Shown piece after piece: positions 1-64,000 of a DNA stretch of 64,000 bases. Source of the DNA: an uncultured Lachnospiraceae bacterium (GTDB lineage: Bacteria > Bacillota > Clostridia > Lachnospirales > Lachnospiraceae). Location of the stretch: positions 1 through 64,000 of the forward strand of contig CAMWTP010000002.1 in NCBI GenBank assembly GCA_947177165.1. Direction: 5' to 3'. The position numbers and the translations under genes are program-made. The notes beneath the pieces are model-generated. The model did no database searches, had not been told where the DNA came from, and worked only from the letters and a program-made list of their open reading frames with translations. How positions within the stretch are numbered: the stretch's first letter is position 1; each line of letters opens with the position of its first letter.

Positions 1-314
1 TACTCCTGCTCTTCTTCGTACTCCTCTATTTCATACTCCTGCTCTTCTTCACAATCCTCTGCACCGTACGCCTGCGCTTCCTCGTACTCCTCAGCATACT
101 CCTGCATCTCCTCAGATGTATACTCTCCAATTACTGTATCCTCGCTTGAATACGCGACAATGTACTCATCGTCATCGCCCATATCCGTATCGTCCTGCTC
201 TGTCAGGTCTTCCTCATACTCATCCTCATAAAAATCTTCTATATACTCATCCGTGTATCTGACTCTCTCTCTTTTGTTTCTGCCGCGCGCTCCTAATGTT
301 TTCTTTTTCCTCAT
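1..314 (-). CDS. Glu/Tyr-rich acidic protein, N-terminal part, cut by the window edge
   Basis: This open frame starts at ATG 314-312 and is still open at base 1, so only about 104 residues are visible. The first 20 residues are strongly basic (MRKKKTLGARGRNKRERVR). The rest is extremely acidic, built from irregular EEY, EEQEY and DEY units, with no predicted membrane segment in the visible part. I do not recognise a family. It has its own promoter and follows a terminator, so it is transcribed apart from the glycan genes upstream. An AGGAGG lies 18 bases before the ATG, farther than usual, so the exact start is a little uncertain. A basic head with an acidic tail could suit a nucleic-acid-binding, cell-division or wall-associated linker protein, but this is inference. 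Confidence 0.7.
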   Translation of the reverse strand, partial: MRKKKTLGARGRNKRERVRYTDEYIEDFYEDEYEEDLTEQDDTDMGDDDEYIVAYSSEDTVIGEYTSEEMQEYAEEYEEAQAYGAEDCEEEQEYEIEEYEEEQE

Positions 315-374
315 CCTCTTTCTGCCGTCAGGCCTCCTCCTTTTCCTATAAGAATCCTTAACATTTATGTAACA

Positions 375-403
375 ATTATAGCAAAGCCTGCATAATCGCT
401 CAA
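375..403 (-). promoter_or_regulatory. SigA-type promoter for the acidic protein
   Basis: On the minus strand TTGAGC (398-403) is followed after exactly 17 bases by a perfect TATAAT (375-380). It lies between the terminator at 414-457 and the start at 314, giving a leader of roughly 55 bases. Confidence 0.75.
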
Positions 404-413
404 CATTTTTTTC

Positions 414-457
414 AAAAAAATGGCATGCAATTTTTGGCATGCATTTTTGATCATGCC
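414..457 (-). terminator. Intrinsic terminator of the left glycan gene run
   Basis: On the minus strand GGCATG (452-457) can pair with CATGCC (422-427). Seven T residues follow (414-420). It sits about 25 bases past the stop of the small transporter gene at 480 and separates it from the acidic protein gene. Confidence 0.65.
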
Positions 458-479
458 GTGGCGTGCAGTCACAATGCCA

Positions 480-818
480 CTACAGATGAAACACGACAAT
501 CCCTGCCATAATACACGCAATCCCTGCCATTTTCCGAGTATTGATCCGCTCCCCGAAGACGAAATACCCCAGTATCAGCACCATGACATTCCCCAGCGAT
601 TCCATCACCGGTCCGCGCTTATAATCCATGCCGCTGTACGCATATACTGTCAATAGCATGGACAGAAACAGGAGTCCGTAACCGCTGATCACGTACGGAT
701 TCAGGTACTCTTTCACAGCTCTATCATATGTATTCAATGTACTTTTTTTCAGCAAAACCTGCGACGCCGATGCAATTGCCACAGACACAAACATCGCAAA
801 CACATACCGACTGATCAT
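480..818 (-). CDS. Small EamA/SMR-type membrane protein (second of a pair)
   Basis: This 112-residue protein has four hydrophobic segments and the half-size architecture of EamA/SMR proteins such as ArnF, which flip undecaprenyl-phosphate sugars. The C-terminal segment around LGYFVFGERI and IACIMAGIVVF resembles the conserved end of EamA domains. A GGAGG lies about 10 bases before the ATG. It starts 2 bases after the stop of a sibling gene of similar size, which suggests an obligate heterodimer like ArnE/ArnF. In this locus a polyprenyl-phosphate-sugar flippase that feeds GT-C enzymes is the most sensible role, but a small-molecule exporter cannot be excluded. Confidence 0.75.
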   Translation of the reverse strand: MISRYVFAMFVSVAIASASQVLLKKSTLNTYDRAVKEYLNPYVISGYGLLFLSMLLTVYAYSGMDYKRGPVMESLGNVMVLILGYFVFGERINTRKMAGIACIMAGIVVFHL

Positions 819-819
819 T

Positions 820-1176
820 TCACGCAGCCTCCGTTCCCGTATTGATAATCACTGTTCCCACCACGACCAGCACGACACCCACAATATTCTGTAACGTTAT
901 CGTATCATGAAAAAAGATCACCGCCCACACCATGGACCACACGACCGCCATCGAGCGGTTCGCGTACGCGACACCAAGCTCAAAACGCTTTATCATCTGC
1001 TGCCAGAGAATCGCATACACCCCCAGCACCACAAACTCCATACCAAAAAAGAACAGAAAGCGCAGCAGGTTTCCGCCGCTCGCGGAAGCCTCCTTGGACA
1101 TCACACCAGAGACAGTATAAATAATAATAACAGCCTGCAGCAGGATGATATTTTTTGCCTTCCTTATTTTACTCAT
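820..1176 (-). CDS. Small EamA/SMR-type membrane protein (first of a pair)
   Basis: This 118-residue protein has four hydrophobic stretches. It contains the EamA-like middle motif around LGVAYANRSMAVVWSMVW and the end motif VGVVLVVVGTVIINTG. It resembles its downstream neighbour in size and layout without being a copy, as in ArnE/ArnF or paired SMR proteins. A GAGGAAG ribosome site lies just before the ATG. It is in the same transcript as the initiating sugar transferase upstream, so transport of a lipid-linked sugar for the surface glycan is the favoured role by context. Confidence 0.75.
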   Translation of the reverse strand: MSKIRKAKNIILLQAVIIIYTVSGVMSKEASASGGNLLRFLFFFGMEFVVLGVYAILWQQMIKRFELGVAYANRSMAVVWSMVWAVIFFHDTITLQNIVGVVLVVVGTVIINTGTEAA

Positions 1177-1183
1177 AACTTCC

Positions 1184-2029
1184 TCAGCCTCCCGCCTCGA
1201 TCACATCCGCATCAAGAAGCCCCTGTTCCTTGAACACCCAATAATAATTGTAATCCATGTAGATAAAATACCCCTGCACAAACCTGAACAAAAAATATCC
1301 CTGTTCCTCCATACTGCCGTTCATCTGCTTGGCGCAGGACAGCACGACAAAAGCGCAGTTCCTGCTGCGGGCGCACCTTGCCACTTCCTCCACATCGTAC
1401 GAAGTGCGGTCCCCTTCCATGGCATCATATAACTCATCCTGAAAATTCCATGCCGGCTCCAGAACATTCCTTCCATAGGGCGTAAACACATCTGCCGTAT
1501 ACTGCCTGAAAAATGGCAGCAGCTCTGCCGGCAGTACCGCGATCGGCTTATAATTGTCAAGCTTCAGCGCATCCGCCACATCGATCACCTGCTGGGGAAT
1601 GTGATATGCATTGACTGACCTGATATGAAACGAGTTGGTGTACACTAAGTCGCCATTCATCACAATCACCAGAATTGCCAGCAGAAAAACGAGCGCTTTC
1701 GAGACAACCGTCTGAAAGTGCGTCATAAGCTTCACTGCACTGTAGCACACCAGAATCCCTATCGGCAGAGACCAGAGTACACGATAATAAATATCTTCAT
1801 CGATCTTCATCCCTATCCATGCATAGAGCGGACACAGAAAGATTGCTCCGATCGCCGCAACAAGATACAGCAGCACGACGCGCAGCTTTCTGTCCTTTTC
1901 CGTCATCCACAGAAAAAACAGTGCAATCAGAAAAAGGGGAAGTAGAAAACTCTTGTTGTTGTACAAGAGCACATCCTCCATAACCGCTTCCGCGACAGCC
2001 TTCATGGCCGAAAACAAATCATTCAGCAC
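1184..2029 (-). CDS. Polytopic membrane protein with extracytoplasmic C-terminal domain, unrecognised
   Basis: The 281-residue protein starts with GTG behind AAAGGGG. It has about five membrane segments in residues 25-135 and then a soluble region of about 145 residues. The sequence ..DIYYRVLWSLP.. in the membrane part resembles the later half of large GT-C-like surface-glycan proteins. The gene just upstream (2081-3124) ends in a membrane segment, so the two may be the halves of what is one longer polypeptide elsewhere. They are separated by about 50 bases and a stop, and I saw no simple frameshift joining them. Likely role: polymer modification or transfer at the outer membrane face. Specificity is unknown. 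Confidence 0.6.
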   Translation of the reverse strand: MLNDLFSAMKAVAEAVMEDVLLYNNKSFLLPLFLIALFFLWMTEKDRKLRVVLLYLVAAIGAIFLCPLYAWIGMKIDEDIYYRVLWSLPIGILVCYSAVKLMTHFQTVVSKALVFLLAILVIVMNGDLVYTNSFHIRSVNAYHIPQQVIDVADALKLDNYKPIAVLPAELLPFFRQYTADVFTPYGRNVLEPAWNFQDELYDAMEGDRTSYDVEEVARCARSRNCAFVVLSCAKQMNGSMEEQGYFLFRFVQGYFIYMDYNYYWVFKEQGLLDADVIEAGG

Positions 2030-2080
2030 TGTTCATCCCCTTTCTTTATATGAATATGACGATGCGATATCCCTGTGCGA

Positions 2081-3124
2081 TTATCTGATAATCATATAGC
2101 ACACTGCCAGCAGCAGGCACGGCATACAGCACAGAAACAATTCCGCTGCAAACTTCACACTCTTTTTCCTGATTCCGATCATCACTGATGCGGCACCTGC
2201 GATTGTCGGTATAATCATAAAGGATATACTCGTGGCCAGGACAGCCGACATGCACACGCAGATATAGAGCATCCACATCCCCTGGCTTACACTTTCCTGC
2301 GCCAGATAGATCAGACTCAAAAACAGCGCGGGGATAACCATCCCTGCCATCAGCCCCTTCCCCTGCCAGGTTCTTGTCATCGCAAACGTCTCAGCCGTGT
2401 ACAGCGAAATATTTCCGTACATGAACCACACCGCAATCAGGATCATAAAGACAGGCCTGTATTTTTTCCGATTCCACAATAGCCGGTTGCATATCTGCCC
2501 GTAGATACAGTACATAAACATCAGCCACACCGGAGCCAGCACACTGTGTGCCACCACCGCCGGCGCAATACCGCTCAGTCTCGACAGCCACGCCTGATAG
2601 ATCGGCGTCGGCGAGAAGGCATGCCTGGTGTCAAGCGGATAAATATAGCCCGAATACACATCTCTCAGATACATCGTGTCAAACTTGTCCGTGAGAACTG
2701 CCACCGCAATATAATAGGCGTCATCCCCATCATAATACTCATACAAAACGGCATATGCCATCTGAAACAATACGATCAGGAAAAAAACTGCCCATCCAAA
2801 CTTCACAGATCGCGGCATCGCCCTGACGGCCCTGATCTCCTCCAGATAGACCTTCCACAGATGCCGCCCCTTCCACAGGGATCCGATCAGCACTGCCACA
2901 ACAATACAGGTATACACGGCCACCAGTGACGTAAAGCTCCGTTCCAGCAGGATAAACGGGACAGCAGTCAGCTCAAACAGAAAAAAGCTCACAAACCACC
3001 CGCAGACATAAGTCATTGCGGGTGTCATTTGCAAGCGATTCATATGTTTTACAGGTATAAAACCTAGAAAAAATGGCACTGGCAGGACGAGAGCCAGCAA
3101 TATTCCCCATCTTATTATCTCCAC
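2081..3124 (-). CDS. DUF6077-like polytopic membrane protein
   Basis: This 347-residue protein has about nine hydrophobic segments. After the fourth segment an acidic loop contains EYYDGDDAYYIAVA, then further along HAFSPTPIYQAWLS. Paired Asp residues in the first large outer loop are typical of GT-C glycosyltransferases that use polyprenyl-phosphate sugars. From memory the sequence fits the DUF6077 family common in Lachnospiraceae glycan loci. It sits between an SGNH lipoprotein gene and a second membrane protein gene in one minus-strand run. A glycosyltransferase role is inference from loop position and context. Confidence 0.65.
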   Translation of the reverse strand: MEIIRWGILLALVLPVPFFLGFIPVKHMNRLQMTPAMTYVCGWFVSFFLFELTAVPFILLERSFTSLVAVYTCIVVAVLIGSLWKGRHLWKVYLEEIRAVRAMPRSVKFGWAVFFLIVLFQMAYAVLYEYYDGDDAYYIAVAVLTDKFDTMYLRDVYSGYIYPLDTRHAFSPTPIYQAWLSRLSGIAPAVVAHSVLAPVWLMFMYCIYGQICNRLLWNRKKYRPVFMILIAVWFMYGNISLYTAETFAMTRTWQGKGLMAGMVIPALFLSLIYLAQESVSQGMWMLYICVCMSAVLATSISFMIIPTIAGAASVMIGIRKKSVKFAAELFLCCMPCLLLAVCYMIIR

Positions 3125-3157
3125 CTGTTCTGTTCTCCTATTTTCTGATTTGGACGG

Positions 3158-4348
3158 CTAATCCACTTCCTTCTCGCCAAAGTAGAGTGACAATTCCGCT
3201 GCGATATGTTCTCCCAGTACAATATTTCCGTTGTCCTTCGGATGCAGTCCATCCCGCAGGTAAAAATCGGACGACTCCTTGTCCGTGCAGTCCATAAAAC
3301 CAATATCATACAGCTCAATCACATGAAATCCAAACTCGTCAGCAAGCTTCCGCTGCACTTCCATGTAATCATTTAACGTCGGCTGCCCATCGACATCCGA
3401 GTATGCACACTCAGCCTTCTTAGTAGTATTATACATTGTCACAAAGAATATATCCCGATCCCCAAAATACTCCTGCAGCTGCTTCATAAACTGCCGCACA
3501 GAGCCGCAATACCCCGCCGTGCTCATTTTATTATTGATATCTCCAAAGCGCTTGTTGGGCGGTGCGCTGAGATAATCGTTCACCCCTGCAAACACCACAA
3601 TGATATCCGAGTCAATATTCGTAACCGAGTCAAAATTCATGGTGAGCGACAGCTCCTCGCCTCCATACACGGAAAACATCCTGCCGCCGATACCGTGATT
3701 TAAGACCTTGTTAAAATGAAGATAGGATGCCGCGTAATTGACATAGCTGATACGGTTTCCCTGCATATCAACCGCGCTGGTAATCCCCTCCGTAATACTG
3801 TCTCCGATAAACACAATGTTCTTCTGGCTGAAATCATAAGCATTGTTCGCAAGAATCTGCCTGTCCATCTGATTGATCTTCGAGGTCTTGTCCTTTGAAT
3901 TTTTCAAATCATACAGAAGCTGCCTTGCCTCATCGAAATTTTTCTGCTGATCCCGCCTCGCTTTCAATTCCCCCTCCGTAAGCTGCGCAATCTCATTAAC
4001 ATTTTCTGCCGGCTCCTGTTCCCCCTGCGTCCCGCTCTCTTCCGCACTCTCCGCCACAGTCTGTGTCTCCGCTGTCTCAGATGATGCTGTCTGTGTCTCC
4101 TCCGTGCTCTCTGTCTGCTCTGGCACCACATCGGTGGTCTGCGGCATCGCTGTCTCACTTTCTGCCAAAACCGTTCCGCAGCAGATGCAGCCAGTGCAGG
4201 TACATCCTTCAAGACAAGTCGTTCTGATTCCATCATTCCGCACAATCAGCGGCTCTTCCGCAATATCTGTGCGTTCCCCGCATCCCGTAAGTGACAAAGC
4301 CATTGTCATCGTCGCCATTAAAATTGCTACCATTGATTTTCTTTTCAT
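3158..4348 (-). CDS. SGNH/GDSL-hydrolase lipoprotein with a Cys-rich segment
   Basis: The 396-residue protein has a lipoprotein signal ending in the lipobox LTGC (Cys 23). The mature protein begins with an unusual stretch at about residues 45-57 holding six cysteines (CLEGCTCTGCICC). A Thr/Glu/Ser-rich linker follows to about residue 125. The catalytic domain has block I FIGDSITEG near residue 180, block III FAGVNDY near 260, and the block V Asp/His in DGLHPKDNG near the end. SGNH lipoproteins act outside the membrane as O-acetyl esterases or transferases on sugars. Here it probably edits acetyl groups on the surface polymer. The Cys cluster is not part of the usual fold. Confidence 0.85.
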   Translation of the reverse strand: MKRKSMVAILMATMTMALSLTGCGERTDIAEEPLIVRNDGIRTTCLEGCTCTGCICCGTVLAESETAMPQTTDVVPEQTESTEETQTASSETAETQTVAESAEESGTQGEQEPAENVNEIAQLTEGELKARRDQQKNFDEARQLLYDLKNSKDKTSKINQMDRQILANNAYDFSQKNIVFIGDSITEGITSAVDMQGNRISYVNYAASYLHFNKVLNHGIGGRMFSVYGGEELSLTMNFDSVTNIDSDIIVVFAGVNDYLSAPPNKRFGDINNKMSTAGYCGSVRQFMKQLQEYFGDRDIFFVTMYNTTKKAECAYSDVDGQPTLNDYMEVQRKLADEFGFHVIELYDIGFMDCTDKESSDFYLRDGLHPKDNGNIVLGEHIAAELSLYFGEKEVD

Positions 4349-4413
4349 AACCTTTCCCTTCTTTGATATCTACAGATATCGCATTATCATTCTTAAGGCA
4401 AGCTTTCAAGAAA

Positions 4414-5319
4414 CTAAAAATCACGTCTTAGCAGCTTTAAACATTCGGCTTCATAATATCTGTTGTCGGACATATAAAACGCTACAAGCTCTTTACTCCT
4501 CGCATCCAAAAGTTCATGGCTGGCCATAAGGTTTCCGGGATGAAACATCAGTTCCAAGTCCTGATCCCTTTTATCCGCATAAGCTTTGTATGCCGGAAGC
4601 AGTGCCTCTACTACCTCCCTTTTCATCTCACAGGTATAGAAAATGCCAAAAAACACCGGCGTATCTATTCCCTTGCATCGCAGAATTTTTTTGTTTCGCT
4701 TTGCATATATTTTAAGGATGCACCACTTCACCCAGTTCATCTTCGGCACTCCCCTGCGCATCTGCGCATGACGCATCAGCGGAGCTGCCGGATCAACCGG
4801 TATCCGAATCTGGCGAATCCTAAGGTGTTCAAATTCTTTCTCTCCCAGTACTTCCATCAGACAGTCAAACACTATCGGAATCATATGGTAATGCTGATGG
4901 GAATCGACCGCTGTGATCTTATAATCACACGCGCCTGTCACAACCCGGAGCTGTGCAGCAATCTCCAATCTGAGCTGCCGGGCAAGTTCGCGCCTTCCAG
5001 CTCCTCTTTTCACAAAATTCCATCGAAAAAAATGGATAAACGATCTGTTAAAATATCCACTGTCATCTACTAAATCCGGAACATTCTCCGCCCCTGCAAG
5101 CGGCTTTCCCTCCACAAAATTCAAATGCAGAACGCGCCGGATACGCGTTCCGTCGGGATCACACCGATTCAGTACCGCAAGCGATTCTCTCAGTGCAGGT
5201 GTATTCGGAAGCACACTGATACTGTTCAGTGCCCCGTTCTGACAGCAGCCAAGAATCCTTTCAGACTGTTCTGTAGTCACTCCAAAATCATCCGCGTGAA
5301 ACCAAATCTTATTTTTCAT
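4414..5319 (-). CDS. YdjC/ChbG-family carbohydrate deacetylase
   Basis: This 301-residue protein begins with the family's metal site HADDFG (residues 8-13). It also has the His-rich motif DSHQHYHMIP and a late LMFHPG motif. YdjC/ChbG enzymes remove N-acetyl groups from amino sugars, for example chitooligosaccharides, using a divalent metal. The gene overlaps the stop of the WecG-type transferase gene by 11 bases, so the two are translationally coupled. In this locus it may deacetylate an N-acetylhexosamine in the polymer or its lipid-linked precursor. No signal peptide is seen, so it acts in the cytoplasm. Confidence 0.85.
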   Translation of the reverse strand: MKNKIWFHADDFGVTTEQSERILGCCQNGALNSISVLPNTPALRESLAVLNRCDPDGTRIRRVLHLNFVEGKPLAGAENVPDLVDDSGYFNRSFIHFFRWNFVKRGAGRRELARQLRLEIAAQLRVVTGACDYKITAVDSHQHYHMIPIVFDCLMEVLGEKEFEHLRIRQIRIPVDPAAPLMRHAQMRRGVPKMNWVKWCILKIYAKRNKKILRCKGIDTPVFFGIFYTCEMKREVVEALLPAYKAYADKRDQDLELMFHPGNLMASHELLDARSKELVAFYMSDNRYYEAECLKLLRRDF

Positions 5320-6070
5320 AGCTGCTGTTCTTTCTCTCTCTAATGATATATTTGATAAACTTTGCGTTTGTTGTCACATATCTTTTCCACAGGCGCTTTG
5401 GATCCTGCACAAGTCTGTACAGCCACTCCAGACAGAGTGTCTGCATAATCCGCGGCGCTCTCCTGATATGTCCCGCCAGATAGTCAAATCCGGCTCCGAC
5501 ACCGATCGACACCGCATTCAGCTTTCCCTGATGTTCGTACATCCACTCCTCCTGCTTCGGCGCCCCGAGTCCTACCCAGATAAAGTCAGCCCCGGCATGA
5601 TTTATCAGCTCTATGACCTCTCTGTCTTCCTCCTCCGTGAGTGCCCGAAACGGCGGCGCGTACATTCCGGCTATAACCATATCCGGATAATCCCTCCGCA
5701 GCGCTGTCCTCATATCATCCAGTGTATCCTGCGTCGAACCGTAGAAAAAATGTCGGTACCCCTTTTGCCCCGATATCCGAAAAAGTTCTGCCATCAGATC
5801 CGGTCCCGTGACTCTCTCCGCATTCTGAAACCCTGCAGACCTGCTGTACTTAGAGAGCGGTCCCCCGTCGGGCAGCGCCATCGCCGCACCGTTCTGTATC
5901 ATGCGGTAATGCCTGTTTTCGTATGACATAACCGTCGTGTGCACATTGGATACACAGATATAACGGCCTCGAAGCGCGTCAAGGTGCGCATCGATATAGG
6001 AAAGTGTATCCTGCATATTGGTAACATTTATCTTTGTCTTTAATATCTCACAATACTGTAACTCACTCAT
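5309..6070 (-). CDS. WecG/TagA/CpsF-family glycosyltransferase (GT26)
   Basis: The product is 253 residues from the ATG at 6070, which lies just after the stop of the upstream sugar transferase. A longer frame from 6106 would overlap that gene. Conserved GT26 features are the N-terminal NVHTTVM region, ALPDGGPLSKYSR with the catalytic-type Asp, FYGSTQDT, DFIWVGLGAPKQEEW and VGAGFDYLAG. Family members such as TagA and WecG add an N-acetylmannosamine-type residue to a polyprenyl-linked sugar as the second step of glycan assembly. The position directly after the initiating transferase fits this step. The C-terminal basic amphipathic stretch suggests membrane attachment. Confidence 0.9.
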   Translation of the reverse strand: MSELQYCEILKTKINVTNMQDTLSYIDAHLDALRGRYICVSNVHTTVMSYENRHYRMIQNGAAMALPDGGPLSKYSRSAGFQNAERVTGPDLMAELFRISGQKGYRHFFYGSTQDTLDDMRTALRRDYPDMVIAGMYAPPFRALTEEEDREVIELINHAGADFIWVGLGAPKQEEWMYEHQGKLNAVSIGVGAGFDYLAGHIRRAPRIMQTLCLEWLYRLVQDPKRLWKRYVTTNAKFIKYIIRERKNSSYEK

Positions 6071-6074
6071 ATCA

Positions 6075-7499
6075 TCATTTTGAGCCTTTCCTCCCGAGAA
6101 CTGCAAACACCGTCATAAACAAGATCTTGATATCAAGTCCCAAAGACCAGTTGTCTATGTACTCCAGGTCAAGCTTTACGATCTCCTCAAAATCCTGTAT
6201 ATCGCTTCTGCCGCTCACCTGCCACAGCCCCGTCAGTCCCGGTGTGATGCTCATACGCCTTCTGTAATAGCCATTGTAGTGCTCAAACTCATCCTCCGTC
6301 GGCGGGCGCGTGCCGACCAGACTCATATCGCCCACCAGAATATTGAGAAACTGCGGCGTCTCGTCGATGCTTGTCTTTCTGATGAATCTGCCGACCCTGG
6401 TGACGCGCGGGTCATCCTCCATCTTGAACATCAGACCGTTTACCTCGTTCCGCGCCTCCAACTCCTTCTTGCGCGCCTCCGCATCTGTATACATGGACCG
6501 GAACTTCCAAATCCGGAAGCGCCGCCCGTTTTTCCCAATGCGTGTCTGGGAGAAAAATACGGGTCCCGGCGAATCAACCTTGATGGCCAGCGCCACAAAA
6601 GGCGTCAGCACAGCTGTGATCACAAGTCCTACAACCGATCCAACAATATCGATCAGCCGCTTAATGAGGAGCCGCCTGGAATCCATCATCTTTCGCGAGA
6701 AGGATATCACACTGTATCCCGCCATCTGCTGCACATACGTATTGGGATTGGCATGGCTGAACAGATCAACATTGTAGTGACAGGTAAGCCCCATCTCCTC
6801 AAACCGCTGCACCATATCCCGCACTTCGATCAGAGGCTCACCCGGAAGGCAGATAAACACTTCATCCACCATCATCTGAATCACGGTCTCGTACAGATCA
6901 TCCCGCGAAGCCACAATCGGCACATCCCTGACGGATGCCCCTTTCCTGTCCGCGTCATAGATGACCGCAGCCGTAATGTCATAATACCACTCTTTTCCTC
7001 TTATGAGATTGCCAAGCACCTCTTCTGCCAGAATATCCTTTGTGATGACAAGCATCTTCTCGGCACTCGTACTCTTCCTATAGTATTTCCAGATTACCTT
7101 TTTAAACACCATGTGTATCACATATGTGATCAATATGTTTAAAACAGCAAATATCCCATACACCGAACGCGAAAATTGATACGACTGCTGCAAGAGATAC
7201 AGGACCACAACCAAACCTACGACAATAATCAGGGTGTATCTCACCGTATAATAAAACTCCTGATAATAGCCCCTGATGAAAAAATTTCTGTTCGCATCCA
7301 GAAACATGTTGTAGAGCAGACACAATATCACAATATACGCCCCAACCATGAGATGAAACTGTTTGGGATAATTCTCATAATGAATAATGTTAAACCGGAT
7401 AAACAGCGCCAGTGCATAGGAGACGACAACGCACATAATATCAATCATAAGGACACTGTACGTCTCGATCATTTTGTTTTTCCTTCTGATATTCTCCAT
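6075..7499 (-). CDS. Initiating polyprenyl-phosphate sugar-1-phosphate transferase (WbaP-like)
   Basis: This 474-residue membrane enzyme has four N-terminal membrane segments, a soluble Rossmann-like middle domain, a further hydrophobic hairpin and the C-terminal bacterial sugar transferase domain. Signature motifs are KFRSMYTDAE, TSIDETPQFLNIL, DMSLVGTRPP and PGLTGLWQVSGRS. It moves a sugar-1-phosphate from a nucleotide sugar to undecaprenyl phosphate at the inner membrane face, starting repeat-unit or polymer synthesis. It is the first gene behind a strong promoter and is followed at once by the GT26 gene. Donor sugar (glucose, galactose or N-acetylhexosamine) cannot be told from sequence. 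Confidence 0.92.
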   Translation of the reverse strand: MENIRRKNKMIETYSVLMIDIMCVVVSYALALFIRFNIIHYENYPKQFHLMVGAYIVILCLLYNMFLDANRNFFIRGYYQEFYYTVRYTLIIVVGLVVVLYLLQQSYQFSRSVYGIFAVLNILITYVIHMVFKKVIWKYYRKSTSAEKMLVITKDILAEEVLGNLIRGKEWYYDITAAVIYDADRKGASVRDVPIVASRDDLYETVIQMMVDEVFICLPGEPLIEVRDMVQRFEEMGLTCHYNVDLFSHANPNTYVQQMAGYSVISFSRKMMDSRRLLIKRLIDIVGSVVGLVITAVLTPFVALAIKVDSPGPVFFSQTRIGKNGRRFRIWKFRSMYTDAEARKKELEARNEVNGLMFKMEDDPRVTRVGRFIRKTSIDETPQFLNILVGDMSLVGTRPPTEDEFEHYNGYYRRRMSITPGLTGLWQVSGRSDIQDFEEIVKLDLEYIDNWSLGLDIKILFMTVFAVLGRKGSK

Positions 7500-7584
7500 T
7501 CTGCTCCCTCAACTGTCTGTCGACAACTCATTTTAATGCACACTGACGCGTATAAAATCTTACGATAATTTAATATCGCAAGAT

Positions 7585-7614
7585 ATTATAGCACGTTCCG
7601 TGAGACCGTGTAAA
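7585..7614 (-). promoter_or_regulatory. SigA-type promoter of the initiating-transferase operon
   Basis: On the minus strand TTTACA (609-614 of 7 kb) and a perfect TATAAT (7585-7590) are spaced by 18 bases, about 85 bases before the ATG at 7499. It lies in the only sizeable gap between the heptose-containing run and this operon, so it can supply the initiating steps independently. Confidence 0.75.
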
Positions 7615-7661
7615 GCTGTATCATTACCAAATCCTTATGATTTCAAGGCATTTTTTTGTGC

Positions 7662-8456
7662 TTATTTTGGATTGTACGCTCCCTTGAAGTTACGGAACAA
7701 TATTTTCATCAGCTCGCTGTTTCCCTTGAAAAAACTGATTTTTGTAGGTGTTTTTCCCTTTCGGGGATATGCCCGCATGACCGGGATCTCACAGGCCCTG
7801 TAGCCAAGCTGCGTCGCCCTGACAGACAGATAGGCCAGAAGCTCGTAGGTCATAAAGACGTCGCGAAGCGGTGCCACCCGCTCGTCAGCAAGATACCGCG
7901 CAGAGTATGCCCTGTAAGCATTGGTCGTGTCTGTAAAGCGCTGCCCCGCTGTCAGCGAGATCACCGGCGCGTGTATCAGGCGCACTGCTATATTTCTGAC
8001 AGGCGGCGTATTGACCGCCCTCCCCCCCTTGATAAAGCGGGAGCCCTGCACAAAGTCATACCCCTCCTCAAGCTTAAGGATAAACCGCGGAATGTCCTCA
8101 ATGCTGTCCTTATAGTTACCGTCTATGGTAATCACACCTCTGTATCCTCTCTTAAGCGCCCAGTATATTCCCATACGGAGCTGTGCGCCCTGCTTTCCCT
8201 TGTCCTTCTTGACCAGCAGCGTATTTACCTGGAGCTTTTTCAGTTTCTTTTCTTCCAGGCTCCCGTCTGTCGAGCCGCCGTCGCAGATCACAAGATCCGC
8301 ATGGTCTGCAATATGATGTTTATACGCACGGTAGAGTTCCTTTAAAATGCGCTCCCCTTCGTTGATGACAGGAATCAGTACTACATAGTCCTTTGTCCGC
8401 TGCGCATACTCATAATACTCAAAGGCTGGAACGCCCATTCTTCCTCCATAGATCAT
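7662..8456 (-). CDS. GT2 glycosyltransferase (DPM1-like catalytic fold)
   Basis: This 264-residue GT2 enzyme has VVLIPVINEGERI near residue 25, DGGSTDGS and the acceptor-side motif TIDGNYKDSIEDIP. Such enzymes transfer a sugar from a nucleotide donor, often to a polyprenyl phosphate. No membrane anchor is evident, unlike the other two GT2 enzymes here. The start overlaps the stop of the TIM-barrel isomerase gene by four bases (ATGA). An AGGAG nine bases upstream supports the ATG at 8456. It is the last gene of the long heptose-containing run. Confidence 0.85.
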   Translation of the reverse strand: MIYGGRMGVPAFEYYEYAQRTKDYVVLIPVINEGERILKELYRAYKHHIADHADLVICDGGSTDGSLEEKKLKKLQVNTLLVKKDKGKQGAQLRMGIYWALKRGYRGVITIDGNYKDSIEDIPRFILKLEEGYDFVQGSRFIKGGRAVNTPPVRNIAVRLIHAPVISLTAGQRFTDTTNAYRAYSARYLADERVAPLRDVFMTYELLAYLSVRATQLGYRACEIPVMRAYPRKGKTPTKISFFKGNSELMKILFRNFKGAYNPK

Positions 8457-9274
8457 CCAAACATCTCCTTTCCATACGCCAGTATCTCATCCAGCACAGA
8501 CAGCCTGCACGACGCGTCTTCCACCTTCCCCATCTCCACTGACACATATCCCTGATAATCATTCTCCCGCAGAAAAGCTGCCAGCTCACCGTGAAACTGT
8601 CTTCTTTCACGATCCATAACGACAGGCTTCAGGAACGGCTCACTGATATGTACGTGATGAATCAATCCGATGTTACCCTCCAGAATCTCGACGGGTTCAC
8701 GATTCTCAACCATCGTCCCGATATCGAGATTGAGCAAAAATCCCTCCGATGCAACCTCTCTGATCAATTCGCATGCTTCCTGCGTTGTGTTAATATAGTT
8801 TGTATTATATATGGAAGGATTTGCCTCCATGCCAATCACTGTCTTTTTGGAGAACGCATAATCGCCCACTGTCTTAAAAAAGATGACTCCCTGTTTCCAC
8901 AGTTCCCGGTCGGAGGCGTCGGGGAGCACTCTGTTTTTCGGGCTGCCGAATACAAGATTCGAACAGCCTGCCGCCTCCGCAAAATCCACTGCTTTTTTCG
9001 TGTAATCGGAGAGCACCCGTCTCTGCAGTTCATCTGCAAACAGCTTTTCCGTCCTTCCAAACCAGATGGACTGCATCGACGGAATCGCAAAGCCTTCCTT
9101 CCCTGCAAGCGCCTCCCGCCACCGTCTCACCGCATCCAGATCCCCGTAGGGATTTGTCGCAAAAAAACGCGTCGGCGCAATTTCCAGCCCTGTATAACCA
9201 TATTGATGCATCATGGCATAAACCTTTTCGTCCTCCCTGGCTGTCCACGCAATATTTGATATCGCCAGCTTCAT
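8453..9274 (-). CDS. Sugar-phosphate isomerase/epimerase-like TIM barrel (AP-endonuclease 2 fold)
   Basis: The 273-residue protein fits the xylose-isomerase-like TIM-barrel family. It opens with the strand MKLAISNIAWT, and has YTGLEIAPTRF, a metal-ligand-like IGMEANPSIYNTNY, LNLDIGTM, IHHVHISEP and GYVSVEMG near the end. Members isomerise or epimerise sugars or inositol derivatives using divalent metal. It lies between a Rossmann reductase gene and a GT2 gene and overlaps the latter, which suggests one pathway making an unusual sugar for the glycan. The substrate is unknown. Confidence 0.8.
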   Translation of the reverse strand: MKLAISNIAWTAREDEKVYAMMHQYGYTGLEIAPTRFFATNPYGDLDAVRRWREALAGKEGFAIPSMQSIWFGRTEKLFADELQRRVLSDYTKKAVDFAEAAGCSNLVFGSPKNRVLPDASDRELWKQGVIFFKTVGDYAFSKKTVIGMEANPSIYNTNYINTTQEACELIREVASEGFLLNLDIGTMVENREPVEILEGNIGLIHHVHISEPFLKPVVMDRERRQFHGELAAFLRENDYQGYVSVEMGKVEDASCRLSVLDEILAYGKEMFG

Positions 9275-9303
9275 TTCACACGAACCTCCATACTCTCTTT
9301 ATC

Positions 9304-10284
9304 CTATCCACGCTCTCCCTCTTTGATCATATGGTTCACAAACATTTTGATATCCGCCATGATTTCCTCCTTGCTGCAGATGTATCCGCCCTTTCCGCCG
9401 AATTTGGATGCATATGTAGTCCTGAAATCATATCTGGCGGGTGTTCCCTTCAGCTCATTCTTAAAGGCCTCGCCCGTCAGTGTCTTGTACAGTTCCGCGG
9501 CCGTGACCGGTTCCGTGGCGATATTCAGCAGTGTAATTTCCTCATTCAGCGCAATCTGGATATCCTCCCACAACCGTCCGAGCGGATAAAACTGGAACGT
9601 GCTGCGGCTGTCCGTGAAATTCAACGCCGTAAAACCAAGCTTTTTGAATTTTTTCTGCAGGAGTGTTTTCCTGTCCTTGTCAAGCCTGGTGCATCTGTAG
9701 AACCCATTGTCCGCCGCCTCATAGCAGGCGTCAAGCATGATGGCGTCATCCGCCTTCTCAAGCACCTTGAGCTCCTGATATTTCTCCTTTTTCAGCATGT
9801 ATGGTATGACATTAATATAGTCATATATAAAATTCTTCTTGATGTGATACCCATAGAGACCGGGAAGCCGCACAATCAGAGCATCCGGATAATTTTTTCT
9901 CGCCCACGACTCGAGGTAGTACCGGTTCAGCCCATACGGCTGGATACCGTTGCCCGTTCCACCCTTACCGCCCGACAGCACGGAATCCGTCTCATCCACC
10001 CCGACAGGATTCTGGTACACATCAATGGTGGAGATCAGCACAAGCCTCTGCGGGTTAATCTCCCTGATATTTTTTTCCGCCTCCAGAATCATCTCCATAT
10101 CGCGGTCCGGCGCACTGTTAGCCAGGTACTTCTCCGCGCGCACTCCTGCATAGATCAGTACCTCCGGCTCTAATCCATATGCTTTCTCAATATTCTGCGA
10201 ATTATACACTCCCTTGATGCGGTTTCTCGCTCTTGCATAGAGATTGCTCCCCACAAATCCCGTATAACCTACTAATGCTACCAT
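9304..10284 (-). CDS. NAD(P)-dependent sugar reductase/epimerase-like SDR
   Basis: The protein is 326 residues from the ATG at 10284, which has GGGAGG nine bases upstream and directly follows the preceding stop. The extra 22 residues of the longest frame belong to the other gene's sequence. The N-terminus carries the dinucleotide motif GYTGFVGSNLY. Later comes ISTIDVYQNP and a YxxxxxK-like YGLNRYYLESW, close to extended-SDR catalytic residues but not a clean YxxxK. It is probably a nucleotide-sugar or sugar dehydrogenase/epimerase. Its neighbours are a membrane GT2 gene and a TIM-barrel isomerase gene. Confidence 0.8.
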   Translation of the reverse strand: MVALVGYTGFVGSNLYARARNRIKGVYNSQNIEKAYGLEPEVLIYAGVRAEKYLANSAPDRDMEMILEAEKNIREINPQRLVLISTIDVYQNPVGVDETDSVLSGGKGGTGNGIQPYGLNRYYLESWARKNYPDALIVRLPGLYGYHIKKNFIYDYINVIPYMLKKEKYQELKVLEKADDAIMLDACYEAADNGFYRCTRLDKDRKTLLQKKFKKLGFTALNFTDSRSTFQFYPLGRLWEDIQIALNEEITLLNIATEPVTAAELYKTLTGEAFKNELKGTPARYDFRTTYASKFGGKGGYICSKEEIMADIKMFVNHMIKEGERG

Positions 10285-10285
10285 A

Positions 10286-11227
10286 TTAGTTTCCTCCCAT
10301 CTTCTCAATGCTTTCAAAACTGTATTTCTTGCGCCGGAATACAAGGTCAACCAGTATCTGCAGATACTTTATAATGATAGTAAGTATTCCAAACAATCCA
10401 AAAAAGGCAAAGGACATGAAAAAGATTGTCGTTGTCCAACCCGCAACCGGGGTGCTGAACAGATACACCACAGCCGAATAGACCGCCACAGCTATTGCGA
10501 CCAACATCATGAGAACAGTCATCGTGACAGAGAACTGATAACCGAGCTCCGTAAACAGAATCATACTGTTGACCGCCAGTTCCGTCCGGTATTTGCGCTC
10601 GGTCCTGTCGTCCTTTGCCGCCTGTGCACCAGTGACCTGATACCTGATATTGGCGGTTTTCAGCCCGCAGTTTGCATACACCGCCTTGCGGTATGGCACC
10701 GACTTGTTCATGCTGCTAATGCGGTTGATCACCCTGCGGCTGAGCACCCGGAAGCGCTCTGTTTCCAACTGATAGGAATAGTCTGTGAACCGGTTGAACA
10801 CTTTATAAAACAGACTGGACGTAAAGCGCTGTTTCTTGTCCGGGGAAGCACTCACAATATCGTACCCTTTCAGCGACTTCCAGTATGCCTCCATAATCCG
10901 CACGGGCGCAAAGTCCGGCACACAGGCGTCAAATTCAAGCACAAAATCCCCGATAGCCAGATCCATTCCCGCATTCATGGCAACCTCCACGCCGTGAAAA
11001 TAGCTCATGTTCAAGACAGTAATCGTAGTATTCTTCATCCCTGTGCCTATCTTCCGCACCACATCCACACTGTTGTCCTGAGAGAAGTCGTTGACGCAGA
11101 TAATCTCGGAATGCTCAAAATGCTCCTCCAGCACATTCGCCACCATCTGCAGAAAGTCTCCGACCTGTGCCTCGTCGTTGTGTACATAGAGCACCGCAGA
11201 CATAAAATTCTTTTCCTTATCGCTCAT
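10286..11227 (-). CDS. GT2 glycosyltransferase with two C-terminal membrane segments
   Basis: The 313-residue protein has the GT2 start SAVLYVHNDEAQ, NDFSQDNS and EFDACVPDF in the DXD position. Two long hydrophobic segments at about 225-290 anchor it in the membrane. This layout is that of polyprenyl-phosphate glycosyltransferases such as GtrB, which make the lipid-linked donors used by GT-C enzymes. The loss of a canonical DXD (DAC) is slightly odd. The ribosome site GAGGAAATAAG supports the ATG at 11227. Its stop abuts the start of the SDR gene. Confidence 0.85.
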   Translation of the reverse strand: MSDKEKNFMSAVLYVHNDEAQVGDFLQMVANVLEEHFEHSEIICVNDFSQDNSVDVVRKIGTGMKNTTITVLNMSYFHGVEVAMNAGMDLAIGDFVLEFDACVPDFAPVRIMEAYWKSLKGYDIVSASPDKKQRFTSSLFYKVFNRFTDYSYQLETERFRVLSRRVINRISSMNKSVPYRKAVYANCGLKTANIRYQVTGAQAAKDDRTERKYRTELAVNSMILFTELGYQFSVTMTVLMMLVAIAVAVYSAVVYLFSTPVAGWTTTIFFMSFAFFGLFGILTIIIKYLQILVDLVFRRKKYSFESIEKMGGN

Positions 11228-11297
11228 GTATTCTTATTTCCTCACTTCATTTTTGCAATTATATACTCTACCAATATATGCCGCCGCCCGCACAGAT

Positions 11298-12443
11298 TTA
11301 CAGGACTAAAATCTCATCCAGATCATACACGGTATTGATCTTTCCCGACAAAACTCCCACAAACGTAGGATTGGTCGAATAAGTGCGGACAACTGTCGGC
11401 CTTGAGTCATCAATCTCCGAACTCATCAGGATTGGCTTCATCGAGAACAGCGAATCCCTGTACGTAAACCCATACTCGTCCCGCAGATATTTGCGGGCAA
11501 GGTTTGCCATATACGGAAAAGCTGTCCTGGGCTTCGCCTTACAGTCGTTGCAATTGCCAAGATGCCTGCCGTCGCAGTATCCGCCGCTCTCCGCCTGACA
11601 CCCAAACTGCGGAACCGCATCATAGCTCGTCGCGTGCGGCGTAAACGTGACGGACGTGAGCGAGTGCAGTCCCGTCTTCCCAAACGGCATAATCGAAAAA
11701 AACGGGCCGTCCATCACGGTAAATCCATAATCCCTTAACTGATCGCTGACATCGCAGAGTATGATCTCACACAGTTCATATTTGATGCCGAATTTGTCAT
11801 ATCCCATCAGGTCAAGAATCTGGTTGGTGGACGCATATGTGGCGTTGAGCACGAATCCCGTCTGATATTTTGTCAGGATACCATTCTCCCTGACATACAC
11901 TTCATACACGTCCTGCGCTTTTTCCATTCGCTCGACACTGGCGCAAAAATGAATCTCCGCCAGACGCTCCATCTCTCCGAGTTTTTCCATGAAAAAGTCC
12001 CTCAGAATCATGGCGTCATAAGTGTACTCCCTCGTCAGAAACGCGCCGTCGCACATTCCCTGCTTAAAAAATTTTTCGGGGTGCAGCTCCTCGCACGGTA
12101 TCCGGGCCGCCTCGCAGAACTTCTGAAACTGCGCTCCGTCAGACCAGGAGTACTCGCTGGAGGTAGCGTACACTTTCTGAAATTCGCGGTTGATACAAAA
12201 ACCATAATCCTCATTAAAGCGCGCAAAATATCCCGCCGACTTCATCGCTGTCGAGAGGGAACGCGGATAGTGATACCCCTGATGCACTCTCGCCTGGTTG
12301 ATGTAAGTTGCCCGCTTAAACGGTGCATCCTCGCACTCGAGCACCAGCACATGCTGTCCGCACTTTGCACAGAAATATGCGGAGTACAGGCCGTAAAGTC
12401 CTGCTCCAATAATGATTTTGTCAAAATTCTTGTCCTGTTTCAT
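11298..12443 (-). CDS. FAD-dependent oxidoreductase (DAO-like fold)
   Basis: This 381-residue flavoprotein, starting at the ATG 12443 behind GAGAGGCAG, has the N-terminal dinucleotide site IIIGAGLYGLYSAYF and the acidic end of strand 2 (VLVLECED). The conserved ARVHQGYHYPRS follows, seen in flavoprotein relatives of UDP-galactopyranose mutase and amino-acid oxidases within glycan loci. A Cys group CNDCKAKPRTAFPY lies near residue 300. The gene overlaps the upstream GT2 gene by 23 bases. It probably acts on a nucleotide sugar or lipid-linked sugar in the cytoplasm. The reaction is not known. Confidence 0.8.
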   Translation of the reverse strand: MKQDKNFDKIIIGAGLYGLYSAYFCAKCGQHVLVLECEDAPFKRATYINQARVHQGYHYPRSLSTAMKSAGYFARFNEDYGFCINREFQKVYATSSEYSWSDGAQFQKFCEAARIPCEELHPEKFFKQGMCDGAFLTREYTYDAMILRDFFMEKLGEMERLAEIHFCASVERMEKAQDVYEVYVRENGILTKYQTGFVLNATYASTNQILDLMGYDKFGIKYELCEIILCDVSDQLRDYGFTVMDGPFFSIMPFGKTGLHSLTSVTFTPHATSYDAVPQFGCQAESGGYCDGRHLGNCNDCKAKPRTAFPYMANLARKYLRDEYGFTYRDSLFSMKPILMSSEIDDSRPTVVRTYSTNPTFVGVLSGKINTVYDLDEILVL

Positions 12444-13431
12444 GGTCACTCTGCCTCTCATCCCGCGAAAGAATCTCCCAGAAATAATATCGGGGCCTGC
12501 GCTTCGTCTCCATATAGTTCCTTCCTACATACTCCCCTATGATGCCAAGCGACAGCAGGATTGCTCCCCCGAGCACCCAGATCGACATCAATATCGATGA
12601 CCAGCCGCTGACCGTATATCCAAAGTAATGCTCATATACAATGTGTATGATCATGCCCAAACCTACAAAGAGCGCCAATACTCCCATCGCAAATACCATT
12701 CTGATCGGCTTGATGCTAAATGAAGTGATGCCGTCCGCCGCAAGCGTGAACATCTTGGTCAGCGAATATTTTGACGTTCCCTGCATGCGTGGAAAGACAT
12801 CAAAATACACCACCGAGGACTTTAACCCGATATCTGGTATAATGCCCCTCAGGAACAGATTGACCTCATCGTATTCAGCCAGGGCTTCCAACGCCTTGGC
12901 GCTCATAAGCCTGTAGTCCGCCGAGTTCTCATAGATATCGCAGCCCATGAGCCGCATCGTCTTATAGAACAATGTCGCCGAAAACTTCTTGAAAAAACCG
13001 TCCGTATTTCTGGAGTTGCGCACGCCAAATACAATCTCACTTCCGTTTACATACTCGCCGATAAAGTTTTCCATCGCGTTGATGTCCTGCTGCAGGTCGG
13101 CATCTATGGTGATCGTATAGTCACAATGCTTCCTGGAGTATAACATCCCCGCCAGAATCGCATTCTGATGTCCCCTGTTGTGTGCAAACCGAAGACCTTT
13201 GATCTCCTCGTTCCTCTCATACAGCGCTTTTATGAGCTCCCAGGTCCTGTCCCTGGAGCCGTCGTCCACAAACACAATCCTGCTCTCACCAGATATTATC
13301 TCCCGCTCCTTCAGCTCATGGAGTTTGTCCAAAAGCTTTCCGGCCGATGTTTCCAGAGCTTCCTCTTCATTGTAGCAGGGAACCACAATGTAGAGGATCC
13401 CTTTTTGTCTACTGTTCTCCACCTCTGTCAT
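12421..13431 (-). CDS. Membrane GT2 glycosyltransferase, GtrB/ArnC-like
   Basis: Counting from the ATG at 13431 the product is 336 residues; an in-frame ATG at 13488 would add 19 poorly conserved residues. It contains IVVPCYNEEEAL, FVDDGSRDRTWE, the donor motif TIDADLQQD and GVRNSR. Two membrane helices follow at about residues 240-320. This is the typical architecture of undecaprenyl-phosphate glucose/aminoarabinose-type transferases (GtrB, ArnC). The lipid-linked sugar would be flipped and used by a GT-C enzyme, and GtrII- and DUF6020-type genes lie immediately upstream. Confidence 0.9.
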   Translation of the reverse strand: MTEVENSRQKGILYIVVPCYNEEEALETSAGKLLDKLHELKEREIISGESRIVFVDDGSRDRTWELIKALYERNEEIKGLRFAHNRGHQNAILAGMLYSRKHCDYTITIDADLQQDINAMENFIGEYVNGSEIVFGVRNSRNTDGFFKKFSATLFYKTMRLMGCDIYENSADYRLMSAKALEALAEYDEVNLFLRGIIPDIGLKSSVVYFDVFPRMQGTSKYSLTKMFTLAADGITSFSIKPIRMVFAMGVLALFVGLGMIIHIVYEHYFGYTVSGWSSILMSIWVLGGAILLSLGIIGEYVGRNYMETKRRPRYYFWEILSRDERQSDHETGQEF

Positions 13432-13507
13432 ATCCTTCCATTTATTCCTACTCCCGTTATCCGCCTTTTTATATTGATTGTAAACCATATCCGATTTCTT
13501 GGCAACG

Positions 13508-15334
13508 TCATTTTACCTGCTCCTTTTGAAATATCACTGCGCAGAGCACAGGAACCAGACACATTGCCGGCATCGCATAGCGAATACATGTGTTGACCGG
13601 AGAGATCAGGCAGACCAGAATATTCACAATCGCCGGAAGTGCAGTCACGGCCTCCCGGTATCTCTTTCTGGTCAGCAGATATCCCACCGCAAACACAACG
13701 CACCATGTGTAAAAACCGCAGCGGTACAGCAGACCGATTCCCGGCAGATACTCAAACTTACCGATCTGTTCCAGCAGAAAACGAAATGGTGCGAGCGCCT
13801 CTATCTGGCGGGCGGGATGCATCCCCTCGGTAAACATATTCCTGTCCATCTCGTAAAATCCGTTCCCCTCCTTATACGGCTTCGCTTCCGGGTAATAGTA
13901 GCCGTACGAGCATTCAAGAAACGTGTTGATGTAGGACAGCGGATGCCGCCGGAACTGCGCAAACCACACTTTAAAATATTCATCTCTGATCTGGGCAAAC
14001 TCGGCATTTGTCCCATCCGCCGACGTTGCCTCACAGATTTTCAGACAGTTTTTCACCCAGTCTGCAAGCTGTGGATTGTAGACCTGCACCAACTCCTCAT
14101 AGTCAAACATCTGATTCAGAAATGCACGCTCTTCCTCCGTCACATCCTCTGGGTAATCCTGACCGTACTTTGCAGTCTGCTGAAAAAGTATACAGTAAGT
14201 ATCTTCTTTCTCCTGCAGCGACACCACGCCAAGCGACGGATACAGCACATTATTTAACAGATAAATAATCGCAAACATTGCAGTTGCCGAACCAAGGTAC
14301 ACTCCCTTTTTCTTCCCCGGTGTCATAAAGAACAGGAACGGAACAGCAAACAGCAGAATAAAAATCCCGTTGTTTCTCGTCTGCGACATCAGTACTCCGT
14401 ACAAAAGCATCCGAAGAAGATGCCGCTTTTTCGCAAAAAATTCCTCCTGCCTGACAATGCACCATGCCATCTCCACTGCGTAGAGAAGAGAAAGCGGCCA
14501 GTATATGGAATCCTTTATCACTGTAACGTCAAAAATGCACCACACGGTAAACAGCCCGTAGTAAGCGAGCCCTGCCCACCGAATCCAGTAAGGAACCTTC
14601 AACTCTTTCAGCAACAGACATACACTCGCCACCGCAAAGGCCGACAGGCAGGTCTGTCCCAATGGAATGAGAAACATCCCAAGATTAGGAATCCCCCACT
14701 CCTGCGCATAAAATGCAACCGCTCCATAGACAAATCCGAGCAGCGGCGGATGATGATTGGAAAAAGTCTCAATTCCGTAAAAAGCACAAATCTGTGCCCC
14801 GCCGTCCCAAGACATAGAACATGGATAAAACGCAATCAGATATGGCAGCCTGCAAAGAAATACCACAAGCATCACGCCCGGTATCACATGATCCTCAAAC
14901 AGCCATCTGGTCACTCCGGACACGGTATCAGTCCCTTCATGCCGTTCCACCATCCTGGTAATCTGATTGCCGAGAAGAGACACTGCCGTATAAAATAGTG
15001 GCATATACCCAATCAGCAGCAGAACCGCCAGCAGCGGATACTTCAGCGCGGGATCTGCATTCTGCGCCTTTCCGATAATCATAGCCAGCGTAAATAAAAG
15101 AGCTGTCACTGCATACCCAGTCCGATCCCTCCGCTTTTGAGATAACTGCAAGTCCTCTTTGACCCAGATGCGCCAGTATACCCAGACTATGACCACCAGT
15201 GCGATCAGCTGCGGAATCCCGTCCCCGTTGAGCGCCATCGACAGATTTCCTGTGGATTCCACGTCTGCAAACAGCGCGATCGTCGAACAAACTGCCAAAA
15301 ATAATACTGTGAGTTCCTTCATCTTCGTTTTCAT
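13508..15334 (-). CDS. DUF6020-like large membrane protein, probable GT-C transferase
   Basis: The 608-residue protein has 12 or more hydrophobic segments. A central outer loop contains SWDGGAQICAFYG and SNHHPPLLGF. The combination of an acidic residue after a membrane segment and an HHPP motif is characteristic of DUF6020-type proteins and resembles GT-C active-site loops. A large hydrophilic insertion lies at about 400-540. It lies in the heptose-containing run between GtrII-like and GtrB-like genes, which supports use of a polyprenyl-phosphate sugar donor. Enzyme activity is inferred from architecture. Confidence 0.75.
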   Translation of the reverse strand: MKTKMKELTVLFLAVCSTIALFADVESTGNLSMALNGDGIPQLIALVVIVWVYWRIWVKEDLQLSQKRRDRTGYAVTALLFTLAMIIGKAQNADPALKYPLLAVLLLIGYMPLFYTAVSLLGNQITRMVERHEGTDTVSGVTRWLFEDHVIPGVMLVVFLCRLPYLIAFYPCSMSWDGGAQICAFYGIETFSNHHPPLLGFVYGAVAFYAQEWGIPNLGMFLIPLGQTCLSAFAVASVCLLLKELKVPYWIRWAGLAYYGLFTVWCIFDVTVIKDSIYWPLSLLYAVEMAWCIVRQEEFFAKKRHLLRMLLYGVLMSQTRNNGIFILLFAVPFLFFMTPGKKKGVYLGSATAMFAIIYLLNNVLYPSLGVVSLQEKEDTYCILFQQTAKYGQDYPEDVTEEERAFLNQMFDYEELVQVYNPQLADWVKNCLKICEATSADGTNAEFAQIRDEYFKVWFAQFRRHPLSYINTFLECSYGYYYPEAKPYKEGNGFYEMDRNMFTEGMHPARQIEALAPFRFLLEQIGKFEYLPGIGLLYRCGFYTWCVVFAVGYLLTRKRYREAVTALPAIVNILVCLISPVNTCIRYAMPAMCLVPVLCAVIFQKEQVK

Positions 15335-15353
15335 TCATTTCCCCGTCCAAAAT

Positions 15354-16922
15354 TTATTCGCACATCTTGACAACCCAGATATCCTGAATCTTCTGCACAC
15401 AGCCTTCCTTCGGATACACGGCCATGTTCTTATACTCCTCAGTCTCCATAATGGCCTCCTTCTCGGAAAATCCGAGATCCGCCATGTCATAACCGACAAA
15501 CATCTTGATAAAATTATCCCTCACACTCGTCGTGATCAGACCATTCTCAAGCGCCACCCCGTCCAGCTCCCGGAGGTCCTCAGCGTCCAGAATGTCAACC
15601 TCAACAGTGCTCGGATTATCCCTGTAATAAAACTCCCCGAGAATCTCAATGCGATCGCCGTTCTCATACCCTTCGGCAGTCTCAACCATAGCGATCACTC
15701 TGTTGAAATACTGCTGTACCCGCTCTGTCGCAAAATTCGTCCTCAAATATGCGCGGTTTGCCAAAAGGTAATCGGTGTAACTGCTCACAAATATCACAGA
15801 CACCACCGCAAGGACTGCCGCATACCGCAATCCATTTCTCCATCTCACGGACACCGGCCTGATATGCCAGTCCTCCATGCAGTACTCAAGAAGCGCCAGC
15901 ACAGTCACATAAATCAGTGCGTACGCGTACAGCATCAGCATCGAATACGTTGCCTCCGGCGCCATGAAATACACAAACGCCGCTGCCAGCGGAACAAAAG
16001 CGCACAGCAGGAGCAGCATCAGAAACGTCAAAAGATCCCTGTACATTTTCCGCGCAAGCACAAGGTAGAGAAAAAGTGCTGCCGCAAGCACGCATGTAAT
16101 GACGTTTGCAGCCTGTGCCGTGCCGCTCACAAACGCGAACGGTTTCCACAGGAAATATTCGAGAAACCGCTTATAGCACCTCCCGACCAGTATCGGGATC
16201 TCGCTGACGGCAATCTGCCCCATATTTCCCACGCCGCCGTATGTCTCATTGTCCAGATTGGGATAGATCACATGCGACAGCTTCATGTAGATCAGCACCC
16301 CTGCCCCGAGCACCAATACGCACACAATCCCTTTTTTCAATATTTCTGGAAACTGTTTCCCGTGAAAAATATCCGCGATCATGCCAAGCAGCATCAGCGT
16401 TATTGCGAAACTGACATAACTCTGGTAGGTCCCGAGCGCACAGATCAGAAGTATCGTGCAGGGAAGCCAGCCATACCGGTATTTCCGCAGGAGATACACT
16501 GCAAGCGTGACCATGAGAATACCGATACCAGACGTGTGCGCCATGAACATAAATGTCATAGTGCTCACCACACTCGGAAACGTCTCCAGAACAGCCGCTG
16601 TCAAAACCGCCCCCGTGGTACTTTTTATCTGCAGGATTTCCAGAATCAGACAGGCCGATACTGCAATACACAGTATCAGCAAAAATCCATGCACCGCAGG
16701 AACACTGTATTTCCCTCCAAGGGGATGGATATACTTTAAGAACCATCTCCCGAGATAATCGCCGCTTCCAAAATTCCCCATGTTATTAGCATCATCCCAG
16801 TTGAGAAATTTATGCGTTAACATATAAAAATGTGTAAGCCATCCGATCACAATCCCCGATACCAGACAAATCCGTATATGCCTTGGAATCCTTTTTATTA
16901 ACTGTGCCAGCAAATCAAAACT
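15354..16922 (-). CDS. GtrII-like glucosyltransferase-domain membrane protein
   Basis: The start at ATG 16922 has AGGAGA 13 bases upstream and overlaps the preceding stop by 8 bases, giving 522 residues. It has about 11 membrane segments. The conserved GtrII features are NWDDANNMGNFGSGDYLGRW in the first outer loop and then HGFLLILCIAVSACLI. A soluble C-terminal domain of about 130 residues follows. GtrII-type enzymes take glucose from undecaprenyl-phosphate-glucose and add side branches to surface polysaccharide. Neighbouring GtrB-like and EamA-like genes would supply the donor and the flippase. Confidence 0.85.
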   Translation of the reverse strand, partial: SFDLLAQLIKRIPRHIRICLVSGIVIGWLTHFYMLTHKFLNWDDANNMGNFGSGDYLGRWFLKYIHPLGGKYSVPAVHGFLLILCIAVSACLILEILQIKSTTGAVLTAAVLETFPSVVSTMTFMFMAHTSGIGILMVTLAVYLLRKYRYGWLPCTILLICALGTYQSYVSFAITLMLLGMIADIFHGKQFPEILKKGIVCVLVLGAGVLIYMKLSHVIYPNLDNETYGGVGNMGQIAVSEIPILVGRCYKRFLEYFLWKPFAFVSGTAQAANVITCVLAAALFLYLVLARKMYRDLLTFLMLLLLCAFVPLAAAFVYFMAPEATYSMLMLYAYALIYVTVLALLEYCMEDWHIRPVSVRWRNGLRYAAVLAVVSVIFVSSYTDYLLANRAYLRTNFATERVQQYFNRVIAMVETAEGYENGDRIEILGEFYYRDNPSTVEVDILDAEDLRELDGVALENGLITTSVRDNFIKMFVGYDMADLGFSEKEAIMETEEYKNMAVYPKEGCVQKIQDIWVVKMCE

Positions 16923-18600
16923 CATCAAAATTATATCTCTCCTGTTCCAGCGCAAACGTCGTGCCGATCACATACCCGTCCGCCTCATAAAAGTTCAGTC
17001 CGCAATCCAGATAATCCGGCAGCTCTTCCGGCTTAAAGACAAAAACATACGAGTCATCTGGATGCTGCAGACTGTACTGTGTGTCCTCGATCACACTCAG
17101 TCCCCTTGCAAAATAGAAGATATTCATCGTGAGCATATTGTCGTAAGCCCACTTTGACATTTCCAGTATCTGCCTGTTTTCATAGCTGTTGGATACCCAC
17201 ACAAAATGCGCAAGTCCCTCCTTCCCGGCAAGCTCATCCCACGCTGCATCCTGAAGCGTGGACACGTAATCGCCTTTCGGCGCAAACCGCTCTCTCTGCT
17301 CTGTCAGCTTTCCGCTGATATCAAAGATCTGCAGGAAGCAGCACACCGCCAGCACCCCGGCCGATATCACAGCGGACATCTTCCTGTTGACAATCAGACC
17401 ATCCCACATTTTTGCATTGCAGACGATGACAACCATATAAATGAGATAACATACCGGCCACACAATCCTTCCGGAGGAACGAAAAATACTCCAGTAATGT
17501 GTCAATGTACTGCTGTCCGTCAGCACAATAAGCAGTTTGTCATTCCATGTCACAACCGGCGATGCCGCAAACATGATCAGCCCGACAGCGACAAGAACTC
17601 CCGTCACGATGCCCGCCCAATGTCTCCGGACACAACCGCCGCGACTCCTGACCAGCTCCAGAGCAATATAAACACCCGCAACTGCCATGAGCACAAAAAT
17701 CCCGATTCCAAGATAGGCAAACCCCTCGTACTGGGACTCATGGTACATGGGAAGTGCATCCAGAAAACGAGAATATCCCTTTTCGTTAAAAAAACCGTTC
17801 AGGTTGAAGCTGCACTCACCAAGCCCTTCACTCTCCGCCGAAGCGCGTGTCGAAAAACCTCCCAGCAGATAAGTGACTGCCAGAAGCGCTCCCGCAAAGG
17901 ACACCCCGGGAAGCAGGCGCTTCCAGCAGACTGCCTTCTCTCTCAGGAAACTGCATAAAATATATCCGCACAGAAAGGCGCCGCACATTGGCAGATAATA
18001 CAGATGAACTCCTGCGACCAGCACTCCCACAATTCCCCAGCACAGCACCGCTTTCCTTGTATTCTGGTAATCCTTCCTGTGTCTGATAAACAGATAAACT
18101 GCCAGAAGAATCAACCAGTGTCCTCCCAGGGCAGTATGACGGAACATCCTCTCAATCACAATAGGCGATACGATGAAATAAATACTGCCGATCAGCACCT
18201 GCAGTCTTCCAATCGAAAATTCCCGCAGTATTCTGGCTGCCAAAAAACCCTGCAGAGCAAAGCTCACAATCCCCCACCAGCCAAAATACTGAAATGTTTC
18301 CGGCAAAACAGGTGACAAAACTTTAAAAAACACTGCCAACAGCGGTATCGAGTCTGTAAATATCACCGAAGTATATGACGGATATGCCAGATTGTCCGTA
18401 AGTCCGATCGGAAATGTCCAGTGTCCGCGCCGAAAAAAACACCAGCCAAGATAGTGCTGCGTCAGATCCCCCTGCCCTAAAAGCCAGTCATCATAGACAG
18501 GGTTTAAAACATTGATGCCATAGATCATTACAAATGCCACAGCGCCAGCCAGAGCCGCCATTCCATACAATATCCTGTCGTTCGCTTGTTGATCGCGCAT
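16915..18600 (-). CDS. DUF6311-like large membrane protein, probable glycan-modifying transferase
   Basis: Starting at ATG 18600, behind GAGGTGGAG and three bases after the gmhB stop, the product is 561 residues with about 11 hydrophobic segments. The first outer loop has the family hallmark YDDWLLGQGDLTQHYLGW and FPIGLTDN, followed by MFRHTALGGHW. The C-terminal 120 residues are soluble. The same overall plan (acidic first loop, helices, outer domain) is seen in the two neighbouring large proteins, so three parallel transferases may decorate one polymer. The longer frame from 18729 would run inside gmhB and is rejected. Confidence 0.75.
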   Translation of the reverse strand: MRDQQANDRILYGMAALAGAVAFVMIYGINVLNPVYDDWLLGQGDLTQHYLGWCFFRRGHWTFPIGLTDNLAYPSYTSVIFTDSIPLLAVFFKVLSPVLPETFQYFGWWGIVSFALQGFLAARILREFSIGRLQVLIGSIYFIVSPIVIERMFRHTALGGHWLILLAVYLFIRHRKDYQNTRKAVLCWGIVGVLVAGVHLYYLPMCGAFLCGYILCSFLREKAVCWKRLLPGVSFAGALLAVTYLLGGFSTRASAESEGLGECSFNLNGFFNEKGYSRFLDALPMYHESQYEGFAYLGIGIFVLMAVAGVYIALELVRSRGGCVRRHWAGIVTGVLVAVGLIMFAASPVVTWNDKLLIVLTDSSTLTHYWSIFRSSGRIVWPVCYLIYMVVIVCNAKMWDGLIVNRKMSAVISAGVLAVCCFLQIFDISGKLTEQRERFAPKGDYVSTLQDAAWDELAGKEGLAHFVWVSNSYENRQILEMSKWAYDNMLTMNIFYFARGLSVIEDTQYSLQHPDDSYVFVFKPEELPDYLDCGLNFYEADGYVIGTTFALEQERYNFDEF

Positions 18601-18602
18601 CG

Positions 18603-19142
18603 TTACTCCACCTCTTCCATACATATCTGCCGCGCAAAATCCCACAGATTCCGGTACAAATGATCCCTGTATTTTTCCTGCAGTGCACTGGATACCGCAT
18701 GTCCGCTCAAAAGCAGCCCATACTTGCATCCCGCGTTGACTGCCGTCATGACATCCGCCTCTTTATCGCCGACCATATAGGAGCGCGCAAGGTCAATGTC
18801 CCACTCCGCCGCGGCGCGGTCAATCAGACCGGTCTGCGGCTTTCGGCATGTGCATCTGTCCTGCTCCACATGCGGACAGTAATAAAACGCGTCAATCGCA
18901 GCGTTGTGCTCCTGCAGAATACGATTCATATACGCATGCAGCTGCTCCACATCCTGCGCACCGAAGTACCCTCTGCCGATGCCGGACTGATTGGATATCA
19001 CGATCAGTTTGTATCCGTGCTCCTTCAGCAGGGCAAGGGCCCCGACCGTCCCGTCTATAAACACCAGTTTGTCCGGTTCGTGCAGATAATCCACATCCAC
19101 ATTGATTGTTCCATCCCTGTCCAGAAAAATTGCTCTCTCCAT
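18603..19142 (-). CDS. gmhB: D-glycero-beta-D-manno-heptose-1,7-bisphosphate 7-phosphatase
   Basis: This 179-residue HAD phosphatase has the nucleophile motif FLDRDGT (Asp 8, Asp 10), the second motif VISNQSGIGRGYF and the third MVGDKEADV. It also has the structural zinc site specific to GmhB: CPH followed by CTCRKP. It removes the 7-phosphate of heptose bisphosphate, the third step in making ADP-heptose. The four partner enzymes are encoded just upstream in the same transcript. A GAGGAG precedes the ATG. The related histidinol-phosphate phosphatase role is unlikely given the neighbours. Confidence 0.93.
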   Translation of the reverse strand: MERAIFLDRDGTINVDVDYLHEPDKLVFIDGTVGALALLKEHGYKLIVISNQSGIGRGYFGAQDVEQLHAYMNRILQEHNAAIDAFYYCPHVEQDRCTCRKPQTGLIDRAAAEWDIDLARSYMVGDKEADVMTAVNAGCKYGLLLSGHAVSSALQEKYRDHLYRNLWDFARQICMEEVE

Positions 19143-19152
19143 ATCTCCTCAC

Positions 19153-20361
19153 TCAAATCTCCCTCAACACCTGCTCCACACTCACCTCGTCCATGCACTG
19201 ATATCTTCCAGTCCTGAGCAGATGCTCCTTACATTCCGCTGTGATCGTCCCGTATGCGCACCCCGCACAGTCCTTCTGTGCGCTGCACACGATAACAGGC
19301 TCATGATCCTCGCAGCTGCGCTCACAGCGGTACGGCAGAAATCTCCCGTACGCAAACTCGCCAAAAATGCAGATTCCCCTTGTGTTCACCGCGGCCGCAA
19401 AATGAATCCCGCTCGTATCATTTCCGACAAATAAATCTGCATTCCGGATAATCTCAGCAAGTTCCGGAAGCGTCGTCTTTCCGAACAGATCGTGCACCCT
19501 GTCCCTGTACCGCTCCATGTCACGCCCTCGAGCAGCCTCGAGAACATCCACAAACTGTCTGTACAGATACGCCTCATTCGCTCCTCCGCACAGATAGACA
19601 TCCATTCCTTTTTCCGAGACAATATACGCTCCGACCTTTGCATACCGTTCAATCGGCCACATTTTCTTACCTGAGCTCGCCCCGGGGAAAATGACCACAT
19701 ACGGTCTTGGCGGTATCACCCCCTGCTGTACCTGCATCTGCGGAAGCGACGGATATCCCGCCTGAAAGTCCTGCCCCAGTCCTCTGATAAACACTGCATT
19801 CCGCTCGAGCTCCATCAGGTCTTCCCCTCCTGACGGAATCAGCCGGTCGTAGACATCGTCCAGTTTTTTGCGGATACTTCGCAAAGCCATGTACCGGCTC
19901 AGATTCACCCTCGACTCATCCGCCACAAAGGCAATTTTCTCCTCCGCCGGAATGTTCATGGCAAGCAGGTCCATATCAATGGTGCGCGAATAGGCGGTCT
20001 GCAGCAGTGTATGATAATGTTTATCCCGAAAACTGTCCCATATTTCCTTCTTATATCTGTTATCCGATTCAAATCTCCTGCTCTGTACCGGAATCACCGC
20101 ATCAAAAAAACCTGTCTTTCCGGCAATCTCAGCACATGCCGTGTTGCACACCAACGTGATCTCCTGTTCCGGATAAAGCTTTCTGTACTGTGATGCACTG
20201 TCAAGCCATATCAGAAAATCTCCGATCGCATCTATTTTGATCACTGCTATCCCGTTGACTCCCTGGCCGGCTGGCCTCCGGTTTTTTAGAAACACAATCC
20301 GAAACTGTGACATCCATATATTCATCCACCGACTGGCTTTCTCCCATGTGTCGCGCCACGC
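19153..20361 (-). CDS. GT9 heptosyltransferase-like glycosyltransferase
   Basis: Starting at ATG 20361 (AGGAGCAGG upstream, four bases after the gmhA stop), the product has 402 residues. Two Rossmann-type halves carry IAVIKIDAIGDFLIW near residue 40, PGASSGKKMWP near 230, and the donor-site signature VGNDTSGIHFAAA near 320. A C-terminal Cys group (CSAQKDCAGC, CKEH, CM) is also common in GT9. GT9 enzymes such as WaaC/WaaF transfer heptose from ADP-heptose. Its place inside the ADP-heptose gene group makes it the probable user of that donor, in a cell with no sign of LPS genes here. Confidence 0.9.
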   Translation of the reverse strand, partial: AWRDTWEKASRWMNIWMSQFRIVFLKNRRPAGQGVNGIAVIKIDAIGDFLIWLDSASQYRKLYPEQEITLVCNTACAEIAGKTGFFDAVIPVQSRRFESDNRYKKEIWDSFRDKHYHTLLQTAYSRTIDMDLLAMNIPAEEKIAFVADESRVNLSRYMALRSIRKKLDDVYDRLIPSGGEDLMELERNAVFIRGLGQDFQAGYPSLPQMQVQQGVIPPRPYVVIFPGASSGKKMWPIERYAKVGAYIVSEKGMDVYLCGGANEAYLYRQFVDVLEAARGRDMERYRDRVHDLFGKTTLPELAEIIRNADLFVGNDTSGIHFAAAVNTRGICIFGEFAYGRFLPYRCERSCEDHEPVIVCSAQKDCAGCAYGTITAECKEHLLRTGRYQCMDEVSVEQVLREI

Positions 20362-20365
20362 CATA

Positions 20366-20968
20366 TCAATCCTGCTCCTCCGCCCAAAATCCCTGCTCGC
20401 ACAGACCATTCTCAATCAATCCGCAGATCGTATGAATCAATAAAATATGCATCTCCTGAATCCTCGGCGTATTGTCCGAAGGCACATGAAACAGATAATC
20501 CGCACATGACCGCATCCGCCCTCCGGTCCTGCCTGTCAGTCCCACTGTGCTGATGTGCCGCTTTCCTGCCTCCTGCATCGCCTTTACGACATTTGCGGAA
20601 TTCCCGCTGGTCGATATGCCAAACAGCACGTCGCCTTCCTTTCCCAGCGCCGCAACCTGCCTGGAAAAGACGCTCTCGTAGTCATAATCATTTGATATCG
20701 CAGTCATCACAGCTGCATTCGCATTCAATACAATGGCGGAAACTCCCCTGCGTTCCATCTGATAGCGTCCCACAAGCTCGCCTGCCATGTGCAGCGCATC
20801 GGACGCACTGCCGCCATTCCCGCAGATCAGGAGCTTATTTCCCCGCTGATACGCATCAACACACAGCCGTGCCACCTTCTCAACGGTTCCAAGCAGCGCC
20901 TCATCGCGCAAAAGCTTTTCTTTTGCGGCGATGCTCTCCTCAATATTTGCTCTGATATATTCCAGCAT
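20366..20968 (-). CDS. gmhA: Sedoheptulose-7-phosphate isomerase
   Basis: The 200-residue SIS-domain protein has the phosphosugar site CGNGGSASDALHMAGELVGR, the Ser loop GISTSGNSANVV and TPRIQEMHILLIH with conserved Gln/Glu/His residues. It converts sedoheptulose 7-phosphate to D-glycero-D-manno-heptose 7-phosphate, the entry step of the pathway. Length matches the family (about 190-200). A related SIS protein, DiaA, shares the fold, but the surrounding hldD, gmhB and rfaE genes settle the assignment. Confidence 0.95.
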   Translation of the reverse strand: MLEYIRANIEESIAAKEKLLRDEALLGTVEKVARLCVDAYQRGNKLLICGNGGSASDALHMAGELVGRYQMERRGVSAIVLNANAAVMTAISNDYDYESVFSRQVAALGKEGDVLFGISTSGNSANVVKAMQEAGKRHISTVGLTGRTGGRMRSCADYLFHVPSDNTPRIQEMHILLIHTICGLIENGLCEQGFWAEEQD

Positions 20969-20985
20969 CCTCTTTCTCCCCCAGC

Positions 20986-21954
20986 CTAATAAATCTCATA
21001 TCCCTTTGCCAGATAATTGCAGACATAGTCGCGCGCACCATCCTCGAGAGACGTAAACGGTGCCTGATAGCCCGCACTGCGCAGCTTGTCCATCGACGCC
21101 TGCGTATAATACTGATATTTCGGGCGGAGAGTCTCAGGCATTTCAATATACTTGATATTGGGTTCCATTCCCATCGCGTGGAAGGTCGCCGCTGCCAGGT
21201 CATAAAAGCTCCTCGCCGTTCCCGTTCCGAGATTGAACAGCCCGCTGATCTCAGGATGATCAATCATGAACAAAATCACCCTGCAGATATCCTTGACATA
21301 CACAAAATCCCGAAGCTGTCCGCCATCTGCGTACCCTTCCTTGTACGACTTGAACAATCCCATCTCACCCGTCTGTGTAATCTTGTTAAAAGCGTGGAAG
21401 ATCACGCTAGCCATGCTGCCCTTGAAATACTCGTTCGGTCCATAGACATTGAAGAACTTGAATCCGACATACTGTCCCGGTCTCAGCTCCTGTCTTTCCG
21501 CCCACAAGTCAAAAAGCTGTTTGGAGTATCCATATCCGTTCAGCGGCCGCAGCCTGCCGATATCCTCCCTGTCATCAAAACCCTGCGATCCGTCCCCGTA
21601 CGTGGCAGCACTGCTGGCATAGATAAAGCTGATTCGGTTCTCCACACAGAATTTCCAGAGCATCTGTGTGAACTCCAGATTATTTTTGTACAGGAAATCA
21701 AAATTGCGCTCCGTCGTCGAGGAACACGCCCCCATGTGTATCACATGGGAGACTTTGCCTGCATACGACGCAAGCTCTCCCGGAAATTCATCGCGGTTAA
21801 TATATTTTGTGTACTTCTTGTTTCTAAGATTCATCCACTTATCGGTCTCTGCGATATGATCTACAACAATGATATCCTCCACTCCGCGGTCATTGAGTTC
21901 CCGCACGATACAGCTTCCGATAAAACCTGCCCCGCCAGTTACAATAATGCTCAT
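20986..21954 (-). CDS. hldD: ADP-L-glycero-D-manno-heptose 6-epimerase
   Basis: The 322-residue extended SDR has the NAD(P) site TGGAGFIGS, the characteristic DKWMNLRNKKYTKYINRDEF-like region of HldD, ASSAATYGDG with the catalytic Thr/Ser zone, and the YGYSK catalytic pair near residue 140. KFFNVYGPNEYFKGSMASV follows. The enzyme inverts C6 of ADP-D-glycero-D-manno-heptose to the L-glycero form. Its presence shows the cell makes ADP-linked L,D-heptose, not the GDP-linked D,D-heptose of S-layer glycans. A GGAGGAG precedes the ATG. Confidence 0.95.
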   Translation of the reverse strand: MSIIVTGGAGFIGSCIVRELNDRGVEDIIVVDHIAETDKWMNLRNKKYTKYINRDEFPGELASYAGKVSHVIHMGACSSTTERNFDFLYKNNLEFTQMLWKFCVENRISFIYASSAATYGDGSQGFDDREDIGRLRPLNGYGYSKQLFDLWAERQELRPGQYVGFKFFNVYGPNEYFKGSMASVIFHAFNKITQTGEMGLFKSYKEGYADGGQLRDFVYVKDICRVILFMIDHPEISGLFNLGTGTARSFYDLAAATFHAMGMEPNIKYIEMPETLRPKYQYYTQASMDKLRSAGYQAPFTSLEDGARDYVCNYLAKGYEIY

Positions 21955-21997
21955 AATGACTCCTCCATCGTTTTTCCCTGGAACTGCATACAGTTCC

Positions 21998-22489
21998 TTA
22001 CTGCCCGTAGTTCCTTATTTTCTCAACAATATTTGTAGTCGAACATCCGTCGACGACATTGACATACGCTACCCTGCCGCCATATGCTGCCACGCTGTCC
22101 ATCTCCGGAATCTGCTTTCCCGCATAGTCACCGCCCTTGATGACAATATCCGGTTGTATTCTGTCAATAATGCCGCAAGGTGTCCTGTCCGAAAAGATAC
22201 ATACATAATCGACACTCGCCAGTCCGGCAATCACAACTGCGCGCTCCTCCTCGGGGACAATCGGTCTGGAACTGCCCTTTAATGTTCTGACAGAGCTGTC
22301 CGAGTTGAGCAGCACGACCAGAAGATCTCCATTTGTCTTCGCCTCCTCCAGATACGTCACATGACCTGCATGAAGGATGTCAAAGCATCCGCTCGTAGAC
22401 ACGACTGTCTTTCCCTGCTGCTTTGCACGCTTTATTTCTCTTTCCAGTTCCGCCAATGATATGATCTTGTTTTTCGTCCTACTTTTCAT
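21998..22489 (-). CDS. rfaE2: Heptose-1-phosphate adenylyltransferase (HldE C-domain as a separate protein)
   Basis: The 163-residue cytidylyltransferase-fold protein carries STSGCFDILHAGHVTYLEEA with the HxGH nucleotide site, VLLNSDSSVRTLKG, RAVVIAGLASVDYV and VIKGGDY. It joins heptose 1-phosphate to AMP from ATP. In enterobacteria this is the C-terminal domain of HldE; here it is its own gene. The ATG at 22489 has GGAGAGG seven bases upstream and lies inside the kinase gene, overlapping it by 11 bases. The two products are therefore translationally coupled and probably act together. Confidence 0.94.
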   Translation of the reverse strand: MKSRTKNKIISLAELEREIKRAKQQGKTVVSTSGCFDILHAGHVTYLEEAKTNGDLLVVLLNSDSSVRTLKGSSRPIVPEEERAVVIAGLASVDYVCIFSDRTPCGIIDRIQPDIVIKGGDYAGKQIPEMDSVAAYGGRVAYVNVVDGCSTTNIVEKIRNYGQ

Positions 22490-23465
22490 ACAACCTCTCC
22501 AAAAGTTCTTCCTTTGTAACAACGGCAGTACCCCGTTTCCCTATGACAACACCCGCCGCTATATTTGCAAGAACCACCGCATCATCGAGCGCAAGTCCGC
22601 TGGCAAGCCCCAGCGTGATCGTGCTGATCACCGTATCCCCTGCACCTGTCACATCAAACACCTGCACAGCCTTTGACGCGTAATCTCTCCTCCCGCTTCC
22701 GCGCTCAAAGATCGAGATTCCATCAGCCCCCCTTGTCACGATAATGCTCTTAGCCTTAGAACGCTCCAGATAGGCCTTGCCAGCCCTGTCCAGGGACTCC
22801 GTATCATTGATCTCGATATTGACCGCATTCTCCAGCTCCAAGTTATTCGGCTTCACGAAATCCGCATTCTCAAAAGCTTCAATATGGCGGCTCTTGGAAT
22901 CAATCGTCACGATGACATGGTTTTCATTGCACATGCGGATTATTTTCCGCACAAAATCCGGATTTTCGAACACACCTTTGCAGTAGTCCGAAAGCACTAC
23001 TGCATCCCACTCCGAGATATGTCTCATCATGTAATCAAGCATTCTTGTCTGGGTAATCTCCTGTATCGGACTGCTGTCCTCCCGGTCTACACGCAGAAGC
23101 TGCTGTACTTTGGTCGCAAAGCGCGTCTTTACCGTTGTCATGCGGTTTTCCTCCGCCACAATGCCCTCCGTATCGATCGATGCAGCTCTCAGAAATTCCC
23201 GCAGCCATATCCCGCCGTCATCCAGACCCGCAACACCTGCCATGGAGAGCTTTCCTCCCATGGCATGCATATTCAGCGCCACATTGGATGCTCCGCCCGC
23301 ACTCCGCTCTGTTCCTCTGTAATTCAGAACTGGTACAGGCGCCTCTGGTGATATTCTTCCTACCTTTCCCAGAATGTATTCGTCTACCATCAGGTCCCCA
23401 AGCACCAGAATGCGCTTCTTTTCAAACTCTGTCCGAACTGCTCCCGCCAATCTGTCTTCTACCAT
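22479..23465 (-). CDS. rfaE1: D-glycero-beta-D-manno-heptose-7-phosphate kinase (HldE N-domain as a separate protein)
   Basis: This 328-residue PfkB-family kinase contains LGDLMVDEYILGKVGRISPE, APVPVLNYRGTE, the GGASNVALN substrate loop and the C-terminal DVTGAGDT with the catalytic Asp and anion hole. It phosphorylates C1 of heptose 7-phosphate. The PfkB type, rather than a GHMP-type HddA, indicates the beta anomer and the ADP branch. It overlaps rfaE2 at its 3' end and lies behind the sulfatase-like gene with a gap of 18 bases. Confidence 0.94.
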   Translation of the reverse strand: MVEDRLAGAVRTEFEKKRILVLGDLMVDEYILGKVGRISPEAPVPVLNYRGTERSAGGASNVALNMHAMGGKLSMAGVAGLDDGGIWLREFLRAASIDTEGIVAEENRMTTVKTRFATKVQQLLRVDREDSSPIQEITQTRMLDYMMRHISEWDAVVLSDYCKGVFENPDFVRKIIRMCNENHVIVTIDSKSRHIEAFENADFVKPNNLELENAVNIEINDTESLDRAGKAYLERSKAKSIIVTRGADGISIFERGSGRRDYASKAVQVFDVTGAGDTVISTITLGLASGLALDDAVVLANIAAGVVIGKRGTAVVTKEELLERLYEK

Positions 23466-23483
23466 AAGATTATAGTCCTTTCA

Positions 23484-25574
23484 CTATTCCTGCAGCATTT
23501 CGCCTTTCCAGTTATCGATATCCGACACATCACCGACAATCGTGTACTTGACAAACTCAGGATAAAGCTTCAAAAATGTCCGTTCCTTCTCCGGGTCATT
23601 CACTGCCTCATCGAGTGTCACTCCGTACTGTTGATGGTCCATCCCCATCGTCCTGACCATGGAGGCCAGCATCTCGGCCTGTGAGACAGGTACATCGCTG
23701 ATCTGCAGCTGTGAGCCCGTCTGATGCGGCTCCTTGATCATGATAACGGGCGACGACACTTTCTGCGGTTTTCCCGTTTCCTCGATAAAATCCGTCTGCT
23801 GTCCGTGATCAGCTGTGATAATAATTGTGGCATCATCGTATTTCCCCAAAGCCCTGAGCTGCTCCATATATGCGTACACAATCTTCAGACTTCCGCGAAT
23901 CTGCGCATAAAGATCTGATTCCCTTCCTGTCTTATCATATTTCATATCCTCCGAAAAGGTATATGGTTCATGTGCCCCGTGCATATGATAGAACCGGAAT
24001 GCCTCTGCATAGTCATCCGATACCGTCAGTCCCCCTGTCCGCAGTCTCTCCCAAAACGGAAAGTCATTCTCTGTATCCCACACCTGCGGTGCCTTTACGA
24101 TTTCCGCAATATCATCAGAATAATAAGAATATCTGTTTTTCAATATAAAGGGGGTCGTCTGGTACATGGCGCACTTCCACATCGTGTACATTGTCGCACC
24201 GATATCATAGTTTTTCCCGACTGCAGCGCTGTAATTAGAAATCATATCATACAACTGACCTGACACATAGTCCGCGTCTGTATAGATTCCAAGGTCAAAT
24301 CCCTGCTGCCGGATATCCTGCAAAAGAGTGCTGTCCTGATACGCGTACACTCCATAGTCTGTCCCGTACGCTTCCTTCCACGCTGTCGCCGTGAGCAAAT
24401 ACGGTATCCCCGGTCCTGTATTTGCAAACTGTGATGTGGCATTGCGGTAGAAAATAAAATCTGCCAGCGGCTCACAGAAACCTGTGTCCTCCTCGTACAC
24501 CGTTTCCATCCAGCTGCTGTCCAGACGGTCCAGAACAAACACCAGAACATTCTGTCCCTCCGCCACTTCAAGCGAATTTTGAATCGTCAGCTCCCCCGAC
24601 TGCCTGTAACCGCCAAGGTCTGTTGTTATGATCAGATACCCAAGCGTCACTGTCTGAATCAATATGATGTAAATACATGCCGCCCTGCCGATTTTGACAA
24701 CCGCCTTCTTTTTGGTGCAGAGCACCATCAGGGCCGCAATCACAATAAACCACAGGACAATGTTCGTAATCTGCTGTGTGGCGGTCCACACCTGCTCGTC
24801 CCCGTCAAGAATCTCCATTTTGCCATTCAGGAACATATTCTGTATATAACCCAGAAGCGTTATTTCCATTATAAAGAGGTTCATATAATGCATCATTGCC
24901 TTTGGAAGCAAAAACACTTCCCCGAGAATCAGCAAAATAACTGTCAAAAGGGCACCGCAGAGCGTGATCGCCAGCAAAGGGCCATAACTTCCCGTAAATT
25001 CTCCCGGATTGCTGATATACAGTTCATTTGGCAGAAAGACACAGTGCATCACCACCCATGCGCCGACATACGGAGCCGCAGCGCGGACGGCTTTCCAAAG
25101 TTCCGTTTTCTGATAATACACAGACGCTTTTCTGTCAGTAATTTTAGCCGCAAGCGCCAGACATGCGCAGACTGCGAACACAACACAATAGAGCCGGTTG
25201 CTAATTCTGCCACATATCAGAAAGCTCAGCATCGTTCCCGGAAACATCACTGCGCAAAATGTGTCAATGATTTGTTTGTCCGAAAACCACTTCACCTTCA
25301 ACAGCAGTACAAGTGTCACAAGACAGAGCACGCCGATCGGCACACTGTAATGAATATATGTCTGCATTTCCGCATCCCAGAAACTCTCGAACAGTGTATT
25401 CTCGGAACTGCCCAGCAGACTCTTTACAATTGAGAGCACAAAATAGATTCCATTAAAAAATAAAAAAGCCGCTCTGATAAACCGCATCCGGTCATGGCTG
25501 AATACCATCCACACAAACGCTGATGCCAGTGCAAATATCAGGATCAACGCAAAAACCACAATCCCCTGCTGCAT
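23484..25574 (-). CDS. Membrane alkaline-phosphatase-fold enzyme (sulfatase/LTA-synthase-like)
   Basis: The start at ATG 25574, with GGAGGGAAGGGAG upstream, gives 696 residues; the longer frame from 25706 covers the promoter. About nine membrane segments fill residues 1-340. The outer C-terminal domain then shows VFVLDRLDSSWM, with Asp in the metal position, FANTGPGIPYLLTA in the nucleophile zone, MHGAHEPY, and IITADHGQQTDF with the Asp-His metal pair. Such proteins transfer phosphoglycerol or phosphoethanolamine, or act as sulfatases. Here it may add a phospho-group to the heptose-bearing glycan. It is the first gene behind the long operon promoter. Confidence 0.85.
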   Translation of the reverse strand: MQQGIVVFALILIFALASAFVWMVFSHDRMRFIRAAFLFFNGIYFVLSIVKSLLGSSENTLFESFWDAEMQTYIHYSVPIGVLCLVTLVLLLKVKWFSDKQIIDTFCAVMFPGTMLSFLICGRISNRLYCVVFAVCACLALAAKITDRKASVYYQKTELWKAVRAAAPYVGAWVVMHCVFLPNELYISNPGEFTGSYGPLLAITLCGALLTVILLILGEVFLLPKAMMHYMNLFIMEITLLGYIQNMFLNGKMEILDGDEQVWTATQQITNIVLWFIVIAALMVLCTKKKAVVKIGRAACIYIILIQTVTLGYLIITTDLGGYRQSGELTIQNSLEVAEGQNVLVFVLDRLDSSWMETVYEEDTGFCEPLADFIFYRNATSQFANTGPGIPYLLTATAWKEAYGTDYGVYAYQDSTLLQDIRQQGFDLGIYTDADYVSGQLYDMISNYSAAVGKNYDIGATMYTMWKCAMYQTTPFILKNRYSYYSDDIAEIVKAPQVWDTENDFPFWERLRTGGLTVSDDYAEAFRFYHMHGAHEPYTFSEDMKYDKTGRESDLYAQIRGSLKIVYAYMEQLRALGKYDDATIIITADHGQQTDFIEETGKPQKVSSPVIMIKEPHQTGSQLQISDVPVSQAEMLASMVRTMGMDHQQYGVTLDEAVNDPEKERTFLKLYPEFVKYTIVGDVSDIDNWKGEMLQE

Positions 25575-25677
25575 ACCTGTCTCCCTTCCCTCCTGCCACC
25601 AGTCACCATTTATTCCGATGCTTACAAGCGGCGCACAACTACCTCTGTCATAAGAATGCCCATTGCGGCACACGAAT

Positions 25678-25706
25678 ATTATAAAGCAATTATACGCGAC
25701 TTGCAA
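25678..25706 (-). promoter_or_regulatory. SigA-type promoter of the heptose/glycan operon
   Basis: On the minus strand TTGCAA (25701-25706) and perfect TATAAT (25678-25683) are separated by 17 bases. The next gene starts about 100 bases downstream at 25574. No other strong promoter was seen before 7.6 kb, so this one probably drives up to sixteen genes. Confidence 0.78.
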
Positions 25707-25981
25707 TGTTCTTTTTTAGAAGCAGCCGGTTTCCATCCCTTTTATCCGTTACCACTCACGACCTGGGAACCGTTCGTAGTAACCGGGACAACGCGTCACA
25801 TGACGCTGGTCAATTCTGTCTCTTGAAAAAGGCATAAATCTTGGTTATATTAAAATTATCGTGACTATACCATCTCTTCATAGTTGCAAAAACTATATCT
25901 TATCATTCTTATTGACTACGCATCTGATGCGTAGTCAAATCTGATTACAGATAACTATAATAACTATAAAAGCACGAATAT
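25707..25981. other. Gene-free stretch upstream of the glycan operon
   Basis: No open frame with coding character is seen on either strand. The GC-richer part at about 25740-25815 carries the small inverted repeat GCGTCA/TGACGC at 25796-25809. The AT-richer part carries the long palindrome listed separately. It separates the operon promoter from the terminator of the next minus-strand gene. Confidence 0.5.
25912..25938. repeat. 27-bp near-perfect palindrome, possible operator
   Basis: The arms TTGACTACGCATC (25912-25924) and GATGCGTAGTCAA (25926-25938) are perfectly complementary around one central T. A one-base loop is a poor RNA hairpin and there is no T-run, so a binding site for a dimeric regulator is more likely than a terminator. 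It lies about 200 bases upstream of the operon -35 box, rather far for simple repression. Confidence 0.6.
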
Positions 25982-26025
25982 AAAACAAAAAGCCATACGC
26001 GTTGACTGCGCACGTATGGTTTTTG
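25982..26025. terminator. Terminator downstream of the GT39-like gene, usable in both directions
   Basis: CCATACG (25993-25999) pairs with CGTATGG (26013-26019), and the stem is extended by flanking A and T runs. On the minus strand it ends in TTTTTGTTTT and lies about 30 bases after the stop at 26053. Confidence 0.75.
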
Positions 26026-26052
26026 TGTACTCCTCGCCAGTTCCCCTATTAT

Positions 26053-27729
26053 TTACGGTTCTCCCTGAAGGTAATATACATTGCAGTATTTCTCCTCAAA
26101 CACACGCTTCCACTGGCAGTCTGCCAATGCCGGGGCACCGTCCAGAACCCTTTGCAGGTTCTTTCTTTCGTCCGCACCGCTCGCAAGATATACCACCAGA
26201 GAACCGGCATTCCGAATCCGCTCCTCAAGAATTGATTCCGCACTGTCTGCCGCCGCAAAATAAACCTGCGGATATTCAAGCAGCTCATTTGTGACAGCCC
26301 AGACACACCACTCCTCCCCTGTCTGGTATATATAAATTACAGGTATGTCTTTTTCGGCACACTCCTGCGCAAAAGCAGTCTGCCCGCGATCCTCCGGATA
26401 AAGAAACACTACTTCCTCGCGCCATGCCCCGAACAAACACACTGCCAGACAGATCAATGCCAGACAGCTCTCCGCGTATATTCTGCGTCTGGCACACAAG
26501 GCAGAACGGATCTTATGCAGAGTCCCAGCCGCTCCTGACAGGCTTTTGCCGTCCGCCTGCAGTATCTGATGCCACAGTCCCCTGACCGCCGCAAAGACAA
26601 GCAGTACGATAACGCCATAAACCGGCAGCTGATAACGGTTAGAGGTTTCCCCCAGCAGCAGTGCTGTCTTGGAGACTGTCAAAAAATATCCCACTCCCGC
26701 AAAAAGCAGTATCAAATATCCGGCTCTCTTCTCTGCCCCGCGCTTTGCTATGACCGCAAGCAGCAGAACCACCGCAAGCAGCGCCAGCAGAGACTTGCCA
26801 AACACATACCGATCCATCAAATCCCCGAAAAAACGGATCCGCTCAATCGTGTTGGAAAGATCGAAAAAATTCTTTGTCGCCTGCGCCCCGCGCTGTCCCC
26901 TGAACATCTGTCCCAGACAGGATGGATACGTCAGAACGGCGAGCACAAACGCTGCTCCCTGGCTGACTGCATATCTGACACAGTTTCGGATATGCCTGTC
27001 CCGCCATAAAAGCCAGATGACAAAAGCAAGCGCCAGATAAAACAAAAAAATGAAATAATAATAGTGTGTCAGGAAACCAATATAAGTCACTGCCATCATA
27101 GGAACAAGAAACGTCCGTACCGGAAGCTTCGCATTCCCGCCATTCCCGCGCTCCTCCACCACCCTGACATGCAGGATCGCGCACAGCAGCACAAAGGTTG
27201 TCAGCATTTCGTACATTCTGATAAACACTACACCGCTCATAGCCGCCGGTCCCAGGCCAAAGAATAGCGTGACAAACAGCGCCAACTTCCTGTCACGGCC
27301 GCCCGTCACGTAAGCCAGCCAGCATAGCAAAATGATATTGATCCCATGAAAAAAGAGATTCACAGACAGCCCGATCCACTTGGAAAATACATTTGGCACA
27401 AGCGATGCCACTGTGTGGAATACCCAGTAATACATCGGCGGATGCACATCCCACGACTGCACCAGCTTCACAAATCCATATTGAAACCGCTGGTCCGGAA
27501 GGACAACAAACTCATTTTCATATTGTTCCCGGTCCAACCACTGCCCGTCATTCACATAGAAGCCATTCGTTCGCGCCGTGGAATAATAGGTATAATACTC
27601 ATCCTCATGAAAGCCCATTTTCTGCGTACAGAAATAAAAAGAGAGCGCCATCTGCACCAACCAGATGCTCCAAAAACATATGAGATATTTCGCATCCATT
27701 CTGTTACGTTCTGTGTACTGCATTTTCAT
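26053..27729 (-). CDS. GT-C glycosyltransferase, PMT/ArnT-like (GT39 family type)
   Basis: The 558-residue membrane protein has about 11 hydrophobic segments. Its first outer loop has HEDEYYTYYS, the acidic motif expected of protein-mannosyl and aminoarabinose transferases. It is followed by SWDVHPPMYYWVFH, the usual DxHPP signature of this group. The last 110 residues are soluble. These enzymes use polyprenyl-phosphate sugars at the outer face. It stands as a single gene with its own terminator between the AraC gene and the glycan operon, so it is a probable satellite of the glycan locus. GAGAGG lies eight bases before the ATG. Confidence 0.85.
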   Translation of the reverse strand: MKMQYTERNRMDAKYLICFWSIWLVQMALSFYFCTQKMGFHEDEYYTYYSTARTNGFYVNDGQWLDREQYENEFVVLPDQRFQYGFVKLVQSWDVHPPMYYWVFHTVASLVPNVFSKWIGLSVNLFFHGINIILLCWLAYVTGGRDRKLALFVTLFFGLGPAAMSGVVFIRMYEMLTTFVLLCAILHVRVVEERGNGGNAKLPVRTFLVPMMAVTYIGFLTHYYYFIFLFYLALAFVIWLLWRDRHIRNCVRYAVSQGAAFVLAVLTYPSCLGQMFRGQRGAQATKNFFDLSNTIERIRFFGDLMDRYVFGKSLLALLAVVLLLAVIAKRGAEKRAGYLILLFAGVGYFLTVSKTALLLGETSNRYQLPVYGVIVLLVFAAVRGLWHQILQADGKSLSGAAGTLHKIRSALCARRRIYAESCLALICLAVCLFGAWREEVVFLYPEDRGQTAFAQECAEKDIPVIYIYQTGEEWCVWAVTNELLEYPQVYFAAADSAESILEERIRNAGSLVVYLASGADERKNLQRVLDGAPALADCQWKRVFEEKYCNVYYLQGEP

Positions 27730-27903
27730 TTCTGATCCTCTCTTTCAACACGCCATTTATCCCAGTATTTCCCTCATTCATTCCCAACCGCTCTGTTTTT
27801 TATTCTAACACAATCCACCAATAAATACCAGCTTCAAGATATTTCATTTCAAATACAGGCCCGCATCCCCTTGCCGCCGGGACCTGAGAATCTGGCAAAA
27901 ACA

Positions 27904-27932
27904 TTGCGTATATTGACTTTGTAGTTTATAAT
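27904..27932 (+). promoter_or_regulatory. Probable promoter of the AraC gene
   Basis: TTGCGT (27904-27909), 17 bases, then perfect TATAAT (27927-27932). The ATG follows 22 bases later, so the leader is very short and the ribosome site AGGAGGG lies right after the start of transcription. The -35 match is weak. Confidence 0.5.
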
Positions 27933-27954
27933 CATTACAGGAGGGATTTTCAAA

Positions 27955-28779
27955 ATGGTAGACGAGATTATCAATGCTTTTTACGACAGTGAGCATCACT
28001 ACGGTTACGACTATGTGTACACAGTAGACAATACGCCACAGAATGACAGTGAATTTGTGCTGCACAACCACAATGACCGCTATGAGATCATCCTTTTTCT
28101 GACAGGCAATGCGGAATTTCACATCGAGGGAAACATCTACCGCTCCCATCCACATGATATCTATATCGCACGCCCGCTGGAGATGCACCACAACTATTTC
28201 CTCTCCTCAGAAAAATATACCCGTATCGTCCTCCATATCCCCCTGACATTTTTTGAGGACAACCACTGCGGGGAGCTGGAAGATATCTTTCTGAACAGAT
28301 CGCTGGGTATGGACTGCCAGATTCCGGCGAGAATCGTAGACATGGAAATGTATCACCTGCTCATGAAGATGAACCAGTATATCAAGAACGGCGCCTATGA
28401 CATTGCAAAATGTGTGCTCATGGAATTTCTGTACCTGCTGAATCAGATTCAGGAACCGCTGACCGCTCCGGTCGCGGCAGACCGGCATATCAATGATGTC
28501 CTGTGTTATATTAACGAACATCTCGACACAAACCTGACGCTGGACAAACTGTCCTCAGAATTTTATATCAATAAATATTACCTGTGCCGCATCTTTAAAA
28601 AAGTCACAGGCCACACTGTCAACCATTATATTAATTACAAGAGGCTGCTGCTTGCGCGCGAACTGCACAGCAGGGGAAAGACGCTGCTGGAAGCCAGCAC
28701 CAGCGCCGGCTTCAACAACTACGCCCACTTTTACCGTATGTACCGCAAGGAGTTCGGCACCAATCCACGGTCAGGCTGA
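27955..28779 (+). CDS. AraC-family transcriptional regulator
   Basis: This 274-residue protein has a cupin-type N-terminal sensing domain (residues 20-140, with LHNHNDRYEIILFLTG and SHPHDIYIARP). The AraC double helix-turn-helix spans about 175-272 (DKLSSEFYINKYYLCRIFKK and GFNNYAHFYRMYRKEFG). Such proteins usually sense a sugar and activate carbohydrate genes. An ideal AGGAGG site precedes the ATG. The neighbours, a diverging GT-C gene and converging acetyltransferase genes, do not show its target. The signal sequence-free form means it acts in the cytoplasm. Confidence 0.9.
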   Translation: MVDEIINAFYDSEHHYGYDYVYTVDNTPQNDSEFVLHNHNDRYEIILFLTGNAEFHIEGNIYRSHPHDIYIARPLEMHHNYFLSSEKYTRIVLHIPLTFFEDNHCGELEDIFLNRSLGMDCQIPARIVDMEMYHLLMKMNQYIKNGAYDIAKCVLMEFLYLLNQIQEPLTAPVAADRHINDVLCYINEHLDTNLTLDKLSSEFYINKYYLCRIFKKVTGHTVNHYINYKRLLLARELHSRGKTLLEASTSAGFNNYAHFYRMYRKEFGTNPRSG

Positions 28780-28846
28780 CTGCAATACCATGATCTGTCC
28801 CTTTTCTTTTATTTGTCAGGGGGCGGTAAGTTCATGCCCCTCTCTT

Positions 28847-29281
28847 TTACTCGATTTCAATCATTTTTATCATTCCATTTGAGATGATCTCAAATCCCAT
28901 TTTCTCATAAAATGGTTCTTTCCCTTTCGCAGAAACACCACCGATTGTTGTAAAGTTTCCGGTGGCAGAATTTGCTTTTGCGTAGTCAATCAAATGATTC
29001 ACAATCATCGTTCCAATCCCTTTCCGCTGAAATTGGGGCAAAATGATGATTTCCTGAAGATACCAGTACATCGCGCCGTCTCCGACAAGTCTGCCCATCC
29101 CCACAAGTTCGTTATGACAGACTGCAGAGACATTGATTAAGCTATTTTGCAATGCCTTTCTGGCATGCTCCACTGGTATCCTGGCAAAGCCCGTCTCAAC
29201 TCGCAGCCTTACAAAATCCTCAGCCTGCAGGATATTCTCGACAAGCCTGATTTCTCCGCAAACATGCTCATCCGTATTCAT
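28847..29281 (-). CDS. GNAT-family N-acetyltransferase
   Basis: Starting at ATG 29281, with GGGAGGG 12 bases before it and five bases after the previous gene's stop, the product has 144 residues. The acetyl-CoA site is LPQFQRKGIGTMIVNHL near residue 90. FYEKMGFEII near the end is the usual motif following it. The substrate is unknown. It follows a disrupted GNAT gene and is probably transcribed with it. The longer frame from 29317 overlaps that gene and is not needed. Confidence 0.85.
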   Translation of the reverse strand: MNTDEHVCGEIRLVENILQAEDFVRLRVETGFARIPVEHARKALQNSLINVSAVCHNELVGMGRLVGDGAMYWYLQEIIILPQFQRKGIGTMIVNHLIDYAKANSATGNFTTIGGVSAKGKEPFYEKMGFEIISNGMIKMIEIE

Positions 29282-29286
29282 CCTTA

Positions 29287-30213
29287 CTATTCCCTCCCTG
29301 CCTCGTGTCTTTTCCATCCATATGTTAAAGACTTGCGATTGTATCCAATTCTGCGGTAAAAGTCATTTCCGCCTCCAGTCATACATACGGCGCCCAGCTC
29401 CTTCATTCTGCGGTAATGCTCAGAAAGCGCTGCAGCAGCCAGTCCCCTGCGGCGGTATTCTGGAATGGTACAGAGCGGCTCCATATAAGCAAGCTTATTT
29501 TCCGGCACCCACCACATTCCTGAGAAACACACATATTCTTCCTGCTCATTTGCAATAATCACATTGTATCCATATGTTGCGTGGGGCGGCGGCGCCATGA
29601 CATCGCTGATAATACCCAGATATGCTTTTTGCGGATTCCATGGCGTTCCCGGATCTTCTGCTTCCCAATTCTCAAAAGGTCCCTTGTCCTCATGATCAAA
29701 TCCTTTCCATGTACAGAGCGCAAGCTTCACTGGATCCGCATGTTCAGGCTCCACAAAATGAAATCCCTCCGGCAGCGAATCATTTAATGCTGCTGTTTCG
29801 AAATCAATGACATACTCTTCATTCACAAAACTCTGCCGATACCCTCTTTTGCCGGCAGCTTCTATGAGTGCCTTCTGCTCCGGCTTTAACATCAGCGTCT
29901 TTTCCGCTTCATTTCCCGGCATATATTTTCCGGCGTATTCAATCATCTCATCCGCCAGCTCCTCATATCCGCGACGCAGACTAAATTAGATATCTGTACA
30001 CGGATCTTCATAAAACACAAACCCTACCGCCTTGTTCCCGTCAAACCAGATTCTGTTCAAGTAGAGATGACGTTTCTCCAACCAGGTCGACGTGACTGCA
30101 TATTCAAAAAGTGGAGCTCCCACTCCGTTTTCTGCGTAATTTTCCACCAGCAAATCCCATACAGTCTGATGATCCGACAGTAATTGATACTGTTTCGTTT
30201 TTATATTTTTCAT
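29287..30213 (-). pseudogene. GNAT acetyltransferase gene interrupted by one in-frame stop
   Basis: A 308-codon frame starts at ATG 30213. It reads through VWDLLVENYAENGVG and VGFVFYEDPCTDI, meets a TAA at 29986-29988 (codon 76), then continues in the same frame as FSLRRGYEELADEMIEYAGK. The rest encodes a typical acetyltransferase core ending in PEYRRRGLAAAALSEHYRR and FYRRIGYNRKSLTYGW. The sequence on both sides of the stop is coherent, so a single base change, for example from TAT or TAC, created the stop. Reinitiation at ATG 29946 would give only 219 residues. A sequencing error or real loss of function are both possible. Confidence 0.85.
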
Positions 30214-30275
30214 GCTCCCAAACCTTCCTTCCATGTTCCTTGGCTGTGAAACAAGTCTGTTCTTTCATGATACTC

Positions 30276-32048
30276 CTATTTTCTCTTCGTGTCTATCCAG
30301 CCATACCTTCTCATTTCTTCCCGGAATGCACTTCTCCGTGAATACTTATCCCTGTACGATGTCATAAGTTCCTGTTTTGCGCCCGTCTCCCCCGCAGATT
30401 CCCTCACCTCGCCCAGAGCGGCAAGATACGCTGCACATTCGCCGTAATAGTTTCTGCGGTTTGCATCCATAATTGCTTCTGTCCGCTTTTCAATCAATGT
30501 TGTGATTCTTTTTACTGCACAGTTTCTGACATCCGGTTCCATATGTACCATAGACTTCCATTTTAAAAACAATTGGCAGAACAGATCGTTTTCGCCGATG
30601 CCCTCAAGCCCGCAGGTGCCTTTCCGGTATTCCTCTGCGGAAAATCTCATTGCACTTTTTGCGATCTCTGCCATAGCGGCGATTCCCTTTCCGTTCCATT
30701 TCCCCTCATACAAATATAGCAGATACAATGCAATTCCCTGTTTCATGAAGGAGCCCGTCCAGCCTAAAGCTTCCTGTTTGTTCAGCCCATTGTCCAATAC
30801 GTCCGCAAACTGTCCGTCCAAAAATCTGAGCAGTAAAACCATATTGCTGTCTGGTCTGTTTTCTCTCCTCTCAGAGTGTGAGGAACTACTTTCATACGTA
30901 CCAAAAGAATCGCCGCTTTTCTGTACTGAAAATTTCACAAAGACCTTTTGAAGTTCTTCCCTTATGTTTTCGTTTTCGCAGCCATTTAACAACACCCGGA
31001 GATAATTCAGGGCAGATGTATCCGATTCATATGCGGCAAAACAGCACTCTCCAAGCAAAGACTGTTTCCCATCTGCCGCAATCACATAATCAGCCGTTTT
31101 CAATGCCACTGCGCTGCGCATGACATATTTCTTAGGTATCGTCTTCATCGCTTCTATTCCTATGGGTATCATATCCTTTGCTGTCGCAGATTTTCCATCT
31201 TCCAGTATATTCAAATATAATCCCGGGTGGACAGCGGCATATTTTCCCGCATACCGGACCGCCAAAGAGACATCATTTAACAAGCCAACGGCTTCCAGGA
31301 AAAGACGGTCCGCATCATGCCCTGTCTTATCGCCCAGGCAGGTAATCCAAAGCGGCAGGAAATCTTCAAGTTCCGGCAGTTCTTCATCTCCATGCTGTAT
31401 GATTGCCTCTAATGTGATTTCCTTCTTTTTGGCATTGGCAATGACTCCGTACAGTGTCTCCGGGCGTCTGGCGGGCGGCACTGCATGATATGCACAGTAT
31501 ACTGTATCAAGAATAGCCTGTTTCAGGTCGCAGTTCAAAAGCTTATGGTACACCATATCTCCAAGTGAAAATTCCTCATCTCCATACTCATTCTCGCACA
31601 GAATTTCCATCGTCAACATTTGATTTCCAACTTCAAAGCCTTCCCTGTATCTCTCCATATCCATGCAGATATGCACAAAACTGCAGACCTCCTCAAGCAT
31701 ATCTGAAATCCCGCTGTTGTCTTCATAATAAAATTCCTCGCCGCAGTCGTCATACCAGTCATCATATTCCTCATTCAGTATTGCAGTAATCGTCACTTCC
31801 TGCGAACCAATACGCTTTAAATTCTCTCTGCTTTGATGATACATCTCATCGAAATCAATCTCTTTTGCCTCCTTTTTGTGTGATGCTTTTTCCGCTTTAT
31901 TTCCGACAGATTTCAGCATCTCCAGGAACGCTTCCCTGCGATGCTCCGGGAACCCCCTCCCAATATCATGAATAAAAGCGATGAGCTGCTCTTTAGAATA
32001 TTGCGCCGTAAGGGCATCTGTCTGTTTTAAAAAATTTGTAAGGTTCAT
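30276..32048 (-). CDS. Large soluble all-helical protein, unrecognised
   Basis: The 590-residue protein has no signal peptide or membrane segment. Predicted character is helical, repeat-like and acidic in the N-terminal third (EEYDDWYDDCGEEFYYED near residue 95). Repeated helix pairs with Leu/Ala-rich faces (VALKTADYVIAADGKQSLLG, LFLEAVGLLNDVSLAVRYAG) suggest a TPR- or HEAT-like solenoid. The tail LMTSYRDKYSRRSAFREEMR resembles the basic tails of SWIM-associated solenoid proteins, but I cannot assign a family with confidence. It is a single gene with its own leader. No enzyme motif is visible. Confidence 0.75.
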   Translation of the reverse strand: MNLTNFLKQTDALTAQYSKEQLIAFIHDIGRGFPEHRREAFLEMLKSVGNKAEKASHKKEAKEIDFDEMYHQSRENLKRIGSQEVTITAILNEEYDDWYDDCGEEFYYEDNSGISDMLEEVCSFVHICMDMERYREGFEVGNQMLTMEILCENEYGDEEFSLGDMVYHKLLNCDLKQAILDTVYCAYHAVPPARRPETLYGVIANAKKKEITLEAIIQHGDEELPELEDFLPLWITCLGDKTGHDADRLFLEAVGLLNDVSLAVRYAGKYAAVHPGLYLNILEDGKSATAKDMIPIGIEAMKTIPKKYVMRSAVALKTADYVIAADGKQSLLGECCFAAYESDTSALNYLRVLLNGCENENIREELQKVFVKFSVQKSGDSFGTYESSSSHSERRENRPDSNMVLLLRFLDGQFADVLDNGLNKQEALGWTGSFMKQGIALYLLYLYEGKWNGKGIAAMAEIAKSAMRFSAEEYRKGTCGLEGIGENDLFCQLFLKWKSMVHMEPDVRNCAVKRITTLIEKRTEAIMDANRRNYYGECAAYLAALGEVRESAGETGAKQELMTSYRDKYSRRSAFREEMRRYGWIDTKRK

Positions 32049-32672
32049 ACCGGGTCTCCTTCCCTAAAAAAGTTTCTCTTCTGTTTTCCGAAAAGCTCTT
32101 TACCGCTCCCCATCTTAAGTAAAACAAGAACAACGAATCTAAAATGTAAAGTATCCCTTCCTTCCAATAGTTCTGCCTTTTGAGCTGATGAATCCATTTT
32201 AACTATTATAACACTATTTTATAGGTTATAATACTTTTTTATCATTTTTGTTTATATTAATGCTACCTTTCCTCAACTTCCCATAGCACATTATTCTGAT
32301 AACTGCAATCGTAAGGATCTGTAGAAACTTCCAAAAAGAAAAAAGAGCACAACAAATGCCATGCTCTTTTCTGCTCCCGCTCAAATAGTATTCAATCTGT
32401 TTTTCAGACAGTCTGTGATCTGCTGCCAATCCCGGAAGAAACGCCAATGCTACCCATAAACAGCTCATTCCCTTTTCTTTCGGAACCAGGCTTGCTGCCC
32501 CCGCCGTTTTATAAGGCCGGCTGCCCGGTATCCGGGGTGCGTTTTCCGGTGTCTTTGTATCCATCAGTCTCCCCCCTGTGCCCAATAGGGAAAAGAATAC
32601 TGCAAAGTATCTTTATGAAAGACATTGTGGCGCATTATCATGAGCTGCCTGGTGATCCTGAAAAGTAAGGAT
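32049..32672. other. 620-base stretch without a convincing gene
   Basis: A minus-strand open frame of 119 codons (32226-32585) covers the terminator listed separately, has no good ribosome site and reads as mixed composition, so it is not called. The AT-rich part next to 32048 probably holds the promoter of the 590-residue protein gene. The GC-rich part at 32440-32580 could be a decayed coding piece, but nothing is recognisable. Confidence 0.4.
32332..32370 (-). terminator. Terminator of the HPr / clan GH-D gene run
   Basis: AAAAGAGCA (32341-32349) and TGCTCTTTT (32362-32370) form a perfect nine-base stem with a 12-base loop. On the minus strand it continues into a T-rich tract. It lies about 300 bases beyond the HPr-like gene. 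Confidence 0.7.
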
Positions 32673-32909
32673 TTATACTACCACATATGCTCCGATTGCA
32701 TCCATAATCTCCTCCGCATTCTCGTTTTTTCCATGGATTCTGAGCGTAATTGGATTTGACAGCTCGATGCAAAAAATACCCATGATGGATTTGGCGTCTA
32801 TTACTTTCCTTCCGCTGATCAAATCCATGTCCTCCTCATAGTTTGTCACAATCGAGACAAACTCTTTTACCTTGTCAATACTGTTCAGCAATACTAATAC
32901 TTCACTCAT
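32673..32909 (-). CDS. HPr-family protein lacking the phosphorylated histidine
   Basis: The product is 78 residues from the ATG at 32909, which has AGGAG seven bases upstream; an ATG at 32933 has no such site. The second half shows the HPr regulatory helix signature AKSIMGIFCIELS, with Ser in the position phosphorylated by HPr kinase. The segment that normally holds the active-site histidine (HxRP) reads SIDKVKEFV, with no histidine. It therefore cannot relay phosphate in a PTS and is more likely a Crh-like regulatory partner. It is encoded directly behind two clan GH-D glycosidases, suggesting a link with catabolite control. Confidence 0.82.
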   Translation of the reverse strand: MSEVLVLLNSIDKVKEFVSIVTNYEEDMDLISGRKVIDAKSIMGIFCIELSNPITLRIHGKNENAEEIMDAIGAYVVV

Positions 32910-32932
32910 GTCTTCGCTCCTAACCGTAAACA

Positions 32933-34897
32933 TTAAATCTCTTTTAACAATATCGCATCACATCCCTGTGCCATCCAGCTGATCACACCGTCCACATCCT
33001 GCATCTGCCCGCCGCTCCACAGTTCGCGGTAACGCACACCCTGGCGGATCCCGGCACGCCTGCAGTCCACTTGCACGATTGCACTGTCCTCCTTCCAATG
33101 AAACACTGCCAGACATTGTTTCCCATCTACCACAGCTGTAAAGACTGCAGATGCGGAGGCGCCTGCTGCCTCCACCGGACAAAAAGATACCCCTGATGCT
33201 GCCAATGCGTTTACTTCATGGTTTGATGCCAGCAGTTCTGCCCGCCTGCGCGCTTCCGGCCTCTCATAATCATCGCTGAGCATCATCACCGTCCCCGCAA
33301 TAACTGCCGATGTATACCGCGCTCTGGCTTCCCCTTCCTGGCTGTCTCTGTCTGTAAAAACACCCTTCAGCAGACAGATATGATCCGGGTCATTAAACTG
33401 ATATAACCTTCCGCTCTGCCACCATGCATATGTCTGGGCATTGAGCACATATTCCACATCCTCGTTTGTTCCAAACGCATCACACGAAAATCGTCTGGCA
33501 TGCCCAAAACCGCAGGGAAACAGCGGCGCAATGGAAAGACTGATAAAAAACGGCTTTCCAATCCGTTCCTGTGACAGATATTTCGCAATAAATGTATATC
33601 CCGCTGTAATCGCTTGTCTGCCGGTGCGAACCGATTTGTCATAATGGCAGCCTTCCATGCCGCCATGTGTCATGAAATCCAGTTTCACATAATCAAAGCC
33701 CCATTTCACAAAACGTGACAATTTCCATTCCATCTGCTGCCTCCAAACCGGATGCGTCACATCAAAAGGAATCGCCCCGTCGACCTTCGTGACTGGTTTA
33801 TTGTTGGAATCCATCAGCAATATTTCCTCAAAACAATGTCCTGGCGCACCTGGAATCTCCTGCTTTGCATCTTTGCCAAAGAAAGCAAACGGCGAATCAT
33901 AAATACCTGCCCTTTGTCCGTTTTCATGCATCTCCTCAACTAAAGAGACAAGCCTGTCCTCAGAGATGACGCTCCATCCCGCGTCCAGATTCATATAAGT
34001 ACAACCGTTGTTTTCATATCCTGCAGGCTGTAAAACTTCCCGCAAAAACTTTCCTGTCTTCTGATAATTGTCCGCATTTAGCCGAAATGCAAGCCCTGCC
34101 CAGCTGTTAAAGCCAAACGGCACCCCCTCTGTCCATGTCAGATGCTTTTGCTCTGTTTCCAGCAAATCACCATAAGCTTCCAGGAGCCTTCTGTAATCTG
34201 AACCGTACAAAACATAAAAGCGGGAGGATTCCACCGTTTTTCCTGCCACACTTCCGTGCATGACACTATCATGGGTTCCTTCGTCCGCAATACCGCTCTG
34301 TACCAAAAAACTCTTTGCTTCTGTCCCGGAACAGATTATTGCATTTTTCCAGATAGAGAAATCTGCTGCCCCAATCAACAATCCCTCCCTGCTATCCTCT
34401 TGAAACAATACTGTCAAATCATAGCTCTTTCTCCCTGCGCGCAGCGGCTGTGCCTCATAGCGCAACCACATCGTGTTGTCATAAGGAACCAATAACATTT
34501 TACTCCAGATACTTTTCCATATTTTCGGGGCGTTCTCCCCCAGTCCCTCCGCGACAAGCGGAAGAAGCCTGTTCGTCTCCACCTCCTGTCCGTCCTGCTG
34601 GGAGAGACTGCAGGAAACCACAGGTACCCCTGATTCTGAGAGCATCAAATACTCGTTCAGGCGCAAACCGTTTTCTGCCTCAAACGTAAGGATCTGTCCC
34701 TTTTCATCCGCAGTTTCTTCCCTCTTTTTCAGTACTGCGGTTCGAGTGTCAATCATTCTGCCATCCACATGATATGCTCTCGCATAACCAGACAAAACAA
34801 TCATATCCCCCCACAACAACGCAAAAACGCCATCCTGTTTATACTGCCACTTTACTGTTGTATCTGACTCTGTACATGCTTTATCGATTGCTTCCAT
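32933..34897 (-). CDS. Clan GH-D alpha-galactosidase-like glycosidase
   Basis: The protein is 654 residues from the ATG at 34897, nine bases after AGGAG. An N-terminal beta-rich domain precedes a TIM barrel beginning near residue 265 with VPFGFNSWAGL. Then follow YMNLDAGW and the nucleophile-type motif FDYVKLDFMTHGG near residue 400. NEDVEYVLNAQTYAWW comes later. The layout matches GH36/GH27-type alpha-galactosidases but is divergent from the upstream GH36 enzyme, so the substrate may differ (for instance alpha-N-acetylgalactosaminides). No signal peptide is seen, so it is cytoplasmic. It lies 16 bases behind the GH36 gene. Confidence 0.8.
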   Translation of the reverse strand: MEAIDKACTESDTTVKWQYKQDGVFALLWGDMIVLSGYARAYHVDGRMIDTRTAVLKKREETADEKGQILTFEAENGLRLNEYLMLSESGVPVVSCSLSQQDGQEVETNRLLPLVAEGLGENAPKIWKSIWSKMLLVPYDNTMWLRYEAQPLRAGRKSYDLTVLFQEDSREGLLIGAADFSIWKNAIICSGTEAKSFLVQSGIADEGTHDSVMHGSVAGKTVESSRFYVLYGSDYRRLLEAYGDLLETEQKHLTWTEGVPFGFNSWAGLAFRLNADNYQKTGKFLREVLQPAGYENNGCTYMNLDAGWSVISEDRLVSLVEEMHENGQRAGIYDSPFAFFGKDAKQEIPGAPGHCFEEILLMDSNNKPVTKVDGAIPFDVTHPVWRQQMEWKLSRFVKWGFDYVKLDFMTHGGMEGCHYDKSVRTGRQAITAGYTFIAKYLSQERIGKPFFISLSIAPLFPCGFGHARRFSCDAFGTNEDVEYVLNAQTYAWWQSGRLYQFNDPDHICLLKGVFTDRDSQEGEARARYTSAVIAGTVMMLSDDYERPEARRRAELLASNHEVNALAASGVSFCPVEAAGASASAVFTAVVDGKQCLAVFHWKEDSAIVQVDCRRAGIRQGVRYRELWSGGQMQDVDGVISWMAQGCDAILLKEI

Positions 34898-34912
34898 AAC
34901 CATTCTCTCCTA

Positions 34913-37108
34913 TTATTTTTCTACCACATTCCATTCAATGAGAATACTCTCATACTCTTTTGGCACCATACGCAGTGTCAGCCCGGCGCCCATCCATGTC
35001 CTTCCGCTGTGAACCTGACCATTTACCGAACAGCAGTAATATTTGTCCGGAGAGAGTCCCTTGACAGCAGTATGCACTGGAAGCGGATTCCCCTCGGCAG
35101 AAGTCATAACCAGTGTCTGTAATGCATGATTCCTCTCCTCGTCCACGAACTCCCATGCGCAGAATCTCTCCCCTGGCGAGGTCAGCCTGTAATACGTCCC
35201 CTCATGTGTGAGGGAATAATATTTATGGAAATCTTCGATCTGTTCCTTCACCATCGCTTTCTCTTCCTCTGCCATCTTATTCAGGTCCAGCTCATACCCG
35301 AAACTGCCCGAAAGCGCCACATGACCTCTTGTGCGAAACGATGTAACCCTTCCAGTCTGATGATTTGGAACAGCCGATACATGGGCTCCCATACTGCTCA
35401 CCGGATAAAAGAAAGAAGTACCATACTGGATTTCCAACCGATTCACCGCATCTGTATTGTCACTGCACCAAATCTGCGGAGAATAGTACAGCATCGCCGC
35501 GTCAAAACGTCCGCCGCCCCCGCTGCAGCCTTCCAGCAAAATATCGGGAAATCTTTGAAGCAGACGCTCCATCAAATCATAGACTCCCAACACAAAGCGG
35601 TGATATACTTCTCCACTCCTGCTGCCGGCATACTGACAGCTGTAAATATCACATATACTTCTGTTCATATCCCACTTTACATAATCGATCGGTGCATGTT
35701 CCAGAAGATCGGCAAGCCTCTCGAATAGATAATTACGCACATCCTCACGGCTCATATCCAGCACCAGCTGATTCCTGCCCCTGTTCGGCTCCCTGCCGGG
35801 TATCCTCAACGCCCAGTCCGGATGTGTTCTGTAGAGATCACTGTCCTCCGAAATCATCTCAGGCTCAAACCATAACCCAAATTTCATCCCCAGATTGTGG
35901 ATTCTGTCTCCCAATTCTTTTAAGCTGCCTCCAAGCTTTTTCTCATTGACATACCAGTCTCCCAGACCACTGTTATCATCATCACGTTTGCCAAACCACC
36001 CGTCATCCAGCACTAACATTTCAATCCCCAGCTTTGCTGCCTGCTCTGCAAGAGAAACCAGCTTCTTTTTGTTGAAATTAAAATACGTCGCTTCCCAGTT
36101 ATTCAGTAGTACAGGGCGTTTGCTATATTGATACTTTCCCCGGCACATATGCTCCCGCAGAATCTTATGGTATTGCTGGGACAACCTGGAAAGTCCTGAA
36201 TCAGAATAGCTTAAAATCAGCTGCGGCGCGGCGAAGTATTCCCCTTTTCCCAGACGAAAGGAAAACTTTTCCGGATGGATTCCCATCAGCACCCTTGTCT
36301 GTCCTCTCTGATCCTTCTGGGCGCAGGCCGTAAAGTTGCCGCTGTACACCAGACAAAAGCCATAGCAATCCCCGAAGTCCTCTGTCGTTTCCGGTGCACA
36401 TACAATCATGGATGGATTGTATTGATGACTGGAGGTCCCCCGCAGGCTTCCCACCTCCAGTTTTGTGCGCCGTATCCGGTTTCTCTCAGGTATTCTCTCC
36501 ATGGTGTGCCTGCCTGCAAAGGTAATCAGGTCATATTCTCCGAACTGATAATCCAGACAGCCGGAAAGACACTTGGTAAGCACAACTTCACTCTCGCCAC
36601 GATTTTCCACCTGGACTGTCCTGGTGATTATATTTTCCTTTTCAAATACGCCGTAAAATAAATGCACCGCCACTTCGGAAGCCTTCTCGCGCATCGTGAT
36701 CACGAGTGTCTCTCCCTTTTCGTCCTCCTTGTCATAGAGCGCAGGCATCCCCTCCACCGTGTAAGACAACGGAAACAGTTCATAGCTCTCAAAGCGAAAA
36801 TCCGCCGCCATACTGCCGTCTTCATGCAGCAGGGAAACGCAGCTCTCCCGGTAATCGCCCACTCCATCGGAAGGCAGTTCCTGCGGAAGACAATCCAGAG
36901 AATACTCCCGATTCCCTACCGTCTCTTCCGGATTTCCCGAAAATCCGACATCTGCCTGAAAAATCAAATCCGCAAGATTTTCCCCATCGATTTTCTTTCC
37001 ATAATACGTATGCAGCAGAACGCCATATTCATCTGCATACATCTGATATGTACAGTCCTTTGTGTGCAGATTAAACAATCTGCCATTATTTTCTACCGAA
37101 ATTGACAT
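34913..37108 (-). CDS. GH36 alpha-galactosidase
   Basis: The 731-residue enzyme has the usual GH36 length and order: N-terminal supersandwich, TIM barrel from about residue 330 (NNWEATYFNFN), C-terminal beta domain. The nucleophile Asp is in DYVKWDMNRS (about residue 480). The acid/base Asp is in QIWCSDNTDA (about 550), preceded by the LEGCSGGGGRFD motif. LDDGWFGKRDDD near 368 binds galactose. No signal peptide, so it cleaves imported alpha-galactosides such as raffinose, stachyose or melibiose in the cytoplasm. It follows the sugar ABC transporter operon with a terminator in between. Confidence 0.95.
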   Translation of the reverse strand: MSISVENNGRLFNLHTKDCTYQMYADEYGVLLHTYYGKKIDGENLADLIFQADVGFSGNPEETVGNREYSLDCLPQELPSDGVGDYRESCVSLLHEDGSMAADFRFESYELFPLSYTVEGMPALYDKEDEKGETLVITMREKASEVAVHLFYGVFEKENIITRTVQVENRGESEVVLTKCLSGCLDYQFGEYDLITFAGRHTMERIPERNRIRRTKLEVGSLRGTSSHQYNPSMIVCAPETTEDFGDCYGFCLVYSGNFTACAQKDQRGQTRVLMGIHPEKFSFRLGKGEYFAAPQLILSYSDSGLSRLSQQYHKILREHMCRGKYQYSKRPVLLNNWEATYFNFNKKKLVSLAEQAAKLGIEMLVLDDGWFGKRDDDNSGLGDWYVNEKKLGGSLKELGDRIHNLGMKFGLWFEPEMISEDSDLYRTHPDWALRIPGREPNRGRNQLVLDMSREDVRNYLFERLADLLEHAPIDYVKWDMNRSICDIYSCQYAGSRSGEVYHRFVLGVYDLMERLLQRFPDILLEGCSGGGGRFDAAMLYYSPQIWCSDNTDAVNRLEIQYGTSFFYPVSSMGAHVSAVPNHQTGRVTSFRTRGHVALSGSFGYELDLNKMAEEEKAMVKEQIEDFHKYYSLTHEGTYYRLTSPGERFCAWEFVDEERNHALQTLVMTSAEGNPLPVHTAVKGLSPDKYYCCSVNGQVHSGRTWMGAGLTLRMVPKEYESILIEWNVVEK

Positions 37109-37142
37109 ATCACGCCTTCTCCTCTACATTTGTTCTTTGCTG

Positions 37143-37176
37143 TGAAAAAGGCTCCTGCACAATAGTAGGAGCCTTT
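37143..37176 (-). terminator. Terminator between transporter and alpha-galactosidase genes
   Basis: AAAGGCTCCT (37147-37156) and AGGAGCCTTT (37167-37176) form a perfect ten-base stem with a ten-base loop. On the minus strand five T residues follow. It lies 25 bases after the second permease stop and 35 bases before the GH36 start. Confidence 0.85.
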
Positions 37177-37199
37177 CTTATTTCCAGTTTTCTAGTTTA

Positions 37200-38081
37200 T
37201 TATTCTTTTACTGCACCGATGACCATACCGGAAACAAAATATTTCTGCAGGAATGGATAGATGATCAGCAATGGAATTGTGGACACTACGATTTTTGTCG
37301 CATTGAAAGTCCGATTATTCATGGATGCCATCTGCTTGAGCTGCTCTGCGTCCGTCACCTGTGTGATATCCACTGTAAGCTGCTGGATATACGTCTGCAG
37401 AGGATACATTGCCGACTTACTCATGTAGATCAATCCGGAAAAATAGTCATTCCAGTGGTTTACGATCGAGAACAGCGCCACCGTCGCCAATGCCGGAAGG
37501 GATACTGGCAGATAAATTTTCACCAGTATCTCAATCGGGCTGGCCCCGTCAATTCGGGCCGCCTCATCCAATGACTCTGGCACACCCTTGAAGAAATTAA
37601 TCAGAAGGATGACATTGAATACCGGCACCGCTCCAGGAAGTACCAGCGCCCAGATGGTGTTTGTCAGATGCAGATTACTTACCACCATGAACAGCGGGAT
37701 AATTCCACCTGAAAACAGCATTGCAAAAATGACAAACTTAATGTAAATCTCACGTGCCGGGAATCGTTTCTTACTTTTGGAAAGCGGGTATGCCATACTT
37801 ACCGTAAAAAACATATTAATAATCAGTCCTAAAATCACTCTCTCAACGGAAATCAGGAACGATTTCCAAAACTGCCCGTCTTCTAACAACTTCTTATAAG
37901 TGACAATCGTGAAATCTTTTGGAATGAATCCAACCTCATTTGCTGCAACTGCATCGCTTCCGCTGAGGGAAATCGCCAGCATATTAATCAGAGGAAGCAG
38001 ACAACTCAAAGTAAGGATAATCACTACCATCCACACGATTACCTGAGAGATCACTCTTTTGTAATTCACTTTCTTCGTCAT
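37200..38081 (-). CDS. Sugar ABC transporter permease, LplC/CUT1-type
   Basis: This 293-residue protein has six membrane segments and the permease EAA loop DEAARIDGASPIEILVKIYLP, where the cytoplasmic ATPase docks. The ending FVSGMVIGAVKE is typical of LplC/YtcP-type CUT1 permeases. It is encoded 13 bases behind the partner permease. No ATPase gene is present in the window, so a shared MsmK-type ATPase is probably used, as is usual for CUT1 systems in Firmicutes. Substrate by context: alpha-galactosides or alpha-glucosides. Confidence 0.93.
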   Translation of the reverse strand: MTKKVNYKRVISQVIVWMVVIILTLSCLLPLINMLAISLSGSDAVAANEVGFIPKDFTIVTYKKLLEDGQFWKSFLISVERVILGLIINMFFTVSMAYPLSKSKKRFPAREIYIKFVIFAMLFSGGIIPLFMVVSNLHLTNTIWALVLPGAVPVFNVILLINFFKGVPESLDEAARIDGASPIEILVKIYLPVSLPALATVALFSIVNHWNDYFSGLIYMSKSAMYPLQTYIQQLTVDITQVTDAEQLKQMASMNNRTFNATKIVVSTIPLLIIYPFLQKYFVSGMVIGAVKE

Positions 38082-38094
38082 AATTCATCCCCCC

Positions 38095-39030
38095 TTAAAA
38101 GATACCGCTTCCAGTAAGCTTCTTTGCCCCTTTATTCGCCCCCATGATCAACAGGAAGCTGATAACAGACTTAAACAATCCCACTGCTGTACCGATACTA
38201 TACTGTCTCTCTACCATACCGATTCTGTAAACATATGTATCAATGATATCGCCCGTCTCATATACGATCGGGTTATAGAGATTAAAGATCTGATCAAATC
38301 CTGCATTCAGAATATTTCCAAGATTCAGTGCAGTCATCAGTATAATGGTCGGCATCAGACTGGGCAGGGTAATATGAAGTGTCTGCTCAAAACGGTTCGC
38401 TCCATCGATTGACGCCGCTTCGTAAAGCCCTAAGTCAATACCTGTCAGGGCTGCCAGATAGACAACAGAATTATAACCAAACTCTTTCCAAACGTCCGTC
38501 GCTACGATTACTTTACGGAACCAGTTATTGTCCGCCAAAAACTGAATGGCGTCGCCCCCAAGCGCCGTAACTACAGCGTTAAAGGGACCGGAAAGAGAAA
38601 ACATGTTGGTAACTACCGTTGCAAGCACTACCCACGATAAAAAATGCGGCAGATAGACAACTGTCTGGAAAAATTTCTTGCAGATGCCAACAGTAATCTC
38701 ATTTAATAATATCGCGAACAAAACAGGAACTATAATATTAAATATCAGCTTTGCAAAAGCAATCACCAGTGTATTGACAAACACCTGGCGGCTGTCGGGA
38801 AGACTGAAAATAAATTTAAAGTTTTCTAATCCCACCCATTTTGATCCAAAAATCCCCTTCGCCGGAACATAATTCTGGAATGCCATCAAAGAACCGAACA
38901 GTGGTACAAAAACGAACAGAAACAGCATAATCATGCCAGGCATCATCATCAGATGAAACATTCTCTTTTCCCTGCCTGCAAACTGTGTTTTCCCCCCGCC
39001 GGCAGTCATTGCTTTGTTATCCTGCTTCAT
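38095..39030 (-). CDS. Sugar ABC transporter permease, LplB/CUT1-type
   Basis: The 311-residue permease has a short cytoplasmic N-terminus, six membrane segments and the EAA loop YEAASIDGANRFEQTLHITLP. The end DTYVYRIGMVERQYSIGTAVGLFKSV is the standard LplB-type C-terminus. It pairs with the downstream permease and the upstream binding lipoprotein, in the usual binding protein - LplB - LplC order. It forms the membrane channel for the imported oligosaccharide. Confidence 0.93.
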   Translation of the reverse strand: MKQDNKAMTAGGGKTQFAGREKRMFHLMMMPGMIMLFLFVFVPLFGSLMAFQNYVPAKGIFGSKWVGLENFKFIFSLPDSRQVFVNTLVIAFAKLIFNIIVPVLFAILLNEITVGICKKFFQTVVYLPHFLSWVVLATVVTNMFSLSGPFNAVVTALGGDAIQFLADNNWFRKVIVATDVWKEFGYNSVVYLAALTGIDLGLYEAASIDGANRFEQTLHITLPSLMPTIILMTALNLGNILNAGFDQIFNLYNPIVYETGDIIDTYVYRIGMVERQYSIGTAVGLFKSVISFLLIMGANKGAKKLTGSGIF

Positions 39031-39082
39031 ATAACCCCTCCATTTCTATGTTTCTTTATGTTTTTCTACTGTTTCACTATCA

Positions 39083-40792
39083 CTATTTTGCAGAGAGTTC
39101 TTCATTGATCTCATCTGTGATTGTCTGACCTCCCGCAGAAGTCCAGTTTGCCACAAACTCATCAAAAGAGGACATATCTGCTTCTCCTACAATAATCTTT
39201 AATATGGTCTGCTGTTCGAGTTTCTCAAGAGACGCCCACTTGGTTTTCATCGTCTCAGATGTCTCAAAATAGGACGGTGTCATAAAGTTCGCCGGCTCCT
39301 CTGCAAATTTATTGATTGCCACCAGACGGGACATATACTGGGAGTAATCTGCGGAATCTGCTTTCTGTCCTGCTGCCACTGCATCCTGATAGCGGACTGC
39401 TGCCTCATAATAACCAAGCTCCTCTGTATCCAGTGTGGAAACATCAGCACTGCCATCAAGAACTGCTTTCACATTGGCAGTCATAATCTCTGCATTGTTT
39501 CCAGGCTGTACCTGACAGTACAGCGGCCAGTTAAAGTATGCAATCGTCTGATTCTCCATAATTTCATTGGCCGCATCGGACGTATCCTGTTTTGCATACT
39601 CAGAGTTAATGTTCACAATCTTCATAGCAATCTCAGGATGCTCATAACCCTTTCTCACCACTACGAAACCAGCATACGGTTTTGTGTTGATCGCGTTGAT
39701 CTTCCCATCAGAACCTACCGGTGCGCTCACATTTACCCATTCCGCATCCTTATTCGCATAGGAAGCTGTCTGTGCCGGATTAAAAGGAGACCACCACGGA
39801 CCAATATAAGCACCGCACTGTCCGCCGGAAATCAGTGCAACAATATCATCTGTCGTACGTGTCGTAAATTCCTTGTCAATCAAACCTTCCTTATACCAGT
39901 CAGCCAGAAGCTGCAGGGCATCTTTCATTTCAGGCTGTACCGATCCATATACCGCCTTGCCTTCACTGTCCTTAATCCATACCTCCGGATATGCGTCAAA
40001 TGCAGTAAAAATGTTATCCACACCGAAATGATTGTTTGGATAGCCGCCATATACAGTCGGCAGCACTGCAAGTCCTACTGTATCCGCCTGACCGTTACCA
40101 TCAGGATCATTGTCGATAAAAGCCCTGAGTACATCAGCAACTTCATCCATTGTGGAAGGCTCTTCCAATCCAAGGTTATCCAGCCAGTCTTTGCGCAGCC
40201 ACAAGAAGTCCTGGCCGTCACTCAACTGTGTCTTTGGAATTGCCATAATCTTGCCGTCAAAGGTTGCCGCATTCAGAGGATTATTCGCCCCATAGCTCTC
40301 ATAAGATGACTTGACTGTATCGCATGCCAGATTATTGTAAATATCTGTCAAATCGGCGACCATGTCATTTTCCACAAGCTCCACCAGTGTGGAATAATCC
40401 GCAACATGCATAATGTCCGGTATATCCTGGGCAGCAATCGCAAGAGAGACCTTCTGATCATAATCATCACCGGCCTGCGCCTCAAACGTATTTTCATTCT
40501 GCACATTGATCAGGTTTCTGATATATCTTGTATAGGCATTGTCTGTCTGTGTATCATTTTCATACGAAGTCCCGGATAAGGTATCTGCTCCTTGTGAAGT
40601 CAGAACATACCCCGTCGTATAAGTTACCAGCTCAGGATATTTGCCATAAGGATCATTAGCGGCTGCCTCCCACGCTGCTTTCTCATCATCGCTCATGTTT
40701 GCTGTGAAGTCCTCGTCTGACTTACCGCATCCGGTCACACATGTTACGATCATTGCTGTTGCCAGCATCAGGCCAAGAGTTTTCCTTTTCAT
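39083..40792 (-). CDS. Sugar-binding lipoprotein of the ABC transporter
   Basis: The 569-residue protein has a lipoprotein signal with lipobox VTGC (Cys 22) followed by an acidic linker. The size and features such as LWLRKDWLDNLGLEEPSTMDEVA, DNDPDGNGQADT and IGPWWSPFN identify an LplA-type extracellular solute-binding protein of the large CUT1 class. Aromatic-rich stretches (IGPWWSPFN, AYFNWPLYCQ) probably stack on sugar rings. It is the first gene of the transporter operon and faces the regulator genes across a 235-base divergent control region. Confidence 0.93.
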   Translation of the reverse strand: MKRKTLGLMLATAMIVTCVTGCGKSDEDFTANMSDDEKAAWEAAANDPYGKYPELVTYTTGYVLTSQGADTLSGTSYENDTQTDNAYTRYIRNLINVQNENTFEAQAGDDYDQKVSLAIAAQDIPDIMHVADYSTLVELVENDMVADLTDIYNNLACDTVKSSYESYGANNPLNAATFDGKIMAIPKTQLSDGQDFLWLRKDWLDNLGLEEPSTMDEVADVLRAFIDNDPDGNGQADTVGLAVLPTVYGGYPNNHFGVDNIFTAFDAYPEVWIKDSEGKAVYGSVQPEMKDALQLLADWYKEGLIDKEFTTRTTDDIVALISGGQCGAYIGPWWSPFNPAQTASYANKDAEWVNVSAPVGSDGKINAINTKPYAGFVVVRKGYEHPEIAMKIVNINSEYAKQDTSDAANEIMENQTIAYFNWPLYCQVQPGNNAEIMTANVKAVLDGSADVSTLDTEELGYYEAAVRYQDAVAAGQKADSADYSQYMSRLVAINKFAEEPANFMTPSYFETSETMKTKWASLEKLEQQTILKIIVGEADMSSFDEFVANWTSAGGQTITDEINEELSAK

Positions 40793-41027
40793 TTCTTTCC
40801 CTCCAAATTATGTAATTTTTAACTGTAATTAATTGCTTTTAAACGTAACAAACATGCATGTATTGTGTTAATTTAACGATAACAAAATTTTTGTTCTTAT
40901 CAAATATAAAATTTCCGAAAAACATATCAGATTTTCGGTTTTTTTATATAAAATGTTTGAAAATATTAAAAATAATGGTATGTTTTTATAGAACATGAAT
41001 GTTTTTTCACGAACAAAGGAGTTAAAT
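40793..41027. promoter_or_regulatory. Divergent control region of the transporter and the two-component system
   Basis: This very AT-rich 235-base gap lies between the binding-protein gene and the response-regulator gene, so both promoters and the regulator's own sites must lie here. Several TTGTTA-like -35 candidates exist toward the transporter side (for example on the minus strand near 40865-40895), but I could not choose one. A terminator-like hairpin on the plus strand is listed separately. Confidence 0.55.
40915..40945 (+). terminator. Terminator-like hairpin ahead of the response-regulator gene
   Basis: CCGAAAA (40915-40921) pairs with TTTTCGG (40932-40938) and is followed by seven T residues. 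It points toward the response-regulator gene about 80 bases downstream. It could stop leftover transcription from the left or act as an attenuator if the promoter lies before it. Confidence 0.55.
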
Positions 41028-42536
41028 ATGTACAAAATGCTTATTGTAGATGATGAAAGTACAGAGCGGGAATGCATCAGTTATCTGATAAAATCTTCCA
41101 GTCTGCCGTTGGAATTAAAAGAAGCTGAGAGCGCTTCCACAGCCCTGAAACTCTTAAAAGAGTGGCCTGCTGACATTCTGTTCACAGATATCAGGATGCC
41201 TGCTGCCTCTGGTCTTGAACTGGCGAGACAGGCCTCCGAACTAATTCCCGGAATCAAGACGATCATTTTCAGCAGTTATGCAGAATTTGAGTACGCGCGC
41301 ACCGCAATGACACTGGGCGCAGTCAGCTACATTCTAAAGCCTGTAGTGCCCACGGAACTGGAAGCAACCTTAAAAGACGTAATTCATCTGTTGACGGAGG
41401 AGAGAGACTCCAGGCTCCGCCAGGATACACAGCAGTCCTACATGCTTCAATATGCACTGCAGTGCTGTATAAACGGAACTCTGCCGGCGGAGATCTCACC
41501 AGAAATTATCCGTCTGCTGGATGAATTTCATCAAGTGATACTGCTGGAGCTTCCGCCTCATTTTCTTGAGCGAAACTATACCGTGTTCTACGAAAAGCTC
41601 CGCAGTGAGATGCTGCCTGACATGGAAACGCTGAGTCTATCCTCCACACAGGCAGTGCTCTTTCTGCGCCGGGAACATAAAGCCGCCCACAGCTTCGGAT
41701 GCGGACTACACACTTATATCACAGAGAATTTCCAGACAGAATGTTACCTCTCGGTCAGCCATCCGGTAAATGGTTATTCCAATCTGCCAGATGCCTACAC
41801 CTTCGCAGAACAACAGATGGAACAGCGTTTCTGGAATCCTGAGGTCCGTATTTTTTCTTTTGATTATACAAATATGCCGGGCAACACTCCTGAAGAACCG
41901 GATGACAATACGCTTCTGTCCATGATCAAACGGAATTTATATGATAAAGACAGCGGCAGTCTCCTAAAAAATCTGGACCTGCTTTTTCAAAAATACCGAA
42001 AACCAGCAAACCAGTCCCAGATTTTTGTGAAGTTTGTCTTCTCTAATCTGATCACTACGATGTATCCATTCCTGACAGATGAGAATGATGAATCCTTAGA
42101 TACTCTGATCACAGAGCTCTACATCCAGCAGGATATTCTGGAGATTATCGGTACGATCCAGTCCATGGCAGAAAAGATCATAAAAAGCTATGACACTGTA
42201 TCCACGATTGATATCCGCAGGGAAATTATCTCCACACAGGATTACATCAACAAGAATTACAATCACGATCTTTCTGTGGAAATGCTTGCCTCCATGGTCT
42301 ATCTTACCCCGGATTATCTGAGCAGACTTTTTAAAAAAAGCACCGGAAAAAGTCTGTCACAGTACATCCGTCAGGTGCGTATGGAAAAAGCCAGCGATCT
42401 TCTGCGCACCTCAAACCGTAAGGTGATTGACATTGGCGCCAGCGTAGGATATTCCAACTACTCTTACTTCTGCCAGAGTTTTCGAGAATACTTTGGCAAA
42501 TCACCAGAAAAATACCGGCAGGAGGAATCATTATGA
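41028..42536 (+). CDS. YesN-type response regulator with AraC DNA-binding domain
   Basis: The 502-residue protein starts at ATG 41028 behind AAAGGAG. The receiver domain holds Asp 8/Asp 9, the phospho-acceptor Asp 54 in LFTDIRMP, and Lys in YILKPV. A long middle linker follows. The AraC-type double helix-turn-helix occupies the last 105 residues (LASMVYLTPDYLSRLFKKST and VGYSNYSYFCQSFREYFG). With the histidine kinase encoded four bases into its end, it forms a YesM/YesN pair. It probably activates the divergent sugar transporter operon. Confidence 0.94.
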   Translation: MYKMLIVDDESTERECISYLIKSSSLPLELKEAESASTALKLLKEWPADILFTDIRMPAASGLELARQASELIPGIKTIIFSSYAEFEYARTAMTLGAVSYILKPVVPTELEATLKDVIHLLTEERDSRLRQDTQQSYMLQYALQCCINGTLPAEISPEIIRLLDEFHQVILLELPPHFLERNYTVFYEKLRSEMLPDMETLSLSSTQAVLFLRREHKAAHSFGCGLHTYITENFQTECYLSVSHPVNGYSNLPDAYTFAEQQMEQRFWNPEVRIFSFDYTNMPGNTPEEPDDNTLLSMIKRNLYDKDSGSLLKNLDLLFQKYRKPANQSQIFVKFVFSNLITTMYPFLTDENDESLDTLITELYIQQDILEIIGTIQSMAEKIIKSYDTVSTIDIRREIISTQDYINKNYNHDLSVEMLASMVYLTPDYLSRLFKKSTGKSLSQYIRQVRMEKASDLLRTSNRKVIDIGASVGYSNYSYFCQSFREYFGKSPEKYRQEESL

Positions 42537-44239
42537 AACATTTGCCAAGGCACCCGCTGAACATCTATCTGAACCTGAAATACCGGAATAAACTGATTTT
42601 AACCTGTATTCTGGCAGGTGTCATTCCGCTGATTACACTGGGAGTCTTCTGTTACTATCAGACGCGGAACCTCTTGCTGGACAAGGAACAGGATGCGCTT
42701 TCCTCCGCTATAGACACGGCATACAACTCATTGGATTACCAAGTCCGGCTTTATGAAAATCTGGTCACTTACCTTGCCCTCTCAGAAATTGTTGTCAATG
42801 TCTCCTCGGAAGAAAACCAAGGCATCATCGAAAAGTTCGAAATGCTCAACTATGAATACGATGTCCTGCTTGACAACATATCTGTGCAATATCCCGAAAT
42901 TGCCCAGATTACCTTGTATGTAGACCGCACAGACCTGTATCACGGCAAACAGCTCCGCCCTATCTCTGACCTGGAGTCAGAAAGCTGGTATGCCTCGCTG
43001 GACGATACTGCTGCACCGGTATGGCACATGGATCAGGACGGATATCTGTGCGTATTCCGAAAGGTTCCCAATCCATATATCAAATATGTCACTTCCTTCT
43101 CCAGACACAGCCTTTGTATCCGGCTGCGGCCTGAAAAATTATTTAGTGTGCTCACTGATATCTCTAATGACTATCATCTACAGATTGCAGATACCGACGA
43201 AACCTTTTACGATTACACAGATGATTCAATTATCAATATGAGTTATCCGGACGATGGCTGGACAGCAAAAATCAGCAGTCCCCTCAGCAACGGCTGGGTG
43301 ATTACACTGGAAAAACCCTCTGTCCTGCTGGCCGCGCCCGCAAACAAGATGGCAGTCACTGTTTTCATCATACTTATCATATGCTTTATATTGATATATA
43401 CCGTCAGCGGTCTTCTTTCCAACTTTTTTGCCCAGAAGGTAAATCTGCTGCTTTTAGCAATGCACAAAGTACAGGAGGGGGATTTGACAGTCCATATCCA
43501 CGACGACTGTCCGGACGAAATCGGCGAACTGACCAACAGTTTCCAGTATATGATCCAGAAACTCAATCGCCTGGTAGTGGAAGACTACAAAAACAAGATC
43601 ACTTTGAAAGAAACCCAGCTTATGGCGCTGCAGGCCCAGATCAATCCGCACTTCCTCTACAACTGCCTCTCCGCCATAAACAGCAAGGCCCTCGTAAACA
43701 GCCAGAAAGAGATTAGTCAGATGGCGCAGCTTTTGTCCACCTTTTACCGAACTACCTTAAACAAGGGGAAAGCCGAAACCATGCTCTCCAATGAGATAAA
43801 AAATGTGAAATCCTATATTGAAATTCAGCTTATTTTAAACGATAATTTATTTGATGTCGTTTATCAGATTGATGAGCCTCTGCCAGAGCGGGAGATTCCC
43901 AATCTATTACTGCAGCCACTGGTGGAAAATGCAATCATGCATGGAATTCTGCCCAACAGCACCAGACGCGGAGTCCTTTTCCTCACTGTCACGCAAGTCA
44001 ATGACCTGATCCACTTTACTATCATGGACAACGGACTTGGCATACCACCAGAGAAGCTTCCGCTGCTGACACAGACCCAGTCGGACGGATATGGGCTCAA
44101 GAATGTTCATGAACGGCTGCTGCTGACCTATGGGAAAGAGTACGGACTTAAAATAAACAGTATTTTAAATGAGAGCACGATGATTACTTTTTCAATTCCG
44201 ACGCAGGAACGACAGATGAAAGAGCAAAATAAGAAATAA
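42533..44239 (+). CDS. YesM-type sensor histidine kinase
   Basis: The 568-residue kinase has a membrane helix near residue 22, an outer sensing domain (about 45-270), a second helix near 290 and a HAMP linker. It then has the His-kinase motif INPHFLYNCLSAI with the phosphorylated His, and an ATP-binding domain with QPLVENAIMHG and DNGLGIPPEK. It senses an extracellular sugar or the loaded binding protein and phosphorylates the upstream regulator. The start overlaps the regulator's stop by four bases (ATGA), with GGAGGAA upstream. Confidence 0.94.
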   Translation: MKHLPRHPLNIYLNLKYRNKLILTCILAGVIPLITLGVFCYYQTRNLLLDKEQDALSSAIDTAYNSLDYQVRLYENLVTYLALSEIVVNVSSEENQGIIEKFEMLNYEYDVLLDNISVQYPEIAQITLYVDRTDLYHGKQLRPISDLESESWYASLDDTAAPVWHMDQDGYLCVFRKVPNPYIKYVTSFSRHSLCIRLRPEKLFSVLTDISNDYHLQIADTDETFYDYTDDSIINMSYPDDGWTAKISSPLSNGWVITLEKPSVLLAAPANKMAVTVFIILIICFILIYTVSGLLSNFFAQKVNLLLLAMHKVQEGDLTVHIHDDCPDEIGELTNSFQYMIQKLNRLVVEDYKNKITLKETQLMALQAQINPHFLYNCLSAINSKALVNSQKEISQMAQLLSTFYRTTLNKGKAETMLSNEIKNVKSYIEIQLILNDNLFDVVYQIDEPLPEREIPNLLLQPLVENAIMHGILPNSTRRGVLFLTVTQVNDLIHFTIMDNGLGIPPEKLPLLTQTQSDGYGLKNVHERLLLTYGKEYGLKINSILNESTMITFSIPTQERQMKEQNKK

Positions 44240-44264
44240 ATTCCAAAACGAGGAGGAACACAAC

Positions 44265-45938
44265 ATGTTAAAAAAATGGTGGCACAACACAATCGGGTAT
44301 CAAATCTACCCCAAGAGCTTTCAGGATACGAACGGAGACGGTATCGGGGATCTGAAGGGCGTCACGGCACATCTGGATGACCTGGCCGACCTGGGCATCA
44401 ATGTCATCTGGCTCTGCCCTGTCAACAAATCCCCGATGAAAGATCACGGATATGATGTCTCGGATTACGACGAGATTGATCCCATGTTTGGATGTAAGGA
44501 TGATCTCCGGGAACTGATTGCAAAGGCAGAAGAACGCGGAATCAAGATCCTCATGGATCTGGTCGTGAACCATACCTCCTCAGAACATCCATGGTTTCAG
44601 AAAGCACTGGAAGACCCTGACGGGGAATACGGAAAATATTATATCATCCAGGAGGGAAAAGACGGAAAGGAGCCCAACAACTGGCGCTCTATCTTCGGCG
44701 GCAGCGCATGGGAGCGGATCAAAGATACCAATCTCTACTATCTCCATCTCTTCACGAAATGGCAGCCCGATCTCAACTGGGAAAATCCTGTTGTGCGGCA
44801 GCAGATTTATGACATGGTAAACAGATGGCTCGATCTGGGAATCAGGGGGTTTCGCGTCGATGCGATCAGCCACTTGAAAAAGGACTTCACATACCAGAAT
44901 CTGCCTTCCGACGGCGCGGATGGTTACGTGAACGGCTTTCCCTATTTCAGCAATGTCGATGGGATTGGCACTTTTCTGAGCGAACTGCAGGAAACTACTT
45001 TCAAGCGCTATGATGCCATGACAATCGGTGAAGTCGACGACGATCTTCCGGCTGATGTCCTCCCGGATTTTATTGGCGAAAACGGTTATTTTTCCACAAT
45101 ATTTGATTTTTGCCACGCCACGTTCCATGTCAATTCCGCAGAGTGGAAAGAAAAACCAGTGGAAATGATCGATGCGCTGAAAAAACGTCTGTTTGCAAGA
45201 CAGGACACTGTAAAAGGAAAAGGAATGCTCTGCAATTATCTGGAGAACCATGATCTCCCCCGCATTGTAGAGCGGTTGATTCCGGCAAAGGAGATTGATT
45301 TCTACAGCAGGTCCATGGTGGGCGGCATCAATTTCTTCCTGCCCGGAATCGTATTTCTTTACCAGGGACAAGCGATCGGCATGATGGACTACCCAAAAGA
45401 GAACATCGAGGCATTTGCAGATCCCACAACATTTATCCAATATGCCGAGCATCTCCAAAACGGAATGACCAAGGCCGAAGCACTCGCACAGATTAACCTG
45501 AAAACACGGGAGCACGCAAGGACGCCCATGCAGTGGAACGACGGGCCATACGCCGGATTTTCCAGCGCAGAGCCGTGGTTCCAGGTCAATCCCAATTACA
45601 GACAGATAAACTATGACGCACAGAAAAAAGAGCCTGCTTCCCTGTATGCATTCTACAAGAAAATGATATCCCTCAGAAAATCTGATGAATTTCAGGAACT
45701 GTTCCTTTACGGCGAATTCACCCCAGTCTATGAAGCAGAGCCGGGTGTCATCGGATACGAGCGCAGGCTGGACGATAAGAGCGTTTTGGTTATCAACAAC
45801 GCAAAACCCACAGAGACAATCCTGCCGATACTGGGAACAATCAAAAAAGTATTGCTGTCCAATTATGAGAATCCTGTTCTGCAGAATGATAATATCAAAC
45901 TGCAGAGATATCAGCTGCTTATCTTAGAGTGTGTCTGA
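44265..45938 (+). CDS. GH13 alpha-glucosidase (oligo-1,6-glucosidase type)
   Basis: The 557-residue enzyme has the GH13 conserved regions: DLVVNHTS, GFRVDAISHLKKD with the nucleophile Asp, MTIGEVDD with the acid/base Glu, and NYLENHDLPR with the third acidic residue. The N-terminal YQIYPKSFQDTNGDGIGDL and the length match subfamily 31 (oligo-1,6-glucosidase, glucan 1,6-alpha-glucosidase). The small residue Val after GE fits alpha-1,6 preference in this group. No signal peptide. Co-transcribed with the sensor pair, it points to isomalto-oligosaccharides or mixed alpha-linked sugars as the imported substrate. Confidence 0.93.
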   Translation: MLKKWWHNTIGYQIYPKSFQDTNGDGIGDLKGVTAHLDDLADLGINVIWLCPVNKSPMKDHGYDVSDYDEIDPMFGCKDDLRELIAKAEERGIKILMDLVVNHTSSEHPWFQKALEDPDGEYGKYYIIQEGKDGKEPNNWRSIFGGSAWERIKDTNLYYLHLFTKWQPDLNWENPVVRQQIYDMVNRWLDLGIRGFRVDAISHLKKDFTYQNLPSDGADGYVNGFPYFSNVDGIGTFLSELQETTFKRYDAMTIGEVDDDLPADVLPDFIGENGYFSTIFDFCHATFHVNSAEWKEKPVEMIDALKKRLFARQDTVKGKGMLCNYLENHDLPRIVERLIPAKEIDFYSRSMVGGINFFLPGIVFLYQGQAIGMMDYPKENIEAFADPTTFIQYAEHLQNGMTKAEALAQINLKTREHARTPMQWNDGPYAGFSSAEPWFQVNPNYRQINYDAQKKEPASLYAFYKKMISLRKSDEFQELFLYGEFTPVYEAEPGVIGYERRLDDKSVLVINNAKPTETILPILGTIKKVLLSNYENPVLQNDNIKLQRYQLLILECV

Positions 45939-45958
45939 ATAAGTTGACGCATGAAAAA

Positions 45959-46000
45959 CCGGGCGCGGCAGCTATCACGCAGCCATCGCGCCCGGCTTTT
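45959..46000 (+). terminator. Strong terminator after the GH13 gene
   Basis: CCGGGCGCG (45959-45967) and CGCGCCCGG (45987-45995) form a perfect nine-base GC stem, followed by CTTTT and preceded by AAAA. It lies about 20 bases after the stop at 45938 and may work in both directions. Confidence 0.9.
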
Positions 46001-46105
46001 CATGGGGCTGGACAGTCATCCTCCAATATCTCGCACATATAGCCAAGAAACTGTTAAAGCCAAAATTTTCTGTCATTGCAACACAGCTTCTGACCGAAAA
46101 TGGTG

Positions 46106-46573
46106 TCACTTTGACAGAACACTTTCTTCATGCACTGCCGCCTTTATCAGTTTTTCAAAGGACTGTCCGAAATTGATATTGTCCTCCTGCGTCCGTTTTC
46201 TTGAGCCTTTTATGCGATTTTTGCCGGAAGCACGCCTTGCCTTTTTGTTCAGGTGTCTCTCCATCAGCATCTGGTCAATATTTTCATCTGTGTACCACCT
46301 GCCTGACTGATGAATCGCATAGGCTCCTCTTCCGAGCGCCATCGCTGCCACCCCATAGTCCTGCGTCACCACAATATCGTATTTCGCACACATATTAACC
46401 AAAGCAAAATCAACTGCATCCGCCCCTGCTCCAATTATTTTGATCTCGCTGTAATCAGAATGCAGTATATGGTTTGTGTCGCACAGAAGCACCACCGGAA
46501 TGTTATGTCCTCTCGTCACCCTCTCAATCATACCAACGACCGGGCAGGCGTCCGCATCTACATAGATTTTCAT
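46106..46573 (-). CDS. YaiI/YqxD family protein (UPF0178)
   Basis: The 155-residue protein begins with the family hallmark IYVDADACPV and carries VTQDYGVAAMALGRGAYAIHQSG in the middle and a basic tail. These conserved Asp residues resemble a PIN-like nuclease fold. The biological role in the family is not established. It stands alone, converging on the GH13 gene's terminator. No special context gives a function. Confidence 0.92.
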   Translation of the reverse strand: MKIYVDADACPVVGMIERVTRGHNIPVVLLCDTNHILHSDYSEIKIIGAGADAVDFALVNMCAKYDIVVTQDYGVAAMALGRGAYAIHQSGRWYTDENIDQMLMERHLNKKARRASGKNRIKGSRKRTQEDNINFGQSFEKLIKAAVHEESVLSK

Positions 46574-46627
46574 TGATATCAGTCCTCTATCTGTTTTTTA
46601 TTCCGTGTTCATTCATCATACCACAAT

Positions 46628-46905
46628 TTATCTATCAGCGAAATGTATTTCTGTCAATTGCTGCTTTTTCCGCAGTTGTGCGATAAACCATTCTTCCCAT
46701 AGAAAATGAAACATTTCTCTGCTGTCCGTAAAAGTCATCGCAGCGTCAATCCCCATCGGCTGCCGGCAATATTGCAGCATCACAAAACCATATCTTCCAA
46801 CATTTAAGAGCATGATATCATCTTTTCAAGTTCCTCTGCATATGCATCTGCAACTTTTTGACATTTTTTACTTTCTTCCTCTGTAATATAAATTTCATTT
46901 TTCAC
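46628..46905 (-). pseudogene. Small gene broken by a one-base frameshift
   Basis: From GTG at 46905 one frame reads VKNEIYITEEESKKCQKVADA, then AYAEELEK, and soon hits a stop (about 34 codons). The next frame continues as DDIMLLNVGRYGFVMLQYC and runs to 46628 (TFTDSREMFHFLWEEWF). Both halves are coherent coding sequence that would join by adding one A to the AAAA-type run near 46825. I recall such proteins as short conserved unknowns in Lachnospiraceae. The second half alone, from ATG 46813, has no ribosome site. A sequencing slip in the A-run is possible. The C-terminus also seems shortened. Confidence 0.65.
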
Positions 46906-47110
46906 TGTATTCTATATCTTTGCCACATTGTCAAGTGAAGAATTCATTCTTTTTGCTTTTTCATACACGGAATCTTGTAAATGTTCTATAAATGTGATAA
47001 ACTGAACGCAGTAACAAATCGGAGGTTGTTGGTGTGTTTGAATGCGATAGAATTGGAAGTTAAGTAAGGCAATTTAAATTTGTGAAGATAGATATGAAAG
47101 GAACAATGAT

Positions 47111-48064
47111 ATGCAAAACCTGTTTTGTGAGGGTCTGTTAGAGAATGATATAGTCAAATTGCTGGAAGTTCCAAAGAGTGATATTCACAATCATTCTACC
47201 AAAGGATGCAGGAGAGCCTGGTTGGAAGAACACCTGAAACGCAGTTTTCCAAAACCGCCCGACAGATTTGACGGACTTAGAGGAATGCAGGAATGGTTTA
47301 CAGTTACTATCAAGCCATACTGCAAAGATATTGGAGGGATGCTCATAAGATGGGAAGGCGCTTTTGCAGAAGCGAGGAGGAATAATATCAAGAGGCTTTC
47401 GATGAATTTTGGGGCTGCGGAAATTGATCTGATTGGTGGGATGGATGCGTTCAAATCCATTATCGGAAGTTTTCATTTGAAATATTGTCCCAATACAGTA
47501 TTTGAACCTGAGATTACATATATTTCAGCTTGCAATGTCGAACAGGAAGCTGAAAAAATCGAGCGTTATATTTCCACCGGCTTTTTCAAGTCGATTGATG
47601 TATGCGGTGGCGAGAATGTGCAGCCATTTGAGGCTTTTTTGCCATTGTATAGAAAAGCAGAGCAATATCATCTGACCAAGAAAATGCATGTGGGTGAAAG
47701 CGGGCCAGCAGAGAATGTAATGCGGGCAGTTGAAGTATTAGGGCTTAGTGAAGTTCACCATGGGATAAACGCAGCCGCCTCGGAGAAGGTCATGCGATTT
47801 CTCGCAGATAATCGGATACAACTGAATGTCTGCCCGAGCAGTAACGTAATGCTTGGATATGCAACCGGATATAGAGACCATCCTATTAAAATACTGTATG
47901 AGAATGGAGTTAAGGTTACAATCAATACCGATGACCTGCTGATATTTGATAGTTCGATTGAAAACGAGTACCTATTGCTTTATCGGGCAGGGACGTTAAG
48001 TGCTGGTCAATTGGATGAAATACGAAAGAATGGGTTAGACATTCATTCAGAATATGAATTATAG
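47111..48064 (+). CDS. Adenosine-deaminase-like amidohydrolase
   Basis: The 317-residue protein has all metal and catalytic positions of the adenosine-deaminase family: DIHNHSTKG near the N-terminus (HxH), KMHVGESG with the zinc His and catalytic Glu, VHHGINA, LNVCPSSNVMLGY, and INTDD. The middle is shorter than in canonical enzymes. The true substrate may be adenosine, adenine or another amino-purine derivative. Codon choice is visibly more AT-rich than in neighbouring genes, suggesting recent arrival. Ribosome site AAAGGAAC precedes the ATG. A -35/-10 pair TTGTAA (46975) and TAAACT (46998), 17 apart, is a weak promoter candidate. Confidence 0.85.
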   Translation: MQNLFCEGLLENDIVKLLEVPKSDIHNHSTKGCRRAWLEEHLKRSFPKPPDRFDGLRGMQEWFTVTIKPYCKDIGGMLIRWEGAFAEARRNNIKRLSMNFGAAEIDLIGGMDAFKSIIGSFHLKYCPNTVFEPEITYISACNVEQEAEKIERYISTGFFKSIDVCGGENVQPFEAFLPLYRKAEQYHLTKKMHVGESGPAENVMRAVEVLGLSEVHHGINAAASEKVMRFLADNRIQLNVCPSSNVMLGYATGYRDHPIKILYENGVKVTINTDDLLIFDSSIENEYLLLYRAGTLSAGQLDEIRKNGLDIHSEYEL

Positions 48065-48090
48065 AGATGCGAAAATTCCAGTTTTTTCTG

Positions 48091-48123
48091 GAAGCCGGAG
48101 AGTAGGGAACCTGGCTTCTTTTT
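48091..48123 (+). terminator. Terminator of the adenosine-deaminase-like gene
   Basis: GAAGCCGG (48091-48098) pairs with CTGGCTTC (48111-48118) with one G-T pair, followed by five T residues. It begins 27 bases after the stop. Confidence 0.75.
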
Positions 48124-48124
48124 C

Positions 48125-48334
48125 CTATGCAGGCAAAAGAAAACCCTTCCCCCGGAAAAACGGGCGTTTACCATCTGCCGGGTATTTGGCATAGATTACA
48201 CGCGCCTTCCGGAAGATGAGCGCATCACCCTTGCCCGTGTATTTAAAAAATCCCCACTGCTGCCCGTGTCCGCAAGCCAGCGTGGCAAATCAAAGCTGCT
48301 GTCCCTGTTTGGGAAGAAAAAAACGAAACAATGA
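48125..48334 (+). pseudogene. C-terminal fragment of an unidentified mobile-element protein
   Basis: An open frame without a start encodes about 69 residues, ending at TGA 48332-48334. It includes RAFTICRVFGIDYTRLPEDE and then RVFKKSPLLPVSASQRGKSK with a basic tail. Base composition is clearly GC-richer than the adenosine-deaminase-like gene before it. It starts immediately at that gene's terminator, so the left border of an inserted or deleted segment is probably here. It looks like the tail of a conjugative-element protein, but I cannot name the family. Confidence 0.5.
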
Positions 48335-48337
48335 CGC

Positions 48338-48377
48338 AAAAAGGGCTGCTATTCCCGTAAAATTCGGTTAGCAGTCC
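48338..48377 (-). terminator. Terminator of tnpV
   Basis: TAGCAGTCC (48369-48377) pairs with GGGCTGCTA (48343-48351), with one G-T pair, and on the minus strand five T residues follow (338-342). It lies about 75 bases after the tnpV stop. Confidence 0.7.
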
Positions 48378-48452
48378 TCCTTACTATATCGTGTGTCCTA
48401 TATTTAATTTTCCGGCTTTAGAGCCGCTTTTTCCAGACAGGAGCCAGCCGCA

Positions 48453-48836
48453 TTACACATATACCAGTTCCGCATAAATAATTTCTTCCGCCCGGTTGCG
48501 GATAGAATTGCAGCGGCGCACCCATTCAAGCTGGTCATCCGCTTTCAATTTCTCCGTCACGCCCTCGGCGGCTTTCATCTGCTCCATGATAAGGGCAAGC
48601 CGTTCCTCCGCCTGTTCGTTCACGTCGGCAAGGTGCGTCCAGAGTTTCCCGGACAACAGCAGGCTGCAATAAAGGGCGGGGCGGGCTTCTTCCAGATAGG
48701 CTTTGCGCCTGCGCCCCCAATGCCCGATAGGGCGGGATTCCTCTGTCAGCCGCAGGGCTGGAATGTAATAATCACAGACAAGAACATAGTCAAGACCGTT
48801 GGTATCGTCATGGATTCTTTCCGGCAGTTCTTTCAT
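48453..48836 (-). CDS. tnpV: TnpV-type transposon protein
   Basis: From the ATG at 48836, with an ideal AGGAGG seven bases upstream, the product is 127 residues; the longer frame from 48908 adds an unconserved head. The sequence LPERIHDDTNGLDYVLVCDY, IPALRL, RPIGHWGRRRKAYLEEARP and LEWVRRCNSIRNRAEEII is characteristic of TnpV proteins encoded on Tn4451-like elements and related integrative elements. TnpV is thought to be an accessory, possibly excisionase-like, protein. No large serine recombinase or relaxase is present, so this is a scar or a stranded gene rather than a working element. Confidence 0.85.
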   Translation of the reverse strand: MKELPERIHDDTNGLDYVLVCDYYIPALRLTEESRPIGHWGRRRKAYLEEARPALYCSLLLSGKLWTHLADVNEQAEERLALIMEQMKAAEGVTEKLKADDQLEWVRRCNSIRNRAEEIIYAELVYV

Positions 48837-49070
48837 TTGTGACCTCCTGTATTCAGTTTTCCAGAATCCAGTTGTTCGTGTCCCTGTCCATGTGAATTTA
48901 TAAGGCAACTGAACTCTTCACCAACAAGTATGGCATATCCTTTCTTGCTGCTACATAATTCCCTAATAAGTTCTGCTAATTCTTGCTACTTTATACTACT
49001 TATAGCCACTATAGCATATCATGCATGAACTTGTTATACAATACAGAAGTAGGAAGAAGGAGTAAAAAGT

Positions 49071-49238
49071 ATGAATAATAAACCATATAAAGTAAAAGTA
49101 AGTGTCTCTCTGGATGAGGATATCATTGCCGAAATCAAAAAACTTGCTGAAAATGATGACCGCTCCTTCAGCCAATATCTGAATCTGGTGTTAAAAGAGC
49201 ATATCGCCAGAACCAAAGAGAGTCAAAAAATATTGTAG
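49071..49238 (+). CDS. Small ribbon-helix-helix protein
   Basis: A 55-residue protein starts at ATG 49071 behind AAGGAG. Residues 6-50 fit a ribbon-helix-helix fold: a beta strand (YKVKVSVSLDE), then helix 1 (DIIAEIKKLAEND) and helix 2 (SFSQYLNLVLKEHI). Such proteins are DNA-binding autoregulators or antitoxins. The gene is only nine bases ahead of the TraX-family gene, so the two form an operon and this protein probably autoregulates it. No toxin gene is adjacent in a recognisable form. Confidence 0.82.
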   Translation: MNNKPYKVKVSVSLDEDIIAEIKKLAENDDRSFSQYLNLVLKEHIARTKESQKIL

Positions 49239-49247
49239 GAGAATATA

Positions 49248-49997
49248 ATGTTTCAAATTTCAAAATTCCAGATTCGTTCTACCGGTCTGCATATTCTTGC
49301 TATGGTTTTGATGCTGTGTGATCATTCCTGGGCCATGCTCTTCCCCTCAGCGGAATGGCTCACCTGTGTCGGACGCATTGCCTATCCAATCTTTGCGTTT
49401 ATGATTGTGGAGGGATTTTTTCATACCCATAACCTGCGGCGCTATCTGCTGCGGCTCCTGATATGGGCGCTTGTGTCAGAAATCCCCTTTGACCTGATGT
49501 ACGCCAGCACCCCCTTCTTTCCCTATCACCAGAATGTCCTCTGGACATTTCTTCTGAGCCTGCTGATAATCTCACTGATAGAGAGATGCAGACTGCGATT
49601 GAAACCTGTTCTGACGGTACTTATATCCGCGGGACTTGCAGCGGCGGGATTCCTGATTGGTTACATGACGATGGTAGATTATTACGGAATCGGCGTTCTG
49701 ACCGTCCTGACATTCTATGCTTTCCGGAAACGAACATGGACAAACCGCCTGCTCCAGTTCCTATGTCTGTATGTCCTGAATGTGAAACTGTTAGGCGGTT
49801 ATTACTATGAAATATCGGTATTTGGCCTTACCATCGAGATTGTGCAACAGGGACTTGCGCTTTTTGCGCTGATTCCGATTTGGCTTTACCAGGGAAAACA
49901 GGGTTTTCATAGCAAAGCATTTCAATATTTCTGCTATGCATTCTATCCTGCTCATATGCTGCTGCTTTTTGTCGTGCGGGAATTGTGGCCATCATAA
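49248..49997 (+). CDS. TraX-family membrane protein
   Basis: The 249-residue protein has about eight membrane segments and the family features STGLHILAMVLMLCDHSW, RIAYPIFAFMIVEGF and LRLLIWALVSEIPFDLMY. TraX proteins acetylate pilin in the F plasmid, but most chromosomal homologues are of unknown acyltransferase-like role. The ribosome site AGGAGAATATA directly precedes the ATG and overlaps the ribbon-helix-helix gene's end. Its place beside a mobile-element scar suggests it arrived with that element or lost a former neighbour. Confidence 0.9.
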   Translation: MFQISKFQIRSTGLHILAMVLMLCDHSWAMLFPSAEWLTCVGRIAYPIFAFMIVEGFFHTHNLRRYLLRLLIWALVSEIPFDLMYASTPFFPYHQNVLWTFLLSLLIISLIERCRLRLKPVLTVLISAGLAAAGFLIGYMTMVDYYGIGVLTVLTFYAFRKRTWTNRLLQFLCLYVLNVKLLGGYYYEISVFGLTIEIVQQGLALFALIPIWLYQGKQGFHSKAFQYFCYAFYPAHMLLLFVVRELWPS

Positions 49998-50025
49998 ATG
50001 CTTCATTCCCAGCAGAAAGCTGCCC

Positions 50026-50664
50026 TCACATCTGGACGGATTCCTCTTGCGCCGCATAGTATTGCGCCTGCGCGCTCCACAGCTGATAATACATTCCCGC
50101 CCTGTCGCCCACCAGCGCATCATGGCTTCCGCGCTGAATCAGCCTGCCCTCATGAAAGACAGCGATATCATCGCAGAAACGGCACGAGGACAGCCGATGC
50201 GAGATGAATACCGCCGACTTCTGCCCGATCAGCTGATTCATTCTGCTGTATACCTCGAACTCCGCGACCGGGTCCAGTGCCGCTGTAGGCTCGTCAAGTA
50301 TCACAAACGGCGCATCCTTATACAACGCTCTTGCCAGCGCAATCTTCTGCGCCTCTCCCCCGGAAATGTCGACACCATTCTCATCAAAATCCTTATACAG
50401 TGATGTCGAAAGCCCCGCCCGCAGCTCGATCTGATAAGGAATTTTCAAATCCGGCGTGACTGGGCTCCCTTCCTCCATCGGAAACGTCTCAGGATATTCC
50501 AGAAATTCCCGGACTGCACAGATGTCAAAACTCTGTCTGCGAAGGGCTGCAAGGTCGGTCATAATCCTGCCGATGCCGCTGGTAAATGCATTCACCGTAT
50601 TAAAGTACAACACAAACTGCGCGGCGGACATCGCCCCCTTAAGCACTGCCCCAAGCTTCCTCCT
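50026..50664 (-). pseudogene. ABC exporter remnant: membrane part truncated and Walker A deleted
   Basis: The frame covers the last membrane helix of an exporter (SAAQFVLYFNTVNAFTSGIG) and part of the ATPase domain. A direct jump from PYQIE to LRAGLSTSLYKDFDENG removes the whole Walker A half. DISGGEAQKIALARAL, VILDEPTAALDP and FISHRLSS remain intact. An upstream in-frame stop lies about eight codons before the GTG-like start. Without the P-loop and most membrane helices it cannot work as a transporter ATPase. It is a double-deletion pseudogene of an MsbA/multidrug-type exporter. Confidence 0.88.
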
Positions 50665-50982
50665 TGATTATGATCGTCAAGCAGCAAAACCTGCGCTTCT
50701 ATTTCAAGTGACTTTGATTACTCCATGCAAGCGTCACTTTCCGCAGGTCCTGCATGGAGCCAGACTTGCTGGCCTATTTCACTTACCCTCATAAAATCCC
50801 CCCTCTAAGGAACTGTCCGGAAATTATTTGTGACAAGTAATTGTCATGAGTAGTTTATTAATTGTTCCTAGCTTCGAGCACGTTTGAAAAATGCTCTACA
50901 ATATATCCCGGTCAGCTTTAAAAGATGCCAATAGTATAACATTCTTTTAGACTGCGGTCAACACCACCGGAACGCACTCTTT
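50665..50982. other. 318-base stretch with small structures and a possible MITE end
   Basis: No gene is supported. It contains a short inverted repeat TGACAA/TTGTCA at 50831-50846. At 50876-50892 a 17-base sequence matches the terminal repeat of the MITE at 60.4 kb in 15 of 17 positions and itself forms a GAGCA/TGCTC hairpin. This may be a decayed copy or solo end that marks the deletion next to the ABC remnant. Confidence 0.45.
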
Positions 50983-51813
50983 TCACAAGCCATGATAAAT
51001 CGGCTGCATCTTATCATATGTGCAAAAATACCGGAATCCCAAACCTTTCAGCAATTGCCTTGCCTCCGCTATATAGGTTCCCAAATGTTTTGGGCTGTGA
51101 CTGTCGCTGCCGATTGTAATGATTTCCCCTCCCAGCGCACGATATCGCTTTAATATGTCGACGGAAGGCGTCGTATCCTTCAATCCGTATCTGTGGAAAG
51201 AGGTGTTCAGCTCTATCCCTTTTCCGTTCTCAATCACGATTTTCAGTATCTCGGAAATAACTGGCTCAACGTTTTCAAATGGATAGGTGCCGTTTTTATC
51301 ATACCGCGCAATCAAGTCCATATGGCCAAGCACACTGTAGTTCTGGTATCTTTTTACGATCTCCAGCATTTCCTCATAATACCGTCTGTTGTATTCCTCC
51401 TGGCTCTTTCCTTTCTGAAAATCCTGCGTCCAGAACTCCTTGTCCTGCACCTGATGGATTGACAAGATAATAAAATCAAACGGGTATCTTTGAAACAAGG
51501 CCTCATACCTGGGAATGGTGTGTGTCTGTATGCCAAACTCCATTCCCATCCGGATCTCTATCTGTCGTCCGTATAATTGCTGCAGCTTCCTGATTCTGGC
51601 GGCATAGACGGGATAATCCACATTGGCCAGAACTTCCTCTCCGCGGTATCTGAGGGACTTCCCTGATTCCCAGTCATCCTTAATCCCGTAATCTACATGA
51701 TCTGTAAAACAGATCGCATCCATTTTCATCGCAATCGCATCCTGGATCACCTGCTCCATAGGATAGGCAGAGTCACCGCTGAATTCTGTGTGTACATGGT
51801 AATCTGCAAACAT
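50983..51813 (-). CDS. PHP-family histidinol-phosphatase-type phosphoesterase
   Basis: The 276-residue protein begins with the PHP metal motif DYHVHTEFSGD. It continues with CFTDHVDYG, the Glu ligand in GMEFGIQ, ILSIHQV, LGHMDLIARY and the late IGSDSHSPKHLG. All usual His/Asp/Glu metal ligands are present. This pattern matches HisK-type histidinol phosphatases, though many such genes outside his operons may act on other phosphate esters. It is translationally coupled (TAATG) to the acetyltransferase gene and not near histidine genes, so the biosynthetic role is uncertain. Confidence 0.85.
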   Translation of the reverse strand: MFADYHVHTEFSGDSAYPMEQVIQDAIAMKMDAICFTDHVDYGIKDDWESGKSLRYRGEEVLANVDYPVYAARIRKLQQLYGRQIEIRMGMEFGIQTHTIPRYEALFQRYPFDFIILSIHQVQDKEFWTQDFQKGKSQEEYNRRYYEEMLEIVKRYQNYSVLGHMDLIARYDKNGTYPFENVEPVISEILKIVIENGKGIELNTSFHRYGLKDTTPSVDILKRYRALGGEIITIGSDSHSPKHLGTYIAEARQLLKGLGFRYFCTYDKMQPIYHGL

Positions 51814-52442
51814 TATTCATCCTTCCACTCGTCCCAATTGATTTCCCTGTCCTTGAAATAATATTTTCTGTCGCGCTCGCCCACTTCGCGCATAATCCGG
51901 CAGGGATTTCCCACGGCAACCACATTGGACGGAATGTCCTTCGTCACAACACTTCCCGCTCCGATCACCACATTGTCGCCAATCGTCACACCCGGCATAA
52001 TGACTGCGCCTGCTCCGATCCAGCAGTTCTGGCCAATGTGCACTGGCATGTTATACTGAAGTCCTTTCCGGCGCAGTTCCGGCAAAATCGGGTGTCCCGC
52101 CGTTGCGATTGTCACATTCGGACCAAGCATCGTGTAATCCCCAATATAGATATGCGTATCATCCACGCACGTCAACCCATAGTTCGCATACACCATCTTT
52201 CCAAAATGACAGTGATGCCCGCCGAAATTAGAATAAAAAGGCGCTTCTATGTATACGCCCTCCCCGCAGTCTCCCAGCATCTTTCGCAGCATATCCGCTC
52301 TTTTATCTCCCTCCGACGGCTTCGTCAGATTATAATCACACAGCAAATCCTGATAAGCCATCTGCTCCTTCATAATCGCTTCGTCTCCCGGAAAATAAAG
52401 CTCTCCTGTATGCAGCCTTTCTTTCATTTCACTCATTTTCAA
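51813..52442 (-). CDS. Sugar O-acetyltransferase (maltose acetyltransferase type)
   Basis: This 209-residue protein has the N-terminal Mac domain (MKERLHTGELYFPGDEAIMKEQ) and then left-handed beta-helix hexapeptide repeats (IGQNCWIGAGAVIMPGVTIG). GDYTMLGPNVTI precedes them and contains part of the active-site surroundings. Such LacA/Maa-type enzymes acetylate free or imported sugars with acetyl-CoA. It is divergent from the AraC gene at 52584, which may control it. The overlap with the phosphatase gene indicates co-expression. Confidence 0.93.
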   Translation of the reverse strand: MKMSEMKERLHTGELYFPGDEAIMKEQMAYQDLLCDYNLTKPSEGDKRADMLRKMLGDCGEGVYIEAPFYSNFGGHHCHFGKMVYANYGLTCVDDTHIYIGDYTMLGPNVTIATAGHPILPELRRKGLQYNMPVHIGQNCWIGAGAVIMPGVTIGDNVVIGAGSVVTKDIPSNVVAVGNPCRIMREVGERDRKYYFKDREINWDEWKDE

Positions 52443-52583
52443 TTACCTCCATCTCTGTTTTTCATCTTTTAACAATAACACATTTCCGTTTTAAAAACTT
52501 TCAAAATATGATATAATTTTATAACAATTCTCTTCATTTTATTTTTATCAACTACGACAGAATGTTTGACGGAGGAAAGGCAC

Positions 52584-53483
52584 ATGAACGGCAATCTCAC
52601 TTATTGTTCTACTTTTAATTTAGACGCGTCTGAGACAGTGGCATACAATAACCCCTTATTTCCGGCATATATCAGGCATAGTATGTTATCCACTTACCCG
52701 GATTACTCCGCTGTCAGTCATTGGCACAAAGATCTGGAATTTATCGCAGTCAGAAAGGGACGCATGACTTACAATGTAAACGGGAACTTGATTGAACTGA
52801 CCGAGGGAACCGGTATCATGGTCAACAGCCGCCAGCTGCATTACGGATTTTCGCCGGAACACAAGGAATGTGAATTTGTCTGCATTTTGTTCTCGCCGGA
52901 ACTGCTGTCGGGAAACGAATGGTTTTATCAGAATTACATTGAGCCTGTCACAGAAAACTCCCTATATCCTTATCTGTATCTTGGCGCGGAAGAATGGGAG
53001 AAATCGATTTTGAAAAAAATAGACGAGACCTGCTCTGCTTTTACAAAGCAGCCGGAACAGGAACCTCCCTATTTTGCCGTGATGGACGCGTTTCTGTCAA
53101 TCATGAAACTGTTGTATGAGCATTTCGATGTGACTGCACATAACACAACAAAGGAGTCCGGCGAGCTGGCTTCCCTGCGCAATATGATTACCTATATTGA
53201 AGACCATTTTGCGCAGCGCATTATGCTTGACAATGTCGCTTCCGCCGGCGCCTGCTGTAAAAGCAGGTGTTCTTTGCTTTTCAAAAAATATCTCCGCGAG
53301 ACTCCCACGACCTATATCACCAGGCTGCGGCTTCGCAAAAGCCTCGCCGCATTGCTGGACGCCGGCAAGAGCATCACGGAGATTGCCTATGAATACGGTT
53401 TTTGCGGGGCGAGCTACTACTGCGAGACATTCCAGAAATATTATGGAATCTCACCGCTGAAATATAGGAAAACACAAAGATAA
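52584..53483 (+). CDS. AraC-family transcriptional regulator
   Basis: From ATG 52584, with GGAGGAAAG upstream, it has 299 residues; a TTG-started longer frame is not needed. An N-terminal cupin domain (SHWHKDLEFIAVRKG, GIMVNSRQLHYGF) is followed by the AraC DNA-binding region in the last 100 residues. There helix-turn-helix 1 reads LDNVASAGACCKSRCSLLFK, with an unusual Cys-rich turn, and helix-turn-helix 2 contains IAYEYGFCGASYYCETF. It stands between the diverging acetyltransferase gene and the converging GH5 gene. Target and ligand are unknown. Confidence 0.9.
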   Translation: MNGNLTYCSTFNLDASETVAYNNPLFPAYIRHSMLSTYPDYSAVSHWHKDLEFIAVRKGRMTYNVNGNLIELTEGTGIMVNSRQLHYGFSPEHKECEFVCILFSPELLSGNEWFYQNYIEPVTENSLYPYLYLGAEEWEKSILKKIDETCSAFTKQPEQEPPYFAVMDAFLSIMKLLYEHFDVTAHNTTKESGELASLRNMITYIEDHFAQRIMLDNVASAGACCKSRCSLLFKKYLRETPTTYITRLRLRKSLAALLDAGKSITEIAYEYGFCGASYYCETFQKYYGISPLKYRKTQR

Positions 53484-53526
53484 TCCGTTCAGCCTCCTTA
53501 TAAACCGTCTCGTCTGTTGGCTTACT

Positions 53527-54759
53527 CTACTCCGCAGCCTTCAGCGCAATCAACTCCGTCAGATACGCTTTCTCTGCAAACGACTCCGTCCGAAGCGGAT
53601 CTCCCCACTTTCGCAGAAGTTCTGCGTAGGAATCGCTGGCACAGTCAGCTTTCTCAGGCTCACCGTAATACCAGAAGAACGTCCCCACATCCCGGTTCGT
53701 TCCTTTATACGTCCATGTTGTCCAGCTAATGCCATATTCATTGCAGATGCCCAGCCCAGCCATATTCTGGAACTCTCCCACATACGCTGCAACATCGTAT
53801 TCCTTTGCTTTGACAGCCAGATCTGCCGCCCATGTCCGGAATCCCTCCTCATCGTCATACAGGTGGAGCTGGTACATCATGTTCGTCCAGCCAATCTGCG
53901 CCGGTTCCGGCAGATTGGACAGACGCCAGATTCCCTCTACTGTTATGACATGATTTTCGTCGACCGCACGGATCGCCTTGATCATCCTGTCATACACAGC
54001 ATTGCTGAGCTCCCATGATGTACTGTCCCATGGATCATAGCTGCCCGTTCCCTCATAACCGCCGTTATTCTGCGGCTCATTCATGATATCGTACGCCGCA
54101 ACCGCTGCATTGTCACAATACCGCTTTGCAAGTGTCACCCACAGCGTTTCCATGGTCTGCTGACACCGCTCGTCCGTGTACAGCCGGTTCTCGCAGAGCG
54201 TTCCGCAACAATGATCCATACTCTGTCCCCCGGGACATCCGTGCATATCCAAAATGACATACATGTCATATTTCTCTGCCATATTGATAATCCAGTCCAA
54301 CCGCCTGATTCCCGGATTTTCGTCCAAATCTTCTGTGAGCCATGTACCCTGTTCGTCTTTCATAAAATTGCGGTACCAGAACGGAACACGCACGACATTG
54401 CATCCCATATTTGCAATATTTTTGATATCCGATTCTGTAATCCAGTTGTCCTGATATGTATCCAGCAGCTTTTGTATTTCTTCATCTGAGAATCTGCTCT
54501 CCAGCAGTTCCAACGTGTCAAGGTTTGCCCATTCTCTGTCCTCTCCATTCACGGGACACATCCAGCTTTCCTGTATCAGCCAGGCGCCAAGGTTCACTCC
54601 CCGCAGTACGACCGTTTCTCCTTTTCTGTTTACAAGCTGCCCGTCACGCACCTGCAGGAAACGCTCATCCTGCTTTTCCACACCGCAGCTGCTCATCATC
54701 AACGCCGCAATCACCATAATCAATCCCACTATCCTGACAAATTTTATATTTATACACAT
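53527..54759 (-). CDS. GH5 glycoside hydrolase lipoprotein
   Basis: The 410-residue protein has a lipoprotein signal with lipobox SSC (Cys 25). The GH5 barrel opens with LRGVNLGAWL, and NVVRVPFWYRNF and VILDMHGCPGGQS follow. The acid/base Glu 228 is in AYDIMNEPQ, and the nucleophile Glu 329 is in YVGEFQNM. The GVNLGAWL-type start and HGCPGGQS segment resemble exo-beta-1,3-glucanase-like GH5 enzymes. It would act at the cell surface on a beta-glucan. It is four bases behind the broken GH30 gene, so the two formed one operon. Confidence 0.9.
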   Translation of the reverse strand: MCINIKFVRIVGLIMVIAALMMSSCGVEKQDERFLQVRDGQLVNRKGETVVLRGVNLGAWLIQESWMCPVNGEDREWANLDTLELLESRFSDEEIQKLLDTYQDNWITESDIKNIANMGCNVVRVPFWYRNFMKDEQGTWLTEDLDENPGIRRLDWIINMAEKYDMYVILDMHGCPGGQSMDHCCGTLCENRLYTDERCQQTMETLWVTLAKRYCDNAAVAAYDIMNEPQNNGGYEGTGSYDPWDSTSWELSNAVYDRMIKAIRAVDENHVITVEGIWRLSNLPEPAQIGWTNMMYQLHLYDDEEGFRTWAADLAVKAKEYDVAAYVGEFQNMAGLGICNEYGISWTTWTYKGTNRDVGTFFWYYGEPEKADCASDSYAELLRKWGDPLRTESFAEKAYLTELIALKAAE

Positions 54760-54762
54760 CGC

Positions 54763-55754
54763 TCACTCCCAGCAGCAGGTCATGATCGAGTGCTTTTTGA
54801 TTTCCATTTTGCCGCTGTTTTTTCCATCCGCATTCAGTACAAATGCGACGTCTTTTTCCGAGCGGTTCAACAGTACCAGCACCTTGCTTCCGTCTTCATT
54901 TGCAAAGGCTGTCGTCTCGATATCTGGAGAATACTTGGAGACAAGGATTCTCTTTGCCCCCGGACGGATAAACCGGCTGAAATGACCAATATAATAATAA
55001 GACAACTTCACATTGATTGTATCTGTATCAACATCACACATAACCGGCGCGCCACAGAAATTTCCAACATGATTGGGACCGCCCTGTCTGTCCAGAATCA
55101 GATTCCAGTCGATAAATCCATTCATGCCGGCATTGAAGTCCCCTATCATATCGTGCGCGTACATCTCGGCATGGCGCACCTGGTTATCTGCCGCAAAGCG
55201 CGAATTCGAATCCCTTCTTTTTCGTAGGCGCTCACATACCGCGCGATCATCTCCGCCCACATCGGATAGTATTCCTTCTTGAGCTTCCCTCCGTGGTTCA
55301 TATCCCTGTTCGACTTCATACACGCAGGGGGGCTCCACGGAGACGCCAAAAAGCTGATATGCTTATTTTTGTCCAGCGCAGCCCTGACCAGCGGAATGAT
55401 GTATTTCCTGTCCCTGTCTATGGAAAAACTGTTTAGTTCCATGTCCTGCGCATCTGTCACATAAGCATAATTCCCCAGCGCGAAATCACAGCTCTGGATA
55501 TGCAGCCTGCAGAAGTTATAATTATTATTGCTGTTTCCAAAGTATAAGTCAAGAAGCTGCTGCTGTTTTTCCTGACTCATTCTCGAATAGGTATATGCAG
55601 CGGCCTCGGTAATCGCTCCGCCAATACCCAATATCTTCTGATAGGAAACTTCCGGATATACATGCACCTGCTGCATCTCTCCGCTGCTGCCATTTGTAAA
55701 AGCAACTTCCGTTACCTGAAATTGAGAGTCCTTGTCTGACCTGTAACACTTCAT
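54763..55754 (-). pseudogene. GH30 glucosylceramidase-type gene with out-of-frame internal deletion
   Basis: The first frame (from 55754) gives the GH30 N-terminus: LGIGGAITEAAAYTYSRMS, RLHIQSCDFALGNYAY, SFLASPWSPPACMKSN and EKEGIRIRAL. At about 55185-55200 the matching sequence jumps to another frame and resumes with HAEMYAHDMIGDFNAGMNGF, IDWNLILD, GGPNHVGNFC and the final beta domain. Roughly 120 codons are missing, including both catalytic Glu residues, and the frames do not match. The product cannot be active. The flanking sequence is otherwise well kept, so loss looks recent. A GH5 gene follows four bases later. Confidence 0.9.
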
Positions 55755-55859
55755 TATAAAAACCTCCTTCTCTCTATCGAGCAGGGAATTCTTTTCCTAC
55801 CCGCGCGCCGCCGATGCGCCAAGCCAATGGCATGCTGCTGCACCGGTGTGTATAGCACA

Positions 55860-55890
55860 GGGAGAGTATAGATAACTCCCATACTCTCCC
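55860..55890. repeat. Perfect ten-base inverted repeat in the GH30/AraC divergent region
   Basis: GGGAGAGTAT (55860-55869) and ATACTCTCCC (55881-55890) face each other across 11 bases. The 330-base gap 55755-56085 holds no gene. The repeat could be an operator for the AraC regulator or an mRNA-leader hairpin of the GH30-GH5 operon; no T-run follows it. Confidence 0.5.
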
Positions 55891-56085
55891 CTCCTGCACA
55901 AGTTTTGCATCAGCCCAATTCTATCCCTTGACATTCCTTAACAGTTCTTTAGAGGGCCCCTGCCTGATGAATCCATCTTATCATTGCACCGTGGCTCCTA
56001 CAAGCGCGTATCTTGTCTTGCGATAGGTCAATATTGCTTTTTTTACATTTTTAACATATACTTATAGAAAAAGGAGGTGCAGACC

Positions 56086-56940
56086 ATGAGATCAGACAAC
56101 AAATCTTTCATGCATGAAAATGATCGGATTACGGACGGATTTGATATTTTTTTCTGGGTTTTTAACGACTCGAGCAGTTTTGTCGCGGCGCACTGGCACA
56201 GAGCCATCGAGATGATGTATATCATGGAAGGAGAAGTCACTGTAACGATCAATACGCAGGAGACAATATTGCTTCCCGGCGACATCTATCTGATTGATTC
56301 CTCCGTGATACACTCAACCAAATCAATCCATGGAAATCACGCCGTTTTAATACAGCTTCCATATACAATGCTCACAAAATATATCCCAGATATCGACAAT
56401 CTGAGCTTCGCCTTTGACTGTCATACTGGAAATCCTATTATCCATACCAAAATTTTGAAGCTCATTGAAGTGATCAAGGAGATGCAGATTCTCTTTGAAG
56501 TCAATCCAAAAGGGGGGATTTTGCGTTTTAACAGTCTGGTCTTTGAGCTGCTCTACCAGCTGTACCACAACTTCTCTATCCCCATACCCGACACAGACCT
56601 GAGAAAAGACCAAAAACACTTTGACAGAATGAAGCTGGTCATGGACTATATGAACAACAATTATAACCGCCCCCTGTCCCTCGATGAAATATCGAATGTG
56701 GCCTGTTTCCAGAAAGAATATTTCTGCCACTTTTTTAAAAAGAACATGGGAAAGACCTGTCTCGAATACCTCAACGAGATCAGACTTTCCCATGTATATA
56801 AAGATTTGATATCCACCGATCTTCCACTAAAAACAATCCTGGAAAATAACGGTTTTACAAACTATAAGCTGTTCCGCCAGCTCTTTTACGAGAACTTCCA
56901 CACGACACCCGGCGAGTACAGGAAGACGCACAGCATCTAA
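56086..56940 (+). CDS. AraC-family transcriptional regulator beside beta-glucan genes
   Basis: Starting at ATG 56086, eight bases after AGGAGG, it has 284 residues. The cupin domain contains AAHWHRAIEMMYIMEGEVTV and LLPGDIYLIDSS. The C-terminal AraC domain has ISNVACFQKEYFCHFFKKNM and ILENNGFTNYKLFRQLFYENF. It diverges from the GH30-GH5 operon and converges on the GH3 gene, so these are the natural targets. Its TAA overlaps the GH3 stop codon on the other strand, and no terminator separates the two converging genes. Confidence 0.92.
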   Translation: MRSDNKSFMHENDRITDGFDIFFWVFNDSSSFVAAHWHRAIEMMYIMEGEVTVTINTQETILLPGDIYLIDSSVIHSTKSIHGNHAVLIQLPYTMLTKYIPDIDNLSFAFDCHTGNPIIHTKILKLIEVIKEMQILFEVNPKGGILRFNSLVFELLYQLYHNFSIPIPDTDLRKDQKHFDRMKLVMDYMNNNYNRPLSLDEISNVACFQKEYFCHFFKKNMGKTCLEYLNEIRLSHVYKDLISTDLPLKTILENNGFTNYKLFRQLFYENFHTTPGEYRKTHSI

Positions 56941-59720
56941 ACCCTGCCGCATGGCTTGAATTCCATGTAATCAATCTCCATGCCCGGTTTCGGGAACTGC
57001 AGTGTGATACAATAGCTGCCCTTTTCGAGCTCCACGCGCAGAATCTTCTGCTGCATCCATCGCCCTTCTGTGCCGTTTGTCTGGAATGTGGCGAGTTCCT
57101 TGTCATTCAAAATGGTTTTGCACACTGTCTGCGCCCGGTCGGTCTGCGGGGACATCAGCCGCACGATCACATCATAAATTCCTGCTTCCCTGATATCAAA
57201 CTGTCTCTTTGCCGGCACAGAAGTGTTCCACAGGATCCTGCCGCTGCCGTCCATATCATTTGCAGTCTGTGCATCTGCGGCCAATGCCTGGATAAAGGGA
57301 ATCTTAACAACACCATTTCCCTCTCGGCCAAAGGCGGGCGTGCTGATTAGAAAACGGCATATATTTCCGGCGCATCTCTGCAGCTCGCCGACTGTGAGCC
57401 TTCCTGTGGAAAGCGCCTCAACCGAGTCATCGCCAAGCGCGTTGATTTCCGCTCCGTTATTGTTGACAACCATATAGACATCATTCTGCGCCCTGACCAT
57501 ATCTGCGGTGCGCTGTCTTGAGCCCTCTCCGCCTTCCACAACGTCATTGATGTTCGCCCACCAGTCTGTCATGACAATCCCGTCAAAGCCCCACTCTTCC
57601 CGCAGGATCGTTGTGGTCAAATCATAACTTGATGCCGTCCAGTAACCGTTTACAGGGTTGTACGAGGTCATCACCGACCGGGCATTGCCTTCCTTCACAG
57701 CAATCTCAAATGCCTTTAAATATATCTCGCGCAGCGCCCTCTGGGAAACCACGGCGTTGACAATGTGTCTCCCCGTCTCCTGTGAGTTGCAGGCAAAATG
57801 CTTGATTGTAGCGTGCACACCCTTTGAGCCGATTCCGCGCACGACCGCCGCCGCCATTTTGCCTGTCAGGAGCGGGTCCTCCGAAAAATACTCAAAATTC
57901 CTGCCATTTAAAGGATGTCTGTGAATGTTAATACCCGGTCCCAAAAGGGTATCGACCTGATTCTGCACCATTTCCCCGCCGATATAGGCAAACAATTCCT
58001 CCGCAAGCGCCTCGTCCCACGTGCACGCGATCAGTGTGCCAATCGGAACCTGTGTGGCATAAGAACCGTTGTCCATGCGGATTCCCGACGGTCCGTCCGC
58101 GCAGCATCCCACCGGTATGCCAAATCCCAGCAGATTGTCCGACACGCCGCCAAATGCCGCAGCCGTCCCCGGCGTCACCTTGATACTGCACATCCCTTCT
58201 CCCCTCACGATCGCTGCCAGATCCTCGGGTGAGAGCTGGGCGATGAACGCCTCCATCGTACAGTTTCCTTCTGCCACATCTTTCAAAAGCAATCCTTTGC
58301 TGCCTGTGTACGGAATCGTCTCCGGAAGGTTCGACAAAATCCGTTCCCTGAGATTCTCTGTCCTTGTCGGAACAGCTTCATATCCCAGTGTCACTGTGCC
58401 GTCTTCGCCATAGGCAGTGCGCATCCGCTCAAAAGCCTCTGCGGGTGCCAGCGCCTCCCTGCATTCCTCAATTAACTGCGCTGTTTCTATCTGCCAGCCT
58501 AACGCCCCATTTACTAGTACTTCCACAGTGTCTCTCACGTTCGCTCCCACATGGAAATGATACTCCCCTGCCTCCAGAACATACGAATTTTTGAATCCGC
58601 TGACACCACTGTCATCAAAGGACGCAATCCTGCATACAGGAATTTCTATCTGAATCTCTTCCTCCTCAAGACAGCCCAGATTTCGCGTCTTGGCAAACCC
58701 GATCAGCTCCCTTGCCGGTCTCCCCATTCCATTTGCGGGTTTCTCCACATACACCTGAACGATTTCACGCCCACTGTATGTTGTCCCTGTATTCTTGACT
58801 TTGCATGAAAATACCAGTCTTGTATCCGCATTGTTTCCGCTCACTTTCATGGCACAGTCATAAATGTCAAATTCTGTGTAGGAAAGTCCATACCCAAACG
58901 GATACAGCACAGCCTCTTTCGCAAAGGTCTCAAAATAGCGGTAACCGACATAGATGTCTTCCTGATAGACATTTCTGGTGGTTCCGCCGTGATTTTTGTC
59001 AGAGGGATAGTCTGTGATCTTCCTTGCTATGGTGTCTGTGAGTTTTCCCTGAAATATCTCTTTTCCGGCGAGCACATCGGCAATGCCGTTTCCACCTTCC
59101 ATGCCGCCCTGCCATGCATAGACCACTGCCTTGATATGCGGACTGTACTCCACAAATCCCATATCTATAATATTGGAGACATTCAGTATCACGATCACAT
59201 GTTCAAAACCTTCACACACCTGACGGAGCATCTTTTCCTCGTCTTTTGTCAGAAAATAACTCCCCTTAGCCGCCGCATTGTCCTTGTCCTCCCCGGCGGT
59301 CCTTCCGATCACGACGATCGCCTTGTTGGAAGTTTCTGCGGCTCTGGATACAAGCACTTTGTCGACGGGCATCTCCTGCTGGCACCACGGCTCGCACGCC
59401 CAGCCGCCTCCGCCGTTGTCAAAAGGATTTTTCGCGATCCACTGCGCATAGCAGTCCGCGAGCTCCTCGTTCACTGCGATCTGGTCGCCGCGAAGTCCTT
59501 CTATGAGATTCGTTGTGTACGGCACATTCACCGCACCGCCTGAACCGGTTCCACTTCTGTAGTACTCAATCTGGCATCTTCCAAATACCGCGATCTGGTC
59601 TTTCTCTGTCAGCGGAAGAACCGCATCTTCATTTTTCAGAAGAACGGCTCCCTGCGCAGCCGCCTTTCGGCACAGCTTTGATATCTGCTGCCCTGTAATC
59701 TGTTTTTCTCTGCTTTCCAT
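56937..59720 (-). CDS. GH3 beta-glucosidase with permuted domain order
   Basis: The 927-residue protein starts with what is normally the second GH3 domain (AAAQGAVLLKNEDAVLPL, residues 20-250) and a fibronectin-III-like domain (to about 430). Then comes the catalytic TIM barrel (GVSDNLLGFGIP, CADGPSGIRM, KHFACNSQETGR). The nucleophile Asp is in GFDGIVMTDWW near 710. A final 110-residue beta-sandwich, CBM6/35-like by look (WNTSVPAKRQFDIREAG onward), closes the protein. No signal peptide, so it is cytoplasmic. Inverted GH3 enzymes are known from Ruminococcus and Butyrivibrio. Its promoter carries LacI-type operators. It probably cleaves beta-linked gluco-oligosaccharides. Confidence 0.92.
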   Translation of the reverse strand: MESREKQITGQQISKLCRKAAAQGAVLLKNEDAVLPLTEKDQIAVFGRCQIEYYRSGTGSGGAVNVPYTTNLIEGLRGDQIAVNEELADCYAQWIAKNPFDNGGGGWACEPWCQQEMPVDKVLVSRAAETSNKAIVVIGRTAGEDKDNAAAKGSYFLTKDEEKMLRQVCEGFEHVIVILNVSNIIDMGFVEYSPHIKAVVYAWQGGMEGGNGIADVLAGKEIFQGKLTDTIARKITDYPSDKNHGGTTRNVYQEDIYVGYRYFETFAKEAVLYPFGYGLSYTEFDIYDCAMKVSGNNADTRLVFSCKVKNTGTTYSGREIVQVYVEKPANGMGRPARELIGFAKTRNLGCLEEEEIQIEIPVCRIASFDDSGVSGFKNSYVLEAGEYHFHVGANVRDTVEVLVNGALGWQIETAQLIEECREALAPAEAFERMRTAYGEDGTVTLGYEAVPTRTENLRERILSNLPETIPYTGSKGLLLKDVAEGNCTMEAFIAQLSPEDLAAIVRGEGMCSIKVTPGTAAAFGGVSDNLLGFGIPVGCCADGPSGIRMDNGSYATQVPIGTLIACTWDEALAEELFAYIGGEMVQNQVDTLLGPGINIHRHPLNGRNFEYFSEDPLLTGKMAAAVVRGIGSKGVHATIKHFACNSQETGRHIVNAVVSQRALREIYLKAFEIAVKEGNARSVMTSYNPVNGYWTASSYDLTTTILREEWGFDGIVMTDWWANINDVVEGGEGSRQRTADMVRAQNDVYMVVNNNGAEINALGDDSVEALSTGRLTVGELQRCAGNICRFLISTPAFGREGNGVVKIPFIQALAADAQTANDMDGSGRILWNTSVPAKRQFDIREAGIYDVIVRLMSPQTDRAQTVCKTILNDKELATFQTNGTEGRWMQQKILRVELEKGSYCITLQFPKPGMEIDYMEFKPCGRV

Positions 59721-59810
59721 GTTCTGTTACCCTCCGTTTTGTATTTCGGAACTGAGCACCGTTCCTTAAAATTTGCTGTAATTGCGTGGGAATTTTTTCT
59801 CCAAGCACAC

Positions 59811-59828
59811 AATAAAAACGTTTTTATT
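59811..59828. promoter_or_regulatory. LacI-type operator 1 upstream of the GH3 gene
   Basis: An 18-base perfect palindrome with central CG, AATAAAAACG and its complement, fits the symmetric sites of LacI/GalR-family repressors. It lies 15-30 bases past the -10 box on the minus strand, so a bound repressor would block transcription start. Its centre is 35 bases from operator 2. Confidence 0.75.
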
Positions 59829-59840
59829 TTTTACAAGAGT

Positions 59841-59870
59841 ATCATAATAAAAACGTTTTTACAAGAGCAA
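59841..59870 (-). promoter_or_regulatory. Probable promoter of the GH3 gene
   Basis: On the minus strand TTGCTC (59865-59870) and TATGAT (59841-59846) are spaced by 18 bases. Operator 2 sits exactly between them. The leader to the ATG at 59720 is about 115 bases and contains operator 1. GGAGGG precedes the ATG. Confidence 0.6.
59848..59861. promoter_or_regulatory. LacI-type operator 2 within the GH3 promoter spacer
   Basis: A 14-base perfect palindrome TAAAAACGTTTTTA repeats the core of operator 1. It lies between the -35 and -10 boxes. Two like sites a little over three helical turns apart suit cooperative binding. The LacI-family gene at the right end of the window is a candidate binder. 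Confidence 0.75.
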
Positions 59871-59937
59871 AATATAACTTTGTGCAATACTGAAAAGATA
59901 TCGGTTATTTTTTATTTATTTTGTATAATGGTCTATG

Positions 59938-60353
59938 TCATTCCTGATTCTGTTCCCCATCCCCTTCCAAATTCTCGGCTCCCGCATTTCCCCATGGAAA
60001 ATGACATCGGACTGCGCGCTCTGTCGTCTGAACCATGGAGGTATCCATGCGGTTAATACCATCCTCTACCCGAATCGAGAACCCGCCATCCGCAAGCCCA
60101 ATATCTTCCTTCGTCTTAGTATGATGTATCCGGATATGTCCTTTCTCCTGAGGAATGATCAGACTCTCCACACTCCGGGAAAATAAAGGCGCCAGTCCCC
60201 ATAAAACCCGGGAGAATCCTTCCATGCGGATAGAAGTCTCCCCATAGTGTGCTGAAGTATTTCCGATGATCAGCTGCGCTCCGCCTTTACTGTAATGCCC
60301 TTTCAGCGGTCGAATCCAATCCAGAAGCAGCTGCACCACATCACTTCTCGTCC
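59938..60353 (-). pseudogene. DUF2264 protein remnant with internal deletion and lost start
   Basis: The reading frame begins at the MITE border and encodes the DUF2264 N-terminal block (RTRSDVVQLLLDWIRPLKGH, then MEGFSRVLWGLAPLF). It then passes directly to what looks like the family's C-terminal block (HIRIHHTKTKEDIGLADGGF and CHFPWGNAGAENLEGDG), ending at 59938. DUF2264 proteins are several hundred residues long, so around 350 residues of the centre are gone. The start codon region has been replaced by the MITE. The extended frame that reads through the MITE from 60507 is not a real gene. Confidence 0.78.
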
Positions 60354-60355
60354 TA

Positions 60356-60515
60356 GAGTGTGTTTGAAAAATACTTTCTGTCAGATGTGCGTCACAATTT
60401 GTGGGAGATTTGTGCCAAATGAAGGGCGCATAGTGGGCTATGTAACCTGAATTTGGCGCAAATATCGCGCAAAGTGGGGCGTACAGATGACGGGAATGAT
60501 TTTTCAAACACGCTC
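60356..60515. mobile_element. 160-bp MITE with 17-bp terminal inverted repeats and TA target
   Basis: GAGTGTGTTTGAAAAAT (60356-60372) and the complement of 60499-60515 (GAGCGTGTTTGAAAAAT) match in 16 of 17 positions. TA flanks both sides (60354-60355 and 60516-60517), the target duplication expected of IS630/Tc1-mariner-type elements. The interior has no gene. It lies three bases after the stop of the SGNH gene and caps the DUF2264 remnant. A mobilising transposase must be elsewhere in the genome. Confidence 0.8.
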
Positions 60516-60520
60516 TAATA

Positions 60521-61174
60521 TTACAAATATCGTTTCAATTCCTCAAACACAGCATGATAACCATTTGCGTACATATGAAGCCCCTCTATGGTATACTCCC
60601 GTTTCAACTGTCCCGCTTCGTCAAACAGCCCCTTATTCACATTAATAAAATGATACCCCAATTCTTCCGCCAGCCTCTCCACCGCTTCATTGGCGGCGTG
60701 GATGTTCCTGTTCGTCCGGGTTCCCTCGAATATATGCTTCTGCCATTCAAGCTCCACGTCAAAATGCGCTGTCTCGTTCACCGGATAATAAGCCATCATA
60801 TACACCTCCGTCTCCGGAATCCTCCCCTTGATCTGCAGCAGCAGGGTTCTGTAATTTTCCAACAGCTTCTCTAGGGTGTATCCCTCGGAAGCAATGTCGT
60901 TGGTTCCGATATTGATGAAAATCTTTTCGGGACTTAAATCAAAAATACAGACATCCCTCACACTGTAGAGTTCCGGTATGGTAAATCCTCCAATCCCCCT
61001 GTTGTAAATCACCTGCAGCATTCCATAATCCATCAGAAATTCGTTGATCGGAAACCCTTCCATCAGCGAAGAACCCACAAAAAGTGTGGCTCCCTTTTTC
61101 GCATACCGGTTCAGGATACGAAACTTGTCAACCTTCTCCTGTTTGTCTGGTGCTAATTTTTGCGTTTCTTCCAT
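60521..61174 (-). CDS. SGNH/GDSL-type esterase, cytoplasmic
   Basis: The 217-residue protein has block I as LFVGSSLMEGFP (Ser in GSS rather than GDS), block II Gly in YNRGIGG, block III FINIGTNDIA and the catalytic His in EGLHMYANGY. The residue usually Asp in DxxH is Glu here. No signal peptide is present. Such enzymes remove acetyl or other acyl groups from sugars or lipids. It lies upstream of the DUF2264 remnant and GH3 gene on the same strand and may have belonged to that glucan operon. Confidence 0.85.
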   Translation of the reverse strand: MEETQKLAPDKQEKVDKFRILNRYAKKGATLFVGSSLMEGFPINEFLMDYGMLQVIYNRGIGGFTIPELYSVRDVCIFDLSPEKIFINIGTNDIASEGYTLEKLLENYRTLLLQIKGRIPETEVYMMAYYPVNETAHFDVELEWQKHIFEGTRTNRNIHAANEAVERLAEELGYHFINVNKGLFDEAGQLKREYTIEGLHMYANGYHAVFEELKRYL

Positions 61175-61275
61175 TTTCGTATTTCTCCTCCTCGTTTTTC
61201 TATCTCTATTTATCGATGTACTTTCATTTTGCTATTTCCCAACTTTCTTTTCTTCCCTTCCTGTTTATACTGCTG

Positions 61276-63003
61276 TTATGCTTTGGGCACAAACGACTCA
61301 GACACAACTCTGCACTGTTTCCTGTAACAGGCGATCCCATATCGGTGAATCGTCCTCATACCATCTTTTATGAGCGATTCCTCATACTTTCTGTCCCTGA
61401 TCTGTCTCAACGCCTCCCTGCATCCGTCATTGAAGGCACCGTCCTCCGCGTATTTTAATTCGATGACAATCCCGATTCCTTTCGCTCTGATCTCTATGCT
61501 GATATCGCTGTAGCCCTCTCCCGACTCCGCGTTTGAGCGGACACTCCATCCGTCCATATACGCCAGGAGTCCGAGAAGAATCCCGTGATAAAAGTTCTCC
61601 TTCATCGATTTTCTGACACTTGTGTCACGGATACTGATCGTATTCCAGAGATATTCGTTGAACTCCTTCTCGATCACTGCAGTATCATTTTCTTCAAAGG
61701 CCTTGCAAAAGCGTTCCAGCTTTGCGGTATCCTTTACGGATTCCTCCTTAAACCACTCGCGGATCTGGCGGACAAAGATCCACCGTATCTCGTTATTGGG
61801 AATGACAAGCTCCGTCAGCTCCCCATCCTGCAAACCGCTCTGCGTCAGATATCCCGTCGTGAAGAGAATGCTCCACAGGTTGTCAATATCCGAGTCAAGA
61901 TCTCTGTAGGTCAATTCCTGATGGATCACTTTTTTCACACTGCCCCCATTGATCAACAGTTCCAACTCATCGCGGGTGGTTGTTTTCGCCTTGTCGATAA
62001 ATCTTCTGATAATGCTGTTGCTGCTCGTGTTCACCCAGTAATTCTGCGGACTTTCAGATGGCCGCATCCTCAAAGCATGACAGTAACTCACCACATCCCA
62101 TGGACAGTAAATGTCAATTTCTCCAAAACGATAGCCGTCATACCATTCTCTGATAGCACTGTATTTTCCCATAAATCCATAATATTCAAGCATTTCCCTG
62201 ACTTCTGCATCTGTAAATCCAAAGTATTTATTATACTGTACATCCTTCACTGTATATACCTTAAAGTTATTCAGCCCAGTAAAAATACTCTCTTTTGACA
62301 CCCTGAGACAGCCTGTCAGTACTGCAAATTTCAAGTTATTGTTTGTTTTCAATGCCCCCTCAAACAGGCTTCTGACCAGAACCACCATGTCATCATAATA
62401 CCCTGACTCGTATGCCTTGTCGAGCGGCACATCATACTCATCGATCAGTATGACGACATTTTGTCCGTAATGCCTCTGCAAAAGCTGCGATAATGTCATC
62501 AGGCTATCCTTCAAAAATTCGTCTGACATCGTAAATGCACCTGTTTTATCTATACTGACCAGCGCTTTATACTGATCACGTTCTACCTCCGTCAGCCTGT
62601 CGCTCTGCATCAGAAACGGAAACCGCATCGCTTCTTTTCCAATGATCCTGCGGAGCATTCCCTTTGCCTCGTCAAACGTTCTGCCGCTCACGCTCTTTAA
62701 AGAGATAGAGATCACAGGGAATTTCCCCATATATTCCTCACACAGTTCCTTTTCCCTGAAAATCTCAAGTCCGTCAAAAAGCGTGCTGTTGTTAGACAGC
62801 ATGATATCACTGCCGATCTCAAAAAAACATTTCAGCATACTCATGTTCAGCGTTTTCCCAAACCGCCTCGGACGCGTAAACAGCGTTACCTTTCCAAAAT
62901 TGTCCAGCAATTCCCGGATCAGTCCTGTCTTATCGACATAGTAAAACCGATCCGTGCGCATTTCCTCAAAATTTTCTATTCCCATCGGGAGTCTTGTCTT
63001 CAT
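61276..63003 (-). CDS. AAA-ATPase-like protein with PD-(D/E)XK nuclease-like C-terminus (DUF1703 type)
   Basis: The ATG at 63003 gives 575 residues and matches the usual family start (LPMGIENFEEMR, then FYYVDKTGLIRELLD). The Walker A-like loop is FTRPRRFGKTLNMSML, with Lys in GKT. Walker B-like VILIDEYDVPLDKAYE follows near residue 185. The C-terminal 120 residues (YSDISIEIRAKGIGIVIELK) carry the E..D..ELK pattern of PD-(D/E)XK nucleases. Such genes are numerous in gut Bacteroidetes and Clostridia and are often thought to belong to selfish or defence-related systems; function unknown. It stands alone next to a CRISPR-like repeat pair. Confidence 0.9.
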   Translation of the reverse strand: MKTRLPMGIENFEEMRTDRFYYVDKTGLIRELLDNFGKVTLFTRPRRFGKTLNMSMLKCFFEIGSDIMLSNNSTLFDGLEIFREKELCEEYMGKFPVISISLKSVSGRTFDEAKGMLRRIIGKEAMRFPFLMQSDRLTEVERDQYKALVSIDKTGAFTMSDEFLKDSLMTLSQLLQRHYGQNVVILIDEYDVPLDKAYESGYYDDMVVLVRSLFEGALKTNNNLKFAVLTGCLRVSKESIFTGLNNFKVYTVKDVQYNKYFGFTDAEVREMLEYYGFMGKYSAIREWYDGYRFGEIDIYCPWDVVSYCHALRMRPSESPQNYWVNTSSNSIIRRFIDKAKTTTRDELELLINGGSVKKVIHQELTYRDLDSDIDNLWSILFTTGYLTQSGLQDGELTELVIPNNEIRWIFVRQIREWFKEESVKDTAKLERFCKAFEENDTAVIEKEFNEYLWNTISIRDTSVRKSMKENFYHGILLGLLAYMDGWSVRSNAESGEGYSDISIEIRAKGIGIVIELKYAEDGAFNDGCREALRQIRDRKYEESLIKDGMRTIHRYGIACYRKQCRVVSESFVPKA

Positions 63004-63043
63004 CGCAATCGCCTGCCCCTTTCTAATGAACAATTCTTCTCTG

Positions 63044-63073
63044 CTATCATTACAACATAAATGCGCATAGAAC
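63044..63073 (+). repeat. Flanking 30-bp direct repeat A, copy 1
   Basis: The copy at 63044-63073 begins CTATCATTACA and ends AAATGCGCATAGAAC. It matches the copy at 63173-63202 in 28 of 30 bases and lies just left of the CRISPR-like repeats, in the AT-rich gap upstream of the AAA-ATPase gene. Confidence 0.8.
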
Positions 63074-63078
63074 TTACT

Positions 63079-63172
63079 ATTTCAATACATCCCATATTTC
63101 TATTAATCCATGTCGCATGACGGAGAGAAAAATATTACACTAAAATTTCAATACATCCCATGTTTCTATTAA
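63079..63172. CRISPR. Two-repeat CRISPR-like remnant
   Basis: Two 28-base copies starting ATTTCAATACATCCCAT (63079-63106 and 63145-63172) differ at one base and enclose a unique 38-base segment, a period of 66. On the minus strand the unit reads TTAATAGAAAC and ends in GTATTGAAAT, close to type I-B repeats of Clostridia, which end in similar fashion. No cas gene is visible within the window. With one spacer it may be an orphan or decayed array, or just a chance duplication. Confidence 0.5.
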
Positions 63173-63202
63173 CTATCAATATAACATAAATGCGCATAGA
63201 AC
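63173..63202 (+). repeat. Flanking 30-bp direct repeat A, copy 2
   Basis: The second copy (CTATCAATATA start) directly abuts the right CRISPR-like repeat without a gap. The two A copies thus bracket the repeat pair, at a distance of 129 bases from each other. Confidence 0.8.
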
Positions 63203-63278
63203 GTGTACAAAATTAACAATATCTAAAAATTACATCACGATTTTCTCTTCTTCATACAAAAAATTTCTGTTAGATTTT

Positions 63279-64000
63279 TTATCGCACAACATCCCTCACG
63301 CACGTGGACTCCCGCGGAATAATCCTGCCCTGCAGAATCTCGATTCCGCCTCTTTCCTCCCCCCTGATCAGCGCGATCAGATGATCTGCCGCCAGCGTTC
63401 CCTGTTTCTCAAAGGAAGTTCTGACGGTTGTGACCGATGGCGTTACCAGATGCGCAATCTCAATATCGTCACAGCCGACAACGCTCACCCGTTCCGGCAC
63501 CCGAATTCCTGCATCCTGAAGCGCCTCGATCGTACCGATAGCGCTCACATCATTCGCAGCAAACACCGCATCCGGCAAGGCTCTACCGCTACCCGCAAAC
63601 TGCTTCATGGACTGATACGCTGTCTCTTTCTCAAACCTTCCTGCTATAATATAGTCCTCTTCCAGAATACCCCCCTTGCTTCTAAGCCCTTCCCGAAATC
63701 CCTCTCGCCGTTGAATATTGTCATAATTGTCATCTGGCCCGTCCATGTATGCAAATGTGCGATGTCCTAAGCCAACCAGATATTCTGCGACCAGTTCCCC
63801 CTCATGGTACGAGTCAAACACAACACTGGCCATCTTCTCCCCTTCCAGCTCCCTGTCTATAAAAACGACTGGTATTTGCGTTTCGGAAAAGAGCGCTGTC
63901 TCCCGCTCTCCAATATATTTATTTAATATAATCGCTCCGTCAATCCGCCGGCCAAGGATATTTGCCATCATGGTCTCCGATTTTTCGCTGACAAATATAT
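63279..64000 (-). CDS. LacI-family transcriptional repressor, N-terminus beyond the window
   Basis: The frame is open to the right edge. The visible 240 residues are the periplasmic-binding-like sensor domain of a LacI/GalR regulator: RRIDGAIILNK, IPVVFIDREL, VVFDSYHEGELVAEYLVGLG, DAVFAANDVSAIGTIEAL, VSVVGCDDIEIAHLVTPSVT and the end QGRIIPRESTCVRDV. The helix-turn-helix region would lie past base 64000. An in-frame ATG at 63971 is not the true start, since family-like sequence continues before it. It may bind the palindromes in front of the GH3 gene. Confidence 0.92.
   Translation of the reverse strand, partial: IFVSEKSETMMANILGRRIDGAIILNKYIGERETALFSETQIPVVFIDRELEGEKMASVVFDSYHEGELVAEYLVGLGHRTFAYMDGPDDNYDNIQRREGFREGLRSKGGILEEDYIIAGRFEKETAYQSMKQFAGSGRALPDAVFAANDVSAIGTIEALQDAGIRVPERVSVVGCDDIEIAHLVTPSVTTVRTSFEKQGTLAADHLIALIRGEERGGIEILQGRIIPRESTCVRDVVR

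Follow-up and report, generated by a model that had tools for sequence, protein, structure and literature searches.

The usual view takes ADP-heptose for a hallmark of Gram-negative bacteria, and human cells sense it. Heptose is also found in Gram-positive S-layer glycans, in Aneurinibacillus, as GDP-D,D-heptose, which is made with a different nucleotide and by kinases and nucleotidyltransferases of different families. The ADP-linked sugar has been described in further settings: excerpts of PMC10221265 report that Streptomyces make ADP-heptose for septacidin and hygromycin B, and commentaries on Tang et al. 2024, as excerpted, describe working heptose enzymes across kingdoms (PMC11461863, PMC11573728). 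With these cases already published, a heptose cassette outside LPS is a variant of a known theme, and the sequence-only reading of the DNA studied here, which treated ADP-heptose as an LPS-core trait, was too narrow in that respect; the full gene set it proposed is present.

The cassette lies in a window of 64,000 nucleotides (the whole stretch analysed) from an uncultured Lachnospiraceae bacterium. Six adjacent genes, hldE1, hldE2, hldD, gmhA, a GT9 gene and gmhB, follow one another nearly without gaps on the minus strand from 23465 to 18603, bearing out the proposed contiguous five-step set with the GT9 gene between gmhA and gmhB. Most starts are preceded by purine-rich, GGAG-like stretches. 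Four of the five pathway enzymes score above curated NCBIfam cut-offs, the kinase alone falling slightly below: HldE1 (22479..23465; HldE kinase, domain I; PF00294) reaches 337.4 bits against a cut-off of 345 for TIGR02198, by far its best-scoring model, and its closest solved relative is the heptose 7-phosphate kinase 4e84 (1.3e-49). HldE2, the heptose-1-phosphate adenylyltransferase (21998..22489), scores 191.9 bits with TIGR02199 (cut-off 181.5) and is closest to 5x9q, a structure titled 'putative cytidylyltransferase' (1.6e-31). HldD (20986..21954), the ADP-glyceromanno-heptose 6-epimerase that gives the L,D form, scores 411.3 bits with TIGR02197 (cut-off 274.6) and has the solved relatives 4ej0 (7.1e-75) and 1eq2 (9.4e-72). 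The sedoheptulose-7-phosphate isomerase GmhA (20366..20968) scores 219.3 bits with TIGR00441 (cut-off 209.45; solved relative 2xbl, 7.7e-57). GmhB (18603..19142) is of the beta type, with 190.9 bits for NF006506 (cut-off 178) and 168.7 for TIGR00213 (cut-off 149.6), while its 123.8 bits for the alpha-type model NF050049 are far under the required 250; its solved relatives are 3l8e (9.6e-35) and 2gmw.

These family assignments support a complete gene set for ADP-L,D-heptose, the form claimed at the outset, and predict its production. We rejected the GDP-D,D-heptose route because the nucleotidyltransferase, epimerase and phosphatase fit ADP/beta families, with HldE domain I as the nearest model for the kinase. 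The likeness to Aneurinibacillus is heptose in a Gram-positive envelope, as proposed here; this locus encodes HldE1, HldE2, HldD and a beta-type GmhB. The locus resembles the Streptomyces pathways, as excerpted, in pairing a Gram-positive bacterium with ADP-heptose, here predicted from genes.

HldE is indeed split into two overlapping genes, with the start of the second moved: the open reading frame of hldE2 is listed to 22522, and an ATG at 22489 is likelier than the TTG at 22522, giving an overlap of 11 bp with hldE1. The split recurs in all six close relatives described below and is therefore not an assembly error of the source genome; at most other clostridial loci, HldE is one fused protein of 471-535 aa. 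According to excerpts of PMC11573728, (F/L)XXGRSTT is the motif of the NTP-promiscuous heptose nucleotidyltransferase STTR5. HldE2 does not carry it, reading VVDGCSTT with C in place of R, and C occupies this fifth place in the window's clade. Of 42 loci whose motif could be read, 3 have R there (L014, L015 and L027), and none of these has the motif in full.

The heptose block sits inside an apparent surface-glycan operon of about 25 kb, which extends along the minus strand to the contig start; the glycan setting proposed from the sequence is supported by the families of the neighbouring genes. The first gene of this apparent operon (23484..25706), with a 346-bp gap upstream, encodes a weakly sulfatase-like membrane protein of 740 aa (PF00884, 23.8 bits, just under the cut-off of 25) with 8 hydrophobic segments by a crude count, and a homologue precedes the cassette in L002, L003 and L006. 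Downstream of the cassette lies a DUF6311 multi-pass membrane protein and candidate glycosyltransferase (16915..18600, the open reading frame being listed to 18729; PF19830; 9 hydrophobic segments by the same count); its homologue follows the cassette in L003, L004, L005, L006 and L039 but not in L002. A GtrII-type membrane glucosyltransferase follows (15354..16955; PF14264, 221.6 bits), which is conserved beside the cassette in L002, L004, L005, L006 and L039, the L003 contig stopping before its place. Further along are a DUF6020 multi-pass membrane protein (13508..15334; PF19484; 10 segments, again a crude count) and two GT2 proteins, each with two C-terminal hydrophobic segments: one at 12421..13488 (PF00535, 81.2 bits; segments at 256 and 293), which by inference resembles a polyprenyl-phosphate sugar synthase, and one at 10286..11227 (40.6 bits; segments at 228 and 261). 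Nearer the contig start are a WcaJ-like initiating sugar-phosphate transferase of the Bac_transf family (6075..7499; PF02397, 231.3 bits) and a WecG/TagA/CpsF-family glycosyltransferase (5309..6106; PF03808, 201.6 bits). We identified no flippase or polymerase in the part of the operon on this contig, which begins there.

The GT9 protein (19153..20364, an ATG at 20364 being a likelier start than the listed 20415) is a predicted heptosyltransferase. It scores 92.8 bits with PF01075 (gathering score 22), and its predicted structure (pLDDT 89) finds its best folds in the Veillonella parvula GT9 3tov and then in the heptosyltransferases WaaF and WaaC, superposing at 2.8 A in each case, over 319 of its 403 residues with 3tov, 306 with WaaF and 302 with WaaC. 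The closest fold, 3tov (VIA-align Z 31.1), shares 17% identity and has a title that states no function. Across 23 aligned GT9 proteins, 11 columns are invariant, including G48, D316, H321 and four Cys. The protein remains below the equivalog cut-offs for heptosyltransferases I, II and III (79.0 vs 185.3, 54.5 vs 134.6 and 55.3 vs 170.2 bits; NCBIfam), so that family membership does not fix donor and acceptor; the claim of a heptosyltransferase-type GT9 is supported by the fold. An iterative GT9 profile had apparently strayed into other GT-B proteins, and its 44 of 64 loci were left unused in favour of Pfam searches.

Among 397 genomes of the same family, HldE occurs in 15, HldD in 11 and GT9 (E<=1e-12) in 11. 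Every GT9 genome also encodes HldE, the nearest GT9 lying within about 8 kb, and thus, within this family, GT9 accompanies the genes for making heptose, which is new in this analysis. The set is not always complete, since 4 of the 15 HldE genomes lack GT9 at this threshold (G172, G236, G240 and G331) and 4 lack HldD over the cut-off (G172, G336, G358 and G383); GmhA scores are weak in several carriers. All the enzymes are encoded at the loci of Diplocloster modestus (L020), Clostridium sp. LS (L022) and Butyrivibrio sp. LB2008 (L024). In a class-wide draw, HldD was found in 1 of 391 genomes, the source genome only, and the cassette is therefore rare across the class; the 53 loci collected were gathered by scanning for near relatives and give no frequency. 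The HldD tree was made by a quick method, has several long branches and is midpoint-rooted purely for display. Clostridia are intermingled in it with Selenomonadaceae, Phascolarctobacterium and Spirochaetes-labelled rows, a mixing that suggests transfer without giving its direction.

The same block is found in six Lachnospiraceae-labelled records (L002-L006 and L039), with HldD 83-92% identical, and this shared block led us to reject Gram-negative contamination as the main reading. A contaminant contig originating in a Negativicute or some other bacterium with LPS, or a cryptic diderm host, would fit an assembly of 247 contigs in which contamination is estimated at 6.96% and 16S had no match, and Selenomonadaceae HldD 73-74% identical to that of the source; we nevertheless judge it very unlikely. 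LpxC is absent from the source genome and the six relatives (0/7) and from the HldD-positive genomes of the family (0/11). LpxC (PF03331), Kdo transferase (PF04413) and Omp85 (PF01103) had no match in the source assembly, which is 95.5% complete, whereas two Selenomonadaceae genomes used as positive controls carry all three. These results agree with the proposed Clostridia cell without LPS, of Lachnospiraceae type, rather than a Gram-negative with an LPS core. By the same three markers the host lacks LPS, which the Negativicutes, the group of Veillonella parvula, bear (PMC5007114, as excerpted); a term search of that text returned no occurrence of heptose, gmhA, rfaE, hldE or waaF. Compared with Gram-negative LPS-core heptose, the locus is alike in its five enzyme activities by family and in a GT9 of heptosyltransferase fold; it differs in the split HldE, a GT9 outside the equivalog cut-offs, a surface-glycan operon as setting, and a host genome without a match for LpxC, Kdo transferase or Omp85.

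We consider it likely that ADP-L,D-heptose is made and added by the GT9 to a lipid-linked surface glycan, with acceptor, polymer and ALPK1 activity all putative. The WcaJ-like and TagA-like enzymes of the operon would start the lipid-linked glycan, the GT9 would transfer heptose to it, and membrane glycosyltransferases of GtrII, DUF6311 and DUF6020 type would finish it on the outer side of the membrane; the product would be a surface polymer that contains L,D-heptose, made by a cell that has no LPS. Heptose could instead be destined for a glycoprotein of the surface or the flagella, or for a small molecule that is secreted, parallels being TibC, which acts on autotransporters, and Streptomyces septacidin; we regard this outcome as rather unlikely. 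The modelled GT9 would share the fold class of TibC-type enzymes, which have been solved with ADP-heptose. The excerpts on Streptomyces concern a secondary metabolite; this locus has glycan-gene neighbours and a GT9. The missing equivalog matches and the HldE genomes without GT9 would also suit a pathway that makes ADP-heptose beside a GT9 that moves another sugar or has a target with no link to heptose; with HldE near GT9 in 11 of 11 GT9-bearing family genomes (E<=1e-12), and best folds in heptosyltransferases and in 3tov, whose title states no function, this seems improbable. Only a slim chance is left for a silent or partly degenerate cassette that makes no heptose, to which the slightly low HldE1 score would point: all frames are open, the block is kept in six relatives, and the pathway proteins align with solved enzymes along most of their length.

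Beyond the surface-polymer role favoured for this locus, we tentatively propose, at somewhat under even chances, that a lineage of GT9 heptosyltransferases, linked to the making of ADP-heptose, has passed between monoderm Clostridia and Negativicutes with LPS. In scattered Lachnospiraceae and other Clostridia, this lineage would incorporate heptose into polymers of the wall or surface. Some Gram-positive commensals would then be unrecognised producers of ALPK1 agonists, bearing an 'LPS-core' sugar without LPS.

Paper searches covering open-licence PMC articles gave no report of a Lachnospiraceae ADP-heptose cassette with GT9 and no paper on heptose in Eubacterium saburreum, and a term search for 'heptose' in the main text of PMC12413058, a review from 2025 on gut surface polysaccharides, gave no occurrence. 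A 2025 Nature paper, as excerpted, ascribes ADP-heptose to a Gram-negative gut consortium and reports an effect left unchanged by vancomycin, which is used against Gram-positives (PMC12137129); on these excerpts, the principal source in that study was therefore not Gram-positive producers, should there be any. Attributions to Gram-negatives still need checking if ADP-heptose is also made by scattered lineages of Gram-positives. In summary, a Lachnospiraceae-type bacterium in which no LPS genes were found encodes the making and probable attachment of ADP-L,D-heptose, which may decorate a surface polymer. With GT9 and HldE occurring together where lipid A genes are absent, the family offers a clean setting for the role of heptose without LPS.

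The sequence-only reading had proposed contiguous heptose-pathway genes together with a GT9 glycosyltransferase, and these genes were borne out by our profile searches. They form a six-gene minus-strand cassette running from 23465 to 18603 and encoding in order the HldE kinase, the HldE adenylyltransferase (HldE2), HldD, GmhA, the GT9 enzyme and GmhB, with intergenic spacings of -11 to 43 bp. When the window proteins were searched against curated NCBIfam models, four of the five pathway enzymes scored over cut-off; the HldE kinase reached 337.4 bits vs a cut-off of 345, and all other models scored lower. Among solved structures, the nearest to the HldE kinase is a heptose 7-phosphate kinase and the nearest to HldE2 an entry titled 'putative cytidylyltransferase'; HldD is closest to ADP-heptose 6-epimerases, GmhA to phosphoheptose isomerases and GmhB to heptose bisphosphate phosphatases. 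HldE2 and GT9 probably start at 22489 and 20364, respectively, both internal to the listed ORFs. In HldE2 the motif of NTP-promiscuous enzymes, (F/L)XXGRSTT, reads VVDGCSTT, with C instead of R. An excerpt of a commentary (PMC11573728) treats this R as a mark of promiscuity, with exceptions. Because the motif has C rather than R, the main product would be expected from sequence to be ADP-heptose.

The cassette lies in a near-gapless minus-strand gene run from 25706 down to about 480, with a biggest gap of 162 bp and a 346-bp spacer upstream of 25706; from this spacing we infer a single transcript. The run opens at 25706 with a weakly sulfatase-like membrane protein. It also holds genes for an initiating transferase of WcaJ type, a member of the WecG/TagA family, three GT2 enzymes and the membrane proteins GtrII, DUF6311, DUF6020 and DUF6077; a YdjC protein, a GDSL hydrolase and a pair of small EamA-type proteins are encoded as well. 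Neither a flippase nor a polymerase was recognised in the part of the operon that falls within the window. Since the window opens at the start of contig C2, which the operon abuts at 480-2029, the operon may extend further, and more genes, perhaps a flippase or ligase, may lie beyond. Elsewhere in the window, on the minus strand at 54600-55900, a gene for a GH30 glycosidase is disrupted, its N-terminal part reading as a 202-aa piece and its C-terminal part lying in a different frame.

A scan for HldD across genome contigs returned 53 loci. The gene order to be sought in related Lachnospiraceae genomes was found in six Lachnospiraceae-labelled loci (L002-L006, L039; HldD 83-92% identical to the window): each has the block hldE1-hldE2-hldD-gmhA and then GT9 and gmhB, with gmhB ahead of GT9 in L006, and all carry DUF6311 and/or GtrII downstream. 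Most other clostridial loci have a fused HldE of 471-535 aa and a different gene order. Glycosyltransferases are the commonest flanking proteins both in four close loci (GT2 in 5 of 32 proteins, among the 25 of 32 families listed) and in five other loci (four GT9 and three GT2 among 46 proteins, from the 25 of 77 families listed). Further families listed across these nine loci include GtrII, CotH, VTC, MBOAT, Wzx-type exporters and sugar-nucleotide enzymes. In the close relatives L002, L004, L006 and L039, the neighbours of the cassette include members of the CotH kinase, VTC, MBOAT, DUF4956, PEP mutase and TupA families.

Within the window's family, HldD scores over cut-off in 11 of 397 genomes (next best score, 154 bits). 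Fifteen carry HldE domain II at E<=1e-30, 14 of them over cut-off. GT9, counted only where the match reaches E<=1e-12, is present in 11 genomes spread over 10 genera. HldE is present in every HldD genome and every GT9 genome, and all three co-occur in eight. In all 11 GT9 genomes the GT9 gene nearest to HldE is on the same contig, within about 8 kb; the cassette GT9 is the sole GT9 gene of its genome. Fisher's test for the HldE-GT9 association gives 1.6e-18, which is indicative only as genomes were treated as independent. Four of the 15 HldE genomes (G172, G236, G240, G331) have no GT9 at this threshold. HldE occurs without HldD over cut-off in G172, G336, G358 and G383, which may make the D,D-heptose form; GT9 lies beside HldE in all of these except G172. 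GmhA was found at E<=1e-20 in 22 of 23 genome handles, G383 being the exception, but over cut-off in only 8; its scores are low, at most 112 bits, in G172, G178, G331, G788 and G802. The best match in G178 and G788 is in the range of 90-100 bits, and in loci L007 and L009-L012 the place of a clear GmhA is taken by a divergent SIS protein with 31-39% identity; either could perhaps be another isomerase.

The sequence-only reading of a cell lacking LPS held up: LpxC, Kdo transferase and Omp85 were not found in the window's own genome. A 16S search of this genome gave no match. A search of 13 genomes for LpxC found it in both Selenomonadaceae controls but in none of the 11 family genomes with HldD, the window's own among them. 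Among 34 genomes searched for 35 further loci, including two Bacteroides-titled and two spirochaete-titled records, LpxC was found in one, a Phascolarctobacterium, itself a Negativicute. A second Phascolarctobacterium record, a 1.4-Mb assembly, had none, so incomplete assemblies can hide the gene. Kdo transferase and Omp85 were each searched in 21 handles; both controls were positive and all 19 clostridial handles negative. These represent 17 genomes, since G340/G793 (L020, Diplocloster modestus) and G178/G802 (L030, Oribacterium parvum) are each one genome. Both of these organisms are labelled Lachnospiraceae in the HldD tree, which identifies the window's family, to which their genomes belong, as Lachnospiraceae. 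Single absences of LPS genes mean little; the pattern across genomes is uniform. Two records titled 'uncultured Bacteroides' (L013, L031) look mistitled, because their HldD is near-identical (L013/L057) or identical (L031/L058) to that of genomes in the window's own family.

In an HldD tree built by a quick method with SH-aLRT support, the window groups with the six Lachnospiraceae loci (97), three Oscillospiraceae/Clostridia loci adjoin this group (90), and a wider group adds Selenomonadaceae, spirochaete-titled and Butyrivibrio loci (94). A class-wide draw recovered HldD from the window's own genome only (1 of 391). In the search of the family genomes, G196, the sole same-genus genome drawn, had none. 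The mixed tree and the presence in just 11 of 397 family genomes speak for horizontal exchange. ADP-heptose is made by Streptomyces, according to an excerpt of PMC10221265, and searches of the open-licence literature turned up no account of heptose in polymers of Lachnospiraceae. We infer that the heptose is likely destined for a surface polymer of this Lachnospiraceae bacterium.
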